A stretch of 64,000 bases of DNA from Haliotis asinina (lineage: Eukaryota > Mollusca > Gastropoda > Lepetellida > Haliotidae). The stretch is from assembly GCF_037392515.1 (NCBI RefSeq), contig NC_090282.1, positions 56,692,843 to 56,756,842 of the forward strand, read 5' to 3'. The notes below the pieces were generated by a model. It was not told where the DNA came from and searched no databases. It saw only the letters and a program-made list of their open reading frames with translations. A program made the position numbers and the translations under genes. Shown here piece by piece: positions 1-64,000 of this stretch; the stretch's first letter is position 1; each line of letters begins with the position of its first letter.

Positions 1-912
1 GATCTGATGCAGAAGAAGTGGGACACCCAAGTGGGCATAAATAAATTACATGCAATAAAACCCTATATTGGTTACACCTACTTGGGTTGTCAGTCCAGAT
101 TTGAAGAGGTCATCATGCGACGATGTCGTATTGGCCACACCAGATATACACATGAATACCTTTTGAAAGGTGAGGATCCTCCGTTCTGCATCCCTTGTGA
201 TGAAAGAATCACAGTCAGGCATATCTTGCTTGACTGTGTTGAATATTCCATCACAAGGGATCAGTATTTTAATTCACATACTATGAAGGATCTTTTTAAC
301 AGTGTTAGTCCTCATTTAATTATTGCATTTTTAAAGGAATTAAATTTGTTAACCGAACTGTAAATAGATAAATATTTTAAAATTGGAAGATTAAATTAGT
401 AACTCAAATCGTTAGTGGCTGTACCCTCAAAGGGGGTTGAAGAACCGTAAAATAATTGTCCTCCTGAGAGGGTACGTAAGTCCAAAAACATTTGACGTAA
501 ATTTCAGTTTTCCAGCTTTTTAATCGTAGAATAAGTGTGTTTTTAATTTATGGCTAGATTTGTCTAAATTGCTAACAGCTGAAGGGATGATGTAAATCCA
601 GCTAGGGTCCATGCAGGAAGCAAATGTACTGTAAGTCCCCATGGTCCTTAGTATGGTGATCTACCTTCAGTTGTTGGCAACCTATAGCTCATTTTTAAAT
701 TGTACTGTCCTCTATAGATACATTGTTTTAGGTCTATTCACTAGTTTTATATTCTATTCTGTGATATTCTAGTCAGTTTTACTGTCCTTCATTGACAGGG
801 CTTTACAATGTCCGTGCTAGTAATTCATTTGTATTTTTATAATTAATCTTTCTCGTCACGATATGGCTGCAATACTGCCGATGTGACGTTAAATACTAAC
901 TCACTCACTCAT
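1..912 (+). mobile_element. 3' end of an I/Nimbus-like non-LTR retrotransposon, copy 1
   Basis: The end of a LINE ORF (7-363) is followed by its 3' UTR. The protein carries a C-terminal cysteine/histidine motif: FCIPCDE, then H, then DC, as seen after the RNase H domain of I-type LINEs. The 3' UTR (364-912) ends in TTAAATACTAACTCACTCAC. The same sequence occurs at 7979-9205, where the RNase H part is still visible. Copy 1 runs off the left edge of the window. It lies in the intron upstream of the first visible exon of ammonium transporter gene 1. The I/Nimbus assignment rests on the presence of RNase H and on mollusc context, so it is inference. Confidence 0.75.
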
Positions 913-1083
913 TCAGTTGGTATGCATTATTAAAACAGAACAACTGTGTTTGATTGCTACTCCAAGTGTATATGATAACCTATTTAGTTTCAGTTGGCAT
1001 GCATCCCATGTCTGATTGTGATGTATATGACAGACTGTATTGGGCTGAGTAGGTGTATAGCCTGTGTTTGATTGTCATTTCAG

Positions 1084-1366
1084 GAGCGATGGCCGAGAGG
1101 ACAAAACTCGAGGCATATATCATATTTTCATTACTGAACACATTTGTGTACTGTTTCCCCGCCCATTGGTTCTGGGGTAAACAGGGGTGGTTATATGCTA
1201 TGGGTGTGATTGACATAGCTGGAGCAGGACCAGTTCACTTAGTTGGAGGGGTCACAGGTTTGGTGTCAACTCTTCTTCTCAAGCCCCGGCACAATCGCTT
1301 TAAGAGCAAGAAAGCCCCTCAAATGGGATCTCCTACGAATGCATTGCTCGGAATGTTTATGCTTTG
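1084..1366 (+). CDS. AMT gene 1, first visible exon
   Basis: The acceptor is TTTCAG before GAGCGATGG and the donor is TTTG before GTAAGT. The exon starts with two bases that finish a Gly codon. It encodes the MAERTKL helix, the AHWFWG segment, the family Asp and the first pore His in GPVHLVGG. In gene 2 the same codons lie inside a longer exon with no intron before MAERTKL. Confidence 0.93.
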
Positions 1367-1477
1367 GTAAGTTCAGCCTAATTAATAGATAAATCAACAT
1401 ACTTAAACATATTGTGACCTAAAGTCTTAAATCTTAACTCACCCACGTATGTATGTATGTATGTATGTATGTATGTA

Positions 1478-1533
<56 letters not shown>

Positions 1534-2975
1534 TGTATAACACAAATGTGGCTTTTCAATTTAAGGCTCATTGTAATGAGATGTTAATAACAGTTTTAAG
1601 ACCAGCGTCTCTCTGATGTAATATCAGCAACTTTTGTTAGCCATACAAAATGTATTGTACATGTCTAAAGTTGATGAAGTATGGTATCTTTGTTGATTTA
1701 TTACAATTAGAGAGCTACATTTCAAGACTTACTTGCTGTGTGAATGTGTGTTTGTATGGATGCATGCATGTATGTGTAACGACATATGTCATATAACTCT
1801 ATATGTTATATAGCTATGTGTGTATGAATGCATTCAAGTACAGATATGTTAACCCTGTTCGAATGTTGGTGTTTAAGGTGGGGTTGGCTTGGATTTAACT
1901 GTGGCAGCACGTTTGGAATATCCGGATTGAAGTGGAAGTTAGCAGCCAGGTATTGTATAATATCAGTAGAATGGGCAACAGTGGTTTTATTTTGAAGAAT
2001 AAACTACGTGCAGCGTTCGAAATAACAACTAGCCCGGTAGCTCGCTGTTAAGCAAACCTTCCCTGTGCGAGTAAAAATAGTGTGACTGTAGCCCAGTATA
2101 AATATTCAGTTTGTGAAAAATTGTCATTTGAAAATGGCGCCACTTAAAGTGATTTTTTCTCAGCCAGGCATTGTATTTTATCTTACAAGTTTAACATCAT
2201 CTTTAATGCATACATTGATCTGACGACGACTACTTAGTACAATAACATTGGAACAATTCGTAGCTTTGACAGGATACACCGCAAATTTGTTCGAGTATTA
2301 TCATATTATGCTTTCGTGAACATGTACACGACCGTTACGTTTCTGTTACAATTTCACTTTCAAGGCGTGCTTCACTCGTGTGATGAGTGCTAGATTCAAA
2401 CGCTTGAACTCGAAATAAAATATTCAGGCAGTGACGATCCCAAGTGCATTTGTCGCTACTATCTGTTTATCTTGTGACACTCGACTCTAGCTAATCGCGA
2501 GATTGAACTATAGGGGTTCAGTCACGGGTTGAAAATACATGCTATTAGAACATTACTCTGGGATGACTCTTAGCGCACGGGGATGTTTATGTAAATTGAA
2601 GTGTAATCATGATGTAATTAGAATAGAGTGCAACCACACATGTTCACAGTCATACCTTTCGGACAAAACCTTCTTTGGACTTACATGACGATAGTGCCAC
2701 GGTGCACAATATACAGAACACAGTCATCCTTCAGTAGGAGAGTGTTGCAATAACTATTAATTGAGAAGTGTTTTGATCGTTAACACTACTTGGTAATTAG
2801 ACTAGACGGTTGTCAGGTGCAAAGCTATGGTTCCGGTACATTGCCAGGACCAGAGGTAGAAAAAACATGGAAAAGTAATGGTTTTCATATCGTTCATTTC
2901 GTTTGAATTATTGTATAAAAATAATGAGTGTTTAATGCAATTGTACTGGTTGAGAAACTCGATTAAAAGGAATGT

Positions 2976-3024
<49 letters not shown>

Positions 3025-6000
3025 CCTCCCCATCCCCAAATACTTACACCAATACCTTTCTCCTTAACGTTATCGAATCCCCCCCAAAAAATGACGCAAA
3101 TTTTGTGTGGACAATCTGTAAATCAGAGGATTCAGGTATAAAGGGACGTATGACATCGGAATATTCTCTTGTGTGCCCTGATGTCATAACATCTAAGGAT
3201 GACGCCATGTCTCTTACACACTTGTGAGAATATATGTTCGGTTAGCACTGTATAGCTAGGAAATAAACACTGTTAATTACATAATTACTGAAGGAATCAG
3301 TTGTGAGTTTAAGTCACATCGGCAATATTTCTATCGTGTCTACAAATAAGTTATGGTTTTACAATAGATAAAGGTAAATTATAAAATCATGTCAGCAAAC
3401 GACACTAAAACAACTAGTTGATCCAAGATTTCAAATTGATACTTGTAGGTGACACTAAAACATTTTAACTATAGATGAAAATACAATATAAAACGGGCTG
3501 GATACTGCTAACAATTGAAAGGCGGTCTCCATGCCTGGGACCATGGCGACTTACGGTACTCTTGCTTACTGCAGGGACATTGTACTTTCTCAGTAAAGTA
3601 CAGATCTTTAGCTGCTTAGGTGACGTTGATATGAATATAGATATTGGATAGTCCACGACTACGATGAATCTGTTTTATTTCCAGATCAGCAGTTTCGACT
3701 ATATGTGCATCAACATCTGGAGGGATTGTTGGACTCATCCTGAGGTAATTAACGAGAGCTGTTGCCAAAGCTGTTAGCTACAGCTAAGTGACTGTTTGTG
3801 CTTAGTCGTTGAGATATAAATTCAATCTGTTATCAAGTGGATTCTTACCTAAACTATATTTATTGATTAAGGGAAAGTGATTGGACTTGATATTCGAATA
3901 AGAGGTTCGCAAGCATTAATGAACCACTCAGGAAGTTCTGTCTGATAAAACCAATGATCGTCAAACAAATCAAGAGTTGCAGAGGTCAGGTCTGTTTGAT
4001 GTGCTCAAGATAACGACTTACATGTCGGTGCATGCATTTTGAACTCAGCTCCTTTAGACTGACTTGGCATCGGATGTCATCGAACGGTGGACACATTGCA
4101 CGCTCATCTGGTCTCCCACGGTGTATTGTTTTGCTTACCATTTACAAACAGACGTCTCTAGCTAAGACTGCATTATTGGTTATGCTTTACTACTTTCCCT
4201 TGCCGGTATATGCCGTACAGTGTAGTTCACAAAACACTTAACTGTTGTTATGAGTAAGTATGATGAAAACTCGATACAGCGAGCAGGTTTAGACATCAAT
4301 ACACTTACAAGTGGTGAGTGGCGACTGAGATTATTGTCTCTTCGGTGTAGATATGCTTTGCTCAAACATGATTCATGGAACACATTCATTTTTTGTATTG
4401 TGATATGCATTGTGAAAGACACATGAGTATAGGACGGATGATAGGAATCGATAAACGTAAAGTGAAATACTGCAACGTATACAGTGATTTATTACAGGTG
4501 GCGCTGTTGTGTAAATATTACAACTATGTGGAAAACTGTATTGAGGGGATGTACACTCGTGAGACATATTTTCTACTCTGACTAAATAGACAGATATGAA
4601 TGCCTAGATGTACATATAATACAAGAGTGTCACTACAGAACATACGATAAATTTTAAAGTGCATGCATCACTCTGTTGGCAGTGATTATAGGCTTACGAA
4701 TTTCGAAATACCTATTTGTGATTGTGTGTGTGTGCGTGCGCGTGTGCATACGTGTGCGTGCAGATGTATATCGTCCAGACTGACTTTCTAGTCGAAGTGC
4801 ATTGAGGTACCATTCCGCAGTTTCACAAAGATATCCCACTCGAAAAGTTACCCCAAGTTGAATGTTGGTAACAAAAATATTCTTACAACGTTTTTCGTTT
4901 ACCGCACGACGCAAACGAGACAGAGACCCCACTCTTCCATTCAAAGTTCTGTGTGGTTCCACAAAGAGATCATCGACCAGCGTTTGTACTGCTGCTTCAA
5001 CGTTTACACAATCCGATAAAATGAAACGTTTGTTATGTTAATGCAGAAACGGTGAATGATCTGAATTTTCCAACTGGAGTTAATATTATATTATATCCAT
5101 AACTGTCATGCCTCGTCTTATACCTACCTCAAATCTATTGAAAAAAAATCGCCTCTCGTATTTCTGAATGGTTCATTACGTGGCAGTAATTGGTTGTCAC
5201 TAAACCCTCAAGGGATATCTTATAAATGGATTGCAACCAGATTCCAGTTTGAGTAATCACATGGTCAATAACTAATTAAGCCAGTTTTAAGTAATGATTA
5301 ACTGTGTTCTAACGGGTCGCTGTGAAGCCAGATCAGGTTCCATTTCACATTAATGTCGAAAACTTCTGTAAAGAAATTGAGAATCTGAAGTTTGTCATAT
5401 GTGTGCGCACGTGTGTGTTTGGATATCTGGGGATGTTAGCATGTATGTGTGTGTGTAGGGATGATAGATAGGTATGTGGATGCCGGGTGTGACAACAGAC
5501 TCACATATTGTTCAGAACATTGATGTTTGGGTTTCAGCTACATTGTGAAGAAGCGACAGTTTGATGTTGGATATCTGATCAACAGCATCCTTGGGTCTCT
5601 TGTTGCTATAACCGGTGAGTCATATGCAAGGAACGGAGAGAGGTCAAGTAGCACAAAGTTACATAGACATTGTAATCGACTTGATTTGCAAATAGGAACC
5701 ACGTATAAATGAAGGAGTAGACGGAACAGCTAGACAGAACAGCTAGACGGAACAGCTAGACGGAACAGCTAAACGGAACAGCTAGACGGAACAGCTAGAC
5801 GGAACAGCTAAACGGAACAGCTAGACGGAACAGCTAGACAGAACAGCTAGACGGAACAGCTAGACGGAACAGCTAAACGGAACAGCTAGACGGAACAGCT
5901 AGACGGAACAGCTAAACGGAACAGCTAGACGGAACAGCTAGACAGAACAGCTAGACGGAACAGCTAGACGGAACAGCTAGACGGAACAGCTAGACGGAAC

Positions 6001-9000
6001 AAGCAGCCTTGCTCTAATGTTGTACTGAAGACTAACACTAAACTTATGGGTACAGTAATATGGGGACAATAGTAATTCTATCCTTTAAAGAGGCAAGTCT
6101 AGATAAGTGAAGGAGAGTCGTCTGTGTATCTTTTATAAAATGGATATGTATATATTTTATTCATTATCATTTGAACTATCAATTATTATCTTAGAGACTT
6201 GTGCAAATCTATGATAACAAGACGACCACGGTTAAATACATTGACCTTATACTACTATGAACATATATCTTTTCCGACAAGTGGAATATATTTCGGTGGA
6301 TAATCGAACGCTATACTCTTGCCTTGGCGATGCATCAAGATCTCAAAATGTGAAGATACATTCCACGGATCATTATATATGTGGAATCCATTACCGTCTA
6401 AAATCATAAGTAGACAATGCTTTCTTGAGCAGTTTGCATCGAACTTAGTAAGCCTTATCTGAGACACAAACATCGAATCCTTTATTTTTCTTTCTCTTCA
6501 TTATTCGCCATGCTTCAAGTATGCTTCACACTAGGAGAGCGAGGTAACTGGCTTGCGCGAGAAGTATGGGTTGCTGATGACCATATTCAAAACCATTTTG
6601 CCATGACTCTACCCAGACAATGAACGATCATGATCAGATAACCTTCAGATACAAATTAAAACTTTGCCTTGTTTGAAATTTATGTAAAGAATCCCGTCAT
6701 GAAGAATCCTAGTCAAGACGTATGAGTCACATGTACATTAATTTTCAAATGATACATAAGTAGAACAAGTATGGTTTTAGTGTTGTGAATGGGAACAAGC
6801 TGAGTCACTTTAAAAACATAATTTCAGAAAAAAAAGTTCAGAAAAGTAGCTTCTTAGTTTAAGACTAAATAATGTGTTCTCCCATCTTTCCCCATCCATG
6901 TTGTAAGTACGTGAGGACATCGCTACTATTTGTGTATGTACAACACGTGTTTCTCCGTTTGTTAGTTCTTCACTTCCTCTTACACTTCAGCATTTTATGC
7001 GCTCTTTCTCTGCAGTTATAATTTTTTTTGGTTGTACAATCAAAATATTATACTGTAAGGTTTTAGTTGCGTGATGCTATATTTTAGTTTATTTAGTTTA
7101 TTTTTGTGTCACACTAAAATCTGTTAGAACTCTCCAATGGATGGTGTCTTAAATGCGTCGTCTTTGGCAAGACTGCGTCAACGCCAATGGTGGATGCACC
7201 CCATAATGAATTTGTGAACTGACTTTTGACAGAACATCTCTTCAAGGACGACAAGTAAAGAAAACCGAGCAAATCACGTTATTACCTTTTATCAATAAAA
7301 ATAGCATAGCATCAAATAATTCACAAGTACTTTGTTCACACGTCGGTGAATGGACCATTTTACAGATAGCTGCCTACTCATTTCTCAGGGAAGTTATACA
7401 TCACATACAGCCATTAGCCGCACAGTTTTCAGGGACTTAGGGAACTTAGATATCAGAACGATATATTATTTTCTTAATGATAAAGGTAGTATCAATGATA
7501 ATGACGATATATCATCAAAGGATACACAATTTCTTTTAATAAGGATGCAAAATTCAACAAGAATGTAAGAAATTGTAATTTTTACATTTCAGCCACGTGT
7601 GCAGTAGCTCATCCTTGGGAGGGCTTGTTGATCGGAATAATTGGGGCATGTCTTACAATACTTGGTATTACAATCCTGGAGAAACTCAAGATTGATGACC
7701 CCGTTGGTAAGTGTCTACGAAAGCACTCCACAAACTCATCACACTCTCTCTCCCATCCCGTAGTTGCAGGAGGTAGTCTAAGTAAACTTAGTCTCAGTGA
7801 ATTTCGTTACACGCCACCACTGAGTCTAACAAAACCTAGTAGAAGGTCGTGTCAGGTAACTTTTGAGCGACCAATGACCGTCCAGTCAAACGCGAGACGA
7901 TTAAATAGATTTAACCAATCTGACAACGGCTACTATGTAGGGATCGGGGGACTTTCAAAATATTCAGGTCACTGACACAGTCAGATTACCGGATAATAGT
8001 TCTATTTTCACAGCGGAAGCAAACGCTATATTAACGGCTCTTAAATATATTGAAAGACATCCTAGTATATAATCTATTCTGACTCTCTTTCTTGCATCCA
8101 GGCAATTAAAAACCTGTCATGTAAACATCCACTTTTAATAGAAATAATTCAATTATATAATAATCTGGCTACTGGCCAATACGACATCGTCTTTTGTTGG
8201 TTACCAAGCCATGTACGCATTTCTGGCAACACAGTGGCCGATCTTGCTGCCAAGGCAGCACTCAAAAAATCCGTGACTCCACTTCTCATCCGATACTATG
8301 ATTATAAAGCTACAATTAGATCGTATATCCGAGATCTGATGCAAAAGAGGTGGGGCATCTAACTGGGTGTAAATAAATTACATGCAATAAAACCTTATAT
8401 TGGTTATACCCACTTGGGTTGTCAGTCCAGATTTGAGGAGGTCATTATGTGACGATGTCGTATTGGCCATACGAGACATACTCATAAATACCTTTTGAAA
8501 GGTGAGGATCCTCCGTTCTGCATCCCTTGTGATGAAAGAATCACAGTCAAGCATGTCTTGCTTGACTGTGTTGAGTATTCCATCACAAGGGATCAGTATT
8601 TCAATTCACAAACTATGAAGGATCTTTTTAGCAATATTAGCCCTCATTTAATTATTGCATTTTTAAAGGAATTAGATTTGTTAACTGAACTGTAAATAGA
8701 TAAATATTTTACAATTGGAAGATTAAATTAGTAACTCAAATCGTTAGTGGCTGTACCCTCAAAGGGGGTTGAAGTCCAAAAACATTTGAATTTAAGTTTT
8801 CCAGCTTTTTAATCGTAGAATAAGTGTGTTTTTACTTTATGGCTAGATTTATCTAAATTGCTTACAGTTGAGGGGATGATGTAAATCCAACTAGGGTCCA
8901 TGCAGGAAGCAAATGTACTGTAAGTCCCCATGGTCCTTAGTATGGTGATCTACCTTCAGTTGTCGGCAACCTATTGCTCATTTTTAAATTGTTCTGTCCT

Positions 9001-11537
9001 CTATAGATAAATTGTTTTAGGTCTGTTCACTAGTTTTACATTCTACTCTGTGATATCCTAGTTAGTTTTCCTGTCCTTCGTCGACAGGGTTGTATGTGTT
9101 ATTAATTCATTTGTATTTTCATAATTACTCTTTCTCGTCACGATATGGCTGCAATATTGCCGATGTGACGTTAAATATTAACTCACTAACTAACTGGCTG
9201 ACACAGATCTCTCCACAAACAAAAATCCGCATATAACACAGTTATTTGACCTGCAGTATATACGCTCTGGGTTTCTGCTGACATGGTTACCATTAGCTAA
9301 TATTTTCGCAAGATAACGCCCTTGAATAATGCCAAGACACTATTTTCAGCGACTGTTTTCTCGCCCTTGTCATGGTTGCACGTACGCCGTGTGGATCACC
9401 CGGAAGCGAGCATGCGCTAAATAGCATTCAGAATCGTTTGGGTACGAACCTGTTCGAGATAAAAAATTCAAAAGGCATGTTTGGTAAGCTGTGTTCTGAT
9501 TGGTCAATCTCAAAGGTTACATGACGCGACCTCCTATAAGGTTTTGTTAGACTCGGTAGTGGAGTGTAACGAAAAGTACTGAGGATAAGTTAACTTAGAC
9601 TGTTGCAGGAGGAGACGCTAGTTTCCCAGGTTCCATGCTTGTACCCTGATGGACACATCGGCGACGATGCCGTCGTGTCAAGACAGGTCCAATTTGTGAT
9701 TGGTATGATCGAATTTCCACTTCTCCTAGACGATATGTGATGCACTGGATGGTCTTCGACGACCAGTCACCTGTCCTGCAGTGTGGCATTGAATTATTTA
9801 TTAATTTAATTAATATTCCAAATGCGATGTTGACATATTCAACTGCGAACGCACATAGTAATATTTATTTGTCTTCTTGTGCGGGCACAAAGACATGTGC
9901 TACTAAGCACGAATGTTCTCGATGAAAATGGAAAATACAGTGAATAGTCGACAACCACCACCATCTGGGATGATCTGATATCTGTTTTGCAGGCTGTGTA
10001 GGCGTCCATGCTGTAGGCGGTACGTGGAGCTTGCTTGCAGCAGGGTTTGTGTCGAGAAAGGACTCATTTGCAAGTGAACTTCAACTTAACAACGCCCAGA
10101 ATGGTGTCCTCAGTGTAAGTTTGATTGTATTACGTTGCTATTAGTGCCTAGCGACAACACCATGTCTCTGGCAAATAAGGTCACACATATTGATAAGCTT
10201 CTGATAAACAGTTTAAACACCACTTGTAAGTACCCTTTACATTATCGATCCTGCTTTTGGTGATGTTATAATTAAAATGAAAATATGCGTTAACTGTTTT
10301 AGTTTTCAGCAGTAAAAACACTCTGTTTGTCAGCTAATCAGGAAACTGATTGTAAATGTTAAAAACAGTGTTAAATGAAAAATCTTCGTGGTAATGTCGA
10401 ATTTCAATGTCGAAAGAAATCTGACACCATGGCAGGTAACTCGCGTGTGATATCTGCAACATGTGTAGACGCGTTTATTGACCTCACTGGATTATCAGGC
10501 TGGGTGAATCATTTGGCCTGTCAATGATACTGAATCCATATAATTACCTTTATCAACATTTGCTATCAACGCGTTCACCAATCGTGAGGAAAAGCAGCAC
10601 AGAAGGGCACTGATTTGAACTCACGCTTGAAATGTAGCTTGCCTATGAAATAAAGATCTACATCCTGCGGGAGTGGATAAATGGCAATGTGATAAAACAT
10701 CATGTCCGTGCTATTATGCATGTCGAGAGTAATGCATGTCAAATTGAAAGTACACAGGTTAATCATTTCACAGCGCATAGATTTAATGTTATTCAATATT
10801 TAGTTTGTTGGAGCAAATAGGCTGTAGTTTCTATCTCTTGTTTACAGGGAGGAGGATTTCACCAGCTCGGTGTTCAAACTCTTGCTATAGTCGCTTTGAT
10901 CGGATGGTCGTTCATGACCTCATATATATTCCTGAAACTAATTGACGTTGTTGTTGGCCTTCGAGTTCCTCTGTGTGAAGAGATATTAGGGGCTGACTTG
11001 ATTGAACACGGGATAGGTCAGGGAACGTATAACAAGAAAACCAAGAAGGTTGTGTTTGATGACGAAGATAACTTCCTTGTTGGAGAGTTCAATGGGCACC
11101 GCACTCATAGTTTCGGAAAACATACAGACACCTGCTATGAAAAATACCAGCCTCATTACCAAATGCCGAAACGACGCTTTCTCAAAAGATTCCTCTTTTA
11201 CATGAAAGATCGTTTTTGGAAGACCCATAAACCAGAATCGGATAACAAACCCAATGGCAAAGAGGAGACCTTCGCTAGTGATGCCGATGGTGTCCCCAGA
11301 GCCACAGGGAGCCACTATGATGGTTTCCTGTATGAAGACTTTGGATTTTCGGACAGTAAAATGAACGGCAGATTTCAATACAGTACGCCGAGACATGCTG
11401 CCGATCGAAACTGTTACAGTACGTGGATCGACGGGCCCAGGGGAACGAAACGGGACAAGAAGACGGAAGCTACAGCACAGTCACTTCATTCGGACCTGGC
11501 TGTTCGTCCTAAAATGCCGGAAATGACGTACATATGA
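1084..11537 (+). CDS. Ammonium transporter (AMT/AmtB family) gene 1, 5' partial, seven exons
   Basis: Membrane channel or transporter for ammonium (NH4+/NH3). The spliced exons 1084-1366, 1878-1949, 3685-3744, 5538-5614, 7593-7706, 9993-10114 and 10848-11537 give 471 residues in one frame. Family landmarks are AMAERTKL, FPAHWFWG, DIAGAGPVHLVGG (family Asp and first pore His), WWGWLGFNCGSTFGIS, FDVGYLINSILGSLV, VGVHAVGG (second pore His), GVQTLA and the C-terminal GLRVPLCEEILGADLIEHG. All junctions are GT-AG and phase-matched. Compared with gene 2, about 132 N-terminal residues are missing; they must lie upstream of the window. After the regulatory motif comes a long basic tail of roughly 180 residues, about twice as long as in gene 2. 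Substrate and excretion role are inferred from the family. Confidence 0.93.
1367..1877 (+). other. AMT gene 1 intron with microsatellite
   Basis: GT-AG intron of 511 bp. It holds the (GTAT)n/(GCAC)n microsatellite at 1447-1534. I see nothing else recognisable. Confidence 0.85.
1447..1534. repeat. (GTAT)n then (GCAC)n microsatellite
   Basis: About 7 copies of GTAT pass directly into about 14 copies of GCAC or CGCA. It is preceded by ACTCACCCAC, the same lead-in that precedes the GTAT array at 16034. Confidence 0.95.
1878..1949 (+). CDS. AMT gene 1 exon: GWLGFNCGSTFGIS segment
   Basis: 72 bp. It completes a Trp codon and encodes WGWLGFNCGSTFGISGLKWKLAA. The length and both splice phases equal those of the gene 2 exon 52891-52962. 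The donor is CAG before GTATTG. Confidence 0.93.
1950..3684 (+). other. AMT gene 1 intron
   Basis: 1.7 kb GT-AG intron. It contains an (ACA)n run at 2976-3024. No gene or known element was seen in the rest. Confidence 0.85.
2976..3024. repeat. (ACA)n microsatellite
   Basis: About 16 tandem ACA/CAA triplets inside an intron. Confidence 0.95.
3685..3744 (+). CDS. AMT gene 1 exon: small transmembrane exon
   Basis: 60 bp, acceptor TTTCCAG, donor GAG before GTAATT. It encodes SAVSTICASTSGGIVGLIL with a split Ser codon at its end. It matches gene 2 exon 53349-53408 in length and phase. Confidence 0.92.
3745..5537 (+). other. AMT gene 1 intron
   Basis: 1.8 kb intron. It holds short GT-rich stretches near 4720-4760 and 5400-5460 only. 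No gene seen. Confidence 0.8.
5538..5614 (+). CDS. AMT gene 1 exon: FDVGYLINSILGSL segment
   Basis: 77 bp. It encodes YIVKKRQFDVGYLINSILG and SLVAIT, with donor CCG before GTGAGT. Same length and phases as gene 2 exon 53861-53937. Confidence 0.92.
5615..7592 (+). other. AMT gene 1 intron with 13-bp tandem array
   Basis: 2.0 kb intron. The 13-bp array at 5718-6000 is its main content. The rest is AT-rich sequence in which I see no gene or known element. Confidence 0.8.
5718..6000. repeat. 13-bp minisatellite, unit GACGGAACAGCTA
   Basis: About 22 copies of a 13-bp unit. Variants are GACAGAACAGCTA and AACGGAACAGCTA. The A variants recur in a loose three-unit rhythm. Confidence 0.95.
7593..7706 (+). 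CDS. AMT gene 1 exon ending in DDPVG
   Basis: 114 bp, acceptor CATTTCAG, donor GTTG before GTAAGT. It encodes the segment around CAVAHPWEGLLIGIIGA and ends in IDDPV plus one base. Gene 2 has no intron here and reads straight on into VAVHGASGIW. Confidence 0.93.
7764..7877 (-). repeat. Left arm of inverted repeat pair
   Basis: It starts TGCAGGAGGTAGTCTAAGT and ends near ACCAATGA. It matches the reverse complement of 9498-9612 throughout with scattered differences, including the shared stretch GAGTCTAACAAAACCT. Confidence 0.8.
7979..9205 (+). mobile_element. I/Nimbus-like LINE, copy 2: 5'-truncated with RNase H remnant
   Basis: It begins in an RNase H domain: FTAEANAILTALKYIE carries the catalytic Glu region, and WLPSHVRISGNTVADLAAKA is the typical C-terminal RNase H motif with His and Asp. 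It continues into the same Cys/His tail and 3' UTR as copy 1. In-frame stops and shifts (near 8075, 8360 and 8451) show it is dead. It lacks about 38 bp of 3' UTR present in copy 1 (around 430-470). It ends in TTAAATATTAACTCACTAAC. Confidence 0.85.
9498..9612 (+). repeat. Right arm of inverted repeat pair
   Basis: It reads TGATTGGTCAATCTC through GGTTTTGTTAGACTC to GTTGCAGGA and pairs with 7764-7877. The two may be opposed copies of one small element or terminal repeats of a larger foldback element. Confidence 0.8.
9993..10114 (+). CDS. AMT gene 1 exon with second pore histidine
   Basis: 122 bp, acceptor TTTTGCAG, donor CAGT before GTAAGT. It encodes CVGVHAVGGTWSLLAAG, with His as the second twin-His residue, then a loop ending in NAQNGVLS. 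The exon boundary falls inside the loop before GGGFHQLGVQ; gene 2 has no intron there. Confidence 0.93.
10115..10847 (+). other. AMT gene 1 last intron
   Basis: 733 bp GT-AG intron. I see no feature in it. Confidence 0.85.
10848..11537 (+). CDS. AMT gene 1 terminal exon with long cytoplasmic tail
   Basis: 690 bp, 229 codons plus a TGA stop. It begins GGGFHQLGVQTLAIVALIG (last membrane helix), then GLRVPLCEEILGADLIEHG, the conserved cytoplasmic motif that couples AMT subunits. The remaining tail is hydrophilic with clusters of Lys, Arg and His (KKTKKVVFDDED, PKRRFLKRFLFYMKDRFWK). No other domain was recognised in the tail. Confidence 0.93.
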   Translation, partial: GGGFHQLGVQTLAIVALIGWSFMTSYIFLKLIDVVVGLRVPLCEEILGADLIEHGIGQGTYNKKTKKVVFDDEDNFLVGEFNGHRTHSFGKHTDTCYEKYQPHYQMPKRRFLKRFLFYMKDRFWKTHKPESDNKPNGKEETFASDADGVPRATGSHYDGFLYEDFGFSDSKMNGRFQYSTPRHAADRNCYSTWIDGPRGTKRDKKTEATAQSLHSDLAVRPKMPEMTYI

Positions 11538-11579
11538 GATGTCATTCATGCCACGCACTTGTTCTCGATATTTGTCGTG

Positions 11580-11672
11580 AGTGTGTTTAGGTTTACGCCG
11601 CACTGAACATTATTCCAGATATATGGCACCTGTCTGCAAATAATCTGATGTGGACCAGACAATGACATCTGT
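11580..11672 (+). mobile_element. SINE-B fragment in the 3' UTR of AMT gene 1
   Basis: TTTACGCCGCACTGAACATT, then TATATGGC, then CTGCAAATAATC and TGGACCAGACAATG. The same order of blocks occurs at 36551-36725 and, reversed, at 24193-24394, 40035-40205 and 46325-46492. Confidence 0.75.
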
Positions 11673-11719
11673 AAACATCCACTTAGTCTTTCAGAGTGTA
11701 ATTCAGTCAAAACAGCGAT

Positions 11720-11725
11720 AATAAA
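11720..11725 (+). terminator. Possible poly(A) signal of AMT gene 1 (proximal)
   Basis: AATAAA 183 bp after the stop codon. A second AATAAA lies at 11931-11936 and could be the distal site. Confidence 0.5.
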
Positions 11726-11930
11726 GACATGTAGTCTATCTTATAGTGCTGTACCCATTATGGTGTGATGGTGATGTTACAATACTTTATACTGTACATA
11801 ACACTTATATGAGGCCTATTGTGAGTAGAGTGCAAGTTTCTAAATTACAATTTTGTTTCAGTAAAGCAATGGGTATACACATTGATACATTTTGCCTGAG
11901 AAATAATGGGTTAAATAATTGACTATTGTC

Positions 11931-11936
11931 AATAAA
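11931..11936 (+). terminator. Possible poly(A) signal of AMT gene 1 (distal)
   Basis: AATAAA about 395 bp after the stop codon. Confidence 0.4.
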
Positions 11937-11939
11937 TGC

Positions 11940-14180
11940 TATTTGTACAGCGTTGCGAAATGACGCTTGGAGATGACACACTTGATCTGAATCATGTATA
12001 TCCTCTTTTTCGTGAAATTTTGATATTTAGAATATTACTTTGGATCGGCTTAAGACTTATGCAGATGTGCAAAGAATCCATTTTATGTAAACGTCTCCCA
12101 GCTAAGCCGTGTGGTTCTGTTAAGTAGTGGACTACTGGTTGTCAAGTGTGTTCATTAGCCGTGCCCCAACACTGTACAAAATGCTTTGCCAATGAATGTG
12201 TGATAATTCCATAGGTTAGATAGGCAAGTATAGATGCACGGTCATCACCATTAGGACATCAGGTCGACAACCTAATCTACAAATTGTGATTTAAACTAAC
12301 AGTTGTTGTGGGGACTTATGCAAATCGAAATGTGGAATTAATGAACACATAGATGTGTTTTCAGCATCTCTACACAAATTGTCCAAAGAAAATATGGCAC
12401 TTTATTTTGTATGTTCGTAACATGCTTTGCATCTAGAAAAATATGATAGCTTCAAAGTGATAGCTATCTAACCGTCATCCATATCCCTATAAACGGACAT
12501 TGTGCTATTAAATAACATACGCTGAAAAGATACAAGATAAATAGCAAATATTGCATATGTTAGATATTATGCATGGCCGTTAACACTGTGATAAAGCGAT
12601 TTCACACTGTGTTATGTATTCAGTTACTGTGTTATCTCTGAATTGTGTTCCAGCTGTTACAAACACCATGACATCTGTTATTTGACAATGTAGGCCAATC
12701 ATTCGCTTGTGCAGCTGTTTGCCTATTCTTTCTACCAACAATTACGAGCGTGAAAATAGACACTGATTGATTTTAAAACTTAAAATAGGCTGATGCTATG
12801 GCCATCACATTTACAAAAACATGATTGAAAAGCTATTTTGTTTTCATCCCCCATACAGAAATACACGCAACTCCACATTATCCCGCAAAGAGTCATATAC
12901 ACGCACGCACATGAACACTGTAGGACAAGCAAGCACTTTCTTATAACAGTCCCGCTAGTGAGCCAAGGCAGAATAGATCCCTAGTGGCCGTGTAATGGAA
13001 GTTTACAATCAACCCAACCATATTAGTAGAGTTTGTATGGCTTAATCCCGGTAAAGGCAGTTTAGATACGTCTTATCTCCAAATGTTCTCAGTAATGTCT
13101 GTTAGAAAGCAACTGAAGAATGCTGACTTTACAAACTGGAGATGATAGTCTTTTTGTCTGAGTGAACTCCCGTTTAATAAAACCTAAAGAGATCACTCAA
13201 GTTAGTTGTTGTTACTTTCGTTACATGCGTTACATGTTTTTAATACAGTATAGTATTACAGTAAGTAGCCTTGACAAATATCAAAGTTGTATTATTTGTT
13301 GTAATTAGCGTGTTTGTTGACCATTGAAAATGGCCAAAACACCATTTTTGTCTTTAATTTTGTTGAAGAGTCTGGCATCATTTTTAAATTCAGTAAACAG
13401 ATCCAAGGGACAGGGGCGGCTCAGTCGTTATGCAATAGTTGGTGTATCATATCTGATATAATCACATGTAAACAGTCTATGCGAGGATGTTTGTTGTAGA
13501 AAACAGGCTCCACTGTTTTCAAATTCCGATAGTATGGTCCGTGATTGACTTTACTGTTGTGTTAATGTCAATACATTCACATTTTCTGTAAATATGATTT
13601 TGGACTTACCATACCATATACATTTCCGGTTATTCTTTTTTTTGTAACATTATGTTTCATTTAGGACATAAACATACTGTGTTGGAAAACCAGAGGTATA
13701 TAACGAACTTATAGATATATATCGTGATTTTATACCTCCGAATGACTTTGATTAACCAATCACAATCCAGTATTTTCTGAAGTCATGGTAGAATAATTCA
13801 TGCATGGGTAAAATCTGTAAACGTCTGTTTGTATCCTTTTTGAAAAGAATCGTTCACACGAGTGGTGTAGCTTTTAAACACTAACATTTGTCACTTTGAA
13901 TTCTTGTATACAACAGGTGAAAAAACGGTTTTATTTCATACTGCTGGAAGTGTGAATAAAGGCTCATGTATATAATTGATCAATAAAATGATGGTGGTAT
14001 TTTCTCACTGATTTTAGCAGGTTGTTTATTATCAGGAATGTACATAGCAAATATGATAAATAATTGTAGAGCTGTTAAGCGTCATGTCAAGTCATGCAAT
14101 TTCCGTCAAATGAGATTAACATTATTACCCAAATCTTGCTGAATTTATATATACATCTGATTGTCAAACTTAACTATCGC
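11940..14180. other. Intergenic, nothing recognised
   Basis: AT-rich sequence. Only short open frames of about 60 codons without family motifs or splice context. Confidence 0.7.
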
Positions 14181-14259
14181 GTTATACATTCACCACATCA
14201 AACCCAGGCTCTGTGGAAATCATTCACTGCATCAAACAAAGCTATAGATAACGCTATAC

Positions 14260-15170
14260 ATGCACAACATCAAATCTAGATCACGGCAATACATTCACAA
14301 CATCAAATCTAGATCACGGCAATACATTCACAACATCAAATCTAGATCACGGCAATACATTCACAATATCAAACGAAGATCACGGCAATACATTCACAAC
14401 AACAAATCTAGATCACGGCAATACATTCACAACATCAAATCTAGATCACGGCAATACATTCACAACATCAAATCTAGATCACGGCAATACATTCACAACA
14501 TCAAATCTAGATCACGGCAATACATTCACAACATCAAATCTAGATCACGACAATACATTCACAACAACAAAACGAAATCATGGCAATACATTCACAACAT
14601 CAAATCTAGATCACGACAATACATTCACAACATCAAATCTAGATCACGGCAATACATTCACAACATCAAATCTAGATCACGGCAATACATTCACAACATC
14701 AAATCTAGATCACGGCAATACTTCCACAACATAAAAAAATCTAGATCACGGCAATACTTCCACAACATCAAATCTAGATCACGGCAATACATTCACAACA
14801 TCAAATCTAGATCACGGCAATACATTCACAACAACAAAACGAAATCATGGCAATACATTCACAACATCAAATCTAGATCACGGCAATACATTCACAACAT
14901 CAAACCTAGATCACGGCAATACATTCACAACAACAAAACGAAATCATGGCAATACATTCACAATATCAAACAAAGAACAAGGCAATACATTCACAACATC
15001 AAATCTAGATCACGGCAATACTTCCACAACATCAAATCTAGATCACGGAAATACATTCACAACATCAAATCTAGATCACGGCAATACATTCACAACATCA
15101 AATCTAGATCACGACAATACATTCACAAAATCAAATCAAGAACACGGCAATACATTCACACCATCAAATA
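14260..15170. repeat. 33-bp minisatellite with degenerate flanks
   Basis: About 27 copies of a unit close to AACATCAAATCTAGATCACG followed by GCAATACATTCAC. Degenerate units reach from about 14180 to 15300. Because the unit is 33 bp and one frame lacks stops, it reads as 303 codons of an 11-residue repeat (YIHNIKSRSRQ). A 3-bp insertion near 14730 keeps that frame. There is no splice or promoter context, so I treat it as non-coding. Confidence 0.9.
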
Positions 15171-15309
15171 ATGTTCACGTGATGTATTCACTGTGTAACA
15201 CCTAGATCACGCTATACATTCACCACATCAAACCAAGATCATGTGTTACACATTCACATAGAACCTAGATCGCAAGGAATGCATTCAGCACATCAAATCA
15301 AGGTATTTT

Positions 15310-15920
15310 GTAACACTCCATCAAACTGAAATTTCCCATAAAACATTAATAACTCTCCCAGGTTAGATAAGGACATCAGCCAAGAGACACAGTGATTGTT
15401 AAACGTGAAGCTACGCAGAAACATTAAAGGTTCATGTATATATTTTCTGTAAACTCTTTGTCCAGAAGTACAAAGAACCGAGCGATGCTACTACTTATTA
15501 TTCATGTTATTCAACTAATAACTATTAAACTGTGTACGAGGGAGTAATTACGCACTCTCCAATGTCATGGCATACATGAAGATCGAGCTGGATGCATGGT
15601 ATGCCCAAAGTGTTGTTTCTATTTACAGCATATGAACTGAACTTCATTGTACATCTACAGCAGCAACGATTTGCTGACGATCGTGGCCCATATCGTCACA
15701 CTCAGTGGGTGCTCCAGCTGAATGACGCGCAGTCATCCTGGTTGGCAATGCCAGGCCGAGTCGTAAAATCACACCCCATTTCTCCTTCAAAGGAGCCATT
15801 AATCAATTATTAAAATGTCATGGAAATTTCAGCGTACCTATGAACACAATGTCATATCAGTTAGGGCGGCAATGACAGTCGCAGAGATAGGGGGAGCGTT
15901 CAAACGTTCGTGATAGGCGG
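15310..15920. other. Intergenic, nothing recognised
   Basis: No gene or known repeat was identified between the minisatellite and the AMT exon fragment. Confidence 0.6.
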
Positions 15921-15988
15921 CTTCAAGAGCAAGAAAGCCCCTGAAATGGGATCTCTGACGAATGCATTGCTCGGAATGTTTATGCTTT
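15921..15988 (+). pseudogene. Duplicated end of AMT gene 1 exon (pseudo-exon)
   Basis: 68 bp matching the last part of exon 1084-1366 with four mismatches (FKSKKAP, then NALLGMFML). The donor site is lost (TTTGATGGG instead of TTTGGTAAGT) and the Trp codon has become TGA. A short intron-like CCTAATT and an ACTCAC lead-in to a GTAT microsatellite follow, as in gene 1. No other AMT exon was found nearby. Confidence 0.9.
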
Positions 15989-16033
15989 GATGGGATCGGC
16001 CTAATTCACTCACTCACTCACTCACCCACTCAC

Positions 16034-16135
16034 GTATGTATGTATGTATGTATGTATGTATGTATGTATGTATGTATGTATGTATGTATGTATGTATGTA
16101 TGAGTGTGTGTGTGCGTGCGTGCGTGCTTGCTTGC

Positions 16136-16167
<32 letters not shown>

Positions 16168-16287
16168 ATGTATGTATGTATGTATGTATGTATGTATGTA
16201 TGTATGTATGTATGTATGTATGTATGTATGTATGTATGTATGTATGTATGTATGTATGTATGTATGTATGTATGCATGTATGTAGGT
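16034..16287. repeat. (GTAT)n microsatellite
   Basis: About 250 bp of GTAT repeats interrupted by a GTGT/GCGT stretch at 16102-16150. All open frames here are repeat artefacts (CMYV or IHTY repeats). Confidence 0.97.
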
Positions 16288-16289
16288 AA

Positions 16290-19200
16290 GCATTCGTTAT
16301 TACCTCAATAGTCAGGAATCGTCCATATATACGCCAGTAAAATGTTGCTTTCCGAATCTTCACTACATTTTTCAACACCTTGACCGCTATACTTAAAGGA
16401 ACACTAGTCACTAGTCTTTTATACGCCTGTCTATTTATGTCTCCATAAATGCTCATGAGATTTTGAATATTCAGAGCGTTCAATCAGCCTTAAATATCAG
16501 TGTAATGTGCTTTAATTGCAAATATAACGGTGCCAGTTTTGAATAACCATGATAATGCTTTTCAGTGAATGTACAAAAATTGTTATGTGAAATTATCAAA
16601 AGTGACTACATTCTCATGAAGGTTAATGCGTATTTTCCTTTCGTTTAGAAATTGCAGCAGTCATGCTCTGCTTGTAAATAAGAAAGAATTAATAAATGCC
16701 CATGTACAGTCATGACAGCTATTTCCAGTATACACCATGTACAGACAGTATACTGCCAGTAAACACTACCGTTATATCGTTTTGCACTATTGACTGATAA
16801 ATATGTAAAACTGTGTTCTGTCAGTTCGTGTTCGCGTCAGTCAAAAGCATGCTCCTGTTATACTTGCTGAACCCAGAGCTACAGATATCATCGATCCGTA
16901 CACTCTTGTAACATTACACGTGAATGACAGCTGTTTAATTAGCATGCAATCGTAAGGGAAGTAATTGTCACGTTAAACATATTTCATCGATACTTTCACA
17001 AAATAGAAACAACGCACTTGGTCTTAGACACCGCTCATGTACAAACGCTATGCACTGTAAAGTCAATACACAGTCATATTCCTTAAGGGATCTAAAACGT
17101 ATCGCAGCGTGCAAATTTTCAACTGTATTCCTGATGTCATATCACTTACATACTTGCAGACAGACACTTAGATAATTACCTTTGGGGTTCAATATACACT
17201 TCGGGTATTTTGTCCCAACGGTGAGACGTTTATATTTTATTTACGCTTCATTCGTTTTTTTTTTCAAGTAGGTTAATGAAAGCCATTGCAAACAAACTCT
17301 GGAAATATACGGTGCACTGCTAATAAATTGTTTTGAACTATCAGCATGTCTAAAGCTTAACACAGTCATCTGATGAAATAATTTCACTGTTGGTGGTTTG
17401 AACACATCTGTTCTTTAAGATAAATTAGACACACTTGGGTAGAAATCCTCATATCATGCCCGATATTTTTCTCCTTTCTGTAAGATCTAAAGTTTTTTGT
17501 TTGTTTTTATAGAAACGCATTGTGTTAACCTGCATCAGTACATTTTTGTGCTAACAACAAATGATGCATTGTTCTACCTACATTCTATGTGGCATGGTTG
17601 GACAACTGAGACAGTGGGGCACACTTTGGCATAAGGTACAGTACCTCCTCCAACTTTAGCCATAGGATTATCTTCCAACGGTTCCTGCATTTAATTTCTA
17701 CTATTCCACACATTTTTTAACTATCGAGCGATGCTTGTCTCCGTCGATTTCAAAGAAGTCAGTCATATAACCCTTGCTGTAAAGCTGTTTGTTAAAGATT
17801 ACTTGCTAACTATGAGAGTAAAATGATCCAGTCATAACATAAACTCCGATACCAGAATGAAGAAACGCACCAAACTGCCAGATGCTTACAAACACAAAGA
17901 CGTATTTGCAAAGTGGTGGTAATGGGTGGAGTGACATTCAACAAGACATGTTGGCGGTATATTACCAGGAAAGACGATAGGGAATTAACACAAACGGAAT
18001 GAAACGTTTGATATGGTTTATAACTAGTTTAGTACGTCCGTGTTTGTTGGGTGGACATGGCCCTATTCTATTTCCCAAAGACAACGCAGAAGAGTCGTGC
18101 CTATTCCTTGTCAAGCGCTTGACCAACTTAGCGGTCGGCTTTGACGTCAGTGATCTCTCCCCGTATTGTTACAGACCCACCCACATTGCTGTCATCTACT
18201 GATGTTCGCATGACGTTCGTTAGGAAGCCTCCACACGCCCACTCGTATTACGTAAAACTGCAGATCACAGACTGAGGCACATTGAACATGTTTTCGTCTC
18301 TAGTACTAGCTCTTTGATACATGCCCAAAGTACCTGAGAGATCCAAAGCACTGCATTAGTATGAGTGAAGAGTTTAAGTGTTGCACAGATGTAAAATATG
18401 TAGAAAATAAACCGTGACAGTGCCTCAGAGCTATTTGACGATGTTTCTATGCAGTGGTAAGATCAAGAATGACCGCTTACCCAAGAATTTGCTGTAGAAA
18501 ATGCATGTGTGCATTGTATAACAAACAAATAAGAAAGAAATATTGCATGCTTCACAATTGCATTATATACTTATGATTAACCAGGCTTATTTATTACTTG
18601 AAAATATGTACGAACTTAGAACGCAATAGAGTAGCAGTACAGAATCAAACGGCGCTATAACTACAATATTCGTGTAAAACTTGATATGATAAGCATGGCA
18701 CTAGGTTGGATATCCAAGGTGAGACCACGATCTGTAATGTTAAACGACGACATCAAGCACATGCCCACGTGCATAGAAAGTTCCATACCATACTGCATTA
18801 ACCTATAACTGTTCTCCACTGATCCCTAAAGCATCAAATACAATGTTCAATTTCAATGTTAGGAGTTCGTGCAGGGGCCACGAAAGCAAAATGGTCACGA
18901 TGAATGTGTAGATGTTGGCTACTCAGAATCTGTCCATGTTGGCCTCTGAGAACTTCATAGTCAACCAGATTAAAAATATAGTTCACGTGCCAAGTCGACT
19001 ACATAAAATGTACCTTGAAAATGTACAGAACAGACTCATTCTCGACATAGATTTCAAAATCTTTCATATTTTGATTCTAATGTTTTGAAAAAGCCGCGAG
19101 GCCATCTATCAAGCAGTCTTATTATCAGTGCCAAATATTGGCTGCTGTAATAGAGACGTTGAAATTCACAAGTCAACTTTAATTTGTAATAACAAAGAGC

Positions 19201-19550
19201 TGGAAGAGAAATAGTATCTCATAGACACCATAGCAGTAATACACTGTGTATTCTAACACACAACTTTAGGATCGTACAGATTAATATTTCTTGCTTTCCT
19301 ATCCCAGTGTAAAAAAAAAAATACACAACAGAATGTTTTGGAATGAGTGAGGGCACACGACTCCGTGGTCACTACTCCATCCCCAACGTGACCCTAAAGA
19401 CCGGAACTAGAACTATTGAGTGTCTACAATTGTGTGGCATTGTTGATGATTCCTTCACCAATAAGGGGCAATTATCTTTCTTCTCCACTGTCCGAAACTG
19501 GCCCTACTGATGTTACGTTGATGTGAGGATAAAATGTGAGGTGATTACAC
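16290..19550. other. Intergenic, nothing recognised
   Basis: 3.3 kb of AT-rich sequence without motif-bearing open frames. An A-run occurs near 19311-19321. Confidence 0.65.
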
Positions 19551-19555
19551 ATACC

Positions 19556-19995
19556 ACATTATATGGAATCCGAGAAGTGACCTTGTCGCGTTGTCGCATT
19601 GTCGCGTTGTCGTCCTCTCAAAAACAAGCAAAATGAGGAAAAAATTAACCAACGCGCGACAATGCGACAATGCGACAACGTGACGTTTCGCCTGTTTGTC
19701 GCATTGTCGCGATGTCGCGATGTCGCGATGTCGCGTGTCGAATAACATTTTCTCTGTTCCTCCAAAGTGCGACACGCGACATAGCAACACTTTTCAGGTT
19801 CAAAATATGTCACGTTGTCGTATTGTCGCCCTATCTACGATGTCTTAAAAAACCCTAACCATTTACTAAAACGCAACACGCGACAATGCGACATTTCATC
19901 AAAATGTCGCGTTGTCGCATTATCGCGTGTCGCGTGTCGCGTTTTAGTTAATATCTTATAATACATACTGTAGTCAATATTTTAACAAAGCGCGA
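19556..19995 (+). repeat. Left arm of the GTCGC element
   Basis: Contains AACAAGCAAAATGAGG, CGCCTGTTTGTCGC and TTTTCTCTGTTCCTCCAAAG, each of which recurs reversed in the right arm (about 21400-21727). Confidence 0.85.
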
Positions 19996-21229
19996 CGCGC
20001 GGTAATCAAAATTTTATTAGTTACGGCGGAATGTAAAAAAAAAACAAACTATGACAAGCATGATTATTTTTCGATATTTTTAAAGGGTTCAGATAGCCAG
20101 GGATCGACATCAGAACGATGATAAATCAACGTACATCTCGTCGTGAAGTCCAGAGTGGTTGAGTATCGTTTCTTAAACGGAATGGTTCTATACAGACTGA
20201 CCCTTTAGCTGAATTTATTTTGATATAGCAGCCGTAGGTTTGAAACGATACAGGTACATGTGTATCGCAGGATCTAGTATCCGTATGAAAAAAATATGAG
20301 GCATATTGTGAATCAGGCTATGTGCAGGATTAATAATATAGGATTCAAACAGAAGTGAAAAGGGGCATCACAATACATCATTGTAATGAAATATCGTGCT
20401 ATTTATATCAATAAACCTTGAGTGAGTGGAGTGGAGCGGCGAGAAGAGTGAGAGGAGTGAGGGAGGGAAAGCTGGTTTCTGGCACTACAAGTGTACGCAA
20501 CTCTACCAAGTGATGTCATTGTTTCTAATATCCTACTGCTAACAGTCCATTAGTAAGGTGTTTTCCCATTATCACGTTCAAAGTCGACCTAAACTGTCAT
20601 TGAGGTGACGGATGGTTAAGTGATGTCTAATTCGACTTAGTATCCATCCACTGCTGGCTGAACAGAGGCAGAAATCGAACAAATTCATCAGCGTCGGACA
20701 GCACTGTACCACGAAACTGTCAGGAGCCACATTATGGAACATAGTGACCCATACGAGGACATCATCTGATGAATTTGCCGATGTGGCTTGAATTTTAACA
20801 ATATTTTAGTTTTTCACAACCTGTAATCAAACCTGTCATCGAAATCTCCAAAGTGATTAATGTGTATGGTGCTGGAATTCGAACTTATGATAATAACTAT
20901 CTGGTGTGACTAAGGGACTAACTCTGCTCAGCAAATTGCCCCTCCTTGAATGACAGGGGTACAGTGCGCCGTGATTACAGTGAATAGTTGCGCTACTAAT
21001 TCGTTTTGCTGCTAGAACACACTTGACTTGCTAAATCCATTTGCAATATGTAAAACAATAAAGAAAGATTTGCATTAAGTTCAAGAAGAGAAGGCCCATT
21101 GCCATTTCGAGCACTACTTAATTTTAAAAACCACTGGAGGTAACGAAAGACCAGTGAAGTCTGGAATAGAGTATAACATTTTCTGCGCATGCGTAGATTA
21201 ATTTACTTTCTACACATGCGCACCGGTAA

Positions 21230-21727
21230 CAAAAAGGGCGACAACGCGACAATGCGACATACATTTTGTCGCATTGTCGCGTGTCGCGTGTCGCGTGTCG
21301 CGTTTCAGTCAATTTGTTAAATGCATACTACGGTCAATATTTTAATAAAGCGCGACACGCGACAGTGCGACATCGCGACATTTTGATGAAATGTCGCGTT
21401 GTCGCGTTGTCGCGTTGTCGCGCGTCGCGTTTTAGTGAATTCTTACATATCCGAGATTGGGCGACAATTCGACAACGTGACATATTTTGAACTTGAAAAG
21501 TGTCGCTATGTCGCATGTCGCACTTTGGAGGAACAGAGAAAATGTTATTCGACACGCGACACGCGACATCGCGACAATGCGACAAACAGGCGAAATGTCG
21601 CGTTGTCGCATTGTCGCATTGTCGCGCGTTGGTTATTTTTTGCCTGATTTTGCTTGTTTTTGAGAGGGCGACAACGCGACAATGCGACAACGCGACAAGG
21701 TCCCTTCTCGGATTCCATATAATATGG
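21230..21727 (-). repeat. Right arm of the GTCGC element
   Basis: From about 21365 onward it is the reverse complement of the left arm. The part 21240-21360 matches 19880-19995 in direct orientation instead. Overlapping open frames rich in SRCRVVAR-type peptides are artefacts of the octamer repeat. Confidence 0.85.
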
Positions 21728-22340
21728 AATGCGTAATATGTCAAGCAATGACCTGTGTACCGTGCTTATTGACCGAATTGAATCGAATGGGCGTGTGTCG
21801 TCATTTGTCTTGCAGTCGTTCCATACTGCACAATATTTCGGTTCTGATTGTCATGAGTGAATTTGTCAATAATGTGATTATTGACAAAGGATCTCGAGGA
21901 CTGGAATTGGATCTTTATCGAAAAAAAATCATCATGTGGCAAATCGATATCATAATCGACAGGCACGGACGTTAATCGTGTCAGATGTTGTTTGCAAGAC
22001 AATACATTACGCGTGTCCCATCCCTCCGGTTAAGGTACCAGTGTTTAAAGGGAACTGCACATGCACAATCATCACAACTATTTCCTGTATTCAACTTGTA
22101 CAGGCAGTATGCTTCTAGTAAACACATGATTGTATACACAGGTATCACCGACTGCTCAGGGTATTTTGAGTTCAGGTCTGGAATATATATTTGCAAACGA
22201 TGAAAAACACCAGAATAGTGTTGTTATATATGTTTGTAAGTGTTAACGTTTACGTTACAACCCAAACAACAGGTAGGTATAGAATGTTAAATAATCTGAC
22301 CTCAGGTGATCAACCAAGAAGACGTTAATCGCGGACTTGG

Positions 22341-22492
22341 AGTGAGTGAGTTTAGGTTTAAGCCGCTTTTAGCAATATTCCAGCAATGTCACGAGGGATA
22401 CACCAGAAATGGGCTTTACACATTGTAGCCCTGTAGGGAATCAAAACAGGGTCTTCGGCGTGACGAGCGAACTCTTTTTACTACCAGCTTGC
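22341..22492 (-). mobile_element. SINE-A (tRNA-derived)
   Basis: On the + strand the tail reads AGTGAGTGAGTTTAGGTTTA, then GCAATATTCCAGCAATGTCA, then the reversed tRNA-like head (GGTCTTCGGCGTGACGAGCG). On the - strand this is head, body and ACTCACTCAC tail. Confidence 0.7.
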
Positions 22493-22499
22493 GTCTACC

Positions 22500-23360
22500 T
22501 CCAAGGTCCCAAGGGCTTGGAAATGGATCTCATCCCTATGTTGGATACCAGTTTCATCGCAAGGGTTACTCGCCAACTGCTGTGTAAGACCATGAGCAGG
22601 TTTTCTCCTTTCTAAACCATAGCGAAATATGATGGAAAACGTTTCATGTATCGCTTAGTTTTGTGATGTGTCCTATGTGTAACATATTAATAGAAAGTGG
22701 TAAACTTTAAGAAATGTAGTGACGATGGTACATTTAAGAGGATATTATCGAGTCAGAACGTATATTTCTGTAGACGGCATGAGACAGTGTGACTCCTCCA
22801 TTGCCTGTCTACCATTATATGTTTGCATTCATGACAAAAGGGTGTTTCAAGTGGAGACAGTCACAAGGCAAGCGTTAAAAGTTCTTTGTAATTGAAACCT
22901 TCAGCTATTTAAGACTCAATTCCTTTGAGATTCACTTGATCAAACACTGAGCATTTGTGAACAGGTTTCAATAGTTTGGGAAAATTGAAATGGCTTCATT
23001 ATGACATTAAGTAAAATGGTTCTTCGGTTAATAACTTCTGTAACCACGAAGCGTGTCCCTTCGACTCACTAGCTCTCGCTCCACTGCAAAAGAGGTACAT
23101 CAGTGTCAAGGTGCAAGGCTTTGCGGATGACCGCGGTGACAGGGGATATCTAGTGCGTCATTTATAATTGATCTCAGACAAACATTTACCAATCTGTCCA
23201 TTTTCCCTTTGAAACGTATGGAGTGGAACGGCTGTTCGGTTCATCTGAGGTGTGACACTTAGTGTTCATTAGATTTAAGTATCCGTCAAAGAAGAAGAGG
23301 GCAGACCACTGATATCTGAGGAACGATAATCGATCGTCTTAGAACATTCTGATGTTTGCG
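22500..23360. other. Intergenic, nothing recognised
   Basis: No motif-bearing ORF or known repeat seen. Confidence 0.6.
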
Positions 23361-23361
23361 T

Positions 23362-23462
23362 GTTGTTTCGCACCTCAGTTAGCAATACTCCACTATATAA
23401 CACGGTCTGGAGCAGACAATCAAGTGATTACCACCAACAGTCCCAATCTACGCAACTGACAC
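23362..23462 (+). mobile_element. SINE-B fragment, degenerate
   Basis: TTAGCAATACTCCACTATAT, then GGTCTGGAGCAGACAATCAA, then CTACGCAACTGAC. Block order as in the other SINE-B copies. Confidence 0.6.
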
Positions 23463-23504
23463 GGTGAAATTCGGTCCCCGTCTTACAACAAATGTGAACC
23501 GATA

Positions 23505-23928
23505 GGCCAGGAGCATTAGACATGACGTTGGCAAATAATAACAGAAAGCTGAATTTTTCAGGAAAGATTCAGAACTTCATTGGTTTCATTTGATATGTCA
23601 CATGGCATAATTATTGACAAAATATATCTGTGTATAATCATTTTGATGATTTTGGCGGTCATCTTGAAATTGGCGGCCATTTTCCTTGTGAGATGAGCTT
23701 TCATTTGCTATATTACATGACATAATTATTGACAAAATATCTCTGTGTATAATCATTTTAATGATTTTGGCGTTCATTTTGAAATTGGCGACCATCTTGA
23801 AAATGACACAAGGTAGAATGTGCAGAACTTTGTACTTTGCACATGGCAATGATGTTGTGAAGCTTTCCTGAAAAATTCAGCTTTCTACTATTTTTCCAGT
23901 GTTACCTTTATGTCTAATGCTCCTGGCC
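23505..23928. mobile_element. MITE-like element with long terminal inverted repeats
   Basis: Ends are GGCCAGGAGCATTAGACAT and its reverse complement. The inverted repeats run about 75 bp (23505-23580 and 23854-23928) and include AGAAAGCTGAATTTTTCAGG in both. No coding capacity. The centre carries a direct duplication of about 108 bp. No clear target duplication was found. Confidence 0.85.
23594..23800. repeat. Two-copy direct repeat inside the MITE
   Basis: ATAATTATTGACAAAATAT, then CTGTGTATAATCATTTT and GATTTTGGCG, occur twice about 108 bp apart. Confidence 0.9.
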
Positions 23929-24079
23929 AACAAGGATTCTGATGAAATATGAAAAATATTGGTTGTTTCTGTCTCACAACGTAGATGGCCACTGTCATTC
24001 TTTTAATGCGACCCATTTTGGAATAGGTCTTCAGCATACCATGCCTTTAGTAACAGGGGACTCCGTGGCTCGGATGCAC

Positions 24080-24170
24080 AGGGTCGTTGAGATGATTGTT
24101 ACATGTCCCAGTTGCGTAGAGCGATATTCACTGGATTGTTTGGTCCGATCTCGATTATATGCAAACTGAT
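24080..24170 (-). mobile_element. SINE-B fragment
   Basis: ATTGTTACATGTCCCAGTTG and CACTGGATTGTTTGGTC match the reversed SINE-B body. Confidence 0.55.
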
Positions 24171-24192
24171 CTTTCAATGAACCGACACGTGT

Positions 24193-24394
24193 GAAGTTCC
24201 GGGTTACTACTAATCTTTAGCAATCCATGCCTCATAAGAGGCGACGTAAGTTATCGGGTAGTCAGGATCACTGACTTGATTGCCACATGTCATCATATCC
24301 CATTTGCGTAGATAGATGTTCATGGTGATTGTCTGGTCGTACGTGGATTATATACAGACCGCCACCAAATAGTTGGAATATTGCTGAGTGCAAA
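24193..24394 (-). mobile_element. SINE-B copy
   Basis: GGCGACGTAAG, then AGTCAGGATCACTGACTTGA, then CATTTGCGTAGATAGATGTT, then GGAATATTGCTGAGTGCA. This is the full block order of SINE-B on the - strand. Confidence 0.75.
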
Positions 24395-24611
24395 AAAACA
24401 TTCAACAATGATTCAATGATGACGTTAAAACCCAGACCTGTTCCTAGATTCTTTATTACGTATAGATGGCCATGAGGCCAACAGTACAACATGTGTAAAC
24501 AGTGAGGTAAAAACATACATGTGCGCCACACTGTAAATGTGGATCTTAGTACAATTAATATGGTTATATATTCCCAACTTCCTTCGTTTCGATCGGAGTA
24601 CAAACACTTTT

Positions 24612-26031
24612 TTAAAAAAAGATACATAGTCTTAAAAGCCTATTGTTATCGCTTGTTTTCGTCAATTCAAGAAACATTTGGACATGAGGGTGTGTATGAC
24701 AATATTCAGGTAAATATCTAGCACGATATTCATTGTAGAGAGGACACACCAGTTTGATATGGAATTCATCTTCTAGTTCAATCAGACAAGAAGTACAAAA
24801 CGCAGTTTCATAAGTTTTGGAGTGTTTATAAGAATTAACATTGAAATCATGTACATTACAACGAATCTTTGTCAAACATCTCCGTAAATCGTTTGCACCA
24901 ATAGCTTTTAGATAATTTTCAAGAGAATAATCAGTCTTTACTCTTGCATAGAGTGTCAAAGATTCGGAAAGGACCACGTGTTGATGCCACTCTTGGTTAT
25001 ATACATCTTTTGAGCGCTGTTTAAAATTATCAAGAAAATATTTCACATTACTAACATTTTGTGCTATCCACACGTAGCCGAAGCCATATCTAAATAATAA
25101 CATTCTCACCTTTGATACCCAATACTCGTCTCCATTATCATCTAGTCTTTTTAACATTTCATAACATTTCCTTGTGTATCTGTATGGAGGCTGGCGTAAG
25201 ATCCTGATCCAAAACGACAAAAGGCTAATATGGGCATAAATTTCAATTGGATAACGACCACATTCTGCCAGCGCGGCTTTACCTGATGCCCTAGAGCCAA
25301 TCTGTAATACGTATTTACAAAAACTTGAATGCACCCTTTCAATTGGCTTACGTTTTTCCCATCTCCAGAGTTCAGCACCATATAAAAGTATAGGCTTAAT
25401 CTTGCCATCAAATAGCTTGAATGCTGCCTCAACTGGGATATTTTGTAGTTTGTTGATAAAGCGTTTGATTGGGTAAAAGGCCTTTCCTGCTCGTTGGGAG
25501 TGTCTCACATGCTTTTGCAAACATGTTTTTCCAGGAGAATATAATGCCGAGATACTTGTAATAAGATGTGGTTTCAATGCGTTGTCCATTAATAAACCAT
25601 TTTTCATATTTCGACAAAAAACCTCCCTTCTTATAAACGACAACTTTGGTTTTATTTTTGTTTATAGTTAATGCCCATTTCTCACAATATCTTACTAAAA
25701 TATCTATTTTTTTTTGAAAGTTGACAACAGGGTCTGCAAATATAGCTACATCATCAGCAAAGAGCAATATTGACAATTCGGCAATGAATATGCCAGCATC
25801 ATCAGATTTCATTATTTCATTTACTAGTTCATCAATATACATTATAAATAATACTGGTGACAATATACACCCTTGTCTTACTCCACATGATGTGTTAAAC
25901 ATATTAGTCATGGTTGTTTTACTGCACCGAACTGAAGCCTTAACATTCTTGTAAATATTTGTTAAAAGGTTATGTACCTTACCATGTATACCTCTTTGGA
26001 ACAGCAGATAGAGCAGACCTGTTCCAATCAT
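24612..26031 (-). mobile_element. Non-LTR retrotransposon, 5'-truncated and frameshifted (reverse transcriptase)
   Basis: The N-terminal part (frame ending 25429) holds reverse transcriptase motifs: SCGVRQGCILSPVLFIMYI, then LLFADDVAIFAD (catalytic FADD), then LTINKNKTKVVVY and YLGI. The following part (25643 to 24612) is in another frame and holds PILLYGAELW, AECGRYPIEI and a Cys/His tail (FCTSCLIELEDEFHIKLVCP). One frameshift near 25500 separates them, and the 5' end including the endonuclease is missing. It is an inactive copy. The clade is not assigned. Confidence 0.88.
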
Positions 26032-28105
26032 GACCGTTTGTGTATCAGCAATAAATGTGAACGATCTGCGTCACCCGGTCTTTCCTCCCACATCACGGTG
26101 GCAAGCTATGACGTAGCTCAAATATTGTTTAAATCAGGAACTCACTCATTAGTTAATTCAACAGAAATAAATCCAGACTCCTTGTCATCTTTGATTGCAC
26201 ATGTGGTTTGCGTACTTCTGAAAAAATACAAGGATCGGTTTACATTACTAGATAATATAAATGACAGCAGCTCTCCAACAGTGATTACTATAATGACGAC
26301 TATTATCTCTTGTGACATTGGCATTACATTGTTGAGGAACCTTTAATGGAGTTACAGTGACATACACAATTATCGCCTCATATATATTCACTTAAACTTT
26401 TGCAACAACACATGCGTTTCTTGGTTTTTAGGTGGGTCATAATTCCACTCGGGTATATCAGTTCCATTTATTTCGGTTAAGGATGTTCAATTATGTTATC
26501 AGAAGAAGCCTTGAACGATTTAATGACGTCATTAACCAGCAGGGTAGGTACTCAACAAGGAAATGTATTTTGACTTACTTTTCTGTACTCATCATCCATC
26601 TTTTGCGTCTAACTGGGCCTTAAGGTACCACCTACATGTAAACGCATTCCATTTCTATGATAAATCCTTATAAATACCTTACATCACAGGGAATGTAACC
26701 TTCAGTATCAGGAGGTATATCTTTGTTTTACTACCCAATAGTGGCTGACAGTAAGTACGCTGCAATAACGCCCCGAACCTTGTCATACCACTCTTGTCCT
26801 GAACTTGACGACCTTCCGTTGCATATGAGATGTTGTTGTCGTTAGCGCCACTATACTGTTAATGAAACAATAGTGGTAAAAGTCTAAGATGACATTAGGT
26901 ACACTCACATACTGCACTCAGCTTAATGTATCAGATGCATGATCCATCACACAGATACAATAGAGATACTGAAAGGTTCGCTGGTGACAATAAAACCTCG
27001 GTCGTCATGGTGTTCGTAGCAAAGTTTCAGTATGGGATACCTTTACTGTGTCTCATACGAATCAAGTGGTGATTAATAACTACCTACCTACCTACCTACC
27101 TACCTACCTACCTACTTTAATGCATTGCTAAATGTCAATAAAGGCACTCTCGGTTTTTGCGCTTTCCTCAAAGAGAAATTATTTCTTTCACGCTGTCTTG
27201 GTATTTATATAAACCTGTTTAATGCCAATAGATGCCATGTAAAATAGGATGTCACGTGTAATATGGTGCTTGTTTGGGAACCCATGCATGTACTGTAAGC
27301 TTACATGTTTCTTTAGGCCTGCGACCTCGATGTATGACGGTACTTGACACATCCGTGAAATAAAATTCTGAACATATGGCGCCTATTTTATTGTGAAATC
27401 CGATTGACATGACATTTAATCAACATATCTGTGAAAAAAAATAGTATTTTAACTTTGATAGTGTTTCAGCGAAAGACATTAGACGGAGGGAGCCGAATAA
27501 TATTTACCAAAGGATAGAACATTGTATCACTGTAAACAACAAAATACATTCCCCAGGAGATAAATACTCAGGAGAAAACTCCTGGCATCACTTCCGATAT
27601 ATTTTTGGCAACAAGGATATCCAGACGACGTGGTTCAGATGGAGTGGGGAGGTTCATATATGAAACGTAAATGTTATAACAGGTATTTCATGGATGGGAT
27701 CCAGACAGATTCAAGATTTTAATGTTAATAATTCTGCTGGAAAATGCTTACGGAGATTCGATACACCCTGTCGGTTTTAAAGAAGTAAACAAACCACTGA
27801 CTTTGGGCTCTCAATTTACTCACAGAATCATCTCTAAGGGGCGTGTCTAGCGCGCAAAAACGGAAACACCGATTTGCCGTGATACCATCATTGCCGCGAT
27901 ACAACGAGGTATATATGTGGGCATCAGTGCTTATGGTTGGTATTGCTTTATGGTTGGTATTGCTTTTAAACATCATCACAACCGCCACCAGACCCCATCC
28001 CAGAAATACTTGACGAAGATGTCATTATTCAGTTTGAATGATTATCAGCTTGTATATTTTGATTGTCTGAATCCTGAAACGTGGTAATACTTTGTTGATT
28101 AATGC
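26032..28105. other. Intergenic, one microsatellite
   Basis: Only the (CTAC)n run at 27080-27115 stands out. No convincing ORF. Confidence 0.6.
27080..27115. repeat. (CTAC)n microsatellite
   Basis: Nine tandem CTAC units. Confidence 0.95.
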
Positions 28106-31100
28106 TTGTTCAAAATATCTGATGTAAATTGTATTGATAATAATAATAATGATAATAAGTGTCAAACAAAAGATGATGGTGAACATGACAAACGGCCTCC
28201 CATGGATACCAGTGAAAGGTTCTGGAAACAGTTGTGGTCTGTACCCGGCAACTGTAACCGTGAGGTACCGTGGGTCAGTGATTATGACCATGCGATTCAT
28301 GAGAAAGTAACTAGGTCGTTTGTCATCTCCCCAGATTGTCTAAAAAGTTATAAAATATCCAAATCTAATAAAAAGATCAAAATCTAAGTCCAGGGCCTGA
28401 AGGCATTCGAAACCTGTTCTAGAAACTGTTCCCTTGTGTCCAAACACCATTACATGTGTTTCTGTTCTCTCGTGGACACAGCTGGTGTTCCCCATGGTTC
28501 TGCAAAGGTCGCACAGTACTTCTCCCCAGTAAGGGACACTTGACTGATCCGGAAAACTTCCGCCCTATCAAATGTTTGAATACATAATACAAACTATTCA
28601 CATGGCATTTGACAAAGTTCTCGTCATCTTACAGCTCTTCCAGACAAAATTTACAGATATCGGAAGGGAGCAAGAAAGGGATGTTGGGAGTGCAAGGATC
28701 AACCTCTTGTACAGAGAACGATTTGGGAAGAGGCTAAAACATACCACCGCAACCCCTCCATGTGCTGGATTGACTTAAAAAAAGGGCATCTGACACAGTC
28801 CTTCACGAATGAATTCTGAAATCTCTTCATTGTATTGATCTCCCTTAGTGACTACCTAAATTACTCAAGTCTTTAATGCGTTGCTTTAATCTCAACTTGG
28901 GTATGTACAGACTTCAGAATATATTCGAGAAGCTGAATATTTCAGGGTGATTCCTTTAGTCCTTTGTGTCTTTGTCTGTGTTTAAATCCTTTGAGCCTTA
29001 TACTCAATAAAAAGGAGGCTTATTTGTCAAGATCACAGATGATTTTCTTTATATAATTAGTTAACGGTACTGTAAATAGATGCAGTATGGTGTTGTTAGA
29101 GTGGGTTATAAATCGTTGGGGGGTTGTTAGATTATATTCGGTAATACTATGAGGACAGGGTTATGTCCAGGGAAGCATTACCAGGTATGGTCAGAGAGCT
29201 GGGGAGTTAATTTATAAACAATAGAGAGGTGTTGAGTAGCTTGTCAGGTCAGTATAAATAGTGAGGAAGGGTAGTAATCTGCACAGTCAGCCAGAATCAC
29301 CACTGTGTTCAGCTGCATGGGTTCAACTTTCGTATGGGATTGCATCTGACGCTGGATGGCGTAAGTTTTTATTATCGTTGTTACTTTTGTATTTATTGAT
29401 TGAGTAGATGTAGCAAGAAATTGTTTAAGTGATGTAGTATTTCTAGATATATGTGTACATTGTAACATTATATAGCCACAAAGCCATTCAAAATGTGAAT
29501 GTTGCCGTTCCACGATAACTGTTCCACTTTCATATATGTAAATCGGAGTAAAGTACTTGTATAAAGTACATGTCTTAATGAGTAACTGTAGTTACTTATA
29601 TTGTTTTGTAGTGTCCTGGAACTGGTCGGTTATCCTTAAAGTAAGAAGAGGGGAATTATCTCCGCCTGATAGGAGACAGACAAGAGTCTTCCCTGTTATA
29701 TAAGGAGCATGTATCTCCTAGTAATGTGAGATGTGGATGGCACAGCCATCAACCATTACACAGGCCCCTTAAACTCCGTGAGGGAAACCATCGCCTGGGT
29801 GTGAGGGATACCACACAAATACCATTGACGTCATCAAGCGGAACCAAAGTGCACTGACATTCTGATTATATTATAAAGAGAAAGTGTTCCCTCTGAGTGG
29901 CAAATTCCTTTGTTGTTATTTAGTTCAATTGTTTAGTTTCCAGTTGGGATTATATGTTATCATTATCTATATTAGTGAGGGTATTAGGATTTTAGTGTAG
30001 TTAGTAGTAGTAGTGTTATTATAACTTTAGCAGTATAAGTGGTAGACAGAACTGTATATGTAGCTAGGTTAGGTAATTAGATTAGTTAGTTGTATTTGCA
30101 CCTGTAGAATTAGTTTAGTATAGGTATTGGGGTTACTTATATCTTAAAGGGAAGAATAAAGGGAAGAATAAAGTTTGCAAAACAAACTGTTCTTCTGTTG
30201 TGGTTACTTTGGTATGTGACATTACCATCCCGAACATCCTCAGCACAGATCCTAAACACCTCTTACTCCATTCCATGGATGATATCTAGCTCCTTATCAG
30301 AGGAGATACCAATTTGAAAGGACAGATTCTCCTAGTCGAGTCTTTTTCTAATGACATTTACATGATATTTGGACTCGACAAATGTAATACTCTTCATTTG
30401 AAAGTTGGCAAGGTAACGTATGATGGATAATTTAGGAAGGAGTTAATGAGCATCTTGTGGAAGATCAGTCCTATAACTATCCTGGAACGCAAGACAAACT
30501 CCAGAATGTCAAGATTCTAGATAAACTTCCCGCCGAAATCTTGCTTAAGGGAAAGCTGGAACTGGTAAATGCTCGAAACAAAGTCAAAGTCACCAGTACT
30601 TTTGCCGTCCCAGTCCTCTCTTATTCCTGTGGAGTAGTTGACTGGACAAACCAAGATATAAAGGTATCCTGGGTCTTGACCCAGACTAGAAACATCATGT
30701 CTGATACAGGGCCCAACAGACTCGTTCTGAGTTTGGAGCTGTCGTCTCTCTGGGGTGTTTGGGAGTAAGAAGTTCTCTTTAGTATTCTGGACCTTTATCT
30801 CAGGTATATGAGCCGTAGACCTATTTAAATCATCGTCATGGCGCTTCTGTTGCAGTTACTTGAAAATGTTTGATTTCCCTTCAGGCGTACATTGATTTAC
30901 TAGCCACTGTATTCCCTGGAAGACTATGTAATTGTAAAGCAATGCCTGCTTTAAAGGAACTCCTGAACTGACTTACTTGTAAAGGACCAACTTGATCTCT
31001 TTGAAGAAAAATAGATAATAAAATTCCACCCTCATGACTAGTACAAGTATCACAGAGCTCCTGTAAAGAGAAGCCTAATAAGACGATCTCTTATACAGTT

Positions 31101-31150
31101 ACCCAGCTTATGGTTAATGACGACTGAAAAACGGATCACTTATGTAACTG
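28106..31150 (+). mobile_element. Decayed non-LTR retrotransposon interrupted by an insertion
   Basis: Scattered frames hold the order expected for one LINE polymerase. First comes RFWKQLWSVPGN with WVSDYD (about 28210-28290), then HLTDPENFRPIKCLNT (about 28530-28590), then HSMDDI (about 30270) and FSNDI with GLDKCNTLHL (about 30350-30400). Last come NARNKVK, TFAVPVLSYSCGVVDWT (30570-30660). Stops and shifts occur throughout, so it is long dead. The part 29041-30243 is foreign and flanked by 7-bp direct repeats. The 3' limit is uncertain. Confidence 0.75.
29041..30243. mobile_element. 1.2 kb insertion in the LINE, LTR-like
   Basis: Flanked by CACAGAT at 29034-29040 and 30244-30250. Removing it rejoins the LINE frame just before the HSMDDI polymerase motif. 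Inside there are TATA-like boxes (AGTATAAATAG near 29253, GTTATATAAGG near 29695) and AATAAA signals near 30157-30170. This fits a solo LTR, but the ends are not TG...CA, so the class is open. Confidence 0.6.
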
Positions 31151-32157
31151 TGTTTATTTCTTTGTCTAAGAGCTTACAGTAGATGAGCGAAGAAATATTT
31201 TGCGGCACATCCTTATGTAATGCAATCAAGCATGGCTGTATTTGTGCATTGTTAACGTCTCAAGAATAAAGAGAGTCTGTTCCTTGTGTTTGTTATTGAT
31301 CTACAGGATGTAAGAACATTCAATATGCCCTGGAGTGATGAATACACCATTGTCTTTTGTACTTAGTGCCTTGACAACAGAATTGCTTAAAACTTTTAAC
31401 ACAAATGATGTATAACCATAACACTTCTTGTGCGACAGCAATGAAGATGAGGAAGACGTCTCTAATTGTCTTTTATCATGACGTAGCGGCATTTTCTTAC
31501 AATATATCCCCTTTAACATAACTGTGAGATACGAAATCATTGATTGTCAGTGATTCTTCAGCATTACACACCTTATCCATGTACCACCTACATGTATCTA
31601 CTTTTCTATATGTACCTTTCTACTTAACTATCTGGATTTATCTACCAACCACTGTTATGTAAGTACCCGCTTACCTAGAATGTAATGAAAATGAAGCAAA
31701 TGATCCAAACATCGACTTCAAAACGTGGAAACTAAGACCCAATGTAAACCAAGAGGTTGACTGCTATGCACGTGGATTATGGTCGTAAATTAGGGAACGA
31801 ACGAAAAACCGAATGAAGCATTAATGGATAACAAGTGAAAGGTCTTTAATTTCTTATATTCACGATGGCGTTGAACAGTATCACACGAGACTCGGCGAAT
31901 GTGACAGTGGGCAGCCCTGTTCGAGTGAAATGTTACAGGTTAATGCATTATCAGACGATGGAATCAGTGTCACTGAGTGAGGTCCTGAGTAACTGGCAAA
32001 GAAGGTGAATGTCAGATATATTCTCCGACACAAGCATCACAACGATACAGTAATTGCTATACTGTTTATGCGAATATACCCAAAGAGCTTTACTGAAAAG
32101 AAAAACAGTTACTGTTGTTGCATGTTTCATAAGAGTGGTCTGGTTTGTAAATATAGT

Positions 32158-32163
32158 TTTATT
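32158..32163 (-). terminator. Poly(A) signal for the - strand gene
   Basis: AATAAA on the - strand (TTTATT on +), about 140 bp past the stop at 32304. Confidence 0.5.
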
Positions 32164-32303
32164 ACTCAGGAGAAGATCTAGTCCAGACTTGATTGCACAT
32201 AGGTACATGTAGCAAACTGCCATTCATTTCGTTATGGGTAGCCTCGTTGTTGCCAAAAGTACATTCAAAGTGAATTGTCACTAGAGCTTTAGACCTTACT
32301 GTA

Positions 32304-32873
32304 TTACACTAAGGTGTCCAAAGAGTACCACATGAGATGGAAATAATCCGGCCCGGTGCCAAATCCTGGAACGAAGTTAAGCTCACAAAACAAACCCTGC
32401 CACATCCATTTTTCTATGAGACCCGCTGCACTTGGTACGAACTCTTTCACGGGGGCATGGCTCTTCAAACAGGCTTTAAACGTACCAGGAACGACAAACA
32501 TAAAGTCTCCTCTTCTGTTTAACATTCGCAAGTTCCATCCTGCCCCAAAGTATTGTTCTAGTTCAGAATTATCTGGGACAATGGTGTACTTAGTGCCATT
32601 TGCCATGACGTCACTTCCTACATGTCCAAAAACGGACATGTATATGTCCTGATCAACATCAACCGTGATACGGACTAAACGTTTGCTCCTGTTCTGAGGA
32701 CAGAGTGTTTTCTTTATTTGCACGGCACACTTTGATACGAACGATGAAATCCTGTCTTCCACCTTTGATTTGACAACTTTCGTCAAAACTTCATCCTTCT
32801 TAACCCAAACATCCATTGCATCGATGTCCGCAACATGGCGCACCTTGAAACAAAGTTGACTTTCATCTTTCAC
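32304..32873 (-). CDS. Terminal exon of the - strand gene
   Basis: 570 bp ending in a TAA stop (after DTLV). Acceptor on the - strand is TTGCAG before GTGAAAGATG. It is by far the longest non-repeat, non-transposon open frame between the two transporters. Confidence 0.65.
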   Translation of the reverse strand: MKDESQLCFKVRHVADIDAMDVWVKKDEVLTKVVKSKVEDRISSFVSKCAVQIKKTLCPQNRSKRLVRITVDVDQDIYMSVFGHVGSDVMANGTKYTIVPDNSELEQYFGAGWNLRMLNRRGDFMFVVPGTFKACLKSHAPVKEFVPSAAGLIEKWMWQGLFCELNFVPGFGTGPDYFHLMWYSLDTLV

Positions 32874-34940
32874 CTGCAAGATGGTTGCAACACATTAGGG
32901 AAAACGTTTCCATTCATTAATCCCATCACATGTCGTGCTGCATCACAAGCGGCCTTCATGTAACATGGGGTTTTACGTTACTTAAAACATACCTTGTCAC
33001 TGTTTGTGAATTATGATGCTATGTTAAACATAAATGGCCCATTTGCAGAATTAGTCACAATAGGAACTTGACATCATGACTACATGAGGAATGAGCGCAC
33101 ACATACCTTATTCGCATAATCTACTCTTGGAATAACTAAGAGTCATCTATAAATGATCGCACGTGACAATTTGTGGCATGGAGACAGATGGTTACAGTTA
33201 ATCCAGAACGTTATCCAGCCTCATTGTTGTGGGACTGGGATTTATCAAGGCGAAATAAGTGGCGTAAAGGCTGATTCTAGCGTTTACTAGGGAGAGCTTT
33301 TAAAACGTTTGCACGTGAGATTGATCCAAGATGTCTGACCCAAGGACATAACGGTAACGACTGTACAGATCTGTACAGAAAAATGACTTTGGCGCATGTA
33401 TTTGAAAAGATAGACCTCTTGAGCATCCTTTGTCAAATCCTGTGTTTGCGAAACAAACAGGGCGTGTTTGAAACATTCGAATGAGTCAAGTCACTGTGAT
33501 AATAGTCAAACCATTATCATGAAATATGAATTGGAACATTTCAAGTGGTTCTATAGCATTTTCCCATGACACGACATGAGGACAAGCCGCGAAAAGACTA
33601 AGCGAATAGACCGCATTGAATAGAACAGAATGTGCATTGGAAATGCGTTGTGCATGTAAATATTCCCTGAAACTGATCTGTGAGATTCAATTGAACAAAG
33701 ATTTTTTTACACTCTATATAATATATAGCAGTGAAAACACATTTGCATGAGAATTCGATAAATTGTTTGCACACGTCTTACATAATCGTTGTTGTTTCCA
33801 CAGTTAGAATATATACGCGAAATCTGTACAAAATACGGCATTTGTATTGGAAGATGTACTGTCACATGACCGGAAGCGTTTAGGGCGAAATTGCAGTGTT
33901 GAAATGACGTAACCTAACCATTGGTCCCTAGAAATTTCAGGCATGAATAACCGAGACTCGTATGTTATTGTCACAGAGACAATTTTAACTTTAACATAGC
34001 GGTTGTCCTGTGGCTGTGCATTGGATAAAGTCAGCCTATGCGAGATGGTTGAATACCCTCGCTACGATATATCCTGGAAGCGGCTGGATTTAGACTGCCA
34101 AGGAATAACAATGAAGGTACTTGTCTGTTCGTAACAACTAATCAATACCTAATCGTCATGCGTTCAACAAAGGAATTTCTGGGTTGTAAAGATCGTGTCG
34201 GCCTTTTTACGTCATGTACTTCAAGTAACTGATTGGGTATAGCTTTACGCGGCTTTTAACAATAATCCAGCAATATCACGGCGGGGGAACACATGACATG
34301 AGTTTGTTCTTCAAGTGAGTAAACTGCACATCGACTGTGGAAACTCTCTGCAGCCATTTCTCGTGTAAGGTGATATCATCCAAATCTTTTTTGTAAAAAA
34401 CACTGCACAAGATGAGGTCATAGAACATTTTGGCATCCTTACTTTCTTGTAACTGTCAGTGTTCACTTGGGGTCGGTCTTACTAAAAAATGTTCACCAAG
34501 TACTAAACAAGGCATTATAAGAACTGACTTTCACTTTCTCTCAGTTATTGGAATATGAGCCTTGTCACGTTTCTTGCTCTTTTAAAAACTCATAGATTAA
34601 GCAACGCTTTCTATTTACCCGAATCCAGATCAGCGGACTCGACCCACCAAACGTTCGTACCGTTACGAACAATCATAGGCTCACTAATGCAAGGGACGTT
34701 TTGTGGATAGGACTCCTGGCCTGGTTCAGTAGTTAGTACGAGACGTGTCGCTTAAGACGAAAATACATTATATTCGCTAGATGTCGAAAATAGAGGAAAT
34801 GTGTACGTACCAAAACCTCTGTCATGACGTTTGCGGCAGGATCCATCCACATAATCCCTGTGCCACCATTTACCATTTGATGACAGAACTTGTTCAGTGG
34901 TATGGTGGCAACACATTTCAAACAGTAGAATAGTTTATGC
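32304..34940 (-). CDS. Unrecognised - strand gene, at least two exons (3' part)
   Basis: I do not recognise the family. Exon 34811-34940 encodes CVATIPLNKFCHQMVNGG, then MWMDPAANVMTEVL, with donor TTTTG before GTACGT. Exon 32304-32873 has acceptor CATCTTGCAG and 189 codons beginning VKDESQLCFKVRHVADIDAM. Both junctions are phase 0, so the frame runs through. The larger exon has mixed composition and no repeats; it is not a shadow of anything on the other strand. It contains Cys, a possible beta-rich stretch (VRITVDVDQDIYMSVFGHVG) and no clear membrane helix. The start and upstream exons are unknown. Confidence 0.6.
32874..34810 (-). other. Intron of the - strand gene
   Basis: 1.9 kb GT-AG interval. 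It includes a SINE-A core fragment at 34240-34295. Nothing else recognised. Confidence 0.55.
34240..34295 (-). mobile_element. SINE-A core fragment
   Basis: TTTACGCGGCTTTTAACAAT, then AATCCAGCAATATCACGGCG. Only the core region is present. Confidence 0.65.
34811..34940 (-). CDS. Upstream exon of the - strand gene
   Basis: About 130 bp. The 3' boundary (donor GTACGT) is clear. The 5' boundary is a guess at an AAAG acceptor (34941-34942) without a strong pyrimidine tract. Confidence 0.45.
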
Positions 34941-36550
34941 CTTTACGAACAAAGGTTTTACCATTGTTATTGTTGTAGCATAGGAGTTCAAACTCCGTCT
35001 TTTAATAACCGTATCTGACTTGTGAAAGGAACCAGCGAAGGGTCAAATTGCACTTCTACAAAATGCAAAGTAGTGCATTGATTTATGCTAGCTAAATATC
35101 ATGACACCCAGATAGATATACATGCATGTTCGCATTTCAATGAATATTTAAATAACTTTTCTTGTAACAATACACAGCGATACACTGTTGTGTTAATTTC
35201 CCTACCATGCCCCGGCACTCCACGGTTCATGGACAGGAATGGATTTGTTTCAATGTCAGACAACTATTGCTTCTGAAACTATTCCAACAGACACCATAGC
35301 ATCTGTATTTGAAGTGATATCACGTCGAACATTAAGCGATAAAAGCGAAAAATGCATATTTTCCCTGTATAAACATTCAATGAAGTGTGCGCATTATGAT
35401 ATTACGTTATGCAAATTGAATGACTGGAATTATACACTTCATTTGCATATGCATGCTATCAGTGACTCTGATATGATGAGCTTATCTAAACCATCACACT
35501 TGCAATATCATGAATAAATCATTTTTTTTTCAAAATATGTCTCCTTACAGGCATTTCCGAGAATCTAAGCATTACGCAATACCGTTGCACTAGCTGATCT
35601 GTGACAACACTTGTTTGGTTGTTATGGAATGTTTTATGTGGACACATTAACAAGCCAATAAACTGGACCAAGTTTGTCTGAAGAATACATTGATTTCACC
35701 AGTTTGGGAAGAACAGTTTCTTTCAGACACTCGAGTAAATATTTACCCATTCCCATTCTACTTTCTCCATTTTCTCAGCATCAGCAGCCTGTACTATATC
35801 AATTACTTTGCATTTGGAGCTTCCGTTTATGTCCATGTGTTCCTCTGTTACATTATATTATTCAGGCATATACGTAACTATACTATACATGAAAGTGGTA
35901 ATTCATCCGAAAGTTGAAATATTTTCGCAAAATAGAAGAAAACAAAAACTATTTTAAATGGCATGTTTACTGATTTAGTATCCTATGTCATGCCAACACA
36001 ACTGACAGCGACATAATAGATGCTCCTTGTCCTCTTATTGGAAGCAGAACAATACGCCATAGCGCACATGAATGCACACTACATCATAATCTGTACTGGT
36101 ATCAGCTTCATCTAAACAGAAGTGGTCTTGAACTGGCATTCATAAGGGCTTATTCCTGAAACTACACTTCCGAGTAAATGGAAGTACAAGTCATTTAAAG
36201 AAATAGTATATCGATTATTCTGAAGCAATGATTATAAACAAAAGCCGTCAACCACAAATTTTACTTGCTTCTGTTCGACGTCTCCTCAAGACAACTTTCT
36301 GTTCAAGTTACCACACGGCATGTGAGCGGGTTTTGATAATGCCTAACATTTCTGCAACCTGGACAAACGGGCCAGATTCAAGCATTTCGGTCCTATATTG
36401 TGGACAGTTAAAAACATATATACTTCAACGTTCATTGCAATATAACTTACTTACAAGGCGCAGGCTTCAGTGACAGCACTTGAAAGACACGCGAATGAAA
36501 ATATTTATTGCACATCCTGAGTATTTTAAAAATGGTTGGTTGGTTGTTGT

Positions 36551-36725
36551 TTACATTGCACTCAGCAATATGCCACGTATAAAGCCACAGTCTATAAATA
36601 ATTGAGTCTGGAACAGAAATAATCCAGTGATCGACACCATGAGCATCAATCTATGCAGTTGGGATACGATGGCGCGTGCCAACCAAGTCATCAAGTCAGA
36701 TCCCCCGATCCCGTTAGTCGACCAA
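36551..36725 (+). mobile_element. SINE-B copy
   Basis: TTGCACTCAGCAATATGCCA, then TAAATAATTGAGTCTGGA, then ATGAGCATCAATCTATGCAG, then CCGATCCCGTTAGTCG. Full block order on the + strand. Confidence 0.8.
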
Positions 36726-38910
36726 TTCTAACCCGGATCTTTTTAATTTCTAACCAGGATTTCTCCAATAAACGATACAGGAGCACAAAACACTGCTGTA
36801 AACTATTCTGTCTAACACTAAGGCCTCATGAGACGCTAACACCAAAACACCAAAATATATCTTGAGACAATTTATATGTACATATTCGTGCATAATGATT
36901 AGTTGTCCGAGTTCTGAGAAGGATTTCGATGCTAACAAGATGTATCTGTTTCTCCAGCTTGTACAGACTCAAACAACGATGGGACACTGAATGCGTTATT
37001 CGGCATTTGATAAATAAGAGTACTTTGTAAAATGCAGTTCTTGCATTTTCTTATTTAGGATTTTCTGCGATTCCTTTGTTTTTATCATGTCATGTATCAC
37101 AAGCGGGGTACTTTTCAGTCTACCTCGCTGTTAATGGCAACTTTGTGGTAGTAGTTTTTTATCTCGAAAAACATTGAATCACACGTGACGAATGGAAGTT
37201 ACCGACGTTTGCGAATGCAAATCGATAGGGGAGATAACTCTAAATCTGTTGTTCTTGTGTCGTCTGCAAAATTTAGAGATGGATACGAAAAGATTTGCCT
37301 CGCTCCAGTAAAGACGTTTGACAATACATTCAAATGTAGTCCCTGTGAATAATAAGAAGGATAATTACACCGTGGCGACTTCGTTAAGATAATACCTGTT
37401 CGAAAAAAGCCAACTGCAGGATTCGAATCACACAAGTTGACTGAAGGCTGCGGTCAGATACCCATGCTTCAAACAAATCAAAATTAACATTGAGGTGTTC
37501 GGTAAGGCAAATACGTTGTTCACTGGTCCCTCGGGGACCATGGCTTGATGTACCCTCGGGCTCATGGAACATAAACAAACATCAACCCATGTCCCCCTCA
37601 TGACCTGTGAACGACTTATAATTTACCATCCAAGTCGACATCTTATCTATCTCTCTTCTCCCCGTGATTGATTCGTAAACAGGTTTCTATCCTCTACCAG
37701 AAAGCAGATAATGGCTAGGTATGTATAGTTGATCACAACAAATTGAAAAAAGAAATCAGCTGCACAATGACTACTCCTCCTTGTAAGCATGCTGCTTCCA
37801 TACAGCATTATTGGGTCGGCAGCTTGTCTGTATTCATCATAGTCCCTTCGATGAATGTTCAGTTCATTTCTCATAATCCTTATTAATGCGATACTTCATC
37901 GAAATAAGATTTCCTTCGGTCTATTCACTGGCATCATCGTTGAAGCGTTACTAAGCTTGCATGTAAGATTGATTTCGTCGAAGCAAATGATAGGTAGATT
38001 AATCCCACACATGCCAAATGCAAGCGTTAACCATAAAACGGTTTGAAACGACTCTCATGGGAATGTTTGAATTTGACATGTGACAACTGCTGCGTTAAAC
38101 GATCTCATTAGCATACCTCAGCAATAGAATCCAAGCTAAACCATCATTTAGAACATAGTAGGTATCTCTGCACATGCAACAGTAACAAATCATTGACACA
38201 TGTATCCAGTAAATGCTCAGTACGCTAAATCAAACCAATATCACCATAATGAACAATTCTGTGCTGTGTACCTCCATGCTGTTTATGATATGTCAGGACT
38301 GATTCCTGGAAATATTAGTAATAATATAAGGAACACTGTTAGTCCAGTAACATATCCACTTTTAAAACAATTCTATCATTTGTTCTCATTGTACAGCCTG
38401 TGATGTCGATAACAGAATACAAGGGCGTAAACATTACAAATGAATACACATCTGAGTCGTCATTAGAGAAAATGGGAACTATGTATAGTGAAGCGGGTGT
38501 AGTGCATTCGTTTGAATTATTGATGTTGCATCATACACTTAACGCATCGATTGGTAATTAACTGGATTTGACCTCGGTGTTGAGGATAAATCCAACAATG
38601 CTGCCCAACAGCGCATAGAGTATTTTGACTGTCAAAGGATGTTTCCCAGGTCGGGCAGTTCGTGTAAATAGTCATTATATTATGATCGTCGCTTGGCTTC
38701 AGTCTCCTTGCTGAAACGTTTCAGTTGAAAATGCATTGCATATTTGTATTTATCGTTGCATAAGACATGACATTCATGTCCTATAACGGTTGAACCAGTT
38801 TTCCTTTATTACTCATGAAAGAGGTACTTTATGACTGCAAACCCCTCAGTTATGAGGAGCATAACGTCCAGGCCATGTGCTTACTTCATGTGTTTCGCAT
38901 GACGTGGGGG

Positions 38911-39070
38911 GCGGTGGGGGTAGCCTAGTGGCTAAAGCGTTCGCTCGTTACAGTCCCAGGTTCGATTTCCCACTTGAGTACAAAGTGAGAAGCCCATTTC
39001 TGGAGTCCCCCACCGTGCATGTTGCTAGAGACGGCGTAAAACCCAACACACTCAATCGTCATGAAGTGAA
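38911..39070 (+). mobile_element. SINE-A with intact tRNA-like head
   Basis: The head shows pol III box A (TAGCCTAGTGG, 38921-38931) and box B (GGTTCGATTTCC, 38959-38970). The body and tail follow: CCCCACCGTGCATGTTGCTA, GGCGTAAAACCCAACACACT. It is not a tRNA gene because the acceptor stem does not close and the tail is SINE-like. Confidence 0.85.
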
Positions 39071-40034
39071 TGGTGTCCTGCTTATATGTGGAAAAGTAGG
39101 CATGCGTTTATCATAAATGTAGTTAGTTATAAATATACTTTGAATATTTATACTAGTCCGTAGTCACAAGGTTATTTGACTGAGAAAGTGACACTGGATC
39201 ATGTAAAACAGGAATAAGTAACGGCATTGATGAAAAAGAGGATTTCGCTATTGTTTGGCGAGAGTAGACGTTTCTTGCACAAGATATGCATTGAATATGT
39301 TGTATGATGAAAGTTGTATGTATTGAAAGTGGCTCAGCTGACTTGAAGTCCTATTTCTTGACCATACACACAAGTGTACGGCTTGTTCAGCTTGACCTGA
39401 GCTACTCTATATATATGCATGACCCTGGAGGTCAAATGGCAGGTTGAGTTAACTTCATTAAACGGGGGATGACAGGATGTTATAAATGTACCTTTCGTGG
39501 GAACTATGGATACATCGGAAACATTAAAACCATCTGCAGCTTCTTTATTAAAGAAAGTTAGGGCATTGCTGACGATTTCGAGACACAGATGTCTCGGTGT
39601 TGACAATCAGGTGACAAAGGTACACACCTGCACAATAATAGACATTAGTAATCACTTGATCAGGTCAACCTGAACACGTTTGTTTTTTTCCAACTGCTCG
39701 GCATATAATTAAACCATTCAGTTCAAACATTCAGTTAAGTAAAACTCTCTTTATCATTGCCTTCAGTTTATGCCCTGCTGCAGTTGATGTGCTAATGATA
39801 TTGAAGGTCGTATCCCAGTCGTCATACACTAGAATTCACCAGTGCATCTAAGAGCGTCCAGGTTTGAAAACAGAAAACACGTGTTATGTTCGGAATAGAA
39901 AAAACTACAACAACAAAATAGAAAAAAGACCAACAAACTTAATTCCCTGCTGATAAAAAATAGAAAGTTGAGCTACACTTCCTCATATTGTATGTGTGTC
40001 TCTCATCCATACTTTATGAGGCCCGCGTTGAAAT

Positions 40035-40205
40035 GGCCTTCAGCAACTAATCGTAAGAGACGACTAACGGGATCACATTGTCAGATTTGATGGATGCATG
40101 CCATTGTACACAAATTCCAGATCGATGTTTATGATGTTGATCACTGAATTGTCTAGTCCAGACGTGATTATTCACAGACCTAGATCATATAGCTGGAAAT
40201 AATCA
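40035..40205 (-). mobile_element. SINE-B copy
   Basis: CCTTCAGCAACTAATCGTAA, then GACTAACGGGATC, then GATCACTGAATTGTCTAGTC, then CATATAGCTGGAA. Reversed SINE-B, just upstream of AMT gene 2. Confidence 0.75.
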
Positions 40206-40362
40206 AAATAACAAAGTAATGCTCGCGATAACGGTGTTACACTTTACACAAAAACGTTGCTTTCATTATGATATCGAAAATATTATCCATATCATGTCTT
40301 TCCTTAAGCACACGCGCACAGTAAGTGATATACGTAACCCCGAGACCAAACAAAACCAGCTC

Positions 40363-40389
40363 TGCTGTGTTAGCCATGATAACACAGCA
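40363..40389. promoter_or_regulatory. Perfect inverted repeat upstream of AMT gene 2
   Basis: TGCTGTGTTA and TAACACAGCA with a 7-bp gap, about 170 bp before the likely start codon. A regulatory role is only a guess. Confidence 0.25.
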
Positions 40390-40555
40390 AGGTAGTGCGC
40401 TGGTGAGTTTATCGATCCTTCGTCTCGTTCCTAGTACCGTCTGGAATAGACCGCCTGATCACGACAAGCGCTTCAGTTGTGACGCCTAACTTGCAGATGA
40501 CTGTCAATGGTATTTGGATAAATGTTGCCTTCGCATGAAAACTGTGGGTTCCAAA

Positions 40556-40685
40556 ATGAACAACACAACTACCCCATTCACGACAACCTTGTCTCCTTCG
40601 GGTGTCCTTGCCAACGGCCCCATTACATGGGACGATGCGACGTGGATCCTCACCAGCGCCTTTATCATATTTACCATGCAGTCAG
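40556..40685 (+). CDS. AMT gene 2 first coding exon
   Basis: It encodes MNNTTTPFTT at the start, then WDDATWILTSAFIIFTMQS, the N-terminal family motif, ending one base into a Gly codon. The donor is TCAG before GTTGGT. The next exon starts with the other two bases of Gly (GGT) and FGLLEAG, which confirms the join. The alternative in-frame start is 40535, in weaker context. Confidence 0.9.
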
Positions 40686-43600
40686 GTTGGTGACTTTCAA
40701 TTACATAACCGTCCATATTAAATTATTATCTATTTTTTATTGAGAAAGAACATCTCAGCTATGACTGATAGTGACTAATTTCATAATTATTAAACAAATT
40801 TCATTTTTTTATACAATAGATATAAAATATCAACACCTGTATATACACTCACACGCAAAAGTAACGCAAGTCAAGTATAAACTATGTATGTATGTAAATT
40901 TCAATATTAAATGCAAGAAATACAAACAAAGTCAGACAGACAAAAAAATGTGTGAAGACACTTCCTCTGCTACCAAGATTGATAACATCAGTAAGTTTTC
41001 GAAACGTAAATTTTAAAGGGGTTGACTAGAACGGATCTTACTAGTGTTGACGAGTAATGTGTCGTTCTTGTCGAGGGGTGGTGACCCTAAGAAGACCGCT
41101 CCGAGGATGTTCACCCAGCGTTGTATCGATGCTTGAGACGGTAAATCGTGGTTATGTTTACTTCGAAATGACTCTAAGGCTTTCAAACGTCCTAGCGCCT
41201 GATTTCTTTCAGTTTCAGTTAAACGTGGCATTGGTGCACAAGGAGTGATAGAGACAACTTTTGTGGAGTCTTGTACCCACTAATGGTGGTGACAATTTTA
41301 GCATGTTCGATTTGACGAAAAGTATGTGAATGATACCCACATGGTCATTGATATGGTGCGTGTTGGTGATTCCTCCCCCTGATATGTTTTTACCGGGGTA
41401 TTTCAAAACGCATGAAAAAATATTCATAACACCATCAGGCATCGTTATATGCCCAAAAATCGTATTAGTTCAGGGTTCTGAGTTTGTTTGTTTCCTGTTT
41501 GGATAAAAAAAACCCACACAAAAAACGTGTGCTCCTAATGCGTGTGAGTATATTTTAAAAGAACATCTCCGCTATGATTGCAATAAAAACGATTTAATAC
41601 TGACTTTTTAAAGAATTGCTTTTTAGACAATATACCAGTATCGGTATGTATGTTCTATTTTGATTAGTTATCCTAGAAATTAAAATTAAGACGCTGTTGA
41701 TGACGTCTCGACGTAATATTTAAACGAACAGAATGCTATGATGTATATTTGTGTATATATTGTTACTATCAGTGTATAATTATACTGTGCACAGCATACG
41801 TAGTTATATTTTATACGATTGTATTACATCTTTAGCATAGTCATTCCAAAACACACATTTCAGTTTATGTCGTTAACACTCTGTATCTTCGAGCAGTCTT
41901 AATGTCAGGGCCATTTCATTTTTTTAATTAGCAAATGATGGTTATGAGAGATTAGGAACCTAGATCAGTCAAAAACATCACTGCAACTGATATCAGGTCA
42001 ACCTTTACATGTCTTACTGAGTATTCGGTTTAGCAAATAATTAGCCGGATGTTCCGGATTTTATACGTGTTACCAGTAATGTCGGAAATTGGTTGAAATC
42101 ACACGACTGATGATTGCTTCATTACCAACGAACAGTCATCGACAAAAGTTGTTTAGCGTCATTTGATTTCCCCATCCAGGTTGTTATTGCAGAGATGTAA
42201 AATGACATAAACTTGTTAGTTTAAAGTGATGATTAATATATCATTAACATACACTTCCTGGAGTCATCAAGAAATTTTCAGTCATGTCTTTTCAGGTCTG
42301 TGAAGTGATTTTCCTAAGATTTAAAAAAGACTACAACAACAGTTCCCAAATCGTTTGTGTTCGATTGATAAAATGTGATCGACTGCTTGGTCGTTTGGTC
42401 ACTGCCACCAATCTTCCAATATTTCAATAAGTTCGAACACCGATAATTACCAGTGATGTTGCATTGCTTCTGAATATGACTGTTGTAAAACCACCCGTGA
42501 ATGGTATGATTCCACTTTTCAATTCAGTACCGTTATTGCGTAATGAATAAGGTAGTATGTAATCGTGGCAGTCGTTTGGTAAACAGAAAGTAAGAAATAA
42601 TAAATCGCTTCGATTCTTGTATGGAACTGGAAAATGTATTTAGAGGTAAACATACGTCTAGTGCGACAGGACACGCATTCCACACCTTCATTAACTCATC
42701 CGTTGATGAAGCCTTGCCGTCAGCCAGAGTGCACCGTGGTAGCATCCCGATGTTGACATATTTACATGATACGGTCACTACTACCGGTCCGACTTTATTT
42801 TCGCCTATTGTAACGTAAAGACTGACCTTTTTTCGTCATGCCGCGACCATGAACACGGGTGTACCACAGCCACATTTGTGAGTTGACACGAGGCAATTAT
42901 TCCCGCTGTCCGACAGCACCTTAATTTAACGTTGAACTCTTTCTAAGCACGGTACAGTTTTTACCATTGTTCGAGTATACCAGGAACATCCATAGGTTGC
43001 CAGGATGACACGGTTCACTTCACAATAACCGTCCTTTGATTTCACTCTTGCAACATCGGAATGTTCACAGATTTACTTGATGCAGATTTACATGACCCTA
43101 ACGTAACCTAACCTAACGGAATAGGGTGGTTCACATCGGTGCCAGTATGATTATTTCCAGAGTCCAAGTTTAAAACATCAACATCCAGGGGTTGCCAGTA
43201 TGACACGTAAGATCATTTTCACAGTCAGGGTTTACCACACCAACACACCGGTGTTGCCAGTATGACATGCAAAATCAATTTTGCAGTCCGAGTTTGCCAC
43301 ACCACATCCAAATGTTACACGGAAGACACGATAAGTCTCTTCCCTACATGACAAAATACAACCCTTAAGTCCGACTTAAAAACAACATTCCAATGAGATC
43401 CAGACGACATGGCACCGAAATCCAATCTCATTTCCCAATTAGTCTCATTTCTCAGTAGAATGAGAATGTTTTGAGGTTTCCTCCTAACCGAGATGATCAC
43501 GAAGACGCATATCTCGCAGCTTTGCATACGCAAGATGCAGCATCGACCCACACAATAAATGTCATCAACACAAATCAAAGCAGTACCTATTGTTATAAAG

Positions 43601-46600
43601 ATGTAAAGCATCAAAACATGATACACTGAGCAGTATAACAACGGATGTGGTCCTCAGAATCGGCGGCAGGTTCAGGCGTAGATTACGTGAATCTACAAAT
43701 ATAGGTCCAAGAGATGCCAGCAACAAACAAGTATTGGATAATTCCAGGTACTTCAACATCTTTTGATGTGGCGGCGGCCGGATAATGGAATGAACTTTCA
43801 GAATCAATGAAAGACATCAAACCTCTGTTCTTGTTTAAAGTGCAATAAAAAACGTATCGGTTTCAAAGGGTTAAAATAGCTATACCAGGCACTGTCCTGA
43901 CATCCGATACAGAACTGATACACACCCAGATGTGATGAGTATGCAAGTTTAGTCATAAATAGCGACTCCGATTATGAATACATGTAGTTTGAATGTTCTC
44001 ATTGGAAACATCAACCGCGTCTTCAACGATTCTTACAGAAATATTGACATGCTTAATTAAAGTAAAACAAATGCTGCAAAGAGGATTCAGGGTACAATGA
44101 GGTTCGTTAAGCTGATAGGCAAACCAAAGCCCTCTTTGCATACAGTCCAGAGAGCGGATGGACATTTTGCAGGAAAAGTTGCCTTGTCAAATCCGGCTAA
44201 ACAGTAGTGGACAATAAAGGCTAAACAAAATGGGGACAGTCTTCTGAGACACCAAAGGTGCTGGATGGACTGTGGCAGTAAGGACTGGTACTCCTACAAT
44301 GGTGTCAGTCAACAGATTGGATAGTCTCACTGGATTCATTGTAAGATCCACATTGCTTTCCAAGACAGGTATATACCTGATATTCGAAAAGATGCTCAAC
44401 AACTTTCATGCCCCTTGTGACACCCGATCCATCGTATGCTACCTTGCCACGTTGCAAACGAAGAGTATTGCATTTGTTGAGTCCAAATACCTATATCAAT
44501 GGAGAGGATCCAACAGGAAGAAGGTGTTCTTCCAAAATGGCGTCTCCTTTGGCAAGGCAGTCTGTCATACATGTAAAGGGGATGAGAAAGTGCTGCTGTG
44601 GGTCTATTAAAGCCGGGATGCAAGCCTTCCTATTTATTGAGCAAAAGGCTCAAATGAATTAAAGACAGACAGAAAAGCAAAAGACTGTACGAGTATCCCC
44701 TTCTGACTGGAATATTTCCCGACGTCCTTGCCACTACCTCCGAGTCGACCAGCAACTCCTTAAAGATTAGCGTAAAATGAAGAAGTCGGCCAGGGAGGAA
44801 ATGTTTACCGTTTTCATAGTCAGTACAGCACGGGGAGGGGTTCTGGTAATTCACGATATTCTAACAAGGGTAGGGGAGCTCTCAAATCTCCTTTATTGGA
44901 ATATTCTGTAGAACCAGTTAAGAACATGGCCGTGTCCAGTAGAGAATTGATATAATGATGCTATTGTGTTCAGATACATGAAAATAGTTCCAAATAAAGG
45001 TCCTCTCAATATGTGGCATGTATGACTAGCAGTTACAGTGTGCAGCTCAGCTAATGCGTCAGTGAGTGTATGAGTTTACAACGCTTTCAGCAATAATCCA
45101 GCAATATCATGCCGAGGCACACGAGAAAAGGGCTTCACAGATTGTGTTCATGTGAGGAATCGAACTCGGATATTCGCCATGGCGAGCGAACGTTTCAACC
45201 ACTGGGCTATTTCACCGCCAGACTTCGTAAGGAAGTACAAATACATTCTTGCATAATGCAGCAAAGGTTGCCCCTTTTTCCCAGCGTATGGGAAAGTGTA
45301 AGTCTGCTTATGACATTCTCCCCTTGGAAGTCGTTAACAAATTTATAATGACATACTGCCCAACGCACCGATCAACCAAACGTGTCCATTTATACTCGCG
45401 AGTTTTCTTCAACATATTTATTATCACTCTCACTTGGAGTTTTGAATGAAATTATTTAGAAATCCACATCTACAATGACTGAGAAAGATATACAAATACC
45501 TTTCGTCGTCTGTTTATTCATATATATTCTCATTGACCAGTACTTGTATTTGCAGGTTTTGGACTCCTGGAAGCTGGGGTCGTGTCATCCAAAAACGAAG
45601 TCAACATCATGGTGAAAAATGTAGTGGATATTGTGTTCGGCGGCTTGACATACTGGGCCTATGGTTTTGGATTTAGTTTCGGCGAAGACCCGGGTACAAA
45701 TCCCTTCTGTGGGATCGGGTACTTCTTTGTGGACTCCAGTGATGAAAATATGGGCATCGTGTTTTCAACGTTTGTATTCCAGCTCTCTTTTGCGACCACA
45801 GCTACGACCATCGTTTCGGGATGCATGGCGGAACGGACTAAACTGTTAGGCTACATGTTGTTTTCATTTTTAAATACAGTTGTATATTGTTTTCCTGCCC
45901 ATTGGGTATGGGGTTCCAAAGGTTTTCTGAAGGAATTGGGATCGGTGGACTTTGCAGGGTCTGGTGTTGTGCATCTGGTGGGTGGATCTTCTGGCCTTAT
46001 TGCATCAATATTACTAAAACCACGCATTGGTAGATATGACCATGGAACTGAACCCCTCCCTATGTGCAGCCCAGCCAATGCAATTGTTGGAACGTTCATG
46101 TTATGGTGAGTAGCTTGTTTCAAATTATACATCAATGCTCTTTCAGTATTTGAACATTTTGGAAGGAAGAACAACAACACTTGGATAAACAGGTATTCGC
46201 TGTCAAAAAACGGAAGGGACAGTGGAGTAAAACAAGCGTATATATATATAATATATTTCGTGAACTGACCCGTGAAGATCAGGGTTATAATTGGCCTCCA
46301 TAAACCATTGTTATCACCATAAAGACGGGCTCGCATGGTCAGGCTCACTGACTTGATTGACATATGTCATCATATTATGATTGCGTAGATCCATCTTCAT
46401 GCTATTGGTCAGTGGATTATGCAGCCAAGACTTGACTATTTACAGATCGATATCATATAATTGGAACAGTGCTGAATGAGGGGTAAAACTGAACTCACTA
46501 ATTGTTCATTTCTTAGATTTTGAATGGCAATAACGGATGGTTTACGTCACAAGGGGTCATTGAATGAATAAGTGGGTAAAAACACTTGCAACAGAATGTC

Positions 46601-49600
46601 ATGTCGCTAATAGCGACAGCATCAACATGGCATCATTGCCAGCATTGACGTTTGTTCAAAACAAACATGTCGTGTAGATAATGCTTATGTAAGGTATTTC
46701 AACTCAAATGTTTAATGCATGTTCAACCAAACTATAGCATGCATGAATTATGATACGATTTGTAATTTCGAGGCTGGTAACTTTTTCAGGACTCAAGAGG
46801 CATATTATTATGCGTCGTTACTTTTCAGTTCACTTCTGCCGTTTGCCACTGAAGCGGTAAAGGATTTCAGTATGCGTGCATTTAAGATAACTTAGGCTTA
46901 CTGTTCATATGTGTTGTGGAGTCTGGGGTGAATGAGTAAGTTAGTGAGTAGGGTTTTACACCGATTTGTAGCAATATTCCAGCAACATCTCGGCGGGGCA
47001 CACCAGAAATGTGCTTCACTTCCATGAGGGGAATCGAACCTGGGTCTTCGGCGTGATTAGCGGACGCTGTAACCACTTGGATAACCCACCATCCATGGTC
47101 TTGCCGTAGATCTAGTTTAAATCTACATATCCTGGAGACATTATTAATTATTCATAGCTGACATGAAGCACACCCGAGGTTCTTAATGGAGGTTCACATG
47201 CGTAGAAGACGCCATTGGTTTGTGTAGTTGAAACCATCAATAATGTATGACCTAATCCACGATGCAGTGGTAGTGTTTTTCATCATGACAACTATTTATT
47301 GACCAGCTTTGTGGCAAATATCACCCAGTGGCACTGTCACAAAGCATGTTTTCGCCATGTACACTTTATTTCCTACTATCAAATTAGAGTCAGTGAATAT
47401 TTTGTAAGACCCATTTAGATTTCTATGACATTTACTGCACGTCCTCTCAACCAATGTGCTCATTGTTTAGAATAGGTGTCAATTGATTGTCAGTTAATTG
47501 TTCTCAGTCACTGGTTTGAAGCCTGTAAAAAGATTTCGTATTTTATGGTTTAGCGCTTATGTTCCTACTTGCCACAGATTAAATAAATGGTTTTTCAAAC
47601 ATTCAACGTACGACTCCTGGTAATACCGTTTTCTGAACAAACAGTGTTGTGATCATTCAACGATTCTTCTCCTTTGATTAAAGAATATAATTAAAACCTA
47701 TACACACATTTAGCAGTGATAGACCTTTTGTAATATTGATTTATGATACAGGGTAAATGATATAACGACAAATGGTTTCATTAGTGGCGATGTTTTATTA
47801 CCGGTATAGTAGTAGTACATGTAGTCTGACAGTCGTTTAATGGACAGGGTCTTTATGAGCTAGGAGATGATCTGACACGAACTTCGGTTCGCGACTGTGT
47901 AGGGGAATGAACGTAAGACTGGAACTGTGAAAACCTCATAGAAGACGTGTTTAAGAACGTTGATTTTGTTCATATTACAATCATAACACATTCAGTTCCT
48001 TTGTCGTGCTCCGTTTGCTTTCAGTATTAGAGTGCATTCGTATTTTCAACCACATTTGTAGACAGTGATACATTCTCCTAATTTCGGTCATCATGTTATT
48101 GCAACCTATCCCAGCATACTATCAAAGGCTGTTTGTTGAGAACATAGAGTATCTTCGCGATTCGGTGTAACGATGACAAGGCAAGAACCATGATCATGAA
48201 AATCTTGGTTTCGGAGCTAAGAGGGGGCAGCTGAGTTAAAACAACTCTCCATGACCATTTGTGGTACCGATATACGGAGGGATTACACACTAACAAGTTA
48301 GACATTGGAATAGTCCTTAACACTGTTACCATAAGTGTCAAGGTAGATAATATTACCATTATGTTACAGTTTTCCTTGAGGCACTGACAGTAGTGTCAAG
48401 GTAGATAATATTACCATTATGTTACAGTTTTCCTTGAGGCACTGACAGTAGTGTCAAGGTAGATAATATTACCATTATGTTACAGTTTTCCTTGAGGCAC
48501 TGACAGTAGTGTCAAGGTAGATAATATTACCATTATGTTACAGTTTTCCTTGAGGCACTGACAGTAGTGTCAAGGTAGATAATATTACCATTATGTTACA
48601 GTTTTCCTTGAGGCACTGACAGTAGTGTCAAGGTAGATAATATTACCATTATGTTACAGTTTTCCTTGAGGCACTGACAGTAGTGTCAAGGTAAATAATA
48701 TTACCATTATGTTACAGTTTTCCTTGAGGCACTGACAGTAGTGTCAAGGTAGATAATATTACCATTATGTTACAGTTTTCCTTGAGGCACTGACAGTAGT
48801 GTCAAGGTAAATAATATTACTATTATGTTACAGTTTTCCTTGAGGCACTGACAGTAGTGTCAAGGTAAATAATATTACCATTATGTTACAGTTTTCCTTG
48901 AGGCACTGACAGTAGTGTCAAGGTAGATAATATTACCATTATGTTACAGTTTTCCTTGAGGCACTGACAGTAGTGTCAAGGTAGATAATATTACCATTAT
49001 GTTACAGTTTTCCTTGAGGCACTGACAGTAGTGTCAAGGTAAATAATATTACCATTATGTTACAGTTTTCCTTGAGGCACTGACAGTAGTGTCAAGGTAG
49101 ATAATATTACCATTATGTTACAGTTTTCCTTGAGGCACTGACAGTAGTGTCAAGGTAGATAATATTACCATTATGTTACAGTTTTCCTTGAGGCACTGAC
49201 AGTAGTGTCAAGGTAGATAATATTACCATTATGTTACAGTTTTCCTTGAGGCACTGACAGTAGTGTCAAGGTAAATAATATTACCATTATGTTACAGTTT
49301 TCCTTGAGGCACTGACAGTAGTGTCAAGGTAGATAATATTACCATTATGTTACAGTTTTCCTTGAGGCACTGACAGTAGTGTCAAGGTAAATAATATTAC
49401 CATTATGTTACAGTTTTCCTTGAGGCACTGACAGTAGTGTCAAGGTAAATAATATTACTATTATGTTACAGTTTTCCTCGAGGCACTGACAGTGAGTGAG
49501 AATGATTGTACGCAATATTTAAGCAATAGGCTTCCCATATTGTACCCTTTGGGGGAATTCAACTCACGTATTCATCACTGGGCAACACCGTTGCACCCAA

Positions 49601-52600
49601 GGCTAATAATATAGCAAAGATTTGGATACAGAGCAAAAAGAGAACACTGGATGAAAACATATTATTAACACAAAACACATAACATCTCTTCATTGCACCT
49701 TAATGTGTATATTTTGCAAAGACACACTGACCTCGGTTTCATGCGAGTATAGTAGTTCGTTTTCACTGGTTAAACGAGAAGGAAACTAAATGCTTCCACC
49801 ATTGAGATACTTCCTGAAACATCTGCATGAGTGTTATCATCACATGGAACATAGTTGATATATACGGATGAGATTAACAGCCCCATATCATGTATCATTC
49901 TACTGCCATTTCTGATTTTGATAAGTCAATAGTTCACGTGCCTATGGCTCACATGTCCACTTTGTCGGTAAAACATAACAGACAGTAAACGGAATGTAGT
50001 CTTTCATTACTCGAAGTCAAAATGACAACTCGTCATTTCATGTATCCTTTGAATCGATACCTTGAGATGATTCAGCTTTAGCTACACACTAGGACAGTAC
50101 TGAAAGAAGGAACAGATTCTTTGAAGTGAGGAACCACAATGGTACTTTGAATTTCATAACAGACCGGTCCAGAAAAAGGATAATCTAAGCCTATCTTTGT
50201 TCCCAGGTGACGGGTACATACCATTCAAGCCTCATGCTCGTGGACAACGTCTGTGTAAATAATTTAAAAGGATCGATTATTCTTTTATTGCGAGCTTTCT
50301 TTAGAATACATCAATGATGTTCTGTTTGGATGTGAGGTCCAGCGAGATGCTAGGTAACAGTGTTCGTTTTATCATATTCTTTAGTGAAACGGTCACACAA
50401 GCAATAGTCATTGTTCAATACGTGCCTCGAATATACAGTTTATTCTTTACATTCGTGAGGTATTAGCCAATGTTTACTTCTATATCACTGCATATTTACA
50501 GAACATGTATCTATTTCCAAGAACACCTGGTGTCACAGCATTTACTTGTCCATTTAATTGTCATGCATTTTGTAATTTGCCTTTGACCAATTGCGCTCGA
50601 TGGTGGAAGTTCGGCTGCACAGCCGAGACTGATTAGTTTCTCCATTTGTCAGTTTCTTTCCCAACAGAGACCAGTTTTGAGCACTGACCAAAACACGGAC
50701 GCTCCGAATGGCAGGTCAATCTTAATTAGAAGAACGACTAAAGCTAACACTTGCAACAATATCATGTTTCTTTGGCGTGGAGGGAAGGCCTTTAAAATGA
50801 AGCATTCTTATGTGTTTTGTTTTTACAAGGATAGTAACAACCGACATGTCCATTGTGATACAACTTCACCCACTTGAGCATGATCATAGCAGTACCTAAG
50901 TTATGAAATCTGACAAAACATTAAAAAGAAAACAGGGCCAGCGAGTAAAATCGGTGTGGAGTTGGGGTGAGGGGTTGATTTGCAGTAGTGACGGCTGTAG
51001 AGGTGGCAGTGTCTCGAAAATGTGACTATTTCTTTTCAAAGTGGTTAGGGGCAATTCAAACTTGGCACTAAAAGACCTTTAGAGAAAAGACATCAGTGGG
51101 ATGCTTCCTGGCCTAAAGTCATGTCGTATGAAAATGTTATATATGAGACCGTTTACACTCTGTAAATCTTATAGCACTCTGTAAATCTCTGTGGGATGAC
51201 TGATGCTAGAATCCAGGTGGAAATAGCAGGTGGATTACAGGTGGATTTTAAACTGTGACCTTGTCAACAGATCATACTAAAAGGATACTCTAAGACTATT
51301 ACAGGCGATAACTGAGTGTCCCCTTATCATGAACATCATTCTTTGTCCTGAGCTGGCGACTATTCCCAACTAACAGACCTGGAACAACCTGCAGTAAAGC
51401 GGGTCTGTACTCCCTACATTATAAAGCAGTAACCGTAGAGCATCAAGTATAATAGCTCAAGTAATCACATGCTCAGGTAAGTACTGAACACGCACTCTGA
51501 AAAAAGATGTAGAACTGCACGGCAAAGATGATATATCTGATCTTCAGTGCCACTAGATGAGTGGCGACCAAATGCAAGAGTCAGTGTTGCTGATGTAGCT
51601 AATTAGTTGATTGTTGTTGAAACGATGTATCAAATGGGTGCTTAGAATTGTCTAGTCATGGAATGGATGGTTGTAGTATCAGTGTCTTTGTTTGGTTCTA
51701 TATACAAGGTAAAGTGTTTACATATCAGTGTTCTCTATTTATTAATGCCAGAGAGAGTGAACGGTGTTAGTATTTCTACTACAATTTCCAGAATACCGCA
51801 TTGCGAAGAACATATGCACGTTAAAACTTGTCTTTCACACTCATAAGCATCAGCATCTCAACTGTGAAATATGGTGTAAACTCTAATTTGACATTAAAAT
51901 CCTACATACGTGAAAAGTATTAAAACGTCACGGTAGAGATATTGTCACGGGAACGAAAGATATCCTTCGATCTATATTGGCCCTCGAAAGTACAGAACAT
52001 TAATTATTAGTCGTTTCATCCCTGACACCCCCTTTGTACATGCTCTGGGAAACTGCAACATATAGTATATCCAACACTACCAGGAGGTGTCACGGTAATT
52101 AGTTATTACTGACACTGAAACAGTCATCAACGTAGATCTTGCATCAATTGTCTTGTGTCAACCACCGTTCATAAGTGATTTGGTTCAAGTTCCACTCTTG
52201 TGGGGATGAACAGGACGAAAATTCACATTATACTGAAGTGCGAAACAGAAAAGCAATTAGATTTAAACCATTTTAGTTGTTAACCTCCAAGGGAAAGTAA
52301 TTTTGTACCGTAATAGCAGATCACAATACGATTATTTCTGACTACTAAGCAACCCGTCCAGGGAACGTGATCATGTTGACTGCGGATATATAATCAATAA
52401 CCCCCCTTGGTATAGTTTAACTGATAATTAACCTTACATGCCGATCGAAGACCTGATGTAATTGGGAAGGTGAAGTTTTACACTATTTACCAATGGCGTA
52501 TCAGGAAGATAGAAACATAATAACCATTTGAGAATAATGAAAGCCTCAAGGCTACATTTTCAGACGAAACAGATTCTTTTTGGCGTGAAGGGGAAAATAG

Positions 52601-55600
52601 GACTGAAAAAATACGAAAGATCCATTCTAGTGTATCGTGTCATCATATTGCTAAAATCTTGAACGTAATCAAGAAAACATACGTAGTTACGATGAAATAG
52701 GTGAATATACGTGTTATGACGTAATTTTTGTAATGTGTACGCCAGTGTCAGAACAATAGTTTTAAATGTTTTCCTCGTCTAACAAATAAAAGTTTACATC
52801 CTTGTAGAAAGAACATCATGCTAATTACATCTAGATTAGACCATGTGATACCTTTTATTCTTTTATAAAAATAATATCTTCCCATTCCAGGTGGGGCTGG
52901 CTTGCATTTAACTGTGGTAGTACCTTCGGTATTTCCGGTGGCAAGTGGCAGTTGGCAGCAAAGTAAGTAAAAATTCCACTTGGTTACATTTGGGTACTTT
53001 TACCATAACATCACCTTTGCAGTCTTTACAGGGTTACAGTTCTGGAGAAATATTTAAGGGTTTATGATCCACTTGGGCCTTATGAACCTGAGGTTAAACG
53101 CAATGAAATGTTTTACACGAAATCGTAATCAAACCGCAGCGAATGAATATACACCAAAACTTCGTTCCTCATTTTTCAGAGGAAGACATCATAGCTTACC
53201 TATGAAATTAACACTCACAAATCACGTATAAACAAGGGATCGCTCATGATACTGGCCCACAGTAACACAATGTTTAACAAAGAAACAGTTTCGCTACTTG
53301 TATGAGAACGAGGTTCATATATATTGCAATGCATTTCTGTGTACACAGGGCAGCAGTGACAACCCTGATGGCATCAACAGGAGGCGGATGTGCCGGGGTA
53401 GTTTTGAGGCAAGAACACTAAATATGTTGGTCAGAAATGCAACATTCACGCTATTTATTGGTGTTTAGTATAACTGCGAATTCGGTGATCATATCGGAAA
53501 TATACTGAAATCATATTCTCATAATTCGGACATATTATGCTTTGGGACTCAATTTGGATACTGGGGACTAATATTTTGCACAGTGTCTGTTGGTGTCCTC
53601 TTCGTCTAAGGCGAGACGCAATGTATTGGGCAAAATCGGTTCCTCTGCACTTCGCACTTCAGAAACCGTTCATAACGGATTCGAAAGATGTTTTGTGTGT
53701 AGTAACCCAATGCCCACTCCCGCGGGTTTTATAACGTTAGGCCTATTTCTTGCTATCGTCCTCAAATCAAGCACAAATATTTTATAACTGAAATATCATC
53801 CTTGCGGTAAAAGCAGGCAGCACCTGTGTCAACTGACTGAAGATGATGATGTCTTTTCAGCTTCATTTTCAAACACAGGAAGTTTGACGTTGGATATCTT
53901 ATCAACTCAGTGCTTGGTTCCTTGGTCTCTATAACAGGTTGGTGTATTTTGGAGGTAGAACGTGCCACAACAGTTCGCACAAACACATCTTACACATATT
54001 TCTTGTTCGTAAACTTGTTCTAACAAATGTTGTACTTTTGACGTTTATGGCAAAAACTCATGATCCACTAAAGCTGGGATGTAAATGTTATCGGAAAGTG
54101 TCACGGCCACTTAGACACTGACAGCGAGCATAATATATTTCAAAATAGAATATATTTGCTAAATAGAACAAACGGTCTACATTTTCACATTGTAACGTCA
54201 AGCAGTGTCATAAGAGATTCTACAAGAGAGATCTGTACAGATGCACACACTATTGTTTTGGGGTTACTGACAAGTGGTATTCGAGGAAAACTGAGTGTAT
54301 GCTCCGTAAAGTATATAAATTTCACTTTGCTGACGGTCCTGAACCTTATTTTTCAATTCATTTGCGATGCACGCTTTTCTTCACTTCAGCAAGTTGTGCT
54401 TTGGTTCGCCCTTGGGAGTCAATAATAATTGGTATGATTGGAGCAATTCTTACCATCGGGTGTACCAAGCTTCTGGATGTAATACACGTAGACGATCCAG
54501 TTGGAGCTGTTGCCGTCCATGGAGCTTCCGGAATCTGGGTAGGCATCATGGTCACCACCTCCAGCGTTCTTCGAAACGGCAGACCTTTGTCCTTCCTCTC
54601 ACAAAACATTAACCATCCAATTACTGTTCAAGATCACGTTTTCACGAGAATTGTCCGCTTGATGAAAAAAGCATCAAAATTGGTCGTCATATGAAAGAAC
54701 ATGCCTGAAATATTTTCAGATATGGAGACACCTCACCTTTTGTATCTTGTGTGCATGCGCAGTAGATAAACTTTAACATATTAATGTCATTGTTTCCCCT
54801 TCGATCTTTAGTATTGCCTTTCATTGCCTATAATTTTCATAATCCGTATGGTGCATGAAAAGGCAGGAAACACGTAATTTTAAAATAATGCAAAACTTTT
54901 GGAAACAATGAACACCCCTTCTTCCTCAAATAGCCACTAGCATATAGCGTTATAGACAACTGAACTCTTTGACAATATGCGTTGGGGTTATCTGATTATG
55001 ACTGACTGAAAATGAACATAACAAAAGGCAAAATTATGCAGCAGAATACATAAAGACTTGGATATGTTTGACAATCATAATCTATGTGATTATTAACCAA
55101 CATCATGGCAGAAGGGCAAGCAAGGGAGATACGTCAGATTGTCTTTCGCATGGGAGCAGTCATTCTTCAATCAGACCTGCTCAGTATCAGAGGGGCTAAG
55201 TAAACACGACGACATCTTTCCACTCTATCTTCTGCAGATACTTTACGCAGAATCCGTACAATCCAAGCTTAGAACCCTGGTTGTGTTCCCCCAGTTTTCG
55301 TGGTTCCCAAAAACACTTTGTCAAAAGAGTTCAGACTGATATGAAGAAGTTCAACAACGATTAATTACTGAAGACAGAGTTCAGATTTCTCCACCTGCTG
55401 CAGCTGAAGCAGATGATAAGACAAGCATAAGAGGGTAAGATTCTTTATGGATAACAACTTCTTTATTGCATATGATGCGACGTTTCGGTATGGATCCTTA
55501 TACCGTTGTATAAGGTATAAGGTATAAGGATCCATGCATCATATGCAATAAAGAAGTTGTTTTCCATAAAGAATCTTACCCCCTTATCACTTACCAGCTT

Positions 55601-58600
55601 CTAATAATGCCAATCAAACAAATCAAGACAAGCATAGATTTAATGGATGCCTATCTGTATATTCCGATCCACCTAGGGTCCAGAAAGTATCTGTGATTCC
55701 TATCAACCATCAGAAATGCAAGTGGAGGGTTCTACAATGTGGCATTTAAATGCCCCATGGTGATTCCCTCGGGAAATCAAGTCGATCGTAAGCTTCCTGC
55801 ACAGCCTAGTAATCACATGCACCCTCTACATGGCCAGTGGCATTACATCACTTCAACAAGTGATCATTATACTCAAACATTTGTTCATTTCACCTTAAGA
55901 GTGCTGCCCAACATAAACCCAATCACTCAAAAAGAGGGGCACACACATCCAGAGGCTCTAACCTCAATCCTTGTCCAGCAGGACTTCAGACCAGGCACTG
56001 CTACAGTATCTCCAATGGTGGCCGATGAATTCAAAGGTCTGCGCAGAAACCTTATGAACCTTATTAAGTCAAACTTCAACCTGCATCTGTATGAAGGTGT
56101 GTCTCTACAGGGTTGGGAAGCACACATTGACAGAGATGTAACCTCATGGCTGTAGTCTTCAGCAGACAAGCCCTTTTACATCAATCACTGAACTTAGGCA
56201 CTTATCCGTGCCAGTAACTACCGGGCCCCTACTCCGAATCAGTCAGTGATGACCAGGACTGCCATCTTATCCAGCTAGCAGGCAATTCGGTTCTAAATCA
56301 TGAAGCAGAAGCCTTAAAACCAGAGTGTCATCGATCTGCAGGCATGGGTCATATCAAGAAGAACTTGACTGCTGTTGCAGCAAAGCAGCAGTCTCCCGGT
56401 CTTTAACCAGAAGCCAGTATGATGAAGTCCACTTTACAGACCTCAAGCTCACCAGATTTTATAAAAGTACCATTGCTTCAAATCATCTTGGTCTCAGTTG
56501 GATGTTTTGGCCAAAGATGTGTCTTCCCGACGGTCTTCCCACCATTATATTCTATATTTGGCAATGACGATAGGGAAGACTTTTCACTGCGCCTATCTGC
56601 TTAGAATGAGCACCGGACTTCAGGAAATAAGACGACTCTTCAGCCAAAACAACTAACCCATCTTGATGAGATCGGTGACGCTTATAGAATCCAGAGAGGT
56701 AGGTTTAGAACATCACTCAGCTTCCAGCCCACACAAGGTAAGAGCACTATATATCATTTTCTACTTCCCTAACATTTTTTCGGGAATAAGTTCCTTTATA
56801 TGTTCAATCATTTTAATTTGAGAATATTTTCAAAGAAAACCTCCATTCATGCCATCCCATCAACACACGCAGCTATGTCAAAAGGGCGGATTACCAGGCA
56901 GGTCATATTTGAAGGTAATGTTTCCACAACCTGAACACCCATCTCTAAATTAGTGGGTCTGGATACAGAAGGAAAGTGTACAGTGTATTCCCTACAGTAC
57001 AACAAGTATCAAAATATTTCGTGGTCAGGAGTTAGTATTTGGTCTGTACAAAGGGGTGTAGCAACTGATGCAAGTGCAAACAGTCCTCACTTCACAACAT
57101 TGACTCAGCTATGTTTTCAAGATGTTTAACCAATGTTTTGGGTCAGTATTTTTAAAACAGACGTCGTCACAGTAGGATGTAGGATATGGCCAGAACAGGC
57201 AAAATATTTACTGCGCATGCGTTACTTGAACGTTTTTGAGTGCCTCCATATCCTGAAATGTTTACTATAGATCAGCAAAGTTTCACGCTTTTGTCATTAA
57301 ATGCAGACTTTATCTGCACAGATATTCCGTTTCGATCGGAGAACCTCCATATAACTGGAGTGCGGCGAAAATCTAAACTCAATCTATCGGAGAAAAGAAT
57401 GAATGTCGTCTGAAGATCAGCAGTTCGTTGTGCATTACCTGATGCATGGCAGACTCTTTTGATGTTTAACGCTGCTTTCACAAATGTCTGTCCAAATGGC
57501 GTACTGGCATGTGTGCCAAGACAGTGAGGCAAGTAGTACATGTACATTGTTACCAGTTTTGTTTATGCCGATGATTATAGGCATGGTGATGCGACAGAAG
57601 AGCCATAATGAAATAGAATCTGGGTCTCGAACCCCAGAACGTGTCGTTGGGGGTTTTATAGTTGATTAGGCTTTTGCTGTTTTGATTGCAGGGTCTCCTT
57701 GCTGTTGGTCTCTTTGTTGAAAAAGACCCTATTGAAGACTTGACAGGCGGTTTATCAGGGCTTTTTCATGGGGGAGGATGGTATCTTCTTGGAGTCCAGA
57801 CATTGTCGGCTGTTTGTGAAATAGCCTGGAGTGGGTTAACAACATTCATAATGTTATTTGTAAGTAACGTCTGGCTCAGCACATCTGGATACTGACTGGT
57901 ACACTTTGTTTGCTTACGGGATATATGCACATGGGGAAAAGCATCGTAACACCTATGATTTTTACACATACTCATGCGGCGTTCATATTCATATAGTTAG
58001 CTTTGGATGATCATTTGACCCCTTCATGGAGTTTAGATATGCACTATCACAGGCGAGTAGCACTTGCAGATATGCGTAACTACCAGTATGCAAATATCAA
58101 ATTATTCACCAAATATCAACAACAAATCGATAACTTTGAAAGTTTGATGTTCCTGTTCAACAGAAAATATGAGCTTCCTCAGCTTACACCTGCACAAAAA
58201 ACGGCAAGTTAGTGGTATTAGGAAAGTTCTTACATGACTGCAAACATGACCTTGTGACGATCAGACAAAATCTGAATTTACACTGGTATATCACTCACCT
58301 AAGCTCAAGCCCATTCTTCCTCGGCGACAATTCTAAGTCAGATCGTGCATTTGCCAAGAGTAAGACCTCAAACAAACTTGCGATGGTTTTAGCGTTTGAG
58401 CAATCCCTTCATCAGTTATGGACCGCAATACCTCTACATTTAATGCTGTGAAACTGAAAGGAGGAGTCGGAATGTTAATGCAGAAGGTTACAACAAATAA
58501 TGGCACCGTGCTGGTTTGTTGATACTCAGATGGCAGGGGTCCTGTCAGGAAGCAACCTTTACAATTCATTGTATCTTTATCATTACAGTAATGTTACCTT

Positions 58601-59396
58601 GGCATAGGCGGATCCAGTTGCGGGGAGGGAGACGTGAGCGCTCACGCTTCCTTCCTTATGATTGTGTTGTTAGAAACCAAATAGATCACGGGGCCATGTG
58701 ACCAAGTACGTCCCAGTCCGATTCACAAAACTGTTTATATCTCTGCCGTTAACGTAACGGATCATTATGTTATGTTTTGAATGCATAATGTAAGATCGTG
58801 CATCTGCCGAGAATAAGCCCTCAAACAAATCAAACGTGTGTGACATTTGGGTTACCGGAGGGATTCTCCAGTGCGCAATTTTTACGTTTTGAGCAATCCC
58901 TTCATCCATTATGGACCGGAATACCTCAACATTTAATGCTGTCAATGAAACGGAGGGCCCGGTATATTAATGCAGAAGGTTACAACACACGAAACACATA
59001 AAACAGCGACCTGCAGGATTTTTGTTCTGCAGGGAACAGTTCCAGCGGATAACACAGCACAACCCGAATAAAATAAAATCAATGATGATCACTTTCTTGC
59101 GATTTCAGATTATCATGAAAACAATTGGCCTCCGTATGGATCCTGAGGAGGAAAGACTGGGAGCTGATCTTGTGGAACATAACATAGGAGCCAGGATGAG
59201 CGATTCAGTTCTGTTTTCACCTCGTCGTGACCCAGCGTCAAAACATATCCGCCCTGCCACCGCTTCCGGAAGTGATGACAACTCCGCGTCCATGACGTCG
59301 CTGCGCAGTAATCAATCCTTATTTAAGAAACGTAAAGTGAAGCCGGAGGTAAAAGGAATAGAAAACATTTCTATGATATGTCAAGACGATGTGTAA
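40556..59396 (+). CDS. Ammonium transporter (AMT/AmtB family) gene 2, complete, eight exons
   Basis: Membrane ammonium channel or transporter, paralogue of gene 1. Exons 40556-40685, 45556-46105, 52891-52962, 53349-53408, 53861-53937, 54390-54538, 57692-57859 and 59109-59396 join to 497 residues and a TAA stop. Landmarks: DDATWILTSAFIIFTMQS, then GFGLLEAG (first helix), LSFATTAT (Phe122, outer gate position), D175 and H183 in DFAGSGVVHLVGG, Phe224 before WWGWLAFNCGSTFGIS, H340 in VAVHGASGIW, GLFHGGGWYLLGVQ and the C-terminal GLRMDPEEERLGADLVEHN. The start at 40556 has A at -3. An in-frame ATG at 40535 would add seven residues. All introns are GT-AG except the one at 53409, which is GC-AG. A role in ammonia excretion is inferred. 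Confidence 0.95.
40842..41555 (-). mobile_element. Tc1-like DNA transposon, internally deleted and frameshifted
   Basis: The ends share an inverted repeat: ACTCACACGCA at about 40848 and TGCGTGTGAGTATAT at 41539-41553. The - strand encodes the start of a Tc1-type transposase, MPRLTETERNQALGRLKA (from 41231). After a frame change comes PRSGLLRVTTPRQERHI, a hallmark of the DNA-binding region. The catalytic domain is missing; at about 0.7 kb it is roughly half of a full element. Confidence 0.85.
42840..43310. repeat. Degenerate tandem repeat, period about 65 bp
   Basis: The block GGTTGCCAGTATGACA (or GGTGCCAGTATGA) recurs near 42996, 43138, 43193 and 43252. Between them lies a sequence like TTTNCAGTCCGAGTTT. 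Copies are strongly diverged. Confidence 0.6.
45061..45220 (-). mobile_element. SINE-A copy
   Basis: AGTGAGTGTATGAGTTTACA, then CAGCAATAATCCAGCAATAT, then GAATCGAACTCGGATATTCG, the reversed box B region, then AACCACTGGGCTA. Confidence 0.75.
45556..46105 (+). CDS. AMT gene 2 exon 2
   Basis: 550 bp, acceptor TTTGCAG, donor TTATG before GTGAGT. It spans from FGLLEAGVVSSKNEV through SFATTATTIVSGCMAERTKL and AHWVWG to VDFAGSGVVHLVGG and ends in FMLW. In gene 1 the same stretch is cut by an intron before MAERTKL. Confidence 0.96.
46325..46492 (-). mobile_element. SINE-B copy
   Basis: GGTCAGGCTCACTGACTTGA, then GATTGCGTAGATCCATCTTC, then GGAACAGTGCTGAATG. Reversed SINE-B block order. Confidence 0.75.
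46930..47093 (-). mobile_element. SINE-A with tRNA-like head
   Basis: On the - strand the head reads GGTGGGTTATCCAAGTGGTT (box A), then CAGGTTCGATTCCCCTCATG (box B). The body and an ACTCACTAACTTACTCATTC tail follow. Confidence 0.85.
48333..49491. repeat. 58-bp satellite array, 20 copies
   Basis: The unit starts TAGTGTCAAGGTAGATAATA and ends CCTTGAGGCACTGACAG. Copies are almost identical. The main variant is GTAGAT versus GTAAAT, with order GGGGGGAGAA then GGAGGGAGAA over units 1-10 and 11-20. The ninth and twentieth units also carry TTACTA for TTACCA. Confidence 0.97.
49492..49610 (-). mobile_element. Degenerate SINE-A abutting the 58-bp array
   Basis: GTGAGTGAGAATGATTGTAC at the array edge, then GGGGGAATTCAACTCACGTA, then CACTGGGCAACACCGTTGCA. 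This resembles the reversed SINE-A layout. Confidence 0.4.
52891..52962 (+). CDS. AMT gene 2 exon 3: GWLAFNCGSTFGIS segment
   Basis: 72 bp, acceptor CATTCCAG, donor AA before GTAAGT. It completes Trp227 and encodes WGWLAFNCGSTFGISGGKW. Confidence 0.95.
53349..53408 (+). CDS. AMT gene 2 exon 4, followed by a GC donor
   Basis: 60 bp encoding AAVTTLMASTGGGCAGVVL. The next intron begins GCAAGA instead of GT. Length, phase and the conserved position in gene 1 fix this boundary. Confidence 0.92.
53861..53937 (+). CDS. AMT gene 2 exon 5
   Basis: 77 bp, acceptor CTTTTCAG, donor ACAG before GTTGGT. It encodes FIFKHRKFDVGYLINSVLGS. Confidence 0.94.
54390..54538 (+). CDS. AMT gene 2 exon 6 with second pore histidine
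   Basis: 149 bp, acceptor ACTTCAG. It encodes SCALVRPWESIIIGMIGAI and continues through VDDPVGAVAVHGASGIW (His340). Donor TGG before GTAGGC, phase 0. The open frame continues past the donor, but the next exon starts GLLAVGLF exactly as the family requires. Confidence 0.93.
55150..56760 (+). mobile_element. Decayed DIRS-like retrotransposon fragment
   Basis: Several frames hold pieces in the order expected for a DIRS reverse transcriptase/RNase H. SIDLMDAYLYIPIHLGSRKY lies across 55630-55695, NVAFKCP near 55735 and MHPLHGQWHY near 55820. A block like HLYEGVSLQGWEAHI (about 56080) follows, where the RNase H begins. Stops and shifts break it throughout. No tyrosine recombinase was found. The limits are approximate; a Ty3-type origin is less likely but not excluded. 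Confidence 0.6.
55430..55624. mobile_element. Hairpin insertion with 12-bp target duplication
   Basis: Flanked by AAGACAAGCATA at 55418-55429 and 55625-55636. Inside are two arms of about 60-75 bp (55430-55504 and 55521-55587) that are near-perfect reverse complements, e.g. AACTTCTTTATTGCATATGA and TCATATGCAATAAAGAAGTT. The left arm has a 13-bp extra piece around GACGTTTCGGTAT. Confidence 0.85.
57692..57859 (+). CDS. AMT gene 2 exon 7
   Basis: 168 bp, 56 codons, both junctions phase 0 (acceptor GATTGCAG, donor TTT before GTAAGT). It encodes GLLAVGLFVEKDPIEDLTGG, then GLFHGGGWYLLGVQ and the last membrane helix ending TTFIMLF. Confidence 0.95.
57860..59108 (+). other. AMT gene 2 intron 7
   Basis: 1.2 kb with a diverged direct duplication (58325-58495 and 58794-58985). 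Nothing else recognised. Confidence 0.8.
58325..58985. repeat. Diverged direct duplication in intron 7
   Basis: AGATCGTGCAT, TTTGAGCAATCCCTTCATC, TTATGGACCG and TTAATGCAGAAGGTTACAAC occur in the same order at 58340-58495 and 58794-58985. Confidence 0.8.
59109..59396 (+). CDS. AMT gene 2 terminal exon
   Basis: 288 bp, acceptor GATTTCAG, TAA stop. It begins IIMKTIGLRMDPEEERLGAD, the conserved cytoplasmic motif, and ends with a Ser-rich and basic tail (SLFKKRKVKPEVKG). The intron in front of it has no counterpart in gene 1. Confidence 0.95.
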   Translation: MIMKTIGLRMDPEEERLGADLVEHNIGARMSDSVLFSPRRDPASKHIRPATASGSDDNSASMTSLRSNQSLFKKRKVKPEVKGIENISMICQDDV

Positions 59397-59559
59397 TGGC
59401 CACCATGTGGCTGTGACAAATGTTACAAAATGGCACTAGCCTCTGTTGATATTATGTACACCTGGACATTGTAAGCATTACAAGCAATGTTAACGTTCAC
59501 CGAAGCAAATACTACTTTGATGAAAATGTACAAATGAACACATTTGCCATTCTTTACGA

Positions 59560-59720
59560 CAGTGTATGATGACATCAAACTATGTGCAGCCGGCATATAG
59601 TTTGATGACGGACAGCTGTATGATGGCATGTAACTGTATGATGAAGCCATTGCCGTCGAACCGTAATATGACGTCCAACTTTCTGATGACGTATAACTGT
59701 AAGAAGACGTCGGGATATCA
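59560..59720. repeat. Short degenerate repeats in the 3' UTR of AMT gene 2
   Basis: Variants of TGATGACGTATAACTGTA / TGATGGCATGTAACTGTA recur about every 30-60 bp. Confidence 0.45.
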
Positions 59721-60581
59721 AGTAGTTGATAGCACGAGCAACGTTTCACATCATCGATCAACGGGGAATTCTATTAAATCAGGTATGACATCATGAACGA
59801 TAGATTCCGATATCGTTATTTGAAGCAATGCCTTGAGACTACCACACGGTATTAAGAAGGTTTCATAAAAAATCCAGCAACGAGCCAATTGCCTTTAATT
59901 TGATCTCAAACGACGCGAGCATATGCACTTTCCCCAATGCCTTTTATGCTAATATTACAGTTACACACTGCACAGTGTCAGATGTCATGATGTACATATC
60001 GTTTCGTTTATTTATTTGTTATTTCCTTGTTTTCTAACGACGTGATCTTGTGTATTTTGAGCCGTACATCACAACGCCACACCAAATCACCAAACTTGCC
60101 ACCCAACGCATTAAGCCGTTTCGTACGACAGCCCAATGCTATTTCTAACTTGGTACCCTCAGGAGGCTAATAGCCCCATATATGTGGCAGTCAACGTGCA
60201 ACAGAAGTTCTCATGTACTACAAGCATATAGTCAGTTATCTGTAGTATTAACGTGCGTTGTCATACAACAGCTCTGAAATATTACCTGATTTGTCCCCAG
60301 TATGCCAAATGGAAAATAGTGATATGTTGTATACAGGCATATGTATGTTGTTGTATATGAAATCCAGTGTAGATATCATATCAGATAGTGTATAAATTTA
60401 CATTGATTTTACACTTAAGTAAAATATGGACAAGGCAGAATGTATGTACATTTTCTAATTTGATCGTCAGCAATATAGTATTTGGATGACAGACAATTCG
60501 ACATTTTGTTAAATTTATGCGTATTGTAATTCTTCAGTATGTGCCCTTGGTGTCTTGAAATATGTTCACAAACAAAAACAA

Positions 60582-60587
60582 AATAAA
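60582..60587 (+). terminator. Likely poly(A) signal of AMT gene 2
   Basis: AATAAA about 1.2 kb after the stop codon, the first canonical signal I find in the 3' region. Confidence 0.5.
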
Positions 60588-60599
60588 GAAAGGTACCAC

Positions 60600-62860
60600 A
60601 GGCCGTTCTCCTTTAGCTTGTACAGTCGTACATTGTATGATATTATGCCAACGCGTTGCCCAAATGAGGCAACAAGGTGACACTCTTAAACGGCGGTGAC
60701 ATTCGTTTTAACTTTCAATTTATATACACTGTTCAGAACGAAATGAAACGCACAAGCCATTTGTAGAAGAATTAGTGAAAGATACCGCATGCCTTTCCGT
60801 TTACTTACTGCCGTAAGCGTGCTTGTATACGTGAATGTTTTCTTTGTTGCGTTATAGCGACACTACAAGCGAGGAGAAGGAACTTAAAATTGCCGCGTTT
60901 TGATTCTGAGCTAATTATAATAACAAAACGATGACGTTTTGATAGAAATACTATATTTGTATTCTTTTGACCGCAGCTATATGAGTCCAATATTCTCCAA
61001 ATCACCTATGCATTTCTTTTCATGAAGAGAAGTCTGATAGAATCTGGTAATTGATTAGAATTACGACTCCTGCTTAAACTGTAACATACAGAGCCAGTAA
61101 CGTAACGCAAGGCTCTGTTGGGTTTGCAGGCACCATGATGATATGGTTAATGGTTAACCGTGTACAGGTAATATATCTAGAGAGAGTTTCACAATGTGTC
61201 CTCATTACACCGTTTGATTTGTCTTTCATACTACTACAACGTGTCCAAAAAGGAAAGTCTTGTAAACTTATAAATTGCATTCTCAGCCCATGTCTGTTTC
61301 TAAATCCAATTTTCTTCGTTGCATTTAGAAGCTCTTATGATGAACAGGAACACCTTTTTATAGATAGACAACTTCTTTTTACATTGGATTTATTACAAAC
61401 CCCCTTTTACAATAGAGAAGTTGTCTGTCCATTAAAATGTGTTCCTCTTCAAAGCCAGTTTTTCAAATATAGAGCAACTTTAACATTGAATATTTATAAA
61501 CTAGTTTACCTGGTCATGTAGGTAATCATGTCAGTATATATAACCAGCACATCGATTCAGACGTATTGTTTTAAAATACATTAATTCAATACACTTCTTA
61601 AAGCCTGGTCCCCTGAGTGTGTGGTTGGAGTACTTTCTTCTACCTCAAGCACTCATTGACGCAATAAGAACATTCAGTGCTTGTTTGATTATTTTAAAAT
61701 GTTTTTTTTTATATAATCTGTTTTGCATAGTTTCATAGAAACAGGCATCCGACAATTTGGTATTCAGTTAAATATTTCGCTACGGCATCATTCTTCCTGT
61801 AATATCTAAAGTTCCAACGGATTTTAAGGAGGACGTGTACAGGGGAGGAATGATCTTATTTGTCACTGATACGCTCATATGTTCACGTCACAAAAGGTAT
61901 ATTCTTTTCTTAAATATATGTCTAAAGCCTAAATTGGCAAAGACAATGCTTTAACTAAAGACATGGATGCTAAGAGATTCTAAATAAGCAATAAGTGTCG
62001 ATGCTTCTTATCAGCCACTCCCTTAAAGCAAACGTTATGGCTGGTTGCACAGATAATCCCTAATGTGTCTTGTACATTCGAAAGATCTTTTCCTGTTACA
62101 AACTGAGCTCTTAATTATCTCCTGCAGAGAGAAACGTCTGAAATGAAGTTTCAGAACCAGAGCATTATCCTTCCGAAATGAGACAAAGCTTACAGTTTCA
62201 ATTGAAAATAAACAACAGCCAAGAGGCTGTCAAAGGCAGGCAGTCAAAGAATATCATCGAACGATACCCAAGGGCTGAATACTTAATTGATGCTCGAAAA
62301 CTATCTTTAAGTATGCATTGACTTAAGAATAAAGTAATGTTGTTACTTGATGAAGGCATTGTTGTTATTATTGTTATGTAAACCTTTGTCCTTAAACCTT
62401 GGTTACCATGATTGCAGATGTTCCATTGCTAAGTTTGTATATATCAACATATGGAACTATGGCAAATCAGTTAAAATATACGTCAGTATTTATAGACTCG
62501 CACTGAACGGGTACTGTATGAAATATACAGTTGTCTATCATTGATGCTAGTATTTATCAGAAACCTGTCCAAATTTGCCTCTTACGAATTCATTAAAATA
62601 GTTCCTTGCCCCTTGGAGTGAGCTAACAGTTTGATCACATTTTACCAATACCAGTCAGGAGGGGAGCAATAAAGCGCACTTTTTCGTCTTTCACTTTCCT
62701 GGGAATCAAGAGCAAAATGCGACTCTTATATTAAGTTCAATGGCAGCTCAGTAGTTCTGAAATGGGGATTTCATTGTTTTTTGACATGTGTCATAGGATA
62801 GTATGCATGGTCATGCAAGGGTGTCCTTTTAAGGTATTGGTCGTCATACAGGTTACCACC
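60600..62860. other. Intergenic with one hairpin
   Basis: Apart from the inverted repeat at 61341-61451, no motif-bearing ORF or known repeat was seen. Confidence 0.6.
61341..61451. repeat. Imperfect hairpin, arms about 43 bp
   Basis: Left arm has GGAACACC, AGACAACTTCT. The right arm is its near reverse complement (AGAAGTTGTCT, GTGTTCC). The spacer is about 24 bp. Confidence 0.75.
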
Positions 62861-63090
62861 ATTCTGTTAGATGGAAACTGGCACAGAAACGTCGGCAAAC
62901 ACACAGAGTATCATTCAAGGCAGAAGCATCATGCTACCTCAGCGCCTAGATATGCTGCACGTCGGACAAATATCATCAAGGACAATAAGGAATGAACTCG
63001 ACTCAGCAGGTTTGAGGGCGGTGCCCTTTGCTTCTAGAGTCTTGTCAAGGACCATTTATCCGGGGTTTTATTTAGCCGTGGAAGATGAAC
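62860..63090 (+). mobile_element. Possible Tc1-like transposase remnant
   Basis: LHVGQISSRTIRNELDSAGL resembles the ISxRTIRNRLxxAGLRA segment of Tc1-type transposases, followed by PFASRVLS. No catalytic triad or terminal repeats were found. Confidence 0.4.
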
Positions 63091-63299
63091 TGGACGGATG
63101 AGAGTTGGGACTTGTCACAGGTTGGCAAATTCTCGTGTGATGAGGCAAAGAACACATGCAAGAATCCTAATTGGTTGAAGATTGCGTATGCGGTTAGTAA
63201 GACTGCTTGGACTTTAACAGTAAGACGGGTGACAGATACATGTCAACTTTCAGATCCGGTCGCTTTACCGCATTCCTACAGAGGCGAATAGCAGAAAGT

Positions 63300-64000
63300 A
63301 AATGATAGCAGCGGGTTCGTTATTCAAAGTACATGAACCATGTACTGTGCTGTAGTCATGTACACGGAACCTCCTGGATGTAATGAAAGACATCAGGGTT
63401 ACTATTACAGGTCTACCACTGTGCAAGAGCTGTTTAGTTATTCATCACTTATGACTTACTAGCACGTTATTCGTCATTCGACAGACAAATAGGCACTAAA
63501 ACATCTAAAACGTAATACAAATCTTAATAACAAACCCGGTGCTGGTTAGCATATATATATGTACAATTATAAGCTTTGATCAAATAGATATAGCATTACG
63601 TCAAAATATATTACAGGCACATAATTATTTTCGCTGATGTTGAGTCTAAAGTATATTGATCGAGAAAGTAAAATTACCAAGAGTATGTGCATGGCAACAA
63701 ATCTATTTTAAGATTTGTTTTCAAAATAACATGAAGTTGTATTATGTAGTGAAATCCATATTCTGCTTCATTACACGACCCACCTAAATACATGGGTTAG
63801 CTTTAGTGTTTATTTTGAAAAGTGTTACTTTTATAATCGTACAATCTCAATCATCGAGACAAGGCACCACCTTCCATATTGCGGATGTTTATCAAAGAAT
63901 GCCTTTTCGCAGAAACTCGGTATCAACGGTAACTTTTCAGAAACGTATCGACTTGCTATTGTGAGAGTGGAATAACGGAATAAATAAGATTATGAAAAGG
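63300..64000. other. Nothing recognised
   Basis: AT-rich, no ORF or repeat of note. Confidence 0.6.

Follow-up and report, generated by a model that had tools for sequence, protein, structure and literature searches.

The stretch of Haliotis asinina DNA analysed here (the window, 64,000 nucleotides of contig NC_090282.1) contains a CpG-dense segment whose two ends are built of short octamers and close in an inverted repeat, which raises the question of whether it is a mobile element, and of which kind, a satellite captured between inverted repeats, or the product of a local rearrangement. The original prediction, made from the letters alone, offered a non-autonomous foldback element or a captured CpG-rich satellite, and knew no named family of this make-up.

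The element is confirmed, although the limits first proposed for it overshoot by 6 and 8 bp. It measures 2158 bp, starts with TATGGAATCCGAGAAG, of which an inverted copy stands at the other end, and has a longest reading frame of 127 codons. Its limits are TATGG and CCATA, where other copies stop and target duplications start; the outer ATTA/TAAT beyond them is flank (Table 1). The 20-bp inverted repeat that had been reported as shared, ATTATATGGAATCCGAGAAG, was found at both ends.

Table 1. Features of the element and of its surroundings, in window positions
Feature	Positions	Strand	Remarks
Whole element	19562..21719	.	TATGGAATCCGAGAAG..CTTCTCGGATTCCATA, 2158 bp; exact 16-bp ends present
Left 27-bp end	19562..19588	+	family form TATGGAATCCGAGAAGGGACATTGTCG, 2 differences in window copy
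Right 27-bp end, inverted	21693..21719	-	1 difference from family form
Family end, written form			TATGGAATCC
Left arm	19562..19933	+	homologous to 1-362 of the 7.4-kb copy; octamer orientation alternates
Internal deletion junction	19880..19933	.	54 bp matching two octamer blocks of the 7.4-kb copy, 309-362 and 5581-5634
Central octamer block	19880..20005	.	adjoins left arm through the deletion; origin of the direct subsection
First direct repeat	19923-19958, 21284-21319		89% identical
Second direct repeat	19960-20001, 21320-21361		86% identical
Middle	20006..21235	.	CpG obs/exp 0.85, ordinary; short frames only
Right arm	21236..21719	.	octamer orientation alternates; hairpins
Left flank	19544..19561	.	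imperfect inverted repeat of right flank (15/18); without 6-bp target duplication
Right flank	21720..21737	.	imperfect inverted repeat of left flank; holds TATGGAATGCG, close to the element's own end
Dispersed repeat, ~140 bp	22340-22477		SINE-like by size
Ammonium-transporter exons (PF00909)	10821-11534, 45537-46106, 54167-54691	+	
Ammonium-transporter exon	7505-7975		by eye only
Reverse transcriptase fragment (PF00078)	25432-26070	-	LINE-like by eye
Minisatellite, 33 bp	14245-15169		open in two + strand frames, one of 307 codons
Minisatellite, 58 bp	48334-49498		
Minisatellite, 13 bp	5718-6001		

The arms are built of TTGTCGCR octamers (GTCGC core) in both orientations, as had been described, over ~440 bp on the left and ~480 bp on the right. 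They come in runs of 1-5 that alternate in orientation with short spacers between, and are tandem inside the blocks. Arm-to-arm complementarity extends over 176 nt at 94% (18 nt of them flank) and 130 nt at 89%, plus shorter blocks. Counting both strands, 52 of the 64 TGTCGC words in the window lie in the element; the 12 outside compare with 17 when the remaining window sequence is simulated at first order, and simulated arms (first-order, 500 runs) held 1.7 on average and 6 at most. The CpG observed/expected ratio reaches 2.25 in the left arm and 2.18 in the right arm, whereas it is 0.85 for the middle and 0.75 for the remainder of the window. It is CpG, not total G+C, that sets the element apart in the window: the claim that it stands out from an AT-rich region is right for CpG, but total G+C is barely distinct (0.40-0.43 in the element's three kilobases, 0.335-0.433 over the whole window). 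The subsection said to be repeated in direct orientation is real, with two direct matches between left and right parts (Table 1), and each arm, as single-stranded DNA, does fold on itself (z -9.3 and -15.3, with 0/100 shuffles as good). An Rfam search of the window gave no match.

We searched the genome (1.14 Gb, 159 contigs) with the element and with its end. The whole element gave 304 matches (40 of 609 candidates scored), the 27-bp end with at most 2 mismatches was found at 239 + 242 = 481 places (reversed-pattern control 0/0), and the exact 16-bp ends at 148 + 136 = 284 (control 0/1). The element therefore belongs to a dispersed genome-wide family, and this family is not a local rearrangement. 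Besides the window copy, both ends were read at 18 sites. An exact 6-bp target duplication flanks the copy at 13 of them (9 in a first set, plus L050, L052, a 9462-bp copy on contig C2 and a 7284-bp copy on C1), a duplication with one mismatch at 4 (L028, L051, L056 and a 7398-bp copy on C6), and none at one, L012. The first set held 15 end pairs; minus the window copy and an inner pair of L047, 11 of 13 copies have exact 6-bp duplications, which makes 9 of 11 sites, since L014 and L020 go back by duplication to one insertion, as do L017 and L035 to another. Duplication lengths of 3-10 were tried in this set, and the exact sites match at 6 only. The three long copies (7398, 9462 and 7284 bp) were read in pieces, and further loci with one recognised end in the piece read stand outside the count.

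No target duplication was present when we sought one at the window copy. Ends that occur together nowhere else, or an empty allele in another individual without clean insertion boundaries, had been proposed as marks of a local rearrangement; the window copy, which has no target duplication or clean boundaries, partly fits that description. No empty paralogous site was found in the genome when both of its flanks were searched, because the left flank is single copy and the right flank is matched elsewhere solely through the dispersed repeat of ~140 bp (39 further scored places, 84-89% identity).

Copies range from 61 bp to 9.5 kb. Of the 18 copies for which a single locus contains both ends, none has a coding frame above 169 codons. 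Mini-elements of 154-164 bp stand at four places, and the 61-bp copy is made up of its two ends plus two octamers, between the flanks CTTGTT and CTTGTC. With a divergence of 1.6-5.8% from the consensus, the family is young. The idea of a non-autonomous foldback element thus proved right at the level of the family, with its hundreds of ends, 6-bp target duplications and lack of longer frames. The satellite captured between inverted repeats fared worse, and we regard it as scarcely credible. The octamers are indeed tandem within blocks, and a satellite-like state can arise, as at L022 (C10:6089500-6099400), where right-half units lie head-to-tail, two complete and two partial, with a period of 1709 bp and three joints with one common spacer; however, octamers stand next to the ends in every copy read, even in the 61-bp copy, and sit within the 6-bp duplications, and TGTCGC is not enriched in the window outside the element. 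L022 itself looks like a young tandem array derived from the transposon.

To which superfamily, then, does the family belong? IS3EU elements have TA..TA termini and usually 6-bp target duplications (PMC10045372), and a fungal IS3EU set is described with 6-bp duplications, terminal inverted repeats (TIRs) of >30 bp and TAYGG..CCRTA termini (PMC12730594). The family ends, TATGG..CCATA, fit both TA..TA and TAYGG..CCRTA, the TIRs, as in the fungal set, exceed 30 bp, and 17 of the 18 other sites, 4 of them with one mismatch, have the 6-bp duplication that the window copy lacks. The family also has what is expected of a foldback element: its long arms carry internal tandem repeats and fold on themselves, its middle varies, and it has no coding capacity. 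We therefore consider it probable that this is a non-autonomous foldback-type cut-and-paste transposon with an IS3EU end signature, moved in trans by an IS3EU-type transposase. The statement that no named family has this make-up accordingly needs a qualifier: the ends and target duplications match a published signature, whereas arms of hundreds of bp, octamer-made and foldback, are absent from the IS3EU descriptions in the excerpts consulted. A further difference is that the autonomous IS3EU member has an IS3/IS481-type DDE transposase, whereas none was found in the family copies examined. Membership would be by signature, not by enzyme, because the catalytic gene was not found in the searches.

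Most foldback elements are assigned to Mutator, with exceptions (PMC4079207). The usual homes of such elements, Mutator/Phantom and the P superfamily of Galileo, have to be weighed. The anatomy is the same as in Tetris (PMC4079207) and Galileo (PMC3688188), with repeat-bearing long arms, a variable middle, no coding capacity and rearranged copies, and Tetris and other foldback elements also share the seeding of tandem arrays (PMC4079207). Galileo of Drosophila, like the Haliotis family, has very long TIRs with internal repeats (PMC3688188), but it has other ends and stands in another superfamily. Plant Mutator-like elements with multiple long TIRs resemble the family in their extra internal copies of end sequence (PMC3310237); these differ in being Mutator members, with mostly tandem TIRs rather than octamer blocks of two orientations (PMC3310237). 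Against an origin in either superfamily stand the target duplications, which are 6 bp here (at most one mismatch) but 8-10 bp in Tetris (PMC4079207), and the TATGG..CCATA ends, which match IS3EU. We think such an origin very improbable.

Polintons (Mavericks) also make 6-bp target duplications (PMC10045372), and the family could in principle be their non-autonomous rider. A Polinton-like family is resident in the genome: L054 (C11:7176800-7179900) is a 3.1-kb stretch with a frame for an integrase plus chromodomain; its 11 places in the genome agree at an identity that rounds to 100%, and it looks recently active. Yet vertebrate Mavericks end in AGT- or AG-repeats (PMC8097293) and the Haliotis family does not by that vertebrate standard, having TA..TA, though resident Polinton ends may differ from vertebrate ones. 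Moreover, none of 21 Polinton-like matches on C1-C6 comes closer than 6.9 kb to a listed end, and judging from the strand of that end the nearest match lies outside the element to which it belongs. The 18 copies, with their longest frame of 169 codons, have no capsid, polymerase or integrase genes, although a non-autonomous rider would lack them too. A Polinton rider thus seems very improbable.

Movement by an IS3EU-type transposase remains the preferred reading, and we looked for the enzyme both in the copies and in the rest of the genome. In the copies examined, frames, translations and Pfam revealed no transposase: frames of at least 110 codons in L047, L048 and L049 and of at least 70 codons in L053 gave no convincing domain, nor did six-frame translation of two middles (L048:201-3000 and L047:2501-4800). 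The Pfam search covered six fragments from long copies and one L053 fragment; matches to CFAP107 (E 0.034) and Cas9_Topo (E 0.0082) were below cut-offs and were dropped. A Tc1-type helix-turn-helix (PF01498) in the left arm region was weak and below cut-off in both L009 (E 2.4e-4) and L053 (E 0.0011); we take it as captured or nested debris and not the mover. Profile searches of the genome yielded 74 scored matches for the IS3 model and 63 for the IS481 model, none over the curated cut-off, and many of them, in long frames, are taken as retroelement integrases; one family, L054, is Polinton-like. An integrase-type frame at L055 on C13 reaches 100 bits with the IS481 model (cut-off 224), fitting over most of its length. 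Searching the genome with L055 gave 135 matches, including a family with dozens of 326-aa frames, and none of the matches on C1-C6 lies near the listed ends. The 107 integrase-type hits taken from these searches were compared with the 100 ends listed for C1-C6, out of 481 in total. A single end has such a hit within 10 kb; that hit is in a 1519-aa retroelement-like frame, and no integrase-type hit is inside a pair of the 100 listed ends. We infer the identity of the transposase.

The copies differ greatly in length and were compared with the best-read long form, the 7398-bp copy on C6, which has a left arm region, a middle and a right arm region. In L009 (4.2 kb) each half resembles the other in inverted orientation, at 91% over the outermost 360 bp, ~80% deeper inside and 69% in the centre, so that the whole is one long imperfect foldback. 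The shorter forms correspond to the 7.4-kb copy with internal parts deleted, and 8 junctions could be resolved: (i) both breakpoints fall in octamer blocks in 5 (window; L010/L016; L015; L028/L042; L050), where 14-86 bp of sequence are common to the two sides; (ii) one breakpoint falls in an octamer block in L014, whose right side is 4 bp outside the block, and L020; (iii) neither does in L052. Octamer blocks make up 11.9% of the 7.4-kb copy, and random breakpoint pairs would both lie inside them in 1.4% of cases. A single ancestral deletion of 4.1 kb, differing only in how it was aligned, may underlie L010/L016, L014 and L015, and merging them brings the count to 4/6. Not included are L051, whose left junction is unclear, and L009, L011, L012, L013 and L017, which have no clean junction.

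Two pairs of loci bear on the changes in size. L014 and L020 are one insertion in duplicated DNA, with aligned flank blocks 98-99% identical, and measure 4077 and 2248 bp; because the same insertion is present at two lengths 1.8 kb apart, size changes occur in place, and the difference was presumably a loss. L028 and L042 are near-identical at unlinked sites (both 2201 bp, 99.3% identical, with one mismatch in the target duplication of L028 and none in that of L042), so a deleted form has spread.

The window copy can be placed in the same history. In alignment with the 7.4-kb copy, its bases 1-372 correspond to 1-362 and its bases 319-2158 to 5581-7398. It is a deletion derivative of the 7.4-kb form, with ~1-335 joined to 5600-7398 over 54 bp of octamer homology. 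The direct subsection is explained by this, because the deletion has set the central octamer block beside the left arm, where it is direct with respect to the right-arm block. The ends of the window copy call for a separate account. The flanks on its two sides form an inverted repeat with 15 of 18 positions in agreement, and since it also lacks a target duplication, its ends have perhaps been rebuilt. Five variants are common to both of its arms and do not occur in 26 arm sequences from elsewhere; a further 13 and 10 differences are each confined to one arm.

One way in which the ends could be rebuilt is local inverted duplication by fold-back synthesis, in place of a clean insertion, which is compatible with our reading of the family as a whole. 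The missing target duplication, the inverted flanks and the five variants would follow, and the 9462-bp copy on C2 offers a clearer parallel: on its right side (L047:8182-8429) the terminal sequence together with 67 bp of flanking DNA occurs a second time, inverted, with one mismatch in the 67, forming a 248-bp palindromic element end, and this arose after insertion because the copy has an exact target duplication, GAAAAC. However, the five variants could signal an older subfamily, the right flank, being similar to the end of the element, may have been left by a neighbouring copy, 18 bp of inverted flank is short, and, with flanks compared in six copies, four others (L009, L010, L012, L015) show nothing similar. 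We give this origin of the window ends a little less than an even chance.

Taking as given what is observed, namely dispersal with 6-bp duplications, TAYGG..CCRTA ends and junctions in octamer blocks, we suggest the following working for the non-autonomous IS3EU-type transposon. An IS3EU-type DDE transposase made elsewhere would bind the ends and excise the element, which would insert at cuts staggered by 6 bp. In the long arms, the GTCGC octamers are most likely repeated secondary transposase-binding sites, like the repeats in the TIRs of Galileo, in which several transposase-binding sites have been footprinted or identified (PMC3688188); such binding in Haliotis is proposed by this analogy. 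Octamer blocks in the same orientation would recombine, or slip in repair, and delete the intervening DNA, yielding shorter forms from the 7.4-kb form, the window copy included. We infer this repair route; the octamer repeats would make the element unstable, because the deletions fall in them. Counted against this account are the 61-bp copy, which exists without long arms yet may have shrunk after insertion, the negative search for a transposase in the copies examined, the missing target duplications of the window copy and L012, and the L052 junction outside the blocks.

A bolder version is that this is the first foldback lineage of IS3EU, in which the octamers would serve both as a putative transposase docking array and as hairpin homology for shedding the middle and rebuilding the ends, and end pairs without target duplications (the window copy and the inner pair of L047) would thus arise outside transposition. 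We offer it as speculation and think it rather unlikely.

The high CpG content of the arms also allows a look at methylation decay, which we counted over 33 right-half copies, leaving out matches shorter than ~1500 bp or below 85% identity. In the octamer part, C-to-T and G-to-A changes were at 0.018 and 0.014 at CpG versus 0.027 and 0.019 at other C/G; in the non-repeat part the values were 0.018 and 0.016 versus 0.012 and 0.015, a slight CpG excess. Long germline methylation of the arms is unlikely, because strong CpG decay is not seen in them, for a family that is young and whose repeat alignment is uncertain.

In searches of the open-licence literature we found no foldback family within IS3EU, and nothing on foldback elements in molluscs or on the TU elements of sea urchins. 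The one paper there that names both IS3EU and foldback is PMC8268682, with the latter only in the title of a cited work, and the excerpts seen describe no such element. Among the papers listed for the octamer words, none has the longer word and none is titled on such an element. Foldback anatomy is known from other superfamilies, and IS3EU-type ends on a foldback family appear, within these searches of the open-licence literature, to be new. Foldback elements have so far been tied mostly to Mutator and P transposases; if the Haliotis family is IS3EU, a superfamily with relatives among bacterial insertion sequences and retroviral integrases has given rise to this anatomy as well. The series of copies from 61 bp to 9.5 kb is natural material on what repeated end sequences do, and the twin loci L014 and L020 catch a 1.8-kb size change within a single insertion.

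We finally note some other features of the window (Table 1). The element sits between ammonium-transporter exons, which are probably tandem gene copies. A fragment of reverse transcriptase is encoded on the reverse strand, and there are three minisatellites, one of them with long open frames.
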